From an uncultured Roseicyclus sp. (lineage in GTDB: Bacteria > Pseudomonadota > Alphaproteobacteria > Rhodobacterales > Rhodobacteraceae): a stretch of DNA of 48,663 bases. A model generated the notes under the pieces. The model made no database searches and had not been told where the DNA came from. It saw only the letters and a list, made by a program, of their open reading frames with translations. This document shows, piece after piece, positions 1 through 48,663 of the stretch (within the stretch, counting starts at the first letter, position 1; the number at the start of each line of letters is the position of its first letter). The stretch spans positions 1-48,663 of the forward strand of contig CANLXA010000007.1 in the NCBI GenBank assembly GCA_947494975.1, written 5' to 3'. Made by a program: the position numbers and the translations under genes.

Positions 1-2
1 AG

Positions 3-248
3 TCCAAGCAACGATTTGATAAAGCCTTGGAAGTTGCGCCGTACACCCTGCATGATTTGCGTAGAACATTCAGCTCTAACATGGCCCGCTTGGGCACACC
101 AATTCACGTTACAGAGAAGCTGCTAAATCACATTTCTGGCACGGTCAGTGGCGTTGCGGCAGTATACAACCGCTACTCCTATCTCGATGAAATGCGGCAG
201 GCCGTGGCGTGCCATGACGACCATCTCGCAAAGCTCATCGAACCCTGA
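3..248 (+). CDS. Tyrosine recombinase (phage-type integrase), C-terminal part only
   Basis: The reading frame is open from the left edge of the window, so only the C-terminal catalytic part is present. It shows the tyrosine-recombinase signature: a His-Asp-Leu-Arg-Arg box (HDLRRTFSS), then LNH with the second conserved histidine, then a VYNRY segment carrying the candidate nucleophilic tyrosine. Family members cut and rejoin DNA at attachment sites to integrate or excise islands, phages or ICEs. The AlpA-like gene just downstream fits an integration module. The true start and the arm-binding domain lie outside the window. The family call is firm; which element it belongs to, and whether the downstream DNA is its cargo, cannot be told from here. 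Confidence 0.85.
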   Translation, partial: SKQRFDKALEVAPYTLHDLRRTFSSNMARLGTPIHVTEKLLNHISGTVSGVAAVYNRYSYLDEMRQAVACHDDHLAKLIEP

Positions 249-319
249 TACCGTCAGTTTGCCTAGGTTATTGTCAACCCTAGGGCATCGCGATGCTCTT
301 CAATCGAGGAGATATCGTG

Positions 320-517
320 ATGCGGATGCTTTCAAAACGCCAGCTGAAGGAGTTGGTTCTGTACTCGCCACAACACATCGCACGCTTGGAAAAGGCAGGC
401 CTATTCCCATTGCGGGTACAGCTAGGCCCGAACCGGGTAGGCTGGGTTGAGAAGGAAGTGCTGAACTGGCTGCAGAAGCGCTTGGACTGTCGAGAAGTTC
501 CCAACCGGCACTCCTGA
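320..517 (+). CDS. AlpA/excisionase-like small helix-turn-helix protein
   Basis: A protein of about 65 residues with the pattern MLSKRQLKELVLYSPQHIAR followed by LEKAGLFP and a basic stretch that ends in VGWVEKEVLNWLQKR. This matches the AlpA / MerR-like excisionase fold, in which a short winged helix-turn-helix reads DNA and a Trp-containing strand closes the domain. Such proteins regulate integrase expression or direct excision of islands. The start at 320 is chosen because a GAGGAG ribosome-binding site lies at 305-310; GTG at 317 is an alternative. It follows the integrase fragment by about 70 bases on the same strand, which supports a joint role in integration and excision. Confidence 0.75.
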   Translation: MRMLSKRQLKELVLYSPQHIARLEKAGLFPLRVQLGPNRVGWVEKEVLNWLQKRLDCREVPNRHS

Positions 518-679
518 TCTCAGGAGCTGGGTGGTCGTGCGTACACAGCTCGGCCACCCTTTTTGCTTGAAACGGGCCAATGACCGGACATTGGCGAATA
601 CCCAATTGCAGCGGTGTAGTGATCAGCCCCGCCTATGCGGTCCAGCTTGAATGTAAGTGCATGACTGGCCTAATGCACG

Positions 680-723
680 CCCCATTTCGGAAGCATGGCT
701 TTCTATGCACCTGCCGGGCAATG
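680..723. repeat. Short palindromic element, copy 4 (44 bp)
   Basis: On the minus strand this begins CATTGCCCGGCAGG and ends CCGAAATGGGG, matching in order the ends of the 42-bp elements at 860-901 and 33479-33520 (CACTGCCCGGCAGG and CCGAGAGGGG). The interior differs but can fold through GCAT/ATGC. It sits just past the orfA-like part of a decayed IS3 element. A second hairpin, GTGCAT/ATGCAC at 657-678, lies immediately beside it. Confidence 0.6.
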
Positions 724-738
724 GACGACGCGAAGGAC

Positions 739-1060
739 TCCGTAGTTTCCCCGTGCGGCCTCCGACAGGATTAGCTTGTCCAACGTCAGCTCCGACACGG
801 CGCGACGCAGCCGGTCATTCTCATTCTGAAGGCGTTCGAGTTCCTTCAGCTGGTCGGTTCCCCTCTCGGGATCATGCTGCGCGTAAACCTGCCGGGCAGT
901 GCATATCGCCATATTGCTTCCACCAGCGATAGAAGATCTACTCCGTTATCTGAACTTGTCGGGTTGCTTCATTGCGCGGCAATCCTTGGCCACACAGCGC
1001 CTCAACCTGCCGCAACTTCGTGACAATTTCTTCCGGCTTGTGTCGTTTGATTCCCACCAT
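739..1060 (-). pseudogene. IS3-family transposase orfA, broken
   Basis: Read on the minus strand from an ATG at 1060, the frame gives MVGIKRHKPEEIVTKLRQVE, a classic IS3 OrfA N-terminus, and then a premature TAG (938-940) after QITE. The helix-turn-helix continues in the same frame (IFYRWWKQYGDM). It is then interrupted by a 42-bp palindromic insertion (860-901) that shifts the frame, after which the leucine-zipper part resumes (TDQLKELERLQNEN, then LTLDKLILSEAARGN). No orfB catalytic domain follows, so the element is a truncated fossil that cannot transpose. One nonsense codon plus one frameshifting insertion show that it decayed in place. Confidence 0.85.
860..901. repeat. Short palindromic element, copy 3 (42 bp), inserted in IS3 orfA
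   Basis: On the minus strand the element reads CACTGCCCGGCAGG, then 18 variable bases, then CCGAGAGGGG. Its outer 14 and 10 bases are identical to the copy at 33479-33520, and the length is also identical (42 bp). It interrupts the IS3 orfA frame between the codons for QYGDM and GTDQL; removing 40 bases restores a normal OrfA sequence, so this is an insertion rather than part of the gene. The interior can form an imperfect stem (TCATGC/GCGTAA). Confidence 0.75.
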
Positions 1061-1285
1061 TGATCCTCCGTTTCATAACTATAGGGCCGGACCAATTCAA
1101 AGGGGGAGGATCAGCGCGCTCTGGCCGGTGCGTAAATACCGCACTTGTGCCGTGGTAAGCGAGGATGCTTTTGAAATTTGGGTTTATCGTTAGCCAACAA
1201 TTCCCATTGGAGCAACAGAAACACTAGTAAGGTTGCTTTTTTCTTAGAATTGTCTAACACTAGTCGTATTGGTGGAGTGTATTTG

Positions 1286-2263
1286 ATGATACCAATTCGT
1301 TCTTGCTTGATACTTTTTTTCGTTGCTTTGACGTCTTGCGCGAGACTGCCGGTCGCCGAACTCACCGCATATTCCGACAACGTCACGGCGGCCAATCGTG
1401 CAGGAAATCAAATACTTGACCTCGTGGTTCCAGCCTTGGTTGGCCAGGCACCCGCACGACAGGAGTCTTGTGCAAGAAACTCCGTCGGTGTTCGACCCTG
1501 CTTCACGGTCGAGCTTGCTTTGGGCGGACCGACGGCCCAATCGAACGAGCCTATGGAAATTCAAATCCGGCGTTTGGCGCTTGAGGTGCTGGAGACTTAT
1601 ACTGAGATATTGGTCGACATTTCAGAAGGCCGATCAGTTGAAGTGGTACGCCAGCGCGGCGAACAACTTTCAGAGATTAACTCAAGATTTCAAACGGCGC
1701 TGGCTGGTTTCGCATCGTCGGCAACGATTGGTCCCCTGATCGCGGCATCGACGGATACGGTGGCGATCATCGCCAATGCATCTGGCCAAGCAGCAGGTGT
1801 CCGGTCCGTCGTCGAAGCCGAACCGGACGTGCGCGCCATGATCGAGCTTCTTATTGCCGATACGCCGACGCTTTATGAGGCATATCGCAACCAATTCATC
1901 GCGAACCGTGGCGATTTGGTTTTGGAAATAACAGAGCTGCGCATTCTTGCCTCAGAGCTCGAAGGCGAAGAGCTCGCCGCTAACGAACAACAACGACGCC
2001 AGCTGCAAGCACAGCTAAATGCCGCGCGCAGCGGCAGTGGTAATGCAGATCAGATTAGGGAATTCGAAGAAGCTCTGACATATTATGTCCGCATTCTCGA
2101 TGCCACGGATGGAACCTTGATTGTCCTGCGTGAGGCCATCACACTGGAAACCTTGAGCCCGATTGATCGCGCATCAGAATTTTCACGTCGATCAGCTGAG
2201 ACCCGTGTTTGGTTGGACCAACTGGAAGACAGTTTGAGTAACTTGCGCGCTGCAGTGCGCTAA
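1286..2263 (+). CDS. Secreted lipoprotein of unknown function
   Basis: A protein of 325 residues whose N-terminus MIPIRSCLILFFVALTSC is a lipoprotein signal peptide with lipobox L-T-S-C and lipidation at Cys18. The start at 1286 is chosen over longer in-frame options because it gives the clean signal peptide and has GGAG at 1273-1276. The mature protein is mostly helical, with Glu/Gln-rich heptad-like stretches around residues 210-260 that suggest a coiled coil. I recognise no family. It is followed after only 14 bases by a peptidoglycan hydrolase on the same strand, so the two are probably co-transcribed and the lipoprotein may act at the cell wall with it. That functional link is an inference. 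Confidence 0.7.
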   Translation: MIPIRSCLILFFVALTSCARLPVAELTAYSDNVTAANRAGNQILDLVVPALVGQAPARQESCARNSVGVRPCFTVELALGGPTAQSNEPMEIQIRRLALEVLETYTEILVDISEGRSVEVVRQRGEQLSEINSRFQTALAGFASSATIGPLIAASTDTVAIIANASGQAAGVRSVVEAEPDVRAMIELLIADTPTLYEAYRNQFIANRGDLVLEITELRILASELEGEELAANEQQRRQLQAQLNAARSGSGNADQIREFEEALTYYVRILDATDGTLIVLREAITLETLSPIDRASEFSRRSAETRVWLDQLEDSLSNLRAAVR

Positions 2264-2277
2264 TTCAGCGAGGCAAT

Positions 2278-3789
2278 ATGGTTGAATTTGATGACGTCAC
2301 ACTTGAGCAGCTTGCCAACAAAATCACTACCATGGAAGAGCTTCATGCACTGCGCTCCCTGTGGGAGGATGCGAAAGAGGCGAAACGGCTGGAGGCTCTA
2401 GAAGATTTGGGCAAACGCTCCATCAAGATGTTCAATGTCATCGACCGAATGATTGGACATATTGAGTTTCTTTCAAACGTTCCTGGCATCGCTGCCGATG
2501 GGACGATCGAAGAGTTGCGAGAAAGAACCGGCGATATTCATGCGGATCTTCATGCGGCAGCACGCGTGCACACAGCGCTCAATCTACCCGATCCAGGAAG
2601 CGACGGCGCTATCACTAATGGTGCGACTACGGCAGCAATAATGCCAGGTGATATCATCGAAAAACCGACGCCGACCAACGCTTCGGGCTATGCGGAACTC
2701 GCAGGCGAATATGTTCGGTTCTTTAACGGTGCTGGCATTCGACCATCCAAATCGAATCTTGTGCGCCAAATGGCTGACATAGCATGGAGTAATCGGACTC
2801 GCTACCAGTCAGTTGGGCAACCCTTGGGCATTCCCTGGTGGTTCATCGCGGGCCTGCACCAAATGGAATCGACCTACAATTTCCACCGACATCTGCACAA
2901 TGGCGACCGCCTAACGGCCAGGACCAAGAGGGTTCCGGCGGGGCGGCCAATAGCTGGATCTCCACCCTTCACTTTTGAAGAAAGTGCGGTGGACGCACTG
3001 AAACTCAAAGGGTTCCACACTGAAAGTGATTGGTCGCTACCCCGCGCCTTGTTCAGGTTTGAACGCTACAACGGGTTTGGCTATCGGCCACGTAACGTGG
3101 CGAGCCCATATCTTTGGAGTTACACAACCATCTACGGTCGCGGCAAATACATCGCCGACGGCGAATTCGATGGTAACGAGACGTCTAGACAGTGCGGCGT
3201 CGCGGCACTATTGCGGCAGCTTGTCAATGACAACCGGCTCGAGCTCAGCTCGACGCAATTTGCAGATGTTGACCCCGCGGATACAGCAATATTGCCTGCG
3301 ACGGTTGCCGCGACTGAAATCCTCAGCGACACAGAGGCCGCTCCAGACCATCCGTTCAAAGAATTTTGGAATGAAAATCTGTCTGAAGTCGAACACTTCA
3401 CTTGGAAAGAACTGTTGTTCAAAGGGGCCTCGAACGCCATTCATAAAAACAATACTGATCCGCCGGAACGCCTTTACAATAACATCATCCCTGTCGTTCG
3501 TGCCTTGGAAGAGATCCGCAAACGTGTGGGCGGGCCGATCAGATTGCTAAGCGTCTACCGAAGTCCAGCGTACAACGGTTCCATCAAGGACGCCTCTGCG
3601 AACAGCCGCCATATGGAATTTGATGCCGTCGACTTTCAGGCCGTAGGGTCAGCCCACGGTTCAAGCAGCGACTGGCACCGCATCGCGAAGAATATACGTG
3701 ATGAAGGCGTGTTTTTGGGCGGCATTGGGCTTTATGGGTCGTTTGTCCACATAGATAGTAGAGGCATTGAAGCCGATTGGGCAGGTTAG
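2278..3789 (+). CDS. Two-domain peptidoglycan hydrolase: lysozyme-like domain plus M15 peptidase
   Basis: A 503-residue protein in three parts. Residues 1-130 are helical and unrecognised. Residues about 135-320 match a lysozyme-like family: IPWWFIAGLHQMES with a candidate catalytic Glu197, then HLHNGD, RVPAGRP, FTFEESAVDALKLKGF and a FERYNGFGYR block. Residues about 350-503 are an M15-type D-Ala-D-Ala carboxypeptidase-like domain, with zinc ligands in SRHMEFDAVDF (His445, Asp452) and FVHIDSRG (His491). Together they could cut both the glycan and the peptide parts of peptidoglycan. No signal peptide or membrane segment is visible, which is odd for a wall enzyme and suggests export by another route or delivery as an effector or lysis protein. 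It follows the lipoprotein gene by 14 bases. Confidence 0.75.
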   Translation: MVEFDDVTLEQLANKITTMEELHALRSLWEDAKEAKRLEALEDLGKRSIKMFNVIDRMIGHIEFLSNVPGIAADGTIEELRERTGDIHADLHAAARVHTALNLPDPGSDGAITNGATTAAIMPGDIIEKPTPTNASGYAELAGEYVRFFNGAGIRPSKSNLVRQMADIAWSNRTRYQSVGQPLGIPWWFIAGLHQMESTYNFHRHLHNGDRLTARTKRVPAGRPIAGSPPFTFEESAVDALKLKGFHTESDWSLPRALFRFERYNGFGYRPRNVASPYLWSYTTIYGRGKYIADGEFDGNETSRQCGVAALLRQLVNDNRLELSSTQFADVDPADTAILPATVAATEILSDTEAAPDHPFKEFWNENLSEVEHFTWKELLFKGASNAIHKNNTDPPERLYNNIIPVVRALEEIRKRVGGPIRLLSVYRSPAYNGSIKDASANSRHMEFDAVDFQAVGSAHGSSSDWHRIAKNIRDEGVFLGGIGLYGSFVHIDSRGIEADWAG

Positions 3790-4021
3790 CCTGACTAACT
3801 TGTGGCTACGGGTTTTGTCACAAGTATTTCATAGATTTAGGATCGAATTCGCAACTGGCATTCGGCTTCCGGCCCATACTGGACCATAGCGCGCTTGACG
3901 ACTTTGCTGCGCAAGTATTCTCAATGCAGCCATCAGTTGTTCGGCACAGCACCAATGGTTCTCGGGGGGAAAATATCTAGGAACTACCGTTTCCCAGATG
4001 TATGGAAGATAAGGGACTAGT

Positions 4022-4209
4022 CCCTGCATACCGGGTCGGAAGCAGTGCACTGCAGCTTTCAAATACGAAAAGCGCAGCTACAAACTAAGAAACCGAATCG
4101 AGATCATGTTGTGCGGCTTCATGTAAAGGCGGTGTGTCGCAACCCGATACGGCCGATGCCCAAAGGTTTTCCACTCCGGCACCACTCTGGAGACAACGGT
4201 CAACAATTA
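4022..4209 (+). pseudogene. IS5-family transposase C-terminal remnant
   Basis: The forward frame through 4022-4209 reads IPGRK, then FKYEKRSYKLRNRIEIM, then, after a diverged stretch containing a TAA, RRCVATRYGRCPKVF. This is the conserved C-terminal helix region of IS5/IS427-type DDE transposases (canonical RNRIEIMFGRLKDWRRVATRYDRCP). Only this piece remains, with an in-frame stop at the position of LKDW. The rest of the 3790-4407 gap shows no gene I can support. The fragment separates the wall-hydrolase pair from the caspase cluster and marks past rearrangement. Confidence 0.7.
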
Positions 4210-4407
4210 GCTAAGATTCTTTGTCCTCGGCTCTTTGCTGCAAGGCGGCATTCAAGCCAATCGGGTTGTGACTCGCCTTTCTTCAGTGAGCTGAAAGCCA
4301 TGCACATTCATTGCGCGACAGCGTTCCGCAAGGCCGCTGCTAAGTAGCGTTGATCGAGAATCAAAATTGCCCTATGATGTTCGAATTGTTCACAGTAGAG
4401 ATTTCTC

Positions 4408-5925
4408 ATGGCAAATCACCTGCTAATGCTCGGCTTTGGTAGCTTTGAACGCAAGAATGATTTTCGTCAACTCACAAGCGGGAATAACAACTTTTCCCTC
4501 ATACGTAGCGTACTCAGTGACCAAAAACGCCCTATCGTTCCGCCTGAGAACGTGCGGGACCCTTTATTGGATGAAGATGCTTCGACCGCGCGCTCACGCA
4601 TTTCGAAGTTGTATCGAGAAGCAGATGCAGGCGACAATTTGTACATTTACGTCACAGGCCACGGAGTGAACCATGTAGAGAATAATGACCTTATCGTTCC
4701 ATCTAAGCATGGCCGTCTAAGCACGATAAGGGAATCGAGAGCTTATGACGCTGAGATTAGCTTGAGCCTTCAATCAGATTTTGTTGGTAAGAAAACAAAA
4801 GCGGCCTCCGTGAACCTCATTCTTGATTGCTGCCATGCAGCGGCTGCGGTCGCCAAGCCAGGGACTGCAAATGGAATAGCCAAAGATGCAACGGGGACCG
4901 CGTTCGATGAAGCGATCCAGGTCGTCAATGGGATAGATCACCGGCTTTCGGATGAAGGAAGTCCTGCCTTTACCTATTTGCTAGCCTCCGACGTTGCAGG
5001 CAAGGCCTATGATATTCCAATCGACCTTCATGAGTGGGAAACCGGCGTCTACGCGGAAGAATTGAGTTCCCTCGAACTTGATTTCGAAGCGCACTTTAGC
5101 AGGCTTGCTTTGGCGCTCTTCCAGATCTCTAGAGTCGAATCTGTAATGGAACGAGACGCCTCCGACATTGAAACGCTTGGGTCAGGCAAAAGGATCGGCT
5201 TGTTCCTATCCGCTTGCAAGGCGAGAGACGTCGACTTGGCACTCACAGAAGACGATGATGGGATGGTTAGCCTCGGGTCCGCAGAATATGCAATTGCTAA
5301 GGCTGTAGCAAACGAGTTCCCAAAGCAATGCATTAGAATAGTTGATCCACATGACATCGCATCAAACATACCACTCTTTTTTCGCAAGGCAAGCAGCAGA
5401 GCCGAAAGGCTGGATACAATCTCCCGATTCTTGGATTCTCACGAAGGTATTTTTACTAGTAAGACGAAGTCAAGAATAGACGACTTTCTGCTTACGGCCA
5501 GTAGAAAGACTATCAATGAGAGAAGCGAAGTGCAGTTGGATCTCGAGACACGGCTGTTTGAGGCAGCGAAGGCTGACAAGATCTCCGATTTTACGGAGAC
5601 ATTCATTCTGCGCGAATACGATCGAAACCTCAAGAGTGAGGTTAATGCTGCTGTAAAGAGAAAATTGGAAAAATCTGACAAGGTCGGGATGCACCTAAGT
5701 AAGACTATTGAGACTAAGGAGCAGGATTTGATTGACCTTAAAACGGCTATCTCAAAGAGAGAAATCGAAGTAGAAACCGAGAAGAGAAAATTAGAAGCAA
5801 AGGTATGGCGCTGGCGTTTGGCGACGTTGTTGGTTTTCGTATTTATGTGTGTTATCGGTTTAATTGTACTCTCATCTCTGGGTTTCGACATACGCCAAAT
5901 TCTTAATGCGAGAGGTGATTCATGA
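4408..5925 (+). CDS. Caspase-like (C14) protease with C-terminal membrane anchor
   Basis: A 505-residue protein. The N-terminal third is a caspase-like domain: the catalytic histidine is in YVTGHGVNH (His85) and the catalytic cysteine in NLILDCCHAA (Cys142), the DxCH context typical of bacterial metacaspase-type proteases, although the usual Ser-Gly after it is Ala-Ala. A long helical region follows, with charged heptads at about 415-468, and then one hydrophobic span (about 469-491, LATLLVFVFMCVIGLIVLSS) near the C-terminus. The protease would be cytoplasmic and tethered to the inner membrane. It overlaps the next gene by ATGA and heads a three-gene run with a secreted cysteine-rich peptide and a membrane protein. 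Bacterial caspases often act in cell-death or defence modules; the target here is unknown. Confidence 0.85.
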   Translation: MANHLLMLGFGSFERKNDFRQLTSGNNNFSLIRSVLSDQKRPIVPPENVRDPLLDEDASTARSRISKLYREADAGDNLYIYVTGHGVNHVENNDLIVPSKHGRLSTIRESRAYDAEISLSLQSDFVGKKTKAASVNLILDCCHAAAAVAKPGTANGIAKDATGTAFDEAIQVVNGIDHRLSDEGSPAFTYLLASDVAGKAYDIPIDLHEWETGVYAEELSSLELDFEAHFSRLALALFQISRVESVMERDASDIETLGSGKRIGLFLSACKARDVDLALTEDDDGMVSLGSAEYAIAKAVANEFPKQCIRIVDPHDIASNIPLFFRKASSRAERLDTISRFLDSHEGIFTSKTKSRIDDFLLTASRKTINERSEVQLDLETRLFEAAKADKISDFTETFILREYDRNLKSEVNAAVKRKLEKSDKVGMHLSKTIETKEQDLIDLKTAISKREIEVETEKRKLEAKVWRWRLATLLVFVFMCVIGLIVLSSLGFDIRQILNARGDS

Positions 5926-6041
5926 AGAACATGCAAGTTGTGGTCGCTGCGAGCTTGTTGCTTTTGGCACTAGTTAGTCAAGCTGAGGCATGCCCAGCGG
6001 GTTATGTGCCTTGTGGCAATCAAAGCTGCTGTACAGGCTGA
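5922..6041 (+). CDS. Small secreted cysteine-rich peptide (39 residues)
   Basis: This short gene starts at an ATG that overlaps the caspase stop codon by four bases (ATGA), so translation is probably coupled. It encodes a signal peptide (MKNMQVVVAASLLLLALVSQ, with AEA before the first Cys) followed by a 16-residue mature part, CPAGYVPCGNQSCCTG, with four cysteines. This spacing suggests two disulphides after export. I know no function for it. The coupling to a caspase gene argues that it is real rather than chance: candidate roles are a substrate, an inhibitor, or a toxin released or matured by the system. It runs 38 bases into the likely start region of the next gene. Confidence 0.65.
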   Translation: MKNMQVVVAASLLLLALVSQAEACPAGYVPCGNQSCCTG

Positions 6042-6699
6042 AAGACCTGTGCGTGCCTTCCTCATTGTTGCTCTTGTAATGACAGCACTCATCGTAATTG
6101 CAGTCTCTAGCCTACGGGAAATTAGCCTACGCCAGGTTGTGTTGTACCAGGGGTCTTACCCCGTGAGTGAAGGCCTGAGCGGACTAGAGCCCGGCGATAT
6201 AATCATTGTGAATCTCTTCGAAAACTCGCTCGTTCCAAGGCCGGCCACGACATGTTTGTCTGATTTTTACGCCAACACCCCATACGATATTTTGCATCGA
6301 GAATTTACAGTTTCGGTTAGTCCAAGGGTAACCTATGGTAACCGAGGCGCAGGAGACCCCACATTTGACTCCACCCTCGTTTTCGACCTTTCTGCGATCA
6401 GTCCTGTAGACTATCTTTCCACGGCTTTCTCGGGAGACCCAAGTTGCGAAGTTGCTTTAAGTCAACTTGCCGGTAGTGATTGCCTCTTGGTAGTTAGAAG
6501 CGTCGTTCGTATCGACGATGTCTCCGTCGGTTTCGACACATCGGAACGGTGCCAACTGATTAACGCAAGTGTTGATACGACTGTCATGAATTCATTGGCC
6601 GCCGCCGACTCCTTCGACGCCGCACTCGGAGTATCGCTTTTTGAGCGTATCTGGACCAGCGTTACGATGCCACTGGTCCAATTTCAGATTTCCGACTAG
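6004..6699 (+). CDS. Single-span membrane protein with a large exported domain, unknown function
   Basis: A 231-residue protein with one N-terminal hydrophobic segment (AFLIVALVMTALIVIAVSSL, about residues 18-37) preceded by arginines, and a soluble domain of about 190 residues predicted to face the periplasm. The soluble part has four cysteines (in TTCLSDF, PSCEV, SDCLL and ERCQL), consistent with disulphides. No family is recognised. The ATG at 6004 lies inside the peptide gene; a GTG at 6049, eight bases after its stop, is an alternative start that would still keep the membrane segment. It is the third gene of the caspase-peptide-membrane run and is likely part of the same operon. Confidence 0.65.
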   Translation: MCLVAIKAAVQAERPVRAFLIVALVMTALIVIAVSSLREISLRQVVLYQGSYPVSEGLSGLEPGDIIIVNLFENSLVPRPATTCLSDFYANTPYDILHREFTVSVSPRVTYGNRGAGDPTFDSTLVFDLSAISPVDYLSTAFSGDPSCEVALSQLAGSDCLLVVRSVVRIDDVSVGFDTSERCQLINASVDTTVMNSLAAADSFDAALGVSLFERIWTSVTMPLVQFQISD

Positions 6700-6720
6700 C
6701 TCTTTGGATTAGGATAAAGC

Positions 6721-7272
6721 TCATTTCCATCCTAAGACAGTTGGCTTCCAATCATCTGGATTCTCGAATACGGAGTTCTGGATGCTCGTGAAGGCATCAA
6801 GGTATTCCTGGTAATTTGTGACGTTGAGCCCAGCAACGGCCGGTAGATTTCCGATATGGCCGAGATAGCCAGCAACCTTTATCATAACACGCGTCTCAGC
6901 TATACCCAATTGGGCAGCGGCTGCAAGATTTTCGGGACTAAGATTTGCCTCTAGGCTTGCAGTGTTGGTTGCGACCGCCAGACGCACCGCAACTCCAATT
7001 TCGACCGTCTTGCCATCAACTTCCTTCGTGGTGAAGCGTTTTGCTTCTTGGATTACACCTGAGCTAACCCCCTTCAATGCCCCTGAGAAGAGTGCTTTGA
7101 GTACTCCACCAGAGGCTTTGCCCTCATCGTGGTAGATGAAAGCCTCAACCGTGAATTTATCAAGAGCAATGCCTTCATCATCGCCTTTCGCTAGATATCC
7201 ATCGGATACAGGGTCAATAAGCTCTTTGAACTCAGGCGGAAGCGCTACCCCGGTCACTTCATCGTAAAGCAT
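6721..7272 (-). CDS. Conserved-looking protein of unknown function
   Basis: A 183-residue protein read towards the caspase cluster. It begins MLYDEVTGVALPPEFKEL and has a middle section rich in alternating hydrophobic and charged residues (KTVEIGVAVRLAVATNTASL), followed by an Ala-rich helix (PENLAAAAQLGIAETRVMIKV). There is no signal peptide or membrane span, so it is probably cytoplasmic. I do not recognise a family. It converges on the membrane-protein gene with 21 bases between the stop codons. A weak ACGGGA is the only candidate ribosome-binding site. Coding potential rests on length, normal composition and the lack of a better competing frame. Confidence 0.55.
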   Translation of the reverse strand: MLYDEVTGVALPPEFKELIDPVSDGYLAKGDDEGIALDKFTVEAFIYHDEGKASGGVLKALFSGALKGVSSGVIQEAKRFTTKEVDGKTVEIGVAVRLAVATNTASLEANLSPENLAAAAQLGIAETRVMIKVAGYLGHIGNLPAVAGLNVTNYQEYLDAFTSIQNSVFENPDDWKPTVLGWK

Positions 7273-7928
7273 CTAAGATCCCGTCTTGGTGAAATATGTT
7301 GCGAAAACTCTTCTTTCGATAGACGGTCAACGCCGATCGAAGTGTCAACCGCGAGATAGCGTAAGCTTAACTGAATGTCTCACTATTTGAAAGCGTCACT
7401 TCCGAAACGAGTACCTAAAGGACCGAACGCTTGAACCGCGTTTGTTGCATGGCCGCAGGCATTCTACGGATGAGGGTCAAAAGTCGTAGCAAATTGATGA
7501 CCATCAACGTCTGCACCCCGACCTCAGGAGCACTCCACCGCCCGAGTTCATGGCACCGAAGGACGTAGAAATGCGCGCTGCTTAGCCCGCGTGATCAACT
7601 CGCGGATTCCCCGAGAAGTCGGAGGAGAGTTGGGGATCAGATCATTGAGAGCGCCACAACGGATCACCCTATCACAACTGCGATGAACGGCCCATGTATG
7701 TACCGGCTGCTGTTCGCAAATGATTTCTTCGCATGTTCTCGGAAGTCGCTCATATGTATCCGGCCTGTTGATCGACACGCGGGTCGTGGCCTTGTTGGGG
7801 TTACGCACGCGCCGTGATCTCATTAGCGGACAGGTCGTTGATGACCATTTGGGCCGTCAGACTCTGGGGGCGTAGTATTTCCGTTCCATGCTTTCGATCT
7901 ATCGCGAACTCCTTTGGGCCGATCCGGC
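7273..7928. other. Gap with no supported gene
   Basis: I find no gene, RNA or repeat here that I can name. On the minus strand two stretches look faintly protein-like: 7548-7823, and around 7435-7530, where the frame reads like GVQTLMVINLLRLLTLIRRM. Neither has a recognisable motif or a clear ribosome-binding site, and they are probably decayed transposon or gene remnants beside the IS110 fragment. Confidence 0.4.
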
Positions 7929-8767
7929 TCAGACGCCGATAACGGCCTCGTCTCTTGGCGCATCAAACGTCGTTTTGTGTCTCAAGATGCTCCACGCCAT
8001 CCGTGCCAGTTTATTCGCAAGCGCGACGGCAGCCTTGTTGCGATGCATGCGTTCTGCGGCGCGCGTAAGCCATTCGCCAAAACTGAAGTCTGGCCAACGG
8101 TGCGGTCGCATCATGATGATCTTCGCCGCCTGAACGAACAGCATCCTCAGATATCGACTGCCGCGTTTGGAGATACGCCCCAACACGGTTCGCCCGCCCG
8201 TGCTGTATTGCCTTGGAACCAATCCCACCCAAGCCGCAAAGTCGCGTCCGCGATCGAAGGCCTCTCCCTCACCAATCGCCGCCACCATCGCTGTTGAGAT
8301 CATCGGGCCAATGCCTGGTACGGTCATGACGGTAACGCAGTTCTCTTCGGTTCGGCTGATCTCTTCGATCTCTGCTGATACTTTCTCGATCCGGTCGTCC
8401 ATCCACATCCAGTCACCGTAAAGACCGATCAGGATCGACCGCATTCGTGGTGATATCTCTTCCTTGCGCTCTTCCAGGATCGTCTCGAAGGAGTTCTTTA
8501 GAGCGCGTAGCCCTTTGCGAACTGTTATCCCCTGCTCAATCAGGAACGCGCGGATCTGATTGATGGTCGCTGTACGGCGCGACACCAAACGCGACCTGAC
8601 CCGATGCAGTGCTTGAAGGTCGAGCTGTTCCTGGCTCTTCTCAGACACGGTTTGCAGGTTAGGCCGAAGCGCCGCCTCGGCTATTGCCTCCGCGTCGTTG
8701 TAGTCGTTCTTCTGACCTTTGCTGAAAGGCTTCACATAAATTGCCGGGATGATCCGGGGCTCTGCTC
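7929..8767 (-). pseudogene. IS110-family transposase lacking its N-terminus
   Basis: The minus-strand frame encodes the middle and C-terminal parts of an IS110/IS1111-type DEDD recombinase: VKPFSKGQKNDYNDAEAIAE, a central coiled-coil helix, then the IS116/IS110/IS902 domain with VPGIGPMISTAMVAAIG, DFAAWVGLVPRQYSTGG, LGRISKRGSRYLRMLFVQAA and the closing LARMAWSILR. The first ~100 residues, carrying the initial catalytic Asp, are missing; the frame runs straight into the end of the IS3 element at 8762-9999. The N-terminal piece is not found on the other side of that IS3, so this is a deletion rather than a simple insertion. The open frame continuing into IS3 sequence is a junction artefact. Confidence 0.85.
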
Positions 8768-8814
8768 TGCCCCCTGAAAACTGGATCGTTTTCAGCTGGA
8801 ATTTTCCGACTGTC

Positions 8815-9639
8815 TCACGATGACGGGCTGGTGACGCCATCGGGATAATGCATGGCGATCGGGACGTTGTATCCGATCGCGCTGTGGGGTCTGTCCTCGT
8901 TGTAGTGCCTGCGCCAATCCTCCAACTTTTCGCGGGCGTCGGCAAGGCTCATGAACCAGTGCGCGTTCAGACATTCCGCCCTGAGCTTGCTGTTGAACGC
9001 CTCGATGAACCCGTTGTCCGTGGGTTTCCCGGGCCGCGAGAAGTCGAGGGTGACGTCGTTGGCATAGGCCCAGAGATCGAGGTCGCGGGAGATGAACTCG
9101 CTGCCGTTGTCGACTCTGATGGTTCTGGGATAGCCGATCCGTTCACAGACCCGTTCGAGCGTTTGCACGACGTCTTCGCCGCGGTAGGAGAACCTGGGAT
9201 CGGCCGCCGGGCAGAACCGAGAATGGGTATCCACAATGGTCAGGATACGCAGCTTCTTGCCCAGGGCGAGCTGGTCGCGCACGAAGTCCATCGCCCAGAC
9301 ATCGTTCGGCCCGACGGCCTCCTGGCGGTCCTCCCGAAGCTTGGCCTTCACCCGGCGCTTCGGATGCTTGTTCCTAAGCTGCAGGCCCAACTCATTGTAA
9401 ATCCTGCGGGTCTTCTTCATGTTGATCACCCATCCCTCGCGTCGCAGCAGCACGTGGACGCGCCTGTAGCCATAACGCACGCGTGTCTCTGCGATCTCTT
9501 TGATCCGCCTCTCAATGGCAGCCTGGTCCGTCCGCCGGGACTTGTAGTGGTAGGTGGACGTGTCGAAGCGAATGGCCCCACAGGCTCTCCGGATCGACAC
9601 GCCCCAGTCCACGCACATCCCGGTGACGATCTCGCGCAA
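8815..9639 (-). CDS. IS3 transposase OrfB (DDE integrase domain)
   Basis: A 274-residue transposase subunit with an HTH_21-like start (YGYRRVHVLLRREGWVINMK) and an rve/integrase core. The DDE triad can be placed at DVWAMDFVRD (first Asp), IRVDNGSEF (second Asp) and FIEAFNSKLRAECLN (Glu), with the usual IS3 C-terminus (YNEDRPHSAIGY). It appears full length. In this family OrfB is normally made as an OrfAB fusion by -1 frameshifting at the end of orfA; the frames here are offset accordingly, although no textbook A6G slippery site was seen. It cuts and joins the element's inverted repeats. Confidence 0.9.
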   Translation of the reverse strand: MREIVTGMCVDWGVSIRRACGAIRFDTSTYHYKSRRTDQAAIERRIKEIAETRVRYGYRRVHVLLRREGWVINMKKTRRIYNELGLQLRNKHPKRRVKAKLREDRQEAVGPNDVWAMDFVRDQLALGKKLRILTIVDTHSRFCPAADPRFSYRGEDVVQTLERVCERIGYPRTIRVDNGSEFISRDLDLWAYANDVTLDFSRPGKPTDNGFIEAFNSKLRAECLNAHWFMSLADAREKLEDWRRHYNEDRPHSAIGYNVPIAMHYPDGVTSPSS

Positions 9640-9650
9640 ACGGCCAGGCT

Positions 9651-9917
9651 TCAGAGCTTTCGGCGAATGACGTCCTGAAGCATCTCCCGGTCCAGCGTCA
9701 GGTCGGCGACGATCTTCTTGAGCCGGTTGTTCTCGTCTTCGAGCGCCTTCAGCCTGCGCATCTCGTCCGGCAACAGGCCACCGTACTTCTTCTTCCAGTT
9801 GAAGTAGGTCGCCTGGCTGATCCCGGCTTTGCGGCAGATCTCCGCGACCGGTGTCCCCTGCTCGCCCTGCTTCAGAATGAACGCCTTCTGCGCTTCGGTA
9901 AACTTCGATGCTTTCAT
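9651..9917 (-). CDS. IS3 OrfA (helix-turn-helix and leucine zipper)
   Basis: An 88-residue protein starting MKASKFTEAQKAFILKQGEQ, with a helix-turn-helix (VAEICRKAGISQATYFNWKKKY) and a C-terminal leucine-zipper-like segment (LKALEDENNRLKKIVADLTL) ending MLQDVIRRKL. It binds the inverted repeats and forms the N-terminal part of the OrfAB transposase. It is intact and ends 11 bases before the annotated OrfB start, with OrfB in another frame. The ATG at 9917 follows an AGAGGAG-like site on the minus strand (around 9928-9934). Confidence 0.9.
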   Translation of the reverse strand: MKASKFTEAQKAFILKQGEQGTPVAEICRKAGISQATYFNWKKKYGGLLPDEMRRLKALEDENNRLKKIVADLTLDREMLQDVIRRKL

Positions 9918-10017
9918 GCGATTCCGCTCCTCTCCCAGCCAGGGAAATCTAGCGGAAAACTCCAGCTGAAAACGATCCAGTTTTCAGGGGGCAGAGCAGT
10001 TGACCTAACAAAGGTGG

Positions 10018-10045
10018 ACTTCCAACCTAACTTCCTTTAACTTCC
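10018..10045 (+). promoter_or_regulatory. Three ACTTCC repeats in the dndB leader
   Basis: The hexamer ACTTCC occurs at 10018-10023, 10030-10035 and 10040-10045, starts 12 and 10 bases apart, which is about one helical turn. The ribosome-binding site AGGAGGG (10051-10057) and the dndB ATG (10062) follow at once. A TTGACC box at 10000-10005 could be a -35, but I see no well-spaced -10. In other species DndB represses the dnd operon, so these repeats are a reasonable candidate operator; this is an inference. Confidence 0.4.
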
Positions 10046-10061
10046 AAACAAGGAGGGCAGG

Positions 10062-11147
10062 ATGGCGAATGAGCTGACCTTTGAGGCAATCCGCGGAATA
10101 CAGTCTCGTACCGCGTACTATACTGTGATGGTACCACTAAAAATGGTCCCACGTTTGTTCATTTTCGACGGAGAAGAACTACCAGCAGATCTTCGCGCAC
10201 AACGGGTGTTGTCCCGATCGAGAGTCCCACAAATTGCACAATACCTTTCTGACAATTGGGACAACTACATTCTGTCATCGCTATGCGCCTCGGTCGATGG
10301 AGATCTCACTTTCAAGCCTGCGGCCAAAGATGGCGCACTTCGAAACGTCGGCACTCTCAGCTTTGCCATGCACGCCAGAATTGTTCTGAACGACGGGCAA
10401 CACCGTCGCGCAGCCATTGAGGATGCTATCAAGACCAAGCCTGCGCTTGAGAATGAAACGATCTCGGTCGTCATTTTTGCTGACCGCGGGCTCGAACGCA
10501 GTCAACAGATGTTCGCTGATCTGAATATGAACGCGGTGCGCCCATCGAACTCGCTCAATATTCTGTACGACAAGCGTGACCCGCTTGCCGGGCTGTCAGT
10601 CGAGGTCTTTCGGCGTGTGCCATTCTTGACGAGGTTCCTGGAACTCGAAAAGAAATCGATCTCCAATCGTGCCCCAAAGCTTTACACGCTTTCGAGCCTT
10701 AAGCAGGCCCACACCTGGATGGTCGGCCCTGAGTGCGACCGATTTGGCGAGAACTCCTTCGGTCTGGCAATTCAATTTTGGTCCGAGTTGTATGACGTAA
10801 TGGATGATTGGAAGAGGCTCGATGGGGGCAGCTTAACTGCAGCCGACCTGAGACAGAATACTGTGCACGCGCATGGTGTGCTGCTCCAAGCCTTTGGCGT
10901 TCTTGGCGGCTCGCTCCTGGAAACCTTCCCTGACACGTGGCGCGAAAATCTAAAGCTTCTGTCTTCGTTGGATTGGTCGCGGCGCAATGCCGATCTCTGG
11001 GAAGGTCGAGTAATGAACGATACACGCATGAATGGGCAACGCAGGAGCGTGCTCCTTGGTGCCGCCGTTCTGTTTGAGACGGTAGGATTGCCTTTGGAGC
11101 CACGCATGGAAGCAGCCATTGAAGCACAATCAATGATAGCAGCATGA
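10062..11147 (+). CDS. dndB: DNA sulfur modification protein DndB (regulator, DGQHR domain)
   Basis: A 361-residue protein with the defining DGQHR motif (LNDGQHRRAAIEDA, residues 110-119) and a conserved MFADLNMNAVRPS block at about 148-160. Members of this family are not required for phosphorothioate chemistry but limit its frequency and act as transcriptional regulators of dnd genes. The start is fixed by AGGAGGG five bases upstream. It overlaps dndC by four bases (ATGA), so the two are translationally coupled. The leader is short and lies directly against the IS3 end, so the native promoter may have been replaced or lost. Confidence 0.93.
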   Translation: MANELTFEAIRGIQSRTAYYTVMVPLKMVPRLFIFDGEELPADLRAQRVLSRSRVPQIAQYLSDNWDNYILSSLCASVDGDLTFKPAAKDGALRNVGTLSFAMHARIVLNDGQHRRAAIEDAIKTKPALENETISVVIFADRGLERSQQMFADLNMNAVRPSNSLNILYDKRDPLAGLSVEVFRRVPFLTRFLELEKKSISNRAPKLYTLSSLKQAHTWMVGPECDRFGENSFGLAIQFWSELYDVMDDWKRLDGGSLTAADLRQNTVHAHGVLLQAFGVLGGSLLETFPDTWRENLKLLSSLDWSRRNADLWEGRVMNDTRMNGQRRSVLLGAAVLFETVGLPLEPRMEAAIEAQSMIAA

Positions 11148-12565
11148 CGAAGCCAAGTTCATTAGATGAGCACCCCGGCCCGCTCACATTCGATGCGTTG
11201 GAGGAGCGCGTTCGCGTCGCTTATGGTAGCGACAACCGTCCTTGGGTCATCGGCTACAGCGGCGGAAAGGATTCAACCTGCGCATTGCAGATGATTTGGC
11301 GCGCGTTGAGCGCCCTGCCCGCCGACGAACGAAGAAAACCTATCTATGTTCTGAGTTCTGACACCTTGGTCGAAACGCCTGTCATCGTTGACTACATTGA
11401 CGGCGCGCTTGAACAGATTAACCGGGCAGCTGTCGAACAAGGCATGCCGATTACGGCTCACAAGGTTGTTCCGGATGTAAAGGACAGCTTTTGGGTCAAC
11501 CTCATTGGTCGTGGATATCCAGCCCCATCCCGGCGCTTTAGATGGTGCACGGAGCGACTGAAGATCGACCCGGCCAATGCATTTATCAAAGAACGTGTCG
11601 CCGAGTTTGGCGAGGTCGTCATGGTGCTTGGAGTACGCAGTGCCGAAAGCGCCACACGTGCACAAGTGATGGCGCTCCACCGGCTGAAGGGCGGTTTGTT
11701 CTCACGCCATTCGTCTCTCTTGGGTGCGTTCGTATTCACACCGATTGAAGCCCTCTCCGTCGACGATGTTTGGGACTATGTATTGCAAACGCAGTCTCCA
11801 TGGGGTGCAGACAACCGACAACTACTGAAAATGTACCGAAACGCTCAAGCTGGCGAATGCCCCTTGGTCGTGGATAAGAACACTGAGAGCTGTGGGAACT
11901 CTCGCTTCGGATGCTGGGTCTGTACCGTTGTGACAAAAGACAAAGCGATGGAAGCCATGGTCGACAACGGTGAAGAGTGGCTGGAGCCATTGTTGGATGT
12001 GCGAGATTTTCTCGCCGATACACTCGACCCCGATCGCAAAAAGGTTGTGCGCGACTATCGACGGAGGACGGGTCAAGTCACCGTCAATCGCTCCGGAGAC
12101 GGTCTCATACCAGGGCCCTACAAGCTTGAGTTTCGAAGGGAAGTGTTGACGCGCCTCTTACTCGCGCAAAAGGAAGCGGCGAGTTTGGTAAACGATGAGC
12201 CCCCTCCAACACTGATCCATGAAGTGGAGCTTCATGAGATCCAACATATTTGGAGACGCGAGTCTGGTGATTGGGAAAACACTGTCTACCAAACTGTGCG
12301 CGACGTTCTTGGGCTGGAGCTCACGGCGCCGGATGTCGATGATTTTGAGTTTTCCGCAAGCGACGGGGACATCTTGCGGAGGGTTTGCGAGCAGCACGAC
12401 CTGTCATTGCAGATGATGAGCGAACTCTTGGATGCCGAAAGATCAGTTCAAGGTCTACGACGGAGAGCAAGCATTCACACGTGGATTGCGAGCATCCTTG
12501 AAAAGGAGTGGCGCGGCGAAGAGGAAGTGTTGGCAGATGTACTTGAAGAGGAATCTTTCAAATGA
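11144..12565 (+). CDS. dndC: DndC, PAPS-reductase-like ATP pyrophosphatase of phosphorothioation
   Basis: A 473-residue protein with the PP-loop SGGKDST at residues 39-45, typical of the PAPS reductase/ATP-pyrophosphatase family, and RRFRWCTERLK further on. A cysteine cluster (GECPLV, ESCGNS, FGCWVC) matches the iron-sulfur site of DndC. The enzyme activates the DNA backbone with ATP so that sulfur supplied through DndA can replace a non-bridging oxygen. It overlaps dndB by four bases and dndD by four bases. The length is typical of the family and all key residues are present. Confidence 0.95.
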   Translation: MTKPSSLDEHPGPLTFDALEERVRVAYGSDNRPWVIGYSGGKDSTCALQMIWRALSALPADERRKPIYVLSSDTLVETPVIVDYIDGALEQINRAAVEQGMPITAHKVVPDVKDSFWVNLIGRGYPAPSRRFRWCTERLKIDPANAFIKERVAEFGEVVMVLGVRSAESATRAQVMALHRLKGGLFSRHSSLLGAFVFTPIEALSVDDVWDYVLQTQSPWGADNRQLLKMYRNAQAGECPLVVDKNTESCGNSRFGCWVCTVVTKDKAMEAMVDNGEEWLEPLLDVRDFLADTLDPDRKKVVRDYRRRTGQVTVNRSGDGLIPGPYKLEFRREVLTRLLLAQKEAASLVNDEPPPTLIHEVELHEIQHIWRRESGDWENTVYQTVRDVLGLELTAPDVDDFEFSASDGDILRRVCEQHDLSLQMMSELLDAERSVQGLRRRASIHTWIASILEKEWRGEEEVLADVLEEESFK

Positions 12566-14490
12566 GGTTCCTCGAAATTGTTCTTGAAAACGTCGGCCTT
12601 TATTCCGGTCGCCATGCGTTTGATCTCACGACCAGACCCGGTGATGGAAGCAACGTCGTTACCATCTTGGGACACAATGGAGGCGGAAAGACCACTTTCT
12701 TGGACGCCATTAGGTTGGCATTATATGGCCGCAAGGCACTCGGGCCCAGAACGGCACAATCAACATATGACGATCACCTCCTCCGGAAGATCAGCGCCAC
12801 CGCATCCTCGCGCGAAGCATCCATAACGCTGTCATTTGTAAGGGGTGAAGGCGGTCAAGAAATCGAGTACTCGGTCAAGAGAGCTTGGGCCTCACGCGGG
12901 AAGTCCGTTGTCGAGTCACTTGATCTAGTCCGTGAAGGTCGCCCAATCTCAGACTTAGAGCGCCCCGATTATGCGCATTATGTTGAAGAGCTCGTCCCTC
13001 CAGGTCTCTCACAACTTTTCTTTTTTGATGGGGAGAAGATTCAGGAGATCGCCGATGACGAAGGAAGCGTCGGTCTCCGGGACGCCATCCGATCGCTTCT
13101 CGGGTTGGACATCATAGATCAGCTTCAAACCGACCTTACGGTTTACACCAGCCGGCGAGTAGATCGACAAACCTTGGATGTTTTTGAGCGTCTGCTCGGG
13201 GAAAAGGCAGATTTGGAGGCTGAGTTGATGCGCCAACAGGAGGCGCGAGCAGAACTCCAAAGCAGCTGCGATCAAGCTGCGCGGCGTGTTGAACGGGCTG
13301 AAACCGCATATCGGGGCGAAGGCGGCGAGCACGCACGATCTCGCGAAGAGGTGCTAATCCAGATCCGATCAGCTGAGGACGAATATGCAGACCTCGGGCT
13401 TCAATTGAAGCGGATGGCAAACGATCTCCTTCCGCTTTCCTTGGCTCCGACCACAGTTCAACTGCTTCAACAGGCCGCTACGCGCACACTGGAGGCCGGA
13501 GGTTTCACTGCAATCAAACGGTTCATCGACACTTTTGAGCAGAGAGAGAGAGTTGGTGAGATTTGGACTGAGCAACACTTTGAAGAACTACGGGCTGGCA
13601 TAGAAACTGAAACATCTGGTTCCGCCCGATACATCTTTGCAGAGCCTGATTGGATCCTGCGCCGGATCGATGCCCTCTCCTCTGAACGCAAGACCGACGC
13701 AGCACAGCTTGCGAAACGCTTCGACAAAGCGCGTGAACGTAGAGCGAAACTCAAACTTGCGCTCGAAGGGTTCGATTCCGGACAGGCCGAAGCAGCACTT
13801 ACGAACCTCAAGGAAGCGGAGCGCAAACTCGGTGCATTAGACCGTGATCTACAGCTGTCCGATGAAGGATTGGAACGTTTGCTGCGAGAGCTTGAAGCGA
13901 TCGAGCGGCGGTTCAAGTCCGAGGAAACTGCTCTGAAGCGACTTGCACAGGAGTCGCGCGGCGCCGATCTGGCGGTTCGTGCTCAGGGTGCACTTGCGAT
14001 TTTTGGGGCCGAGTTGTTGAAGGATCGCGTGGTCCGTTTGGAAACCGAGTTCGTCCAGTGTTTCAATCGCCTAAGCAGGAAAAAGACGCTGGTCTCCAGC
14101 GTTCGAATTGATCCAGCTGATTTTAGTGTGACTTTGATTGGTAGCGATGGCGTAGAAATCGAAAAGAACGGTCTTTCAGCCGGTGAGCGACAGATTTACG
14201 CGATTTCGATGCTTTGGGCATTGGGAAAGACGAGCGGTCGCCAACTGCCCATCGTGATCGACACACCTTTTTCGCGGCTCGATCTAAGCCACAGAAAGGC
14301 GATCGTTCAGGACTATCTGCCATCTGCCAGCCATCAGGTGATTTTGCTGTGCACGGACACAGAGATGACACCTGCGCTGGCCGATCATCTATCGCCACAC
14401 ATAGCTCGCACATACCGACTTGAAGCCACGTCTGAGGCCAGAAGCACGACGTTGTTCCCTGTGAGCAGCCTGTCCGAGGAGCTTGTCTGA
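12562..14490 (+). CDS. dndD: DndD, SMC/RecF-like ATPase of phosphorothioation
   Basis: A 642-residue ABC-type ATPase. The Walker A is GHNGGGKTT (37-45), followed by FLDAIRLALYGRK. LFFFDGEKIQEIAD at about 153-166 is the DndD family hallmark. A long coiled coil spans about 200-480. The signature LSAGERQ lies near 536-542 and the Walker B/D-loop PIVIDTPFSRLD shortly after. No clear CxxC zinc hook is visible. In Dnd systems it hydrolyses ATP to open or nick the target so that DndC/DndE can act. It overlaps dndC by four bases, and its last base is the first base of dndE. Confidence 0.95.
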   Translation: MRFLEIVLENVGLYSGRHAFDLTTRPGDGSNVVTILGHNGGGKTTFLDAIRLALYGRKALGPRTAQSTYDDHLLRKISATASSREASITLSFVRGEGGQEIEYSVKRAWASRGKSVVESLDLVREGRPISDLERPDYAHYVEELVPPGLSQLFFFDGEKIQEIADDEGSVGLRDAIRSLLGLDIIDQLQTDLTVYTSRRVDRQTLDVFERLLGEKADLEAELMRQQEARAELQSSCDQAARRVERAETAYRGEGGEHARSREEVLIQIRSAEDEYADLGLQLKRMANDLLPLSLAPTTVQLLQQAATRTLEAGGFTAIKRFIDTFEQRERVGEIWTEQHFEELRAGIETETSGSARYIFAEPDWILRRIDALSSERKTDAAQLAKRFDKARERRAKLKLALEGFDSGQAEAALTNLKEAERKLGALDRDLQLSDEGLERLLRELEAIERRFKSEETALKRLAQESRGADLAVRAQGALAIFGAELLKDRVVRLETEFVQCFNRLSRKKTLVSSVRIDPADFSVTLIGSDGVEIEKNGLSAGERQIYAISMLWALGKTSGRQLPIVIDTPFSRLDLSHRKAIVQDYLPSASHQVILLCTDTEMTPALADHLSPHIARTYRLEATSEARSTTLFPVSSLSEELV

Positions 14491-14867
14491 TGCATTTCAC
14501 GAAACTTCGGGTGTCGTCTGAGACGACGGGTCGGCTTCGGATGTTGCAGCAACGATCGGGACTCACCCCGAACCTATTGTGCCGTATGGGACTAATGTCG
14601 TCTTTGGAATCGGGCTCGGTTAGCGAAATGGAACCCCCGGAAGAAAACGGGCAAGAGTTCAACGCCTACACATTATTTGGGTCCGACCAACCCATATTTC
14701 TATCGATGCTTGCCTTGGTTGAGACCCAGAAGGGCTCCGAGGACTTTGATGAAGAGACGCTTCTGAGGCAGTTGAGATGTCATATCGACCGTGGCGTTGG
14801 TCAAATCGCTATCCGGATAGTCTCACCGAGCGATGCCGCTCGCCTTTTAGCTGGGCAGGCAGCGTGA
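14490..14867 (+). CDS. dndE: DndE, small DNA-binding phosphorothioation protein
   Basis: A 125-residue protein beginning MHFTKLRVSSETTGRLRMLQ, the typical DndE N-terminus, followed by RSGLTPNLLCRMGLMSSLE. DndE is a ribbon-helix-helix-like nicked-DNA-binding or nicking component that works with DndC and DndD. The start codon shares one base with the dndD stop (TGATG) and its stop overlaps the dndA GTG start (GTGA), which fixes both ends. Length and order agree with known dnd operons. Confidence 0.93.
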   Translation: MHFTKLRVSSETTGRLRMLQQRSGLTPNLLCRMGLMSSLESGSVSEMEPPEENGQEFNAYTLFGSDQPIFLSMLALVETQKGSEDFDEETLLRQLRCHIDRGVGQIAIRIVSPSDAARLLAGQAA

Positions 14868-16027
14868 CACAGGCTCCCATTTATCTTGATCACAATGCTT
14901 CCACGCCAATGGACGCCGGTGTCATCGATCAAGTGGTTTGGGCAATGCGCGAGTTGCCGGGCAATCCATCCGCAGTCGATCACGTTGATGGCGCTGCCGC
15001 GGCGAATGCTGTTGAAACGGCCCGTGAAAAAGTAGCCTCAGGGATTGGCGCGCGCCCGGCGGACATTGTATTCGTGAGCGGAGCGACTGAGGCAAACAAT
15101 CTTGCCATCCAGGGCGCGTTGCGCGCTCAAAGTAAGAAAGGCCGCACCCGCCTGATTACTGTGGCCACGGAGCACCCTTCTGTTCTTACTCCGGTGGCGG
15201 CCGCGCATGAGTGTATTGTCCTGTCCGTAGACGAGGAAGGGCGGGTCGATCTTGGCCAACTTGAGGAGAAGATCACCAGCGAGACAGCGCTCGTCACTTG
15301 TATGGCTGCAAACAATGAAACGGGAGTGCGCCACCCAATCACGGAGATTGGAAAGCTTTGCGAACAACACGGCGTTCTCTTTCACACGGATTTGACGCAA
15401 CTGATCGCATACGGTGAGATCGACGTTCTACAATCAGGCATCCACCTCGCCAGCCTTTCGGGACACAAGATGTACGGCCCAAAGGGGGTCGGCGCCCTCT
15501 ATTGTCGGCGGCGGCGACCGCATGTGAACCTGGAACCGATCCTTCTCGGGGGCGGTCATGAGCAGGGACTACGTTCGGGGACCTTGAACACGCCAGGAAT
15601 TGTGGGTTTGGGAGCGGCCTTTGATTTGCGACGCGAGCGCCTTCAAAGCGCAGGCGAGATTGGAGGGCTGAGAGACGCGTTGGAAAAAAGGCTGGTCGAA
15701 GACGCGGGCGCTCTCGTTAATGGTGGCGGAGCTCCGCGGTTACCCAATGCCCTGAATGTGAGTATTCCCTCAGTTGAGCCGCTTGCACTTATGCGGCGAC
15801 TATCAAGTGCCATCACATTTTCAAGCTCAAGTGCGTGCTCAACAAAGTCTGTCGAGGACTCGCACGTTCTGGAGGCCATGTATGGCGTCGGAACGGCGAG
15901 AACACGCGGTGCATTCCGATTGGGGTTAGGTTTTGGAACTACGCGAAAGGAAATTGAGCGCTCTGGCAATCTGCTCGTTGAGGCAGTGAGCGAAATCCGA
16001 AAAGCGCGATTGGGGAGTGCAGCTTAG
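14864..16027 (+). CDS. dndA: DndA cysteine desulfurase
   Basis: A 387-residue PLP-dependent cysteine desulfurase of the NifS/IscS class. Visible motifs are YLDHNASTPMD at the N-terminus, VSGATEANNLAIQG, the PLP-lysine region LSGHKMYGPKGVGALY, and the loop SSSACSTK carrying the catalytic cysteine. It releases sulfur from L-cysteine and passes it to DndC. I use GTG at 14864, which overlaps the dndE stop by four bases and puts YLDHNA at the normal position; longer in-frame starts would add a non-conserved tail inside dndE. In many genomes dndA is divergent or absent; here it is the last gene of the operon. Confidence 0.92.
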   Translation: MTQAPIYLDHNASTPMDAGVIDQVVWAMRELPGNPSAVDHVDGAAAANAVETAREKVASGIGARPADIVFVSGATEANNLAIQGALRAQSKKGRTRLITVATEHPSVLTPVAAAHECIVLSVDEEGRVDLGQLEEKITSETALVTCMAANNETGVRHPITEIGKLCEQHGVLFHTDLTQLIAYGEIDVLQSGIHLASLSGHKMYGPKGVGALYCRRRRPHVNLEPILLGGGHEQGLRSGTLNTPGIVGLGAAFDLRRERLQSAGEIGGLRDALEKRLVEDAGALVNGGGAPRLPNALNVSIPSVEPLALMRRLSSAITFSSSSACSTKSVEDSHVLEAMYGVGTARTRGAFRLGLGFGTTRKEIERSGNLLVEAVSEIRKARLGSAA

Positions 16028-16029
16028 GT

Positions 16030-17874
16030 TTAATAGGTTAAGGCGAGAACCCGCAGCGCCTGCGTGCGCAACTCGTTCTGGCGGGAAGTGGCTTGTTCGG
16101 CACCCCAAGTTTCGTTCTCAGCAAGCTGCGTGTTGAGCGACAGGCGCGATCCCTTGAGGACGGGTTTCTTTTGGTCGAACGGTTTATTCGCTGCGCGGTC
16201 GTTCTCGGTAGCGCTGAGCAATGTGAGGTTGCCGAGTTTGTGCAGGTGAGGAAGCATTTCCACTCCCGCGTCCTCGGGTTTCTGTGGGCTGATATGTTCC
16301 AATGTCATCGAACGAATTTCCATGGAAATATCAGGCGACATGACCTTGGGCCGTCCATTCGCGGGCCCTTTGTACCAAGCAGACATGACCTCCAGAAGGG
16401 CTAGCAAGTACTTGAGTTCCTTCTTGTTCTTTTCGTATTCAAGTCCGTCCAACTGGCGTGTGAGCGCGTCGTCCGTCGCTGATTTTTCCAGCAGGCCATT
16501 TAAGACTGCTTCCAGCTCTTTAAGGTGGAATTGATCCGGTTCTGTTCGAAGGGTCGTGATGACCGGGCCAATTTTGCGGTCGTACTCGCCAATACGTGCT
16601 CGCGCCAACACGCCATAACGGAAGGCAAATCTGTCCACCACGCAAAGAAGCTGCTCCAACTCTTCGCTCTCAAGTTTTTTTGCCGCACAGACCAGTGGTA
16701 ATATCCAATGTTGCTTCAGTTCACCGAGCGTGAAGGCTAAACGAGTCGACATAACTCTCGTGAGGTTGAGACCTCCGCCAGGAACATCGCCGTCCGAAAG
16801 CGCCTTCATCTCCGACATATCTTTTTGGAGAGTTTGAACTCGGCCAAGCAGTGATCTTGCCTTATCAACGCCTAAAGGCTTGGCGTCTTGCAACTCCTCG
16901 AAATGCAGGGCCTCGAACTCAGCGGACGTTCTAGCCGTATTGAATCTCTTCCCAGTCCGAGCCTGATAGCTAAGTTTAAGAAATTCGTCCGGATCGTCTG
17001 AAATGCCTGCAATCTGTTTCCATGCGGCGGCCAACGCTTCCCGCTCGGACTGCTCCAGTCGCTGTTCAGTGCGTTCCATGGTGGTTGCTCGCAGGAGGTC
17101 ACAGTCGCTGACAGGAAGGCCGCGGTTGTTCAAGACCCGAAAGATCAGGCTCGCATGTTGAGGTGCCTTCGCCTCAATGTGGACAACCTCCCAATCCTCG
17201 AGAAGGCTCACATAAAATTCGTTGAGAGCTTTGAATTCGCCGGCTTTCGAGCCTGTATCGTTGCGTCGCTCCGAAAGCATCGCAAAACAGGCCTCGTAGG
17301 CCTCTTTTAGCAACTCATGCGACGTTAGGATCGGCTCTACATCATCGCCACGCAATAGCTGCTTAAACACTGCATCGTCTGCATCGTTCAAAGTCAGCGG
17401 ATAGACATCCTTGGTTTCCAAAAAAACCAGGTCGCTGCTTGTTATGAACCGTGTGCTCAAGGTTGCTGCCATCGTCGTCAGCGCGGATGACTCTTCTGGC
17501 AATTCAGCTGCCAGAGAAGCTGAGGCATCCAAACAGTGCTGTCTGAGGCTCGCAACAAAGAGCAAAAAGGTAGCAAACCTCTGTTGCCCATCGATGACGT
17601 CTCGTGCTGGGCGTACCATCCCACGAGGACTTCGAGGCGAAGTTACAACTGAGCCAAAGAAGTGACGCTCTCTCTCTCCTTCCATCCGCCGGTCCCAACA
17701 CCTGCGCACATCATCCAAAAAGGCGTCGATTTGCTCACTACTCCATTCAAATGCACGCTGATACGTCGGTACGCGGAACACAGTCATGCCGCCCAACAAC
17801 GCGGATACAGTAGTTGGCGTTGCCCGCTGGCAAAGAAGATCCTGCACTTGCTCCATGCTAAAGCTAACCGCCAA
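16030..17874 (-). CDS. DUF262-DUF1524 nuclease (GmrSD/SspE-like), dnd-linked restriction
   Basis: A 614-residue protein with an N-terminal DUF262 domain (FRVPTYQRAFEWS at 33-45, HFFGSVVTS, and the nucleotide-binding DVIDGQQRF at 92-100) and a C-terminal DUF1524 HNH-type nuclease domain from about 520 (LEHISPQ, then HKLGNLTLL, N...NKPFDQKK). This architecture occurs in the type IV enzyme GmrSD and in SspE, the phosphorothioate-dependent nuclease of the Ssp system. Its stop is two bases from the dndA stop on the opposite strand. It is the last gene of a five-gene minus-strand operon and overlaps its upstream neighbour by 11 bases. I infer it to be the DNA-cutting arm of the Dnd defence. Confidence 0.88.
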   Translation of the reverse strand: MAVSFSMEQVQDLLCQRATPTTVSALLGGMTVFRVPTYQRAFEWSSEQIDAFLDDVRRCWDRRMEGERERHFFGSVVTSPRSPRGMVRPARDVIDGQQRFATFLLFVASLRQHCLDASASLAAELPEESSALTTMAATLSTRFITSSDLVFLETKDVYPLTLNDADDAVFKQLLRGDDVEPILTSHELLKEAYEACFAMLSERRNDTGSKAGEFKALNEFYVSLLEDWEVVHIEAKAPQHASLIFRVLNNRGLPVSDCDLLRATTMERTEQRLEQSEREALAAAWKQIAGISDDPDEFLKLSYQARTGKRFNTARTSAEFEALHFEELQDAKPLGVDKARSLLGRVQTLQKDMSEMKALSDGDVPGGGLNLTRVMSTRLAFTLGELKQHWILPLVCAAKKLESEELEQLLCVVDRFAFRYGVLARARIGEYDRKIGPVITTLRTEPDQFHLKELEAVLNGLLEKSATDDALTRQLDGLEYEKNKKELKYLLALLEVMSAWYKGPANGRPKVMSPDISMEIRSMTLEHISPQKPEDAGVEMLPHLHKLGNLTLLSATENDRAANKPFDQKKPVLKGSRLSLNTQLAENETWGAEQATSRQNELRTQALRVLALTY

Positions 17875-18385
17875 TTTCTTTCGCTAAAATGTCTTGGTAC
17901 CGCATTAAAAAATTCGCTGGGTCGGTGGGGCGCGCACCCATCTTGGATCGAAGCAATTCAAATCCGCCAGCGGCATAGAGATTTAATGAATGCATCCCCG
18001 CCGCGGACAAACGCGTCGGCGAGGCTACTTGAAGAAGCCTTGAAATCGACCGCTCCGCCTGACGTTCTGAGTACTCCTCAGAAGACAGCGCAGTAACTTC
18101 AGCATCTACCAGCAATCCGGCAATATACTCTCGGTAGGGTTCATACTCGTTGGGGTAGGTTTGTATAAAAACCGTCCCGTCCAGCATCTCATCGCTACCC
18201 ATTCGTTTCGACGCCAAGCCCAACATGAGGCCCGCGTAGTAGGCGTCGAACAAAATAAGAGACCCTCGAGCAACGTCCGAAGACCGTGTACTGCTAAACA
18301 TCCTTTGACCCGAGTAGTCAAAATAGCTTCGAGCACTCTCGTGGAGAACAAAACCTCTGGCTCGCGGCTCTTGCTCGGAGGTCAT
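17864..18385 (-). CDS. 173-residue protein of a dnd-linked operon, unknown function
   Basis: A mostly helical protein starting MTSEQEPRARGFVLHESARS, with no membrane span, signal peptide or motif I recognise. It starts at an ATG overlapping the upstream ATPase stop by four bases and ends 11 bases inside the DUF262 gene, so translation is coupled on both sides. Its position between an SMC-like ATPase and a nuclease suggests an adaptor or accessory subunit, comparable to the small partners of other ATPase-nuclease complexes. That role is inferred from context only. Confidence 0.75.
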   Translation of the reverse strand: MTSEQEPRARGFVLHESARSYFDYSGQRMFSSTRSSDVARGSLILFDAYYAGLMLGLASKRMGSDEMLDGTVFIQTYPNEYEPYREYIAGLLVDAEVTALSSEEYSERQAERSISRLLQVASPTRLSAAGMHSLNLYAAGGFELLRSKMGARPTDPANFLMRYQDILAKEIGG

Positions 18386-20313
18386 GCAGATACTCCGTTG
18401 CTTTGAAACTGGAAAAAGTGTTCTTTGTCATCGTCAATAATTACAGAACCGTCGTTTCGACTAATTGACGCTGTAACAAATTGAGTATCGGCTCTGCTTT
18501 CAAATGCGTCCGCAAATCCCTCTCTTTCGCTTGAAATTACGAAGACGATTAATTGCTCGAAAATCTTCGGGATCAGCGCGCCAACATTGCTCCGTAGATC
18601 CAAATCAAGGGAAACGGCGGGTGAGTCTACGATGAAGGGCAGACGAGCGGGCGCCTCTGCAAGGAGAGCGGTCAGGAAAGCATAGCAGACTGCTAGTTTC
18701 TGACCCTCACTAGCGCCATCTTTTGGAAGGTCCTCTTCGTTTACAAGGTGCAGCCGTCCCTCGATCTTTGACACTCGAATGATCTCATTGTCCAAAATGC
18801 GCGAGAGTTGTGCGTTGGTTCGGTCTCTGACGAACGACCGCAGTCTCTTCTTTGCAAGCGCGCGCGCCTGGCCTGCTGCCTCTATCAGTGTGTCAGCTGC
18901 AGCAAAGTACTGATTATTTGCTCTTGCCGTCTTGAACGCCTTTTCGCGCTTCCTCGTGACGGCCTCGCACGCTGGAAGATTGATCTTCCAATCCACGTCA
19001 TCGAGCGATGGAGGTTCCTCTGTTAGAAACTGAAGAGAGAGGTTCTTACGGGTCCGTTCCTCAACCAGTTTTTCCTTCTCTGAAGTGAGCTGACTGATTT
19101 CATCGATACCAGCCTGGGCTTTCTCGATATCCAACCGGCTTCTCTCTTGACCGACAGAGGTGTACCGATCTTCTGCCTCGCTTAGTTCAAGAACAACATC
19201 CGAGAGCGGTCTTCGATCGGCTTGGTCCGTGAGTTTGTATCGAATGTCATTTATCACGCTTACCTGCTCGTCACCAAGATAGTCGTCGGCGTGCGATAAT
19301 ATGTGTTGACGTTTCTCATCATCTAGCTCTTCGCCACAGATGCAGTTTGGTTTTTGTGCCAAGAGTTCAAAGAAGGACTTTGACGATCGAGGGAGATTTC
19401 GAGTTTTGAGCGCCGCGCTGAGTGCCTTCAGGCGGGTTTCAACGAACGGATGGACACTTAAAGGGGAGCGAAAGCTTGAAATGGCGTCCAGTGAGAATGC
19501 TGAAATGTCGCTCGCGGCTTTCTTGCTTCGATCTTCAATATCCTGTTGGCGCTCTCTAAACTCATCAGCTTCAAACCCCAATTGCCGACAGCGCTCATCA
19601 ATAGCCGTAATTCGATCTCTTATTTGTCCAAGGCTCCGGTCTAATCCTTCTTTCTCATTTCGCAGTCTGACGAGTATTTTGTTGGCATCGTTGTACTCGC
19701 GTTCGCGTTGGTCGACGGCTGACTGCTCGGTTGCCGACGAGACATCTCGGTTCCGGGATTTTCGATCGGCTTTGAGCGAATTAATCTCTCTTATCAAATC
19801 CGCAAATGCGTCGGTGCGGTATAGGGCCTCAATCGCCCTGTCAGCAACGGACGGGCCATCCTTGAGCATGTCTTTGGCCAGCTCTCCATCGAACACATAG
19901 AGCTCAATGCTTCGCTTTAGCGCATCTGCCATAAGCGGGTCCACTGCGGCCAGTAGATGACCCCTTTTTTTGCCTTCTTGAACGGTGGTCGTGTAGAAGA
20001 AATGCCGATCCATCTCGAAGTCAAACTCAATCCGGATAGAAACCCTTTCGTCCTTGATCAACAGATTAAGCGCGAAGAAAGCGCTCTTAACGGTCCGGTC
20101 AGCTTGTAGCGCTGATATTGAGAGGGACTTGTCCAGTTCGCCAGATAAGGCAGACCGCAAAAGCGCCATTGTTGTCGTTTTACCGGTGCCGTTCGGCATC
20201 TGCAGAAGCGCATGCCTATACTTGTCGGGCTTCAGCTCAATATGAGCATCGCGCAAGTATCCACGAAGTCCCTTTGCATCCCAACCAAGGAGGAGAACAT
20301 TACTTGTCGTCAC
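18382..20313 (-). CDS. SMC/DndD-like coiled-coil ATPase of the restriction operon
   Basis: A 643-residue ABC-type ATPase distinct from DndD. The Walker A is QMPNGTGKTTT (38-48). ELYVFDGELAKDML near 150 parallels the FFFDGEKI block of DndD. A long coiled coil follows, broken at mid-protein by a cysteine pair (KPNCICGEEL, a C-x-C rather than a standard CxxC zinc hook). The signature region is GASEGQKLAVCYAF, and the Walker B is LPFIVDSPAVSLDLDLR, followed by VFVISSERE. It resembles SMC-like ATPases of phage-defence complexes. It overlaps the genes on both sides (14 and 4 bases). I infer that it forms a DNA-sensing or translocating complex with the helicase and nuclease. Confidence 0.85.
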   Translation of the reverse strand: MTTSNVLLLGWDAKGLRGYLRDAHIELKPDKYRHALLQMPNGTGKTTTMALLRSALSGELDKSLSISALQADRTVKSAFFALNLLIKDERVSIRIEFDFEMDRHFFYTTTVQEGKKRGHLLAAVDPLMADALKRSIELYVFDGELAKDMLKDGPSVADRAIEALYRTDAFADLIREINSLKADRKSRNRDVSSATEQSAVDQREREYNDANKILVRLRNEKEGLDRSLGQIRDRITAIDERCRQLGFEADEFRERQQDIEDRSKKAASDISAFSLDAISSFRSPLSVHPFVETRLKALSAALKTRNLPRSSKSFFELLAQKPNCICGEELDDEKRQHILSHADDYLGDEQVSVINDIRYKLTDQADRRPLSDVVLELSEAEDRYTSVGQERSRLDIEKAQAGIDEISQLTSEKEKLVEERTRKNLSLQFLTEEPPSLDDVDWKINLPACEAVTRKREKAFKTARANNQYFAAADTLIEAAGQARALAKKRLRSFVRDRTNAQLSRILDNEIIRVSKIEGRLHLVNEEDLPKDGASEGQKLAVCYAFLTALLAEAPARLPFIVDSPAVSLDLDLRSNVGALIPKIFEQLIVFVISSEREGFADAFESRADTQFVTASISRNDGSVIIDDDKEHFFQFQSNGVSA

Positions 20314-20506
20314 TCAAAATGTCCTCCTCAAGTATCACGTCGATTGCGCTTTGGATTCTGTCCCGTGGGAGTCTCTGTTCGAGAGTTCCTCTCAATAGGC
20401 GCTCAATGGTATTTTGAACTGAACTGACGTTAGAGGCCTGTTTCGCTGCCTCTTCGATGGCACTTGAGATTTCCGCGCCGGCACTACGTGCTGTGGAATT
20501 GGTCAA
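20300..20506 (-). CDS. 68-residue helical protein of the restriction operon
   Basis: A small soluble protein (MTNSTARSAGAEISSAIEEA..., ending DVILEEDILSDDK), Ala/Ser-rich at the N-terminus with an amphipathic helix in the second half. No family is recognised. It is supported as a gene by its four-base overlap with the helicase stop upstream and its 14-base overlap with the ATPase start downstream; it fills the space between two large genes exactly. It is probably a subunit or stabiliser of the ATPase or helicase. The role is unknown. Confidence 0.7.
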   Translation of the reverse strand: MTNSTARSAGAEISSAIEEAAKQASNVSSVQNTIERLLRGTLEQRLPRDRIQSAIDVILEEDILSDDK

Positions 20507-22413
20507 TTCTCTTCCCTCCTGGTCGTGCTCAGCGCCTTAAGCCATTCATAGCGGTTTGCATCGGTTGTGTCGCTAACCTCTGTATCCCCCAGATCCACAA
20601 AATCTAGGAGATGCGCGCGTTTCGCTTTGTTGGCAGGATCGGTGCGCAAACACCGCCCGAGTCGTTGAATCGTCTCCAACTTCGCCCGTGCCGAGGCAAA
20701 CAGCACGATATTCTTAACCGAACTGATGTCTATGCCCTCGGAGAGCCGGTGGCAGCTAACCAGGCAATCTAGCCTACCGTCCGAGAAGTCCGTCAAGCGC
20801 GCAGACTCGTCTCCTTCGTAGTAGGTCCCAAACACGATGCCGGCATCCATCAATAGGCTTTGCACCTGCTCGCCATAAGACCGCGTCTCAACAAATATGA
20901 GCGTGCGATTGCAAATCTCGGGATGGGCATCCAGATAGTTCTCGAACGGATGTAATTTCTCCGCTGACACCTTTCGAACTCGTGCGATGTCTCTGTAGAG
21001 AGCGTCATCTGACACGAGGTCTCCCGCTGCCTTTCTTCCATGATGGCGTTTTATGACATTGCGGATTTCTGCGCGGTCTTCGTCAGAAAGCGAGTACTCC
21101 AAGGCGGTGTAGTCAAACTCACAGAGTATGCCGCGTCGAATTGCGTCTTCGACCTCGAACCTGAAGACGACTGGTCCGATCTCCGACTCGATGAAGGCGT
21201 TCCCGTCTTCGTCGTATTCTCTGTCAGGCGTTGCGCTCAGACCCAGTCGAAACGCAAGCGGAGAAACCTTACCGGAAAGCGCCTCGACTTGCGATGCAGA
21301 CCCGAAACTGTGGACCTCGTCGCACACAATGAGAGACGACTTCTGAGGATCAGGGGAACCAGGTAGATACTCGGAGAGGAAGTGATGGGAAACCAACAAG
21401 AGCCGCTTGCCGCGGCTGGCCAAGAACCGGGCGCCTTCCCGGTTCTTTCCAAACTGCCGGAACACGCGATACTCGCTATTGGCGACAAGCTCGCGAAACC
21501 ATTGCTCAAGTAAGTCGTTCCCCCGCATAGTAACAACGACCGTGTCCACGGCACCGGAGGATGTCAATTCGTCGATTATCCGCAGGGCAGTCCGTGTCTT
21601 TCCAGTGCCGGTCGCCATCTCAAGAACGCCATGGCCGTGCGTCAGGAAACGGCGGACTGCCTCGTCTTGATGGCGCCAGCGCCGGTCGACATTTTGTCCC
21701 CGACGGCCGCTTTGCCCAGAACGATAGAACTGAGCGATGTTTCTACGAAGTGCTTCGGGCACGTCAAAGCACTGCACATTAGGGTCTGCATTGCTCCAAA
21801 TCCGATCAAAACGTTCGCGGTGTGACTTCACGCGCGAAGCGTCGCGTTGGTCATCCCAGCTAACAAATATGTCGAGACTTTCGAAGTTGCGTCCGGCCTT
21901 CTCCGTCTCATTCTGGCTCCCGTGGAACACGACCACGTCGCCGGTCTCGTCCCGAAAAATCCCGATCTTGGGATGGTAGTCTCCGCTGAGTTTTCCCGTC
22001 GGAATTGCAATGCGAATGGTGAGTAGCTCCTCGGCAATCATGTAGGACAGGGTCTGAACGGGCTTGGAACTCGCACATTTCTCAAGCTCCTCGACCTCCT
22101 GCCGAAGCGCCTCGAGAAGTAGATCATTGTGCATGGCATCTGCGCCCTCTTTGAGCGCCGCCCAGTCTTCCGGTTTGAGCATCGGGCTCGTGACCAAGCG
22201 CATGGAACCTCCATTCTCGGCGAAACCGGCAATACCCGATGCCACGCGCTGGAGCCAGGTTGACGTGAAAAAGCCCACGCCTCGGTCGTAGGAGACAGAA
22301 TGACTGAGGCATGGGTTCATTAAGACCTCATCGATGTCATCCGACGAGGTGTCGACGTCTGATGGAAACGTGAGAGATTTTAAAGACTTGGGCATTCTTC
22401 GATCGTGCAACAT
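20503..22413 (-). CDS. Superfamily 2 helicase with N-terminal phospholipase-D-like nuclease domain
   Basis: A 636-residue protein. Residues 1-230 are PLD-like, with HPKIGIFRD (His147, Lys149) followed by VFHGSQNETEKAGRNFESLD, one HKD-type active-site half. Residues 245-636 are a DEAD/H helicase: EMATGTGKTRTA (motif I, 265-276), LIVCDEVHSFGS (motif II, 361-372), LSATPDRE (motif III), TLIFVETRSYG, LSEGIDISSVKNIVLF (motif V) and TIQRLGRCLRTD (motif VI). It heads the convergent operon and overlaps the next gene by four bases. A second ATG at 22395 is a possible start. The fusion of a PLD nuclease with a helicase is common in defence loci and fits unwinding and cutting of unmodified DNA. Confidence 0.9.
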   Translation of the reverse strand: MLHDRRMPKSLKSLTFPSDVDTSSDDIDEVLMNPCLSHSVSYDRGVGFFTSTWLQRVASGIAGFAENGGSMRLVTSPMLKPEDWAALKEGADAMHNDLLLEALRQEVEELEKCASSKPVQTLSYMIAEELLTIRIAIPTGKLSGDYHPKIGIFRDETGDVVVFHGSQNETEKAGRNFESLDIFVSWDDQRDASRVKSHRERFDRIWSNADPNVQCFDVPEALRRNIAQFYRSGQSGRRGQNVDRRWRHQDEAVRRFLTHGHGVLEMATGTGKTRTALRIIDELTSSGAVDTVVVTMRGNDLLEQWFRELVANSEYRVFRQFGKNREGARFLASRGKRLLLVSHHFLSEYLPGSPDPQKSSLIVCDEVHSFGSASQVEALSGKVSPLAFRLGLSATPDREYDEDGNAFIESEIGPVVFRFEVEDAIRRGILCEFDYTALEYSLSDEDRAEIRNVIKRHHGRKAAGDLVSDDALYRDIARVRKVSAEKLHPFENYLDAHPEICNRTLIFVETRSYGEQVQSLLMDAGIVFGTYYEGDESARLTDFSDGRLDCLVSCHRLSEGIDISSVKNIVLFASARAKLETIQRLGRCLRTDPANKAKRAHLLDFVDLGDTEVSDTTDANRYEWLKALSTTRREEN

Positions 22414-22427
22414 ACCGGCACAATATG

Positions 22428-22538
22428 GAAGACACCCAAACCTGGCGCCCTCATCGGGCGCTCAATATGCGCCCACCAGTTCCAGAAACTATATTAGAGA
22501 ATGCCCAAATCAGTAGCCCAGAAGCAGGGGGCTGGACA
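22428..22538 (+). pseudogene. IS3 transposase C-terminal scrap
   Basis: The forward frame reads WRPHRALNMRPPVPETILEN, then AQISSPEAGG, which matches the last 35 residues of the IS3 OrfB at 32500-33781 (TRPHQALNMRPPVPETLLEK, then PSISGPETGG). It ends at GGACA (22534-22538), the outer end of that IS family's inverted repeat. Only this 3' tip is left, just upstream of the helicase operon start. The remaining 22540-22791 shows no gene I can support. Confidence 0.8.
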
Positions 22539-22791
22539 CTTAAGCGCTACGCATTGCTCAAACCCACGGTTGATCGGAAACTCCCTACTCGGCTGGCATC
22601 GAGTGTAGGTCTGGAACGTAACCTAGCTGAGTTTCTTTGGTAGCAAGTCCGGAATGCTATGGCCTTGAGCCAATTCACCTGATTGGAGTGGCCGCACCAG
22701 TTTCGCGTGCGAGAACGAGCCGGAAAGTGCTTCTCCCCTCTCGGCGTAGATGTGTTGCCTTGCCCACGACCCCAAAACAAACGTCAAAGTT

Positions 22792-23394
22792 TCAGGAGCA
22801 CGCCTTGCCAGGTGATTTTTTCTGACCCAATAGATCGGGCCGCGTCTCGAGATACTCTAAGTCAAAGTCATGTTTCGCAGCCAAATCCCTAAGCTCGTCC
22901 AATGGCACCTCGTAAATCGCTCTTCCCGGATCGGCGGGGCCCAGACGAAGCGTCACGTACGCAATGCCGTTTGGTACTAGGAGCGACGCAATCGAACTTA
23001 CGGCCTCATCTCGCTCTTATGTAGGAACGTGCATCCAAACCGCACTGAGAACCACAACGCTGAACCTCTGCGGTGCGTCTTTGACTTGCCTCAGTTCGGG
23101 AAGCGCATCGCTTCGCCACTTAACAGATGTTCCTTAATGCGCTTGCTGCGCTATTTTCAGCATCGCATTTGAGGGCTCGACCGCGACGACGCGGTGACCC
23201 TCTGCAGCAAGCCAGGCAGAGTCTCGGCCCGTTCCGGCACCGACATCAAGAATATCCAGCGTTTGACCAGTGAACCGTTCGGTCGATATCTTAGCCAGCC
23301 CGGGATGCGCCGCCGCGGCCGAAATACCTTCGTAGCTGTCCGCCAAGTCAAGAGCATGGCGATCGTAATATATAGATGCTGTGGGCTCTGTCAT
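22792..23394 (-). pseudogene. Class I SAM-dependent methyltransferase with two internal TAA codons
   Basis: The minus-strand frame from ATG 23394 encodes MTEPTASIYYDRHALDLADS, the SAM-binding motif ILDVGAGTGRDSAWLA, then VVAVEPSNAMLKIAQQAH and a TAA (23134-23136). It continues in the same frame through LPELRQVKDAPQRFSVVVLS and AVWMHVPT to a second TAA (23017-23019), and then ERDEAVSSIASLLVPNGIAY through to a TGA at 22792. The whole 201-codon frame is otherwise intact without a frameshift, so only point mutations have killed it. Small-molecule or tRNA methylation is equally possible; the substrate is unknown. Confidence 0.85.
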
Positions 23395-23481
23395 CGAACT
23401 CGCAACTTTGGACCAGTCTGTTTGTATGCCTGTTGCGATCAGCAATCCAAGGCTTGTTAGACTCGCGATGGCAAGCATTGC

Positions 23482-23907
23482 TTAGAAGGAGCGACGTACA
23501 ACCAGAGGCTTGTTGTACCAGCGATCGCCCTCGGCAGAAACAAAACTCTCTCCGGCTCGAGACTTCAACCAGGCAAGCGTTTGCTCCGTCACATAACGGA
23601 GCCTCTGTATCACGAGGAACAAAGCCGCATTGCCAGCAGTCGCCATGAGAAGCAGAGCGATTTGAAGGAGGGGAGGCCCTTCAACCCTAGAGACACCAAA
23701 CCAAAGCCCACCAGTATGCGTCATCGAGATCAGCGGGATCTACCACATCTGATGATTGAGCGCGGGAAAGGTTTCGTGATTTTGCTCGAAGGCCGCGAGG
23801 TTGAGTTTTTCGGTCTCTGTCTGCTCTGCTGTCAATTTCTCGGTCTCTTTAATAAGCTGGCCCTGACGAAGGTCGGAGGCGCTAGCGAGATATCTGCTCG
23901 ACCTCGG
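23482..23907 (-). pseudogene. Fragment of a small membrane or coiled-coil protein with an internal TAG
   Basis: A minus-strand frame open from 23907 reads LRQGQLIKETEKLTAEQTET, then EKLNLAAFEQNHETFPALNH, then a TAG (23740-23742). It continues in frame with a hydrophobic segment (LLQIALLLMATAGNAALFLV) and a charged tail ending VVRRSF. The charged helix plus single span suggest a membrane-tethered coiled-coil protein. No family was recognised and its beginning cannot be located. It sits directly upstream of the methyltransferase pseudogene, on the same strand. Confidence 0.5.
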
Positions 23908-23930
23908 CTACTTGGGAAAGGGATCAATCA

Positions 23931-24524
23931 GTGACCGTATTCTTTCACGGCAATTTCGGGTTGAACAGAGAGCACATGTCTCTCCTTCTCGCGGAGGGTC
24001 TTGAACATCCGGAATTCAGAGACAAGGACCTCGCAAAGCAATTCGGCTATGGGGCGCCGTTTGCCTCGGCATACCGATCCTGGCTTCACAAAGCCGGTAT
24101 AGTGGAGCTGCGCTTTCCAATCACTCTGACGGAACTTGGTGCGGTGGTACAGCGGATGGACCCGAAGTTTGACAAGGAACCCACTCTTTGGCTCTTGCAC
24201 CAAGAATTGGTGACGGATCCCGAGCGCGCCGAAGCTTGGAATTTCTTCATGGGTGAATTTCGCGCAGCACATCCGCAGTTCTCGAAGGAGGAGCTAAGAG
24301 CAGCATTAGCTATGAAGCTGAGCGCCCACGATGCGAAGCACTTTGGTCCAAAGTCCAAGATGATACCGATCATCGCTCGAAAGCTTTTAGAATGCTATAC
24401 GTCTGCGCAAGCTCTGGGAGGGCTGGGGCTTCTAAATCAACGCGACAGCGGATGGTACGAGTTTTCCGAACCCGTTACTTCTCAGGCATTTAGTTCCGTT
24501 GCTGAACTTGAAGTGGCCTATTGA
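23931..24524 (+). CDS. DUF4007-family protein, possible DNA-binding partner of the defence island
   Basis: A 197-residue protein from a GTG at 23931 with GGGAAAGGGA upstream. It matches the DUF4007 pattern: FFHGNFGLNREHMSLLLAEG (compare FxGHxTFxxRxxWLxKG), a winged-helix-like middle (FASAYRSWLHKAGIVELRF), LTELG, and the diagnostic TLWLLHQELVTDPERAEAWN. Family members are usually nearer 280-300 residues, so this copy may be shortened. DUF4007 genes are often found beside PAPS-reductase/Dnd-type defence genes, and here one lies 1.5 kb from the dnd-linked helicase operon, divergent from pseudogenes. Its molecular role is unknown. Confidence 0.75.
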   Translation: MTVFFHGNFGLNREHMSLLLAEGLEHPEFRDKDLAKQFGYGAPFASAYRSWLHKAGIVELRFPITLTELGAVVQRMDPKFDKEPTLWLLHQELVTDPERAEAWNFFMGEFRAAHPQFSKEELRAALAMKLSAHDAKHFGPKSKMIPIIARKLLECYTSAQALGGLGLLNQRDSGWYEFSEPVTSQAFSSVAELEVAY

Positions 24525-24984
24525 CCAAGCATGGGATAAGCTCGGTACCCGACACAGAATCTTGCTGGTGGGCTTCTGGTGCTTTGCAATTCAAGACCCG
24601 CAGAATTCCCACCTAACGCCAAGGAAACTCCCTTGCTTTGTCGTATAACTGTACGATGACCTTCGCGGGTTGAATCTTGAATGTCTGCTCTCGGATGCCT
24701 CTCGTGGAACTGCAGCAACAGCAGCAAATGTCTGCTTCTCTAATTGGGTGTCTGGGTCAAGCTCGTTTTACTTCTTCTGTCTGGGCTGAGATCGCTCATC
24801 CGGGTCACGCTTCTCTTCGCAGTCTGGCTTGGCGTTCGATGGGCGCCGCTGCATGCATGTGTCGGATTGGATGTGGCGAGCCCCGCTTTCCGGCGCGCGT
24901 CAAGGTGCGCAGCAGACATTTTCGGCTTCATCCACACACCTCGTCCAGATTGGACGATCCCGTCAGGTTAGGTGGTTGGCTATT
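24525..24984. other. Gap with no supported gene
   Basis: No gene, RNA or clear repeat could be supported. A forward frame at 24744-24971 contains a hydrophobic stretch (VKLVLLLLSGLRSLIRVTLL), but it has no ribosome-binding site and would start at TTG, so I do not call it. The region lies between the DUF4007 gene and an IS110 remnant and is probably debris. Confidence 0.4.
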
Positions 24985-24987
24985 AGT

Positions 24988-25310
24988 TCATGCCACGCCT
25001 CCCACTTGGTCCTGACGGAATTCGGTGCCGTCGATCCACGTGCGATGGAGCAGGACGGCGAGTTTGTGGGCAACGGCCACAACAGCTCGGCGACGGCTTT
25101 TGGTGCGCATCAATCGCATGCCCCAGGTCTTGATCTGTGATCCTGCCATCGTTCGCATGAGCAAAGCGTTGGCAGCGGCATACAGCGTTGCGCGCACGTC
25201 CCGATCCCCGGCCTTTGATATTCGGCCCGGATTGTCATGCTCGCCCGACTGGTGTTCACAGCATTGCCGTGATCTTATCGGGAGCTCGACCTCAGAGCAG
25301 GGTTAGCCCA
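24988..25310 (-). pseudogene. IS110-family transposase C-terminal remnant
   Basis: The minus-strand frame reads QSGEHDNPGRISKAGDRDVR, then ATLYAAANALLMRTMAGSQI, then KTWGMRLMRTKSRRRAVVAV and AHKLAVLLHRTWIDGTEFR. This is the end of the IS116/IS110/IS902 domain (canonical YQSGEIDNPGRISKAGD). Just upstream GLTLL recalls the normal VGLTPRRYQSGE, but the frame is damaged there. It belongs to a different IS110 subtype from the copy at 7929-8767. Nothing of the N-terminal catalytic domain is seen. Confidence 0.8.
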
Positions 25311-25377
25311 ACTACGCATGCTTCCCGCCCAGCTTGCCCAAGTCGATACGAAACTCGAATGCTGCTTATGTGTGCAC

Positions 25378-25401
25378 AGGCCGCTGCCATTTGAGCGGCC
25401 T
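25378..25401 (-). terminator. Hairpin downstream of the adenine methylase gene
   Basis: AGGCCGCT (25378-25385) pairs perfectly with AGCGGCCT (25394-25401) around an eight-base loop. It lies 20 bases past the ancestral stop codon of the minus-strand methylase. There is no U-tract, so it may be a processing or weak terminator hairpin. Confidence 0.4.
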
Positions 25402-25420
25402 GCCAGGTGAAGAGATGTCT

Positions 25421-26242
25421 TCATCCATTGCTGATAATCAACTCACCAACGCGTTTTCCTTTGGCTTGTGCAACAGTATAGCTGGTTTAAACCGCTATCC
25501 GCTTGAACGCTGCGAACACCTCCCGCACGCCGGGCGTATCGTTCAGTGACAAAATGAAACGCCCATTTATGCGTTCCAATATGTCGGCCAGCTCCTCAAA
25601 CTCGGAGCGCTTGAACTCTCCTAGCCCGTAAAGGTCTCCCGAGCCCCAGTAAGGCGGATCGAGGTAGAACAGCGTGGTTTCAGAATCATAGCGACGGATT
25701 GCTTCCTGGTACGGCAGGGCTTCGATTGTGACGCGTTGAAGCCGCTGGTGAATCTTCTCAATGTACCGCAGAGCTTTGTCCGCTTGAAAGAGCGCCGCGC
25801 CTGCACCTCGTTGAACACCAAACGCCCTACGGGTGAGACGTCCACCAAAGGCACACCGCTGCAGGAAAAAGAATCTCGCAGCCCGTTCGATATCGGTCAG
25901 GTCATGGGGAACAAGGCGTTTCAGGCGTTCAAAGTCGTCACGACTAGATATTTTGAAGCGTAGCTCCTCCATCAGCGCGGCCGGATGACGGCGAGCGACA
26001 CGAAACAGTGTCGCGACGTCCTTGTTCAGATCATTGATGACTTCAGAGCTTGGCTTAGACGTACGACGGAAGAAGACCCCGCCCATGCCGCAAAACGGCT
26101 CTACGTAGCTAGAATGTGGGACCTGATCAATTTCTTGGCAAAGACGCTTCGCCAGCAGCCGTTTCCCACCACAATAGCGGACAGCCGGTACAATTGGATC
26201 GACGGGTTTCATGGGGAAATGCTTAGTCATTTTAGTCTCCAT
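25421..26242 (-). pseudogene. D12-class DNA adenine methyltransferase with a premature TAA near the C-terminus
   Basis: The frame encodes AVRYCGGKRLLAKRL, the SAM motif SYVEPFCGMGGVFFRR, the catalytic motif LFYLDPPYWGSGD, and FILSLNDTPGVREVFAAFKR: a D12/Dam-type N6-adenine methylase of about 251 residues up to a TAA at 25487-25489. In the same frame beyond the TAA comes TSYTVAQAKGKRVGELIISN, then G and TGA (25421-25423), which is the normal end of this family. So a single nonsense change, probably GAA to TAA, removes 22 codons. The catalytic part (25487-26242) is complete, so some activity might remain. The stop lies inside an 8-bp palindrome, GTTTAAAC. It is likely an orphan methylase of the mobile region that follows. 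Confidence 0.85.
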
Positions 26243-26435
26243 TTGCGTTGAATGAAGACAGCGTGAAGGAACTTTAAGTCGTTGTATCCGTGCGCTATTT
26301 TCTGGTACGTTCCGCTAAGGAGTCAGTTGGGTATTGATGAGCACGGATTCTTTTTTCGCTTGCCGGTTCACTTTTCCGATTATCCAACCTCACATGTGGC
26401 GCCAGGATCACAGTTTCGCATTGTCAGTGCTATGA

Positions 26436-27284
26436 TCAGGCGGCAAACAGTGTTTCGCATAACCGGTCCTGAGCGGTGAGCTGGCTCAACGATTCTCCAC
26501 TTTTGGACGCCACGACCCGTGCGGCCAGGTCTGAGCTGTAACCCGCCAGGAGCTTCTCGAAGGCGTGTTGCCGGTTTGCGGAATGGAGTTGCCACAGGAC
26601 TGCGATTGGTGCGCGCAACTGATAATGCTGTTGGGCCACATTATGAGTCAGGGCGCCCGCATAGAGGTCGAGCGCAGAACGCCAGCTCTTCCGGCTACTG
26701 GCGCTCGCGATCGGTTCTGTTCCGCGATCTACTTCCACCATAAACGCCCGAAACAACCCGCCATAGTCGATGGCGAAGAGCTGATCCGGGATGAGTTTGC
26801 GGCGGCCCATCGGAATCGCCGGGGTGGTACCGGCCCGCTTCAGGATCTCGTGGGCCGGAATGTATCGATAGCCGCGCCTCCGCGCCTCCAGATCAATCCG
26901 GGCCGTGAACATCGCGACGTCGTGCATATGCCACCAATGGCCGGTGGGACGGACCGTGTTCTCTGCCAAGCGTGCGCCCCTTAGGAATAACAGCCCCTTA
27001 GGAGCCAAGTCATAGACATACGGTTTGAACTCCGCCCGCTCGCACATCCTTTGCTGCTTTGGAAGGAAGAGCAGACCTGCTGCTCTAAGGGCCTGTAAGC
27101 GCCTCAGGGACGTGTCTTTGCACCGATGCGTGTCTTGGGTCCATTCGAACAAATGCGTCGACGAGAGTGGCCCGTGGCGCTCGATATGCTTCAACCAGCG
27201 GAGGTCTCGCTTATTCGGCACCACGTCTGAGCGCGGAGCTATGGAATGGAACGTGGCGCGGCCAAGGGCATCAGTCTGAAACAT
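26436..27284 (-). CDS. Replication-relaxation family protein
   Basis: A 282-residue protein resembling the Replic_Relax family of plasmids and conjugative elements. An N-terminal winged-helix region (LRWLKHIERHGPLSSTHLFE, LRRLQALRAAGLLFLPKQQ) is followed by HWWHMHDVAMFTARIDLEAR, LIPDQLFAIDYG and FMVEVDRGTEPI, a nuclease-like D...E.D pattern typical of the family. It ends at 26436 and lies 19 bases downstream of the coupling-ATPase gene on the same strand, so they form one operon. Family members are linked to plasmid copy control or mobilisation. No signal peptide is visible, so it is probably cytoplasmic. Confidence 0.75.
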   Translation of the reverse strand: MFQTDALGRATFHSIAPRSDVVPNKRDLRWLKHIERHGPLSSTHLFEWTQDTHRCKDTSLRRLQALRAAGLLFLPKQQRMCERAEFKPYVYDLAPKGLLFLRGARLAENTVRPTGHWWHMHDVAMFTARIDLEARRRGYRYIPAHEILKRAGTTPAIPMGRRKLIPDQLFAIDYGGLFRAFMVEVDRGTEPIASASSRKSWRSALDLYAGALTHNVAQQHYQLRAPIAVLWQLHSANRQHAFEKLLAGYSSDLAARVVASKSGESLSQLTAQDRLCETLFAA

Positions 27285-27303
27285 GGCGGCAGCTTAGGCA
27301 ATC

Positions 27304-29388
27304 TCAGAGCTCCGTCGAAGGCTTTAGTGGGTCATCGTCCGGGCTTTCTGGCTCCGGCTCGTCCTTAGGAGCTTCTCTGGGCGGCTCATCACCTCCCATG
27401 GGTTGCAAAGGCGCCGCATAGGCGTTTCGACTGTGATTTCGGATGTCTGCCAGTGTTTCGGCATTCGCTCGCGGTTTCTTCTCCAACACAAAGAACGGGA
27501 ACGAGAGTGGCACAGCCCGATTCGTCACGCCGCGAATTGACGTCGCGAAGCTTCCCTTGGAGAGCCCCGTGATCAGATCCGGCGCACATCCCATCGCTCC
27601 TGAGAGCGTTCGCGCATCTCGCGCCGAGACCCCACCGGCCATCTTAATCGATGTGTTGGCCTCAAACGCTTCCTGCAGGCCATGGGTGAGTTGTCCAAGA
27701 TATTGGTGGGCCATGGTCATGCCAACGCGGTATTTGCGTGCCTGGCTCAAGATCACGCTCAGGGTCTCATCGAAGTAATCCTGCGCTTCGTCGATGTACA
27801 CGTGGACTGGCAAACGGTCGCTGTCTTGCAAAGTGGCCCGCTCCTGAGCCGCTTGCGCGATCAGCGCGATGAAGAACCGCCCGAAGATCTGCGTGCCCTG
27901 CTCCTTCAACAGCGACTTGGACGTGTTGATCAGAATGAGCTTGCCCGCATTCATCTCCGCAAACATGTCGAACTTGGTCTCTGGATGGGAGAACATCCGC
28001 TCAAAGGTCTGGTTCTCCAACACCCCATAGAGCCGCCGCAGCACCTGAGATTTGGTGGAGGCGAACTCCTTGCCGTTAAACTCCGTCTCAAAGAAGCGTT
28101 TGGTCGACCCACCCAATTGCGCAATCTCATCCTGGAACTGGGCCGTACCATTGGGCTCCAACAGGTCCCGCAAGGTATGGATGGTTGCGTCCTCGATGTG
28201 GAACATCAGACGTGTCACGTAGCGGAAGACCACCGATTGTTTGGACGTCATGCCGGCGCCAAGCAGCGAGCCCAAAACAAAGTCATAGAGTTCGATGATC
28301 GAGTTGGTCAGCCGTTCCCGCTCCAGCATGGAATAGCCGTCCAGACGCTCTTGCCCGGCTGAGAACAGGTTCAGGCTCACCGGCCATTCGATGTCTTCAG
28401 GATCAATCAGCACGATCCGGTCCGGGGGAAGATTGCAATGGCGCAGGATCGTCCGGATCAGGTCTCCCTGACTATCTATGACAATGGCAGATTGATTGCC
28501 CGCGTCGACCTCAGCAAGATCCTGCGCGATCAGGAATTGCAGGGTCTGGGTTTTGCCATGGCCGCTACCCGCCACCATATGCACATGCTCAAACCGCCGC
28601 TCGTCAGGGAGCGTAAACGGGGTGCGCAGAGAAAACAGCTCCAGGAGCGGCGTGCCCTTGAGATACGTGTGAAGGACATCGTCGCCTTTGTGGTACCGAG
28701 GAAAGATGGGCGTGCCGGATCGCGTGGTCGATTGCAGGTTATCGTCGAGCTGGCTCCGGATCGCCCGGAAGAGCACGTAAGGGCTGTCTTCAAAGTACGG
28801 GGCGATCATGGCCTCGACTGCCTCTCCCAGCGGGTCCAGGAATTGCGTCACTTCCACCAAGACGTCGCCATCAAGCGCGGGAGCAGCCCGCGCAATCGGG
28901 GCCAGGCTGCGGGAGAGGATATCAAGGGCGGCGACAGCCATGCCACGGTCGTGGCGGACTTGGCCCGACCGCGCCAGCTGATCGCGGTAGCGCCCACCCT
29001 CCAGGGTGTTGCAGAGTGCCGGGGGCGGCGGGATTTCGGGACTTAATCCCTCACTCGTGTATATGGCGCGGCCGTGCTGAAGGAGTTGAACCTTGAGCGT
29101 ATGCGGCGTGCTGTCTGGCCAATGCCGGGACAGAGCCGCATCAATCTCTGCCTCACTCAGCGTGACCTGCCCGCGCAACGCGTGGGCGTAAAGCGCCTCG
29201 GTCTCGGCTCGGGCAATTCGTTCGGCCCGTGCGGGACTGTCTCTCCAAAGCCGAAACCCGATATAGGATGGAACGCCGATCAGTGCGATAGGCGTAATGA
29301 TGATTGCTGCCAGAATGAAGCAGGCGATGATCGCGGACGAGATGAGTATCGCCCCCTCGAGGCTGTTTCCAAACGCGCGGCCAGACAT
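27304..29388 (-). CDS. VirD4/TraD-type conjugative coupling ATPase
   Basis: A 694-residue protein with an N-terminal membrane hairpin (ILISSAIIACFILAAIIITP, IALIGVPSYIGF; about residues 14-46), a Walker A at AGSGHGKTQT (273-282), an IVIDSQGDLI block, a Walker B at VYIDEAQDYFDE (about 526-537) and MTMAHQYLGQL. The C-terminus is acidic and proline-rich (DEPPREAPKDEPEPESPDDD). It would sit at the inner membrane as a hexamer and hand a relaxosome to a type IV secretion channel. No relaxase or channel genes lie in the window, so it belongs to a mobilisable element or a larger region beyond. It overlaps the 119-residue gene upstream (TGATG). Confidence 0.88.
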   Translation of the reverse strand: MSGRAFGNSLEGAILISSAIIACFILAAIIITPIALIGVPSYIGFRLWRDSPARAERIARAETEALYAHALRGQVTLSEAEIDAALSRHWPDSTPHTLKVQLLQHGRAIYTSEGLSPEIPPPPALCNTLEGGRYRDQLARSGQVRHDRGMAVAALDILSRSLAPIARAAPALDGDVLVEVTQFLDPLGEAVEAMIAPYFEDSPYVLFRAIRSQLDDNLQSTTRSGTPIFPRYHKGDDVLHTYLKGTPLLELFSLRTPFTLPDERRFEHVHMVAGSGHGKTQTLQFLIAQDLAEVDAGNQSAIVIDSQGDLIRTILRHCNLPPDRIVLIDPEDIEWPVSLNLFSAGQERLDGYSMLERERLTNSIIELYDFVLGSLLGAGMTSKQSVVFRYVTRLMFHIEDATIHTLRDLLEPNGTAQFQDEIAQLGGSTKRFFETEFNGKEFASTKSQVLRRLYGVLENQTFERMFSHPETKFDMFAEMNAGKLILINTSKSLLKEQGTQIFGRFFIALIAQAAQERATLQDSDRLPVHVYIDEAQDYFDETLSVILSQARKYRVGMTMAHQYLGQLTHGLQEAFEANTSIKMAGGVSARDARTLSGAMGCAPDLITGLSKGSFATSIRGVTNRAVPLSFPFFVLEKKPRANAETLADIRNHSRNAYAAPLQPMGGDEPPREAPKDEPEPESPDDDPLKPSTEL

Positions 29389-29747
29389 CAGAACTCAACG
29401 ACCGTACGCGCGGCCACTTCTGCATTGTCTCCGATCCAGAGCTTGACCTGCGCAAGGGCTTCCAAAAGCTCCTCTTCGTAGATCTTGGCCGCGGACGGTG
29501 TGGCACACAAAAACGCATCGGATTGCGCGCGCATCAGATCCTGCAACCGCAGCTCGAATTTCTCATCCCGATCATCGACGCGCGCAGTGGCCGGACGTCG
29601 ATCAAGCAATTTGGTTTTGGCGAGATTGCGCTGTCTGATGACCTGGATTTCTTCATGGCTGAAATGAACATCGAGACGGACCTCGTAGTAGGTCTTCTTC
29701 AATACCAATCCGCGACGGACAGCTTCATGAGAAATGGACACCCTCAT
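29388..29747 (-). CDS. 119-residue partner of the coupling ATPase, unknown function
   Basis: A soluble, charged protein starting MRVSISHEAVRRGLVLKKTY. Its middle carries VHFSHEEIQVIRQRNLAKTK and its end LLEALAQVKLWIGDNAEVAA. The stop shares one base with the coupling-ATPase start (TGATG), so the two are translationally coupled. I do not recognise a family. Its position suggests a mobilisation accessory protein, perhaps an adaptor between relaxosome and ATPase; this is an inference from context only. Confidence 0.65.
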   Translation of the reverse strand: MRVSISHEAVRRGLVLKKTYYEVRLDVHFSHEEIQVIRQRNLAKTKLLDRRPATARVDDRDEKFELRLQDLMRAQSDAFLCATPSAAKIYEEELLEALAQVKLWIGDNAEVAARTVVEF

Positions 29748-29901
29748 CTACTTCTCCTGAAGGTAGACACATAAAAAGGGCGGAATGGCTTTTTGGGGCT
29801 CTGCCGTATGGGGAATCGGCAGTTCTCGACCGAGAGGGAGAGATGTCACGGTAATTCTCGGGGAGATTTGGCTCGCGCATGTTCTACTATGTGCGCTGTC
29901 G

Positions 29902-29937
29902 CACCCCCACACTGGACCCCCATAGAGGTTGGGGGTG
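29902..29937 (-). promoter_or_regulatory. Mutually exclusive hairpins in the mobilisation operon
   Basis: TGGGGGTG at 29930-29937 can pair with either ACCCCCA at 29916-29922 (7 bp, 7-base loop) or CACCCCCA at 29902-29909 (8 bp, longer loop), but not with both. It lies just after the stop of the 209-residue membrane-protein gene and upstream of the 119-residue gene, both on the minus strand. A further CTGCCG/CGGCAG hairpin is at 29801-29822. Such alternatives can act as an attenuator or transcript-processing site. Confidence 0.4.
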
Positions 29938-29947
29938 AGTATGTGGG

Positions 29948-30577
29948 TCATGGAAGCAACTCCTGCTGAGATGTCGGAGCTTCGCGAAGCCGTTGGCCAT
30001 CGATGTAGTCCTTGGCGAGTTCGAGAGTCTCGAACGTCTTGTCCATGGCCGTGTAGCCATTGATAGTTCGCTCAATCAGAGCATCACGGTAGTCGGTCAC
30101 TCTAGGCGAATTTAGTTCGTTTTCACCCGAGCGCATGAAGGACGGCAGCGGAACTGACTCGTTCGGATCGTCTGCTGAAACGTCTGACTTTCCGGAGGTG
30201 GCGGTTACATCCGCCGTGTTGGCCTTCGGCTCCGTTGTCGCGCGGGCGGCATAGGATATCGCCTGCTCGGAGTGCCTCAAGGCTTGTTGCGAAATGCTCA
30301 ACTGATCACGAGCCACCCCCAGCATCTGGTAGCCGTAATCTGCGCTATCAACCGTCGCTTTCGCCATCTGCACGATCACGATGCCAAGAAAACAAATCAC
30401 CGAAATGAAGATCCCCGGCACCGCTGCCAGTAGGCCCGACGATCCAAAACCACGCGACGCTGCCCCGGCCGCCACAATTGCGACAATGATCCCCAGGCCA
30501 ATGCCGCACCAAAGGGTCAGTTCCGCCAATGCCAGGATGCTACGGGCTGCTCCGTAGTTGGATGTTTTCACGCTCAT
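29948..30577 (-). CDS. Two-span inner-membrane protein of the mobilisation region
   Basis: A 209-residue protein from the ATG at 30577 (MSVKTSNYGAARS), chosen over longer in-frame starts because GGGGGCGA lies upstream of it. Two hydrophobic spans (LWCGIGLGIIVAIVAAGAAS and AVPGIFISVICFLGIVIVQM) make an N-terminal membrane hairpin. They are followed by a soluble tail with a linker rich in Ser, Asp and Thr and a C-terminal segment FETLELAKDYIDGQRL. No family is recognised. The strand and position suggest co-expression with the coupling ATPase, separated from it by a hairpin-rich 200-base leader. It might be a membrane partner of the mobilisation apparatus. Confidence 0.65.
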   Translation of the reverse strand: MSVKTSNYGAARSILALAELTLWCGIGLGIIVAIVAAGAASRGFGSSGLLAAVPGIFISVICFLGIVIVQMAKATVDSADYGYQMLGVARDQLSISQQALRHSEQAISYAARATTEPKANTADVTATSGKSDVSADDPNESVPLPSFMRSGENELNSPRVTDYRDALIERTINGYTAMDKTFETLELAKDYIDGQRLREAPTSQQELLP

Positions 30578-30827
30578 ATGCTTCGCCCCCCAAATCCAAA
30601 AAATATGGAAACTAGGCTGCATTTCCAAACTGAACTGAGTCAAACAAATTCGAGGTTCAATCAGCAAATGCGAAGGGAAACCTCGTGTGAAAGACGTCAG
30701 TCTCTGAGCGGACCCTTGCTGCGGCGCATAGAACTTTCATCGGAGATTGCGTCTCCTGTGATCAAGCGCTAATCGAAACTGCGATCTCAAGGAATGAGAC
30801 AACGACCAAACCGAAAGATACTGAACA

Positions 30828-31142
30828 ATGGCAAAATTGAACCTCGACAAACTGTCTGTCGACGAACTGCAGCAGCTGCAAAAAGACGCCGCAAAAGCGA
30901 TTGCGAATTATGAAGAGCGCAAGCGGACGGAAGCTCTGGCTGAGCTGGAAAAGGTGGCCCAGAAACATGGCTACAAACTGGCTGATCTGGCGGGGGGCAA
31001 GAAGGCCGCCAAAGCCGCATCGCCCGCAAAGTACCGTCATCCCGAGAACCCCGCTCTGACCTGGACTGGCCGGGGCCGTCAGCCCAAATGGATCAAGGAA
31101 GGCTTGGAAGCTGGAAAGTCACTGGACGACTTCGCGATCTGA
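30828..31142 (+). CDS. H-NS/HvrA-type nucleoid-associated protein
   Basis: A 104-residue protein with an N-terminal oligomerising helix (LDKLSVDELQQLQKDAAKAI, NYEERKRTEALAELEKVAQK) and the C-terminal H-NS DNA-binding motif YRHPENPALTWTGRGRQPKW, followed by IKEGLEAGKSLDDF. The GRGRQP loop is the minor-groove AT hook of the family. Such proteins silence AT-rich acquired genes; plasmid-borne copies often lower the cost of the element. It is transcribed away from the mobilisation genes and ends at a strong terminator (31252-31279). Confidence 0.92.
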   Translation: MAKLNLDKLSVDELQQLQKDAAKAIANYEERKRTEALAELEKVAQKHGYKLADLAGGKKAAKAASPAKYRHPENPALTWTGRGRQPKWIKEGLEAGKSLDDFAI

Positions 31143-31251
31143 ATAGTACGCCAACTTCTATCGCGGGCCATCGCCGCCCGAGCGATAACTCGCGATAGTC
31201 GGCAGACGCTCAGTGTCCACGCAACCCAGTGGCCGAAGCCACGAACGCAAG

Positions 31252-31279
31252 AAAGCCGCGACCCATCGGTCGCGGCTTT
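31252..31279. terminator. Strong bidirectional terminator
   Basis: A perfect 12-bp stem, AAAGCCGCGACC (31252-31263) with GGTCGCGGCTTT (31268-31279), four-base loop, with T bases following on the plus strand and A bases before it. It sits between convergent genes, serving the H-NS gene on the plus strand and the RuvC-like gene (ending 31297) on the minus strand. Confidence 0.9.
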
Positions 31280-31296
31280 TCGATGTAACGAACAAC

Positions 31297-31782
31297 CTAT
31301 CCCAGTGCCCGGGCCATCGCAGGGGCCGGGTTGGCAAAGAGCAATTTGGCAAGGGCCACGGCCTCAAACACGATGGTGCGCGGTGACTCTGTATCCCACA
31401 ACCTCCGCCGTCTTGGCAGGTACAGTTCCAGTTCCGGGAACTCTACGGCGAGCGCTTCTGCTTCATCGTACTTGTTGGGAAACGTTTGAACACGCTCCAT
31501 GGTGACGTCGAGCAGATCTGCCTGATCTCGGGCCACCTGCGCCACAGCGGCCGTGATGGCGCGGCTGCGCTGGCCCTTTCGACTGCCAGCCGCGAAGGTC
31601 TCAGTGACAACCACGTCCGGCTTGAATTTCTTCAGCCATCGCCGCGTCACACGGGCCGCGGCTCGGCTGCTGACCCCTGCAATCCGGGACGTGCCCCAAT
31701 CGGTGAGACGTTGCCCCACAAAGAGGGCGTATCCGACCTTGCCGCTGGCGACCGCCACCGACAGCACCCTAAGCCCTTCCAT
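31297..31782 (-). CDS. RuvC/RNase H-fold-like protein lacking the first catalytic Asp
   Basis: A 161-residue protein whose layout recalls RuvC-type Holliday-junction nucleases: a first strand LRVLSVAVASGKVGYALFVG (compare GIDPGxxxxGYAV), then DVVVTETFA with a candidate catalytic Glu, and KYDEAEALAVEF near the place of the last acidic pair. The first-strand Asp of RuvC is replaced by Val/Ala, so catalysis is doubtful. It overlaps the upstream XRE regulator gene by 14 bases and is probably co-transcribed with it. The family call is by fold pattern only and could be wrong; a conserved plasmid protein without nuclease activity is the alternative. Confidence 0.5.
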   Translation of the reverse strand: MEGLRVLSVAVASGKVGYALFVGQRLTDWGTSRIAGVSSRAAARVTRRWLKKFKPDVVVTETFAAGSRKGQRSRAITAAVAQVARDQADLLDVTMERVQTFPNKYDEAEALAVEFPELELYLPRRRRLWDTESPRTIVFEAVALAKLLFANPAPAMARALG

Positions 31783-32119
31783 GGGTCTTGTCGTTATCGC
31801 TCAATCGGGCGCTCAGACGGGTCAGCGTCTTCTCCCGCTGAATGCGCCCCAACCAGCGCTTGCCTGGCTCCGGTAGGCTTGGAAGTTGGTTCTGCAGCTG
31901 ACCCTTCGCGGCTTCCGTCACCTCGTTGAAGAGGCTCTGAAACGACCGGCCATAGATCAGCGCCAAGAGGCAGACCTGCTCGACTGAGGGCAGGCGCTTG
32001 CCGTGTTCCAGGGCAGACAAAGTGCTTTTGTGTACGTTGAGTAAATGTGCGGTGTCCCGCAGGGTGAGACCGGCCTTTCGGCGGGCCAGCCTCAAATCGA
32101 GTGCGAACTCGGTAGACAT
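31769..32119 (-). CDS. XRE-family helix-turn-helix regulator
   Basis: A 116-residue protein with a Cro/C1-type helix-turn-helix at residues 10-62 (RLARRKAGLTLRDTAHLLNV, HKSTLSALEHGKRLPS, VCLLALIYG) and a basic C-terminal extension (RWLGRIQREKTLTRLSARLS). It probably represses its own promoter in the 32120-32250 region, close to the long hairpin at 32227-32319. It overlaps the RuvC-like gene by 14 bases, suggesting a two-gene operon. It is intact, and such regulators are typical of plasmid or ICE control regions. Confidence 0.88.
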   Translation of the reverse strand: MSTEFALDLRLARRKAGLTLRDTAHLLNVHKSTLSALEHGKRLPSVEQVCLLALIYGRSFQSLFNEVTEAAKGQLQNQLPSLPEPGKRWLGRIQREKTLTRLSARLSDNDKTHGRA

Positions 32120-32226
32120 AATTATTGTTGCTTAAACTGTTAAAGCCAGCCCCAGTTTACGGAGCTTTAATCCGTGCTGGTAGGTGCCGTCAGTTGCGTT
32201 CTCCGCACATCCGCACCGCTTCAAAC

Positions 32227-32319
32227 CAAAACACCACCAAACCGGCATGGATCTGTTGTACAAACGAAAGGGTAAAACCCTTTCGTATCAGACCATACCG
32301 ACTTAGTGGTGGGGTTTTA
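32227..32319. repeat. Long imperfect inverted repeat (candidate oriT, operator or structured leader)
   Basis: The core is a perfect stem ACGAAAGGG (32264-32272) / CCCTTTCGT (32278-32286) with loop TAAAA. Outwards, CGGCATGGATCTG pairs with CAGACCATACCG allowing one bulge and one mismatch, and AAAACACCACC pairs with GGTGGGGTTTT with one mismatch. In total about 45 bases per arm form an extended hairpin. It lies in a gene-free stretch (32120-32499) upstream of the XRE regulator and near the coupling-ATPase operon. Nothing else was recognised in that stretch. Confidence 0.6.
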
Positions 32320-32553
32320 GCGGCTCTCTATTTCCTTCGTCCCGAACAGGTTATCAAAAACCCCGTCCTGAATGCTAGCCGTGCCCCTTTGCCGTTGGAA
32401 CAAGCGAAGGCACCTAGGTGAGGACGTTCCTTCACCCGGAATGTTACACACCCACAAGGGACCATCGGATTTCTTCTCTAAATACAAGCATACTGGTTGT
32501 GTCCTTCGCCCTTAGAACTGGGCCATTACACTGGCCGAGAGAGGGGGATTTGG

Positions 32554-32878
32554 GATGGCGAGAAAGCGACACTCAGACGAGGACGTGCTGAAGCTGCTGC
32601 GTGAGATTGAGTTGAAGCTGACGGCTGGTGATGATGTGGCATCGGCGTGCCGCAGTGTCGGGATCAGCTATGTGACGTACTACAATGGCGGAAGCGGTTC
32701 GGAGGGATGGGACGTTCGCAGTTGTCAGAACTGAAGAGCTTGGAGAAAGAGAACGCGCGGCTGAGGATGATCGTCGCCGAGCTCGAACTGGATAAGCTCA
32801 TTCTCAAGCATTGCCGGCAAGTGAATGCATGCATTCGCTGAGAGGGAAAGTCTGAACCATCTAAAGCCCAGGGCCTGA
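32554..32878 (+). pseudogene. IS3 orfA, frameshifted
   Basis: It starts MARKRHSDEDVLKLLREIEL, with the helix-turn-helix region ACRSVGISYVTYYN. One base appears to have been lost (AATGG where AACTGG is expected), shifting the frame before WRKRFGGMGRSQLSELKSLE, the zipper region, and ELELDKLILK. A 37-bp palindromic insertion then interrupts it, and ESLNHLKPRA with a TGA at 32876-32878 completes the protein. Both lesions shift the frame, so no full OrfA can be made. Confidence 0.85.
32809..32845. repeat. Short palindromic element, copy 1 (37 bp), inserted in IS3 orfA
   Basis: It begins CATTGCCGGCAA and ends CGCTGAGAGG, a diverged version of the 42-bp elements at 860-901 and 33479-33520. The interior is the perfect palindrome GAATGCATGCATTC. 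Removing the 37 bases restores the usual IS3 reading LILKESLNHLKPRA, which shows that it is an insertion. The stem GAATGC/GCATTC differs from GATTGC/GCAATC in copy 2 by paired changes. Confidence 0.75.
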
Positions 32879-33778
32879 CCACCGAGGAGCTCAGTCAGGC
32901 CGTCATTCACACACGCCAAAAGCTCGCCACGTCTGAGCGTCGGGCCGGGCGTGTCGGGTGATTGGCGTCGCGCGGAGCTCCCTGCAATATCGGCCGACAC
33001 CGAGAGATGACGATGCACTGCGGCTGGCAATCACACGGCTGGCGAAGCAGTACGGTCGGTATGGCTATCGCAATATCACTGAGCTGCTTCACGTTGAGGG
33101 CTGGCGGGTTAACCACAAGAAGGTCGAGCGGCTGTGGCGCGAGGAAGGATTGCAGCTTCCACAGCGGCACAAGAAGCGCAAAAGGTTCTATCACAAGGAC
33201 CGCTCGATCATCCGAATGCGGCCCACGCATCCGAACCATGTCCGGGCCATTGACTTCGTCCACGACAAGCTCAGCAATGGCCGCAGCTACAAGATGCTGA
33301 CGGTGTTGGACGAGTTCAAGCGGCAGGCCTTGGCGGTGACCGTCCGGACCAAGATGGGAGCCGACGACGTCCTCGAAGCGCTCTACCCGCTCCTGCTGAG
33401 GCACGGTTCCCCAGAGTATATCCGATCCGATAACGGCCCCGAGTTCGCAGCAGAGGCGATGCAGGGCTGGCTTCGACGCCCCTCTCGGCAGATTGCTCCG
33501 CAATCGCCTGCCGGGCAGTGGTTGGCATCAAGCCGATCCGCATTTACCCGGGATCGCCTTGGGAGAACGGATACAACGAGCGGTTCAATGGAACACTACG
33601 ACGGGAGGTTCTCAATGCGGAGTGGTTCACGACGACCGACCAGGCTCAGATCGTCATCAATCACTGGCTCAAGCAGTACAATCACACCCGCCCGCATCAG
33701 GCGCTCAACATGCGTCCACCTGTTCCGGAAACCCTTTTAGAGAAACCCTCGATCAGTGGCCCAGAAACAGGGGGCTAG
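32873..33778 (+). pseudogene. IS3 orfB, frameshifted DDE transposase
   Basis: It opens GLTTEELSQAVIHTRQKLAT, has a small frameshift near 32945 where RRACRVIGVA is expected, then runs in one frame from 32958 (IGVARSSLQYRPTPRDDDAL) through the HTH_21 region and the integrase core with AIDFVHDK (first Asp) and IRSDNGPEFAAEAM (second Asp). After QGWLRR a 42-bp palindromic element interrupts it, and the rest continues in another frame (VGIKPIRIYPGSPWENGYNE, with the catalytic Glu, to the C-terminus at 33778). It is not functional. Confidence 0.88.
33479..33520. repeat. Short palindromic element, copy 2 (42 bp), inserted in IS3 orfB
   Basis: The plus strand reads CCCCTCTCGG, then 18 bases, then CCTGCCGGGCAGTG. 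It has the same length as the copy at 860-901 and identical ends. The interior folds as GATTGC-TCC-GCAATC, flanked by GGCA/TGCC. It splits the OrfB sequence QGWLRR / VGIKPIRIY; removing 41 bases restores the frame. Its orientation relative to the transposase is opposite to that of the other three copies. Confidence 0.8.
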
Positions 33779-33781
33779 ACA

Positions 33782-35142
33782 GCCTTGGTAACGCGCGAAA
33801 GTTGCTTCTTGTTGAGCCCGCTTCGCTTGCTCAATGCTCTCCTCTGCGCACTGGTTTGTCTCACATGGCCGTCTCGAGCGCGCACATGCTTCGGGCGAGA
33901 GTTGGCGGGATTGCTCCGTCGTCTGCCGAACATCGATATCCTCCTGGGTTTTTGATGCACAGGCAGGGTGTGATGGACGTAAGTCTCTGTAAACGTGCGG
34001 TATTTGACGGGATGAGATGGAATGGTCAGCAGTGAATTGGAATGTTCAAAGGATCAAGAAATGTTTCAAGCTGCGACCGCTGATCAAGGGCGACAGACCC
34101 CAATGCAAAATTGGGAGTGTTTCAGCTCAGAGCGGTCACATTTTGGCATGCAGTCGAATGTTATTGTTTGCCCTGCGGTCCGCGGCGCCGGGGCCAACTG
34201 GGCCGCGGGTGCGAAGCCTAGGAGGGTCTCGCGAACTCGAAAGCGGGCTTGTAAGGAGAAGGGGCTTTTAGCACGGCCGTCGCCCACCGCGTTTGCCGTT
34301 TGAGTCGGGAGGCGCAGAGAGGCACAGGAGCGGTTAACCGGATGCGGCTGTTGGTCGCGGAGCGCTCGAGTGTGTTTGATCTGCACTCGGTTTGATCCGC
34401 GGCGGCATTTGATTGGTAATGCGGGCGGGTCGGAGTGAGGTAGAGCTTCGCTGGAGGGTAAGTCTACCACCCGTGATGAGTGGCTTTACGAGATTGATTT
34501 CATTTAAAAATCACGCCGACATTTGGGCCTGCTTCATCGGTTGTGAGCATCCAAATAGTTATGACGGCGACACGCTACTAGGGCGCGCTCCGCTCCAGAC
34601 TTACATTTTCTTGAGGTGACCAATTCCGCACAAGAATGCAGATATGCCCCTTGCCGGGTCCGTAAATGTGAATTCTAATGCTGTTTTGAAGGGTGCTTGG
34701 GGTCAATCACAAGTTATGGAATTAGGAGACATAGGCAGTAGTAGCGTCTTAAGGCTTTTGCATAGAGGCAAGATACATATCCTGCGGGATATTCCGCATA
34801 CATAAAGACTCGAAAAGTTGCGACATCAACGAGGGTTTCATAGAAAGCAGCATGCGGAGGGTTTGAGATCGTCGGCAATGCACAGCGAGAGTCACAACCC
34901 TACGCATTGGATTGAAACCAGCGAGACAGTATCAATGTACCTTTTCTTGACGTTTCCGTGAAAGGAATACCGTGTTAATGAAACTACGCAATTGGGCGGC
35001 TCTGCTGTCAACGAAACAATGCTTTCTGACAAAACCAAGCATGCTCTTCTCGCGCCGATGTCTGTGGCACGAAAAGCCGCTCATGAATACCGCCAGGATG
35101 TCGAATATCGCAATCAAGTTTGTGTGTTGTTGTTGGTCGCGC
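33782..35142. other. Long gap with no supported gene
   Basis: No convincing gene was found in 1.36 kb. Notable sequences are GTTTGATC twice 16 bases apart (34374-34381 and 34390-34397) with a related ATTTGATT at 34408, and a palindrome ATATCC-TGCG-GGATAT at 34777-34792 that could be an operator for the downstream secreted-protein/RTX genes. Several open frames (for example 34022-34303 and 34084-34470 on the other strand) have no ribosome-binding site or recognisable motif. Confidence 0.4.
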
Positions 35143-35862
35143 ATGAATTCAACTCTTCCACATAGGAATCGTGTTTTCAGGGGAGTAATAGAAAAAGTGT
35201 ACTGCTCGCTGCTCTTTTCCTTAGCCGTCTGCGCTGCACTCCTCCCCGAGAACCTGCGCGCTCAAGAGGTAGCGCCTAGATATGAGCTCGAAACTGCACA
35301 ACCGTGTATTACGTTCGGCGGCCCACTTGAATTCTATCCGCTACCTCATCGCGGGAACGATGATATAAGTGAACTTGCTACCGAATATGTCAGCGCCAGG
35401 TACACTGCCATTCCGACGGCAGTGTCCATTTTTGAAAGCAGAGATCCTGACGGGTCCCGCTTGTTGGTGCGATACGACAATGGTCAATGCATACTCGTTG
35501 AGCTGCCTGCGGGTACCCAAAATGACATCTTTCTAACTACTGGTAGAATTTTATCTAGTACTTCTTGGGGTCATGCAGTGCGGACCAGATCGATTGCAAC
35601 GCTCCAGCGGTACTTGTGCGAAAACAGAAGCTCGCCGGAATGGTTCAGCCGTACTTTAATACTTGAGAGAAGCCGGCAATCCGAAGGCGATTATCTAAGT
35701 TTACGAACCAATGCTTCAAGTTCAGATTTGTTGCAAACCGAGTGCGATTCCGAAGCACTTCTTCTCGAAAACTCGGTGGGTCTTTACGTCTTTGGATCCG
35801 ATCCTCACGGACATGAACCAGTGTTGGTTTTGCCAACTGCAGGTATGATAATTATCCAGTAA
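35143..35862 (+). CDS. Secreted protein upstream of the RTX gene, unknown function
   Basis: From the ATG at 35143 the protein has 239 residues, with a signal peptide: a basic N-region (PHRNRVFRGVIEK), a hydrophobic core (CSLLFSLAVCAALL) and a likely cleavage after LRAQ. The mature part is about 200 residues, with cysteines at QPCITF, GQCILV, YLCEN and ETECDSEA that could form disulphides. No family is recognised. An alternative GTG at 35197 has GGGGAG 11 bases upstream but leaves a signal peptide without positive charge; longer starts from 34972 are less likely. It ends 26 bases before the RTX gene on the same strand, suggesting co-expression and a role in the export, stability or regulation of the RTX protein. 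Confidence 0.65.
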   Translation: MNSTLPHRNRVFRGVIEKVYCSLLFSLAVCAALLPENLRAQEVAPRYELETAQPCITFGGPLEFYPLPHRGNDDISELATEYVSARYTAIPTAVSIFESRDPDGSRLLVRYDNGQCILVELPAGTQNDIFLTTGRILSSTSWGHAVRTRSIATLQRYLCENRSSPEWFSRTLILERSRQSEGDYLSLRTNASSSDLLQTECDSEALLLENSVGLYVFGSDPHGHEPVLVLPTAGMIIIQ

Positions 35863-35888
35863 AGAAAATTCGTCAATAAGGAAATAAA

Positions 35889-38800
35889 ATGACAATTACG
35901 ATTGCCGGATCGACCGATACAATAAATCCACGATTGGTTTCCGCGGTGCAAAACCTTAATGTGGGATTAGCATGGGAACGAATTGGGGCGAGTCTGGAAT
36001 CCCATTTGCCAAACTATGGCGTGCCGATCTCGGAAGTGCGAGTATATGACAATACTGTTTTTGGTGGATTTTCGGGTCCTGCGGCATCAACACCATTTGG
36101 ACAAGCTGCGATTGGCGTTCACCAAGTTTCTGGCCCTGGTCAATATGGAGAAACGACTGCCTTTCACTTGATGGTTGGCATTACGAATTCTCAATCAGTT
36201 TCTTCGCGGCACCTCGAATCTCTGATCGTTGAAGAGATACTTCACCATAGCCCAATTGTTGCAAGAGAGGCGCAAGCCAGGATTGCGGACTTTAACACGG
36301 AATACGGGCCGGTACTGCCGCAGCCAATGTTACAGGCGATATCCTTCATAATCCAAGATCTCACAGTTGATGAGTTTGCCGCGAGGGCAGACGATGGAAC
36401 TCAAAATGTTGCGGTATTCAGCGGCCTAAACAACGTAGTTGTCAGAAATGTCACTGCCCAGATATCTCTGTATTATCAAGAAATTCAGAGGCAAAATCCA
36501 GAAGAACAAATTCCAAATCTTACTCCGAGCGATGCTCAGGGATTGGCCTTACATTTCTTGAACCGCTACTTTGGGCGTCAGATCTTTGACCCAGAAAGCA
36601 ATGACCTTGAAATCGATTTTGAAAACCCCTTTGGCGAGATTTTTGGCCATAACGATATTCCTAATATAGTCGCTCTCAAGTCCCTTCAAGCAATCTCATT
36701 TGCGTCGGATGTTCCAAGTGAGAAACTTGCCGTTCTGTCCAAGATCGGCACCGGAGCTGTCGTGCTTGGCGGCGAACACTCCGCCGATATAACAAAATAC
36801 AATTTTGTCTTGTCCAGTGGATGGGCTCAAACAAAAGACCTTTCCCAGTTCCAATCCCATGTTTCGGGAATCACTGGCGGCTGGACGCCGCCCGCTGGAA
36901 CGCAGGTTGTGCCGCATGGCGGTGGCTTTAGAATAGTGAACAATGACGGCACGCCGTGGAACGTCGGCGAGCCTGCGTCGTACGGCAAGCCGTCGCGAAA
37001 AGACGACGGCGGCTACACCCACAATCCCAACTCGGAGCTTCCTTCCAAAAAATCCAAACCCATCCTCCTCGACCTAGACGCCACCGGCCTCTCCGTCACC
37101 GAACTCGACGCCTCAACCGTCTACGTCGACTCAACCAATGACGGCCTTCTGAACCGCACGGCTTGGGCGGGCGCCGGCGATGGCGTGCTGTTCTACGACG
37201 CAGATGGCAATGGCGAGATCACCTCCACCCGCGAATTCGTCTTCACCGAATGGGACCCGACGGCGGCGAGCGACCTCGAAGCGCTGGCGTCGGTCTTCGA
37301 CACCAACGGCGATGGCAAGTTGACGGCGGCGGATGACGGTTGGGCCAATTTCAAGGTTATGGTGACACAAGCGGATGGCTCGTTGGTCGCCCAAACCTTA
37401 GACGATTTGAACATCGTCGAGATCGACCTGACCGGGAATGCCACCCAGATCGAGCTGCCCGATGGGTCTGTCATCACCGGAACGACGACGTTCACCATCG
37501 AGGACCCGAACACACTGGTCCAAACCACGCACACGCTTGGCGAGTTGACCCTGCAATCGGAAGCTATGGGCTATGATGTTGAGCAGGTTGAGACCACTAA
37601 TGGCGCGGGCGATCGCGTGCAAACGACAACTGCCTATGCGGCTGACGGTTCCATCGCCCTCACCATCGAAAGCACAGTCGCGCCGGACGGCTCGCTGACC
37701 ACCAATCGATATGATGATGATGGCGATGGCGTTGTGGACCGGGTCCAGACGATCGCGGTCACGCCGATCACCGGCGGCACCGAAAAGGTCCAAGAGCTCT
37801 ATCGCGGCTCGGACATCGCAACCGGCATTCTGCTGGAAGCCACGAAGACGACAATTGTGGAAGTGGCGGGCGTCTCCCGCACCGAAACCATCGAACGGGA
37901 TTCCGTTGGAGGCGGCTGGTACGATCAGATCCAATTGCGCGTTACGGACTTGGTGACCGGCGCGCTGACCATCACGATCACGGACAAGGCCCAAGACGGA
38001 ACTCCACAACGTATCATCGATGAAACCGTCTCCGCGGATGGCCTGACGCGAACGGAAGACTGGGATCTGGATGCGGATGGGACCGTGGAGTTCACGCTGA
38101 CCCATGTGATCTCGGTGGATCCCGTGACGGGTGTCCGCACGGAGACCACAACACGCAACAACGCAGATGCCTCTCTGCGGGACACGCGGTCGGAGAGTTT
38201 CGACTACGACGCCGTCACCGACACAACAACCCGCACAATCGCAACGGATGCCGATGGCGACGGCGCATTTGAGACGACACAGGTCTCCAACATCGTCGTG
38301 AATACAGACGGATCGACGACCTCAACGGTCAATACATTCAATCAAAATGGCTCTCTACGTGCGACTGCGACGCATACGCAGTCTGTTGATGCGCTGATCA
38401 AGAGCGTTGCGCGGGACATTGATGGGGACGGAACCACCGATGTCACCGAGATGGATGCCACTGTCATTGCAACGGATGGCAGCCGGACCCAGACCACGAC
38501 GCTGCTGAATGGCGATGGCTCGCTGCGCCATGCCAGCGAGACCTGGCGCTCTGATAATCTGATTGAGACGACCACCCATGTGGATCTGGATCGGGATGGG
38601 ACGTTTGATGCCGATGAGATCCTGAACGACGTCTCGCTGGATGGTGTGACGGGTGAAGTGACGGCTGTGAGCTATGAGCGCGCGGCTGACGGGCGGATTC
38701 TGTCTGAAGAAACCCGTATCTCCTCCTCCGATGGTCTCACAACCAATACGACGCTGGATGCGGACGGGGATGGCGACGTGGATACACGTGTGTCCGATGT

Positions 38801-41800
38801 GACGACGGTGGATGGGGCGGGCGTGGCCACACAGGTCGTGTCGGTGCGCAATGGCGACAATTCGCTTCGCTCTGAAACAACAACCACTTCGAGCGCGGAT
38901 GGCCTGAGTCGGACGATTGAGTACGACACCGATGGGGACGGAACTCTTGATCAGATTGATCAGGAGGTGCGGGTCAACAACTTAGATGGTTCCACCACGA
39001 CCACGATCGATAGTTTCGCGGGCAATGGCACCACGCCGCTCTCGAGCGTCGTCGTTCAGCAAAGCGCAGACCGCCTGCAGACCACGACGACGGAAGATCG
39101 CAATGGGGACGGTGCCACGGATTTTGAGACCGTGCGGATTGAGGCCGCCGACGGCTCCGTCACGGTCACAGAAACCGCCTACTTCGAGGACGGATCCATT
39201 GCCTCAACGGCCACCTCCACCATCAGTGGCGATGGGCTGACCACAACAACGACGCGTGATGCGGATGGTGACACCATCTCGGAGACGGTCACCGAGATCT
39301 CGACCAGCTATGCGCTGGACGGCTCCACGATCGAGACGATGCGCGTCGAGAATGGCGATGGGTCGCTGCAATCGCTGTCGGTCCTGACGACCAGCGACGA
39401 TGGGTTCTCGACCGTTCTGGAAGAAGATTTTAACGGCAACGGCGTCTTCGACCGCCGAACCAACACAACGACCACCTATGCGGCCAATGGCGCGATGGTG
39501 ACATTGGCGATTGTGTTGGCGAGTGACGGGACCATTCTCAGCCGGACCGAGACGACCGTCAGCGATGATGGCCTTGGCACAAGCGTGGCGACGGATGCTG
39601 ATGGAGACGGCACGTTTGATCTGACCACCAGCACGACAACCACGCTGATGGCCGATGGCTCGACAGTGGAAGTGACGGAGCTTCGCGATGCAGGCGGAAC
39701 GCTGCGCAACCGGACTGAAGTCACAACCAGCGATGACGGACGGCAGGTCACGACCGCTGTCGATATCGATGGCGACGGTTTGGTGGATGAGCAGACAGTG
39801 ACCATTGTGACCGATGATGGATCTGTCACCTCCACCACAACACACATGGCGCCAGATGGCAGCACACAAGCGGAAGCCGAGACTTATGCCGACGGTACGG
39901 GGCTTTCGAGCGAAGAGCGCTTTGACCTGGACGGTGACGGTGTCTTTGATCGGGTGGAAAGCCGCGAAGTGGTTCTGAACGCGGATGGCTCGACAACGGT
40001 CACAGATGAAACGCGCTCGGCTGATGGCACACCGACGTTCCAGGAAGTGGTCACGACGTCCGATGACGGGCGTCTGATCACGACCACCACCGATGTCGAC
40101 GGGGACGGCGTCGTGGACTTCTCGTCCACGGAAACCGCAACGCTGGCCATAAACGGCGTTGAAACCTTCGTCTCCGAATCCTTCTCGAGTGATGCCAGCC
40201 TGATTGCGCGCACGGAGCGTGTGGTGAGTGCCGATGGCGATGCTGTCATTGAGACGATCGATGCGGACGGCAATGCCGTTGCGGATACGGTCCGCGTCAC
40301 ACTTGTGGGCGCCGACGGCGTCATCACGGAGACCACAACGCATTACTCGATTGGCGGTGGGCTTGAGGGTATCTGGACCAAAACCACAAGCGGCGACGGG
40401 CTCGATATCCGCACGGAATATGACCGCAATGGTGATGGCCGCGTAGAACTCTTCAGCCACGATGAGACAGTCCTGAACGCGGATGGGTCGGTTGAGCGTG
40501 TCGTGACCTATCGCGACGGGCATTATGTCTCCCTCGGTCGCGAAGAATACTTCACCAGCGCCGACGGGCTCGTATCTCGTGCCAAGATCGATCTTGATGG
40601 CGACGGCCTGTTCGATGTGTCGAATGTGTCGACGACGAGCTATCTCGCGGATGGATCGATTGAGACGGCAACGCAAGCTATCGATGAGAACGGCGCGCTG
40701 CTCTCGAGTTCGCTTGCGACGGTCAGTGGCAATGGGCTGATTGAGACAATCACGTCGGATCTTGACGGCGATGGCCAGACAGACCGGATTACAACAATCA
40801 CACGCGGCGCGGAGGGCGGCTATACGCAGATTGTCCAGGACTATGATCCGGGCTTTCAGCTTGCCAACAGCGCCACTTTGGTGGTGAATGCAGACGGCCG
40901 CACCCAAACGACCACGTTTGATTTTGACGGGGACGGCGCAAACGATCAGCAACTGGTCCAGGTCCTGAATGCGGATCAATCGGTCTCGATGGTCTACAGC
41001 GATCTCTCCGGCAGCAATCCCGATGCGATCATCCAAAGCACAACCAGTGCCAACGGACTTTCCACGGTTGCGACCTTTGATCTCAACGGCGACGGGACGG
41101 CTGAGTTCACCCGTGCCGTTGCAACATCCTTCGCGGCGGACGGCACGCAAATCACTTCACTCACGGAAACTGGACCAACGGGCGGCACGATCTATGAGCA
41201 AGTGAGCAGCGTTGCGGCGGATGGTCTGACCACTACGACAACTTACGATGTGGATGGCGACGGCACGATTGATGGCACGCAGGTCCAAGACACGGTCATC
41301 AACGCCGATGGCAGTACGACTGAGACCATTCGGTCGACTTATGCCGATGGTGCGCTCCGCGCGGAAACCGTCATTGAGACCAGTGCGGATGGGCGCAGGA
41401 TTGACGTCCGAGCAGATTACGATGGCAACGGAATTGCCGATCAGATCTCGCAGATTGTGATCGGGTCAGACGGCGAGCGGGTCGAGACAATTACATCGTT
41501 CAATGAAGCTGGTTATGAGAACAGCCGGTTTGTAACGATAACCTCCGCCGATGGTCTTACCGTCGAAACCCATCGCGGCAATAGCATCGAAACCACGACC
41601 TACAATCCGACCAACACCGCAAGCTATGCGTGGGAGATAGCGTCCACATCGGATCAGTCGGGCCGGACCTCTGTGCATCATGTCGGCGCAGACGGAATTG
41701 AGACCTGGACCTATACAGAGAAGAACGCGGGCGGTTCGGTCGTTGCATCACACGAAGTGCGGCTGGATGAAGCGGCCAAGGGTCGAATTTTCGACGAGGC

Positions 41801-44800
41801 CGCGCGCATTTACGATACGGTTCTCGACCGCAGTCTCGACTCGACCGAATATGAGTCACTGATCGAGTTCATCTCGGACGGCACCTTGGATGAAACAGCT
41901 CTCGCAGATGACTTGCGCACCAGCGATGAGTTCGACGCGCGCTACGGCACGCAGACCGATGCCGAATACGTCACGCAGCTGTTTTTGAACAGTTATGGCC
42001 GGCCACCGAGCATGGTGGAGCTGGCCTCAAGCCTGGCCTCTCTGAACGGAGATGCAGATCCCTGGACTGGGGTTATGCATCCGCTTGATCGAACCGGTCT
42101 GGCGATCGAACTGGCTGGGTCCGCCGAACATGTCCTGACCGGCAATACGCATCTGGCAACGAACAATTTCGACGTCATCCGCAATCCAGCGCAATTTGAA
42201 CGCTTCCTGGATGAGGCCTATGTCGAGGGCATCGTGAAGAGCCTTGTGGATGTGGTCTATGACCGCGATCCCAACGCGCAAGAATTGGCGCATCTAACCG
42301 AGCAACTTCTCGAGAACGCCTCTAACCCGGAAGATCTTGCTCAAGAATTGCTGGACACGACTGGCGTTGTTGCGGGGCAAGCCCAGAACGCTCTAGCAGG
42401 CCTAACGGGGTCTGCATTTGTCACCCAGGCCTACCAGAACGCCATTGGGCGTGATCCAAGCGCCGAAGAGCTCCAAGTTTGGGGCGGAATGCTGGCCAGC
42501 AATGCCCTGACACCGGCTCAGTTTTTGGCATCGCTAGCGCAAAGCCCGGAGCATCTGGAGACCAACAACGCCCATCAAGCGACGGTTTCAGATCCGATTT
42601 CGTATGCCACAGGTGATGGAACTACGCAGACGCTCACAGGATCGGCCGGAATCGATGTCATCGAAGGTCATGCGGGCGCCGATGTTCTCAAGGGCCAGGG
42701 CGGCTCTGACATCTATCGGTGGTCTGCGGGAGACGGCAACGACACGATCAACGACGCTTCTCAAGAAGTACTGGAGACCGACACCCTTCAGCTCCTAGAT
42801 ATTTCGTCTAACGATGTGGCTTTGCTCCGAACAGCAGGCTCAAATAACCTTGAGGTCGAGATCATCAGTACAGGCGAGGTGATTACGATCGTCGCGCCGC
42901 CTCAAGCCGTGTCTCATACCGTAAGAGAATATGTGCCAATTAAGTCCATTAATCCGTTCTCGGATAGTGATGAGTACACATGGGTAACGCGAACCATTTA
43001 TGAGGATCCGACAGTTGGAATAGAGAGTATTGAATTCTCGGATGGCGTTATATGGGCGCAAGAAGACATCCTGCAAAACAGTCAAATGGGAGGAACGTCC
43101 GGGAACAATAATCTCTCTGGGTCGGGCAACTTCGCCGTGCATTATCAGGGCCTTAATGGTGCAGACACGATCACTGGTCAATTGGGTGACGATACGTTAG
43201 ATGGCGGCTTAGGTAACGATTTGCTTAATGGCAAAGAAGGAAACGATACTTACCTTTGGATCAAAGGAAACGGCAATGATACCATCCGAGAATGGCATTC
43301 GACCGAATACTCAGAATTCGATACTCTTGTCCTTTCGGACGTTAATTCCAACGATATCGAGATTATTCGACATCCCGCGTCTGACGACATTCATATAAAG
43401 ATATTGTCCACCGGAGAAGTGATCACAGTCACTGATCATCTGCAAAATAGTTATCAATATCAAACTACACGCCCACACCCGGGTGACGGAGACCCAATAA
43501 CCGTTTGGCGAACGGGTTACCGCGACACTGCGGCGGGGATCGAGCAGATTGTTTTTTCCGACGGAACAACGTGGAACCTCAACGACATCGTCGGTCAGAC
43601 CAGAACGCTCGGAGATGCTAGTAGCAATAACATATCGGGTCTTCTTCACAGCGCGGACGTCTTGGAGGGATCGGACGGGAATGACACGCTCAAGGGCCGC
43701 GGAGGTAACGATACGATCATCGGGGGCATTGGAGACGATGATCTCCAGGGTGGCAATGAAAGCGACCGCTATGAATGGTCGCTCGGCGACGGAAACGACA
43801 TCATCCGAGACACGTCGATTTCCAAAAGTGACACAGATACCCTTGCGCTTCTCGATGTCGATTCAAGCGACGTAGCCCTCGCGCGCTCGCACGGCAGCTA
43901 TCACCTTGCAATCACGATCATTTCGACGGGCGAAATCATCACGGTCGAAAACCAGTTCTACAACTCGGGGCAAGGACGGGGCGTCGAGGCCATTGAGTTT
44001 GGCGACGGTGTGCGCTGGACGATAGATGATATCACCGACTTAACGTCGATGACCGGTACATCGGGCAATGACGCACTTTCTGGGGCTGGCCAGTTTGATC
44101 AGAACTACTTTGGCTTAGAAGGCAACGATACGATCACCGCTCAGAACGGCAATGATCTGCTGGTCGGCGGCCTCGGTGCCGACCTCCTGCAGGGTGGCCA
44201 TGGCAATGATCTGTATTTGTGGAGTGCCGGTGACGGCGCGGATACGATCAATGACACAGGCTCGTCCGGACTTGAGGTCGACCGTTTGGACTTCACGGAC
44301 ATTGCATCGACGAGCGTCGACCTGACTGTATCAGACCATAACATGCTCGTTGATGTATTGGGTGCGGGAGGCGCACAGATCAGTGTTACCAATCAATTCT
44401 ATAGCCATGTCACCGGCCAAACGAATTCATCCGTTCGATATGGGTATGGCCTCGAATTCCTGACATTCAGTGATGGCGTCACTGTCGAGATACTCGACAG
44501 TGACGTAGCGCAGACTCTGGTGACCGGTACCGCCGCCACTGAGAACTTGGCGGGCTGGGGCTTCCACGACCATATACTAGGGCTGGAGGGGAATGATACG
44601 CTGACGGGTCATGGCGGTGACGATACGCTAGCCGGGGGCGAAGGGAACGATGTCCTGAATGGGGGCATCGGCTCAGATATCTACCAGTGGCGCCAAGGTG
44701 ATGGCGACGACACCATCCACGATGGCAACGGCACAAGCGGTACATCTGCGACTGCCGTAGATCGGCTGGATCTGCTGGATGTGGACCCGAGCAATGTTGA

Positions 44801-47800
44801 TTTGTCGCGTGCCCACGGATCTTCAGATCTTGAGATCAGAATTGGGGCCAACGAAGTCATTACTGTGAAGTATCAATATTACGACCCATATCTGCCTGAA
44901 GGCCTAGAGGCGATTACCTTCGCGGACGGCACGGAATGGACGCTCCAGGACATCCTCGAAAACACTCGCGTCGACGGCACAACCGGCAATGACAATCTTG
45001 GCGGCACCAATGGATATCAAGACAATCTATTTGGCTTTGAGGGCAACGACACGCTGCGCGGCTACAACGGCAATGACGTTCTGGACGGCGGTCAGGGCGA
45101 CGATCTCATCGATGGCGGCAACGGAAGCGACACCTATTTCTGGCGCATTGGTGATGGCAACGACACCATTGACCATGGCGGCGCGTCCCTAGTGGAGGCG
45201 GATATTCTGCGCTTGTTGGATGTGGAGTCCGATGGTGTGGAACTGACCCGCGCTCAGGGCAGCCACATGTTGACCCTGACGATCCTCGCGACAGGCGAGG
45301 CAATTACGGTCAGCCACCAGTTTTACAACGTGGGCAACGGGTATGGCATTCAGGGCATCGAATTTGCCGACGGTGTGACATGGTCTTTGACTGACATTGT
45401 GGACAATACAAGGGTCGTTGGCACAGCCGGCAATGACAACCTCTCCGGCTACGGTCACTTTGCGCAGCACTATCTGGGCAATGCTGGCAACGATACAATT
45501 ACCGGCCAGAATGGCGACGATACGATCGAAGGTGGCATTGGCGCCGACTATTCGAATGGTGACCACGGCAGTGATCGGTACATCTGGCGGAAGTGGGACG
45601 GCAACGACACGATTGTCGACGGAGGCACATCCACGACGGATGTAGACACGCTCGAACTGGTTGATGTGGCGTCCGATGACGTGATGCTTAGCCGAGTTCA
45701 GGGATCAGTCCACATCGCCATCACAATTGTCAGCACCGGCGAAGTGCTGACGTCGCAATACCAGTTCCGCGACGCCTATGTCGGCCAAGGATTGGAACGG
45801 ATTATCTTCGCGGACGGCGTGACCTGGTCGCATGCTGACATTCAGGCCAATACGTTGGTGACTGGTGGATCGAGCAACGACAACCTGACAGGAACGAATG
45901 GTTTTACCGATCATCTTGTGGGGCTGGAAGGCAACGACACGCTGAATGCCTATAACAGTGACGACATCCTTGATGGCGGTGCCGGGAACGACTCCCTGAC
46001 GGGTGGAAATGGCAACGACACCTACATATGGAGCGTTGGCGACGGGAATGACACGATCAACGATGGCGGAACATCGCTCGTCGAAGCCGATGTGCTGATG
46101 CTGAATGGTGTACTGCCCGCCGACGTTGAGGTGACCCGCGTTTCCGGGACGAACCATCTGACCCTCTCAGTCGGTGATCCAGCGGAAACCATCACGATCA
46201 TTAATCATTTCTATAGCGCGACGCAGGGGCGTGGGATCGAGGCGATCGTCTTGGACGATGGGACCGTTTGGGACACAGGCGAAATCGCAGAAATGGCCGC
46301 CGTCCATGGCACGGCCGGTACCGACCTGATCCACGGTCTGAACCACGTGAACGACAGGCTCGTGGGTGGCGACGGGGATGATACCTTGCGCGGCCATGAC
46401 GGAGATGACGTGCTGATCGGGGGTGTTGGTGCGGATAGCCTTGAAGGGGGCAGCGGGCTCGACACCGCGGACTATTCCACCGCCACCTCTGGCATTACGC
46501 TAGAGTTCTACGTGCCACAGAACAATACGGGCGATGCAGCCGGGGATGTATTCTCATCCATCGAAAACTTCACCGGCAGCGCTTTTGACGACATTATCAA
46601 GGCGACAGTGAATGCGAATTTAGTCTCGGGCGGCGCGGGCAATGACACGCTGTATGGGTTGCAAGGGTCCGACACACTCGATGGTGGTGCGGGCAATGAC
46701 ATCGTTTGGGGTGGTCCGAACAACAACGAAGGCGACGAGTTCCGGTTCGAGGGCAACTTCGGAAACGATACCATCGCCGACTTCGACGTCACCGATCCAT
46801 TAGAGCGCATCCGGCTAATTGGTGTTGCCGGTATCGACAACTTTGCGGATCTCCAGGCCAACCATCTGTCCATGGTAAACGGCAATGCCGTCATCACCGA
46901 CACTCTCGGCAACACCATCACTCTTCTGAATGCCGATGCGCTGCCGTTGACGGCTGAACATTTCTTCTTCGATGCAAGTTCCTATGAGGTCGAAGGGCTG
47001 ACGCTCTTTGGAACCACAGCAAACGACACAATCTGGGGTCAGAACGGAAACGACGCCATTTATTCCGGGGAAGGCAATGACAGCCTGTTTGGGGACGGTG
47101 GGGACGACACGCTTGTTGGCGGGATTGGCAATGACACGCTCTCAGGCGGCAGTGGCAGCGATGTTCTGAATGGTGGCGAGGGTTCTGATATTCTCGTCGG
47201 TGATGGATTTGATTTCCTCGATGGCGGAGCGGATTTCGACCAGTTCAATGTACGCAACGGTGACATTGTCCAAGACAGCGGTTTAACTTACGACACCGCC
47301 GTTATTGCAGACAATTCAGGAGTTTTCCTGAGTATCGACGGCTGGAGTGGAGTAGAAAGAGTCAACGGCAACGTCGGTAACGATACTATTGACGGTTCAA
47401 CGTCCATCGAAGACTTGCTGCTGGATGGTTTTGTTGGCGACGACAGCATTCTGGGGGGGAACGGAAATGATACCCTCTACGGAGGAGATGGTGCGGATAT
47501 TGTATTTGGCGGTGCCGGTGATGATGTCTTCAGCTCAGATGGCTTCGACACTCTCGACGGCGGTGAAGGTGACGATCTCTACTACGTGTTTTCTAACGGT
47601 GATCTGATTACTGACACTGGCCTAACTGGGAACGACACTGTCCAACTCGCGACTGGCACTGGAACAGAATTGAACGTGGGAGCCTGGACCGGGTTGAATC
47701 GTATTGCTGGCAACAGCGGCAATGACACGATTGACGGCTCAGGTAGTTCCGCCGATCTGGACCTCTTGGGCAATGAGGGTGATGACCTCCTTATTGGCGG

Positions 47801-48182
47801 AGATGGTAATGATAGTCTCTATGGGGGCAATGGACACGATGAACTGAGGGGCGGTGCGGGAGATGACGCTTTGCTCGGGAGTCACGGAATGGACGTCTTG
47901 TCGGGAGGAACCGGCAATGATTGGCTCCAGGGACTCTCAAATGTAGACAGGTTTGTATTCGAGGCGGATTTGGGCATCGACGTCATCGCAGACTTCCAGA
48001 ATGACTACGATGTCATGGATTTCTCCGGGCATGCAGGTGTGACATCTCTTGCAGATCTCCACATCGAACAGACCGGAGCACATGCGATTGTCGCGGTAAT
48101 CGGAGCCAGTACGACCGAGCAAATCACCCTCGCGAATTTCACAGCTACACTACTTGATGCGCAGGACTTTGTGTTCACCTAA
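35889..48182 (+). CDS. Giant RTX protein (4,097 residues), probable type I-secreted adhesin or toxin
   Basis: A very large acidic protein. Residues 1-380 form an unrecognised N-terminal domain. Residues 395-500 hold a linker with EF-hand-like loops ([11 protein letters not shown] near 434, [13 protein letters not shown] near 470). Residues about 600-1870 carry some 22 repeats of about 58 residues, each with a DxDGDGxxD loop and a Thr-rich ADGSxTxTT arm. Residues about 1965-2235 contain DUF4214-like modules ([25 protein letters not shown]). Residues about 2245-4020 carry RTX nonapeptides (GGxGNDxL), first as nine modules of about 150 residues with HCBP-related inserts, then as a looser ladder. 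The end ([14 protein letters not shown] through to DAQDFVFT) fits a C-terminal type I secretion signal. Calcium-dependent folding outside the cell is expected. No HlyB/HlyD/TolC genes are present. AAGGAAA precedes the ATG. Confidence 0.9.
37700..41480 (+). repeat. About 22 tandem ~58-residue calcium-loop repeats inside the RTX gene
   Basis: From [11 protein letters not shown] to [10 protein letters not shown] the protein repeats a unit made of DxDGDGxxD, a variable strand, ADGSxTxTT, then SLxxxT and a TTSxDGLxxTT strand. I count 22 Asp loops, some decayed (for example [10 protein letters not shown] and [10 protein letters not shown]). At DNA level the period is about 174 bases and the copies are diverged, so the array looks old rather than recently expanded. 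Confidence 0.8.
42620..46600 (+). repeat. Nine ~150-residue RTX/HCBP modules inside the RTX gene
   Basis: Modules begin near 42620, 43090, 43610, 44050, 44525, 44975, 45420, 45860 and 46310, a period of about 450 bases. Each has a GTxGNDNLxG start, a block of RTX nonapeptides, a YxWxxGDGNDTI segment, a LxLLDVxSxDVxLxR strand, STGExITV and a closing GIExIxFxDGxxW. The first two carry extra inserts rich in Pro, Tyr and Thr. Confidence 0.8.
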
Positions 48183-48214
48183 GTGACGCTATCTGATTGC
48201 ATTTGAAACGAAAA

Positions 48215-48238
48215 AACTGGCACCCTAGGGTGCCAGTT
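48215..48238. terminator. Terminator between the RTX gene and the convergent minus-strand genes
   Basis: A perfect palindrome: AACTGGCACCCT pairs with AGGGTGCCAGTT, with no spare loop beyond the central bases. A run of A bases precedes it on the plus strand, giving TTTTTT after the hairpin on the minus strand. It thus terminates the minus-strand gene ending at 48245 and probably also the RTX gene ending at 48182. Confidence 0.85.
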
Positions 48239-48244
48239 GCTGCG

Positions 48245-48544
48245 TCAGAACAGAGATCCCTGCCGCGACGCGTCTTTGTGTTTTTGCCATTGTGGGGCCT
48301 CTGCCGCATGATCCAGCCACTCGGTGACGAAGCTCAAAACCTCCTCGTCCCTTGGGGCCGCCGCGAACGGCAGGAACATGGATCGATACCCGGTGCTTGT
48401 AACAGGCAATGGCTCAGCACATCTGAGCTCCAGATGATCGTAGCGGCCGTTGAGCCAATTGCGACTCATCCGAACCTTTATTTCCAACCCATCCCACTGC
48501 AGCATCCAGCTGTCGTAGTGAGGCTCAGAGCGCTCAATACTCAT
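48245..48544 (-). CDS. 99-residue conserved-type protein of unknown function
   Basis: A soluble protein starting MSIERSEPHYDSWMLQWDGL, followed by EIKVRMSRNWLNGRYDHLEL and the strand LPVTSTGYRSMFLPF, rich in aromatic residues and with no membrane span. I recall similar small proteins near DUF3768 genes in alphaproteobacterial plasmids but cannot name a family. The ATG at 48544 overlaps the stop of the upstream DUF3768 gene by 11 bases, so the two are coupled. It ends seven bases before the terminator hairpin at 48215-48238. Confidence 0.65.
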   Translation of the reverse strand: MSIERSEPHYDSWMLQWDGLEIKVRMSRNWLNGRYDHLELRCAEPLPVTSTGYRSMFLPFAAAPRDEEVLSFVTEWLDHAAEAPQWQKHKDASRQGSLF

Positions 48545-48662
48545 TCGCAAGCATCAGGGTCAGGACGCGAACCGTCTTCTCCGGATTGGCGGGGTTTTCC
48601 GAACATTCCGTGAGCGACGGATCGTAATAGTCGATCTTGAAGAATAGCTTTTGGCCCTCAAG
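48534..48662 (-). CDS. DUF3768 protein, C-terminal end only
   Basis: The minus-strand frame is open from the right edge and reads LEGQKLFFKIDYYDPSLTEC, then NPEKTVRVLTLMLANEY and TGA (48534-48536). The blocks FFKIDYYD and TRVLTxMLAxEY are typical of DUF3768, a small family common on alphaproteobacterial plasmids and of unknown function. The N-terminus lies outside the window. The stop overlaps the next gene, indicating an operon. Confidence 0.8.
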   Translation of the reverse strand, partial: LEGQKLFFKIDYYDPSLTECSENPANPEKTVRVLTLMLANEY

Positions 48663-48663
48663 A

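Follow-up and report, generated by a model that had tools for sequence, protein, structure and literature searches.

An uncultured Roseicyclus sp. carries dnd modification genes that face a single operon in which, judged by sequence and, for PbeD, by predicted fold, the restriction genes pbeABCD are followed by a gene for a full-length homologue of the nickase DndI. We propose, with a probability of roughly 0.62, that one phosphorothioate (PT) mark serves two effector arms, Pbe and DndI, in an anti-phage locus. Within the window, by which we mean the whole 48,663-nt stretch of DNA analysed, dndB, C, D, E and A lie on the plus strand (10062-16027) and converge on a tightly packed minus-strand operon of five genes (22413-16030), the last of which, orf5, adjoins dndBCDE. 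The pbeA gene overlaps the gene for a 68-aa protein by 4 bases, the latter overlaps pbeC by 14 and pbeC overlaps pbeD by 4; depending on the choice of start codon, pbeD and orf5 overlap by 11 bases or are separated by 7. All ten dnd, pbe and orf5 frames are open (Table 1), and the intact dnd set and the convergent operon of PLD-helicase, 68-aa protein, ATPase, 173-aa protein and DUF262-DUF1524 protein are present where the preliminary description had placed them. Among the matches listed, the closest named loci are those of Celeribacter naphthalenivorans and an uncultured Roseobacter, with 72-73% identity in PbeA.

Table 1. Genes and gene remains of the locus in window coordinates, with the evidence for each assignment
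Feature	Position	Strand	Evidence
dndB, DGQHR/ParB-like regulator, 361 aa	10062..11147	+	PADLOC DndB 1.8e-129; NCBIfam TIGR03233 over cut-off
dndC, sulfurtransferase, 473 aa	11144..12565	+	PADLOC DndC 4.8e-189; TIGR03183 over cut-off
dndD, ABC ATPase, 642 aa	12562..14490	+	TIGR03185 over cut-off; PADLOC DndD 1.3e-184, PbeC 2.3e-189
dndE, 125 aa	14490..14867	+	PADLOC DndE 7.5e-41; Pfam PF08870; TIGR03184 over cut-off
dndA, cysteine desulfurase	ORF 14777..16027	+	PADLOC DndA 9.4e-123, SspA 1.7e-120
orf5, DndI-like DUF262-DUF1524	16030..17874	-	Product of 614 aa (TTG start) or 608 aa (ATG start at 17856)
pbeD, 173 aa	17864..18385	-	DndE-like predicted fold
pbeC, CxC-type ABC ATPase, 643 aa, GTG start	18382..20313	-	CxC motif; PADLOC PbeC 1.9e-18
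Small protein in pbeB place, 68 aa, TTG start	20300..20506	-	Position and size
pbeA, SF2 helicase with a fused HKD/PLD-type part, 636 aa	20503..22413	-	PADLOC PbeA 8.2e-194
Broken gene, methyltransferase-type remains	22795..23907	-	Four in-frame stops, no frameshift
Short DUF4007/SspB-like winged-helix protein, 197 aa	23931..24524	+	Pfam DUF4007 57 bits, cut-off 27

The dnd assignments were borne out by PADLOC and NCBIfam matches. The weakest is dndA, whose product reaches 352 of the 480 bits of the NCBIfam DndA cut-off and whose PADLOC lead over SspA is narrow; its true start probably lies close to the end of dndE. The absence of dndFGH, claimed earlier, holds as to the DptF family: the family model found no match in the whole genome (4.55 Mb, 9 contigs) and recovered dptF in a control, the Priestia plasmid W01. 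The place of dndFGH is taken in the window by pbeABCD.

On sequence, with PbeD assigned by predicted fold, the first four genes of the operon are PbeABCD, arranged pbeA-pbeB-pbeC-pbeD in a single direction as published, pbeB being assigned by position only. PbeA carries ResIII (2.7e-20) and Helicase_C (5.8e-10) domains of Pfam, and neither its Walker A and DEVH residues nor the HKD-type residues H147, K149 and N168 vary among the 8 homologues compared. No Pfam model matched the PLD part at 0.01, and residues 25-210 match an NCBIfam phospholipase-D anti-phage model at 4e-12, far below its cut-off; with the PADLOC PbeA match, this is taken as the PLD/HKD part. The CxC motif of PbeC is invariant in all 12 aligned sequences. 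Searched against PDB sequences, the PbeC and PbeA profiles retrieved distant ATPases and helicases only. For PbeD, DndE was the single clear match of the predicted fold, and it is this fold that argues for a DndE cognate, since comparison with DndE by sequence gave a probability of 2%; its profile found one chance-level match at 0.3 among PDB sequences, and a viral structure library returned no match at E 0.001.

The 68-aa protein matched no HMM, including PbeB-type models and Sp-CxC, and has homologues in three loci (L043, L044 and L141). Sp-CxC was passed at cut-off by 4 of the 10 PbeB-place proteins tested and Sp-DndD by none, which leaves unsupported the idea that PbeB is a detached DndC tail. 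Pfam Sp-DndD was matched by 12 of 17 DndC proteins, and residues 409-445 of the window's DndC resemble it (2.1e-4, below cut-off); aligning PbeB with DndC tails in hhalign yielded 0.3% with a PbeB set that contained some wrong small ORFs.

The fifth protein, Orf5, matches the PADLOC 'Orf5' model at 2.3e-291 and carries the Pfam domains GmrSD_N and GmrSD_C. Its best solved structure is PDB 9jfl (query residues 14-586, 1.3e-42), which is DndI, a nickase described as working with IscS-DndBCDE (Tang 2024, PMC11662687). The 9jfl stretch itself matches PADLOC 'Orf5' at 1.6e-273, and the PADLOC Orf5 models therefore cover DndI; the origin of the name was not found in the literature searched. SspE of the PDB aligns only in two short parts, and the PADLOC SspE match likewise covers the protein only partly. 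Judged by these alignments, Orf5 is a full-length DndI homologue. Its DGQQR motif and the nuclease E-H, N and N residues are invariant in all 13 relatives aligned, and its P-T-Y-Q aligns with the PT-sensing tyrosine of DndI (Y25-type), P-x-[YF]-Q being present in all 13. This motif is no proof of PT reading, because L127-L129, three homologues whose fetched stretch shows no dnd genes, have it too and because the Pbe-linked Orf5 of L049 has F at the tyrosine position. A tree of 16 rows places DndI together with the Orf5 of the window in a 12-row clade (100/100); outside it are L127-L129 and L054, a locus that has dnd and pbe genes and a distant, non-adjacent Orf5. This placement is tentative because the branches of 9jfl and L054 are long.

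The preliminary description had taken the operon for a non-standard, unnamed restriction half, had left its identity with Pbe open, and had suggested a hybrid or a new class. The Pbe identity is now settled at the level of sequence and, for PbeD, of predicted fold: PADLOC models matched PbeA, PbeC and Orf5, and the 68-aa protein was placed by position. The five proteins do not all belong to one described module; four correspond to PbeABCD in order and the fifth to DndI. The hybrid thus stands, and a new class of restriction half is ruled out by the PbeABCD and DndI matches.

A search of gene neighbourhoods, which the preliminary description had recommended, was carried out on 31 loci in which PbeC was of the window's type and pbeD was readable (the window itself, 5 loci on plasmids, 17 from 80 listed genome loci, L123 and 7 more). 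L124 and L126 were left out because their genomes are already represented by L053 and L049, and L051 because its contig stops within pbeC; the near-copies L034/L045 and L035/L036/L055 were kept, and totals of Pbe loci are to be read as "at least". In 10 of the 31, the gene directly after pbeD, in the same orientation, is orf5: the window, L032 (Methylobacterium), L043 (Celeribacter), L044 (Roseobacter), L049 (Thalassospira), L050 (Eilatimonas), L123, L140, L141 and L143. We take the five named genera to be Alphaproteobacteria, and the last four loci are assigned to the class or family of the window. The orf5 of L140 is split into two frames, and its dndA is likewise split; L141 is a 5.3-kb contig that ends inside Orf5. 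Genes of the dnd set are in view in 26 of the 31 loci and in all ten Orf5 loci except L141. In these nine, the dnd and pbe operons are convergent in five (window, L032, L043, L044, L123), tandem in two (L049, L140) and divergent in two (L050, L143). Since the remaining 21 loci lack Orf5 directly after pbeD, Pbe can do without it. In nine Orf5-less loci, the content of the fifth place follows no single rule: the ten ORFs near pbeD include DndB-like (L048, L116, L146), Mrr_cat (L092), STAND (L058), DUF6602 (L033) and CBS (L145) proteins and three with no match.

Beyond the survey, the pbeA of locus L059, from a Chloroflexota bin and with a distant PbeA, is followed in a row by a CxC ATPase gene, an ORF of 151 aa, another that looks HTH-like by eye, and orf5, with dnd genes facing the row; in L094 and L112, also with distant PbeA, Orf5 lies on the opposite strand kilobases from pbeA. 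The PbeC profile is rare: counting the window, it occurs in 3 of 385 genomes of the class sample and 6 of 295 of the family sample. Among plasmids, 106 records contained Orf5 matches, only one of which (Methylobacterium) reached at least 80% query coverage.

On a PbeA tree of 29 of the 31 loci (L036 and L058 omitted) and 5 outgroups, the 10 Orf5 loci need three changes (mean of shuffled data 8.8; none of 500 shuffles as low), so there were at least three gains or losses of Orf5. Eight Orf5 loci, including the window, form one PbeA clade (95/96) in which every row has Orf5, and L050 and L143 are placed among Orf5-less relatives. The Orf5 tree requires two changes for its 8 Pbe-linked rows, and Pbe-linked Orf5 may be of single origin. 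When L140 and L141 are omitted, which leaves 8 loci with complete genes, Orf5 distances correlate with those of PbeA (r 0.93), PbeC (0.92) and PbeD (0.89), and also with those of DndC (0.84), DndD (0.91) and DndA (0.85). Because dnd tracked almost as well, the correlation does not tie Orf5 to Pbe in particular: dnd, pbe and orf5 travel together, which is no demonstration that Orf5 binds Pbe.

We suggest that DndACDE, which are published writers of PT, would under the control of DndB place sulfur in the backbone of host DNA at some of the occurrences of a short motif, and that two arms encoded in the convergent operon, presumably on a single transcript, would read the mark and act additively. 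In the Pbe arm, PbeC and PbeD would form a scanning complex of a CxC ABC ATPase and a DndE-like DNA binder that, together with PbeA, an HKD-helicase, and the small protein PbeB, would block replication of unmarked DNA. In the DndI arm, the DUF262 domain of Orf5 would hydrolyse nucleotide on PT DNA and then release it, and its HNH domain would nick DNA without PT. Archaeal PbeABCD is reported to block replication of unmarked virus in a PT-dependent manner with no visible cleavage, and to be harmless without PT (Xiong 2019, PMC6459918); DndI is reported to nick unmarked DNA, to be restrained by PT, to release PT DNA, to harm cells that lack PT and to work without Pbe (PMC11662687).

The same operon could encode an integrated machine, in which PbeABCD of the window's clade has Orf5 as its nuclease subunit, PbeCD scans DNA and passes non-PT DNA to Orf5, and neither PbeABCD nor Orf5 works alone. 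The tight packing of orf5 with pbeD, the presence of Orf5 in all 8 PbeA rows of the clade and its correlation with PbeA fit this reading, and a separate cutter would add something to a Pbe that, in archaea, leaves viral DNA uncut; but the 21 loci without Orf5 directly after pbeD and the action of DndI without Pbe make it unlikely. The machine might also have a sixth component, the DUF4007 protein, the gene for which was correctly noted earlier as lying nearby. It matches PADLOC SspB at 3.9e-11, each of the four close copies found lies next to a pbe operon, and its profile had no match at 0.01 among PDB sequences. A six-protein PT restriction machine, in which PbeCD scans, PbeA translocates, Orf5 nicks and the DUF4007 protein adds DNA recognition, is in our judgement quite unlikely; if true, the DUF4007 protein would take the role of DndG or SspB elsewhere, Pbe of the window's clade would cut invading DNA, unlike archaeal Pbe, and components of Pbe, Dnd and Ssp would be able to replace one another in a single complex.

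That Orf5 is instead an independent type IV (GmrSD/BrxU-like) enzyme directed against modified-base phages, and does not read PT, we hold to be distinctly improbable: it has the two domains of such enzymes, PADLOC gives a type IV match of 5.9e-13 and the relatives L127-L129 lack dnd genes in the fetched stretch, but these relatives and L054 stand outside the clade shared by DndI and the window's Orf5 (with the long 9JFL and L054 branches noted above), and the place of Orf5 in pbe operons is recurrent. A decaying, non-working cluster is very improbable. The neighbouring methyltransferase-type frame, of which L044 has an intact homologue, does contain its four stops, and orf5 and dndA are each split in L140, but the window's ten frames are open and catalytic residues are kept in PbeA, PbeC and Orf5. 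We retain the reading of two arms on one mark.

What looks new is the pairing of Pbe and DndI in one operon and its recurrence in other bacteria; the parts are known. No description of a pbeABCD-dndI operon was found in the full-text literature, a scope that leaves out preprints, most subscription papers and supplements; among the full texts searched, 'dndI' and 'pbeABCD' co-occur only in Tang 2024 (PMC11662687), which names Pbe once, in the introduction. Because DndI is toxic and Pbe silent without PT, the pairing would combine opposite self-recognition logics on one mark. Cleavage by Pbe is disputed, since the archaeal work saw none and a later analysis argues that PbeABCD should cut DNA, and pbe-nickase operons allow a direct test. 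The occurrence of both dndFGH-dndI and pbeABCD-dndI suggests that dndI can join PT restriction operons as a portable extra gene.

Among known systems, DndCDEA-PbeABCD of Haloterrigena jeotgali A29 (PMC6459918) has, as described, the four pbe genes of the window, identically ordered, beside dnd modification genes. Its PbeB and PbeD are similar in size to the window's, the proteins actually compared being those of Halorubrum; unlike it, the window has dndB, convergent operons and orf5 joined to pbeABCD. The CxC ABC-ATPase-DndE systems (Rakesh 2024, PMC10853773) combine, as here, an HKD-SF2 helicase, a small protein, a CxC ATPase and a DndE cognate, and are described in tandem with Dnd systems along with various nucleases; GmrSD, DUF262 and DndI have no occurrence in the main text of that paper. 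In SspABCD-SspE, SspE shares the two domains of Orf5, which aligns with it only partly, SspB is related to the window's DUF4007 gene, and the window's DndA scores as SspA too; the neighbours of Orf5 are dnd and pbe, as against sspABCD for SspE, and a PADLOC scan of 20 window proteins gave no SspC and, for SspD, nothing beyond a weak match of DndC. A paper on a sponge archaeon mentions dndB-like genes with DUF262 and DUF1524 domains.

The other close parallel is IscS-DndBCDE-DndI of Salmonella enterica Cerro 87 (PMC11662687), whose DndI, as reported, resembles Orf5 in its DUF262-DUF1524 domains, its size of about 600 aa and its DGQQR and HNH motifs, is homologous over its length and likewise stands beside dndBCDE. 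The desulfurase is IscS in Salmonella and a linked dndA in the window, and DndI is cotranscribed with dndFGH there, whereas orf5 lies in the pbeABCD operon here; cotranscription with dndFGH is a trait of the Salmonella locus and does not define DndI. The same study reports 61 genomes with dndBCD and dndI without dndFGH, some of which may be of the pbe-orf5 kind. With a Pbe arm and a DndI arm, the window would thus parallel the dndFGH-dndI locus of Salmonella, PbeABCD replacing DndFGH.

The interrupted methyltransferase-type frame beside the pbe operon shares 64% identity with the intact methyltransferase-type protein of L044, a compared locus from an uncultured Roseobacter. It carries four in-frame stops (TAG and TAA) and no frameshift, an unusual pattern for a decayed gene. 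All four close copies of the window's short DUF4007/SspB-like gene lie next to pbe operons. The row of methylase, replication-relaxation and ATPase genes, whose ATPase gave weak TrwB/HerA matches, suggests that a mobile element adjoins the defence locus.

Features of the window, with their positions
Feature	Position	Strand	Remark
Trans44 small RNA	286-551		Rfam RF02649
505-aa protein	4408-5925
IS110-type transposase	7929-8945		upstream of dndB
DndC tail	12368-12478		residues 409-445; resembles Sp-DndD
Interrupted methyltransferase-type frame	22795-23907	-	homology to intact L044 protein
Short DUF4007/SspB-like gene	23931-24524
D12-class adenine methylase, replication-relaxation protein, ATPase	25487-29388		consecutive
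4097-aa protein	35889-48182		RTX calcium-binding repeats, DUF4214

Elsewhere in the window, the small RNA was matched at full length (199.5 bits), and the 505-aa protein gave a weak match to a PADLOC caspase model (1.4e-7) and none in a Pfam search. The RTX repeats of the 4097-aa protein form 15 stretches.

Matches to Sp-DndD, a Pfam small-protein family, were found at 0.01 in the tails of 12 of the 17 DndC proteins, and the tail of the window's DndC was also matched by the PADLOC model for PbeB. The PADLOC PbeC models scored the window's DndD, the ABC ATPase of the modification operon, at 2e-189, far better than its PbeC, the CxC-type ABC ATPase (2e-18); automatic labels may therefore be swapped.

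Among the related loci, L140 has, at 5746-6932 and 11627-13482, both dndA and orf5, the gene for the DndI-like DUF262-DUF1524 protein, broken into two frames each. Three Pbe loci that lack Orf5 (L116, L146 and L048) encode, at most 1 kb from pbeD, a DndB-like protein that scores above the cut-off of Pfam DndB.
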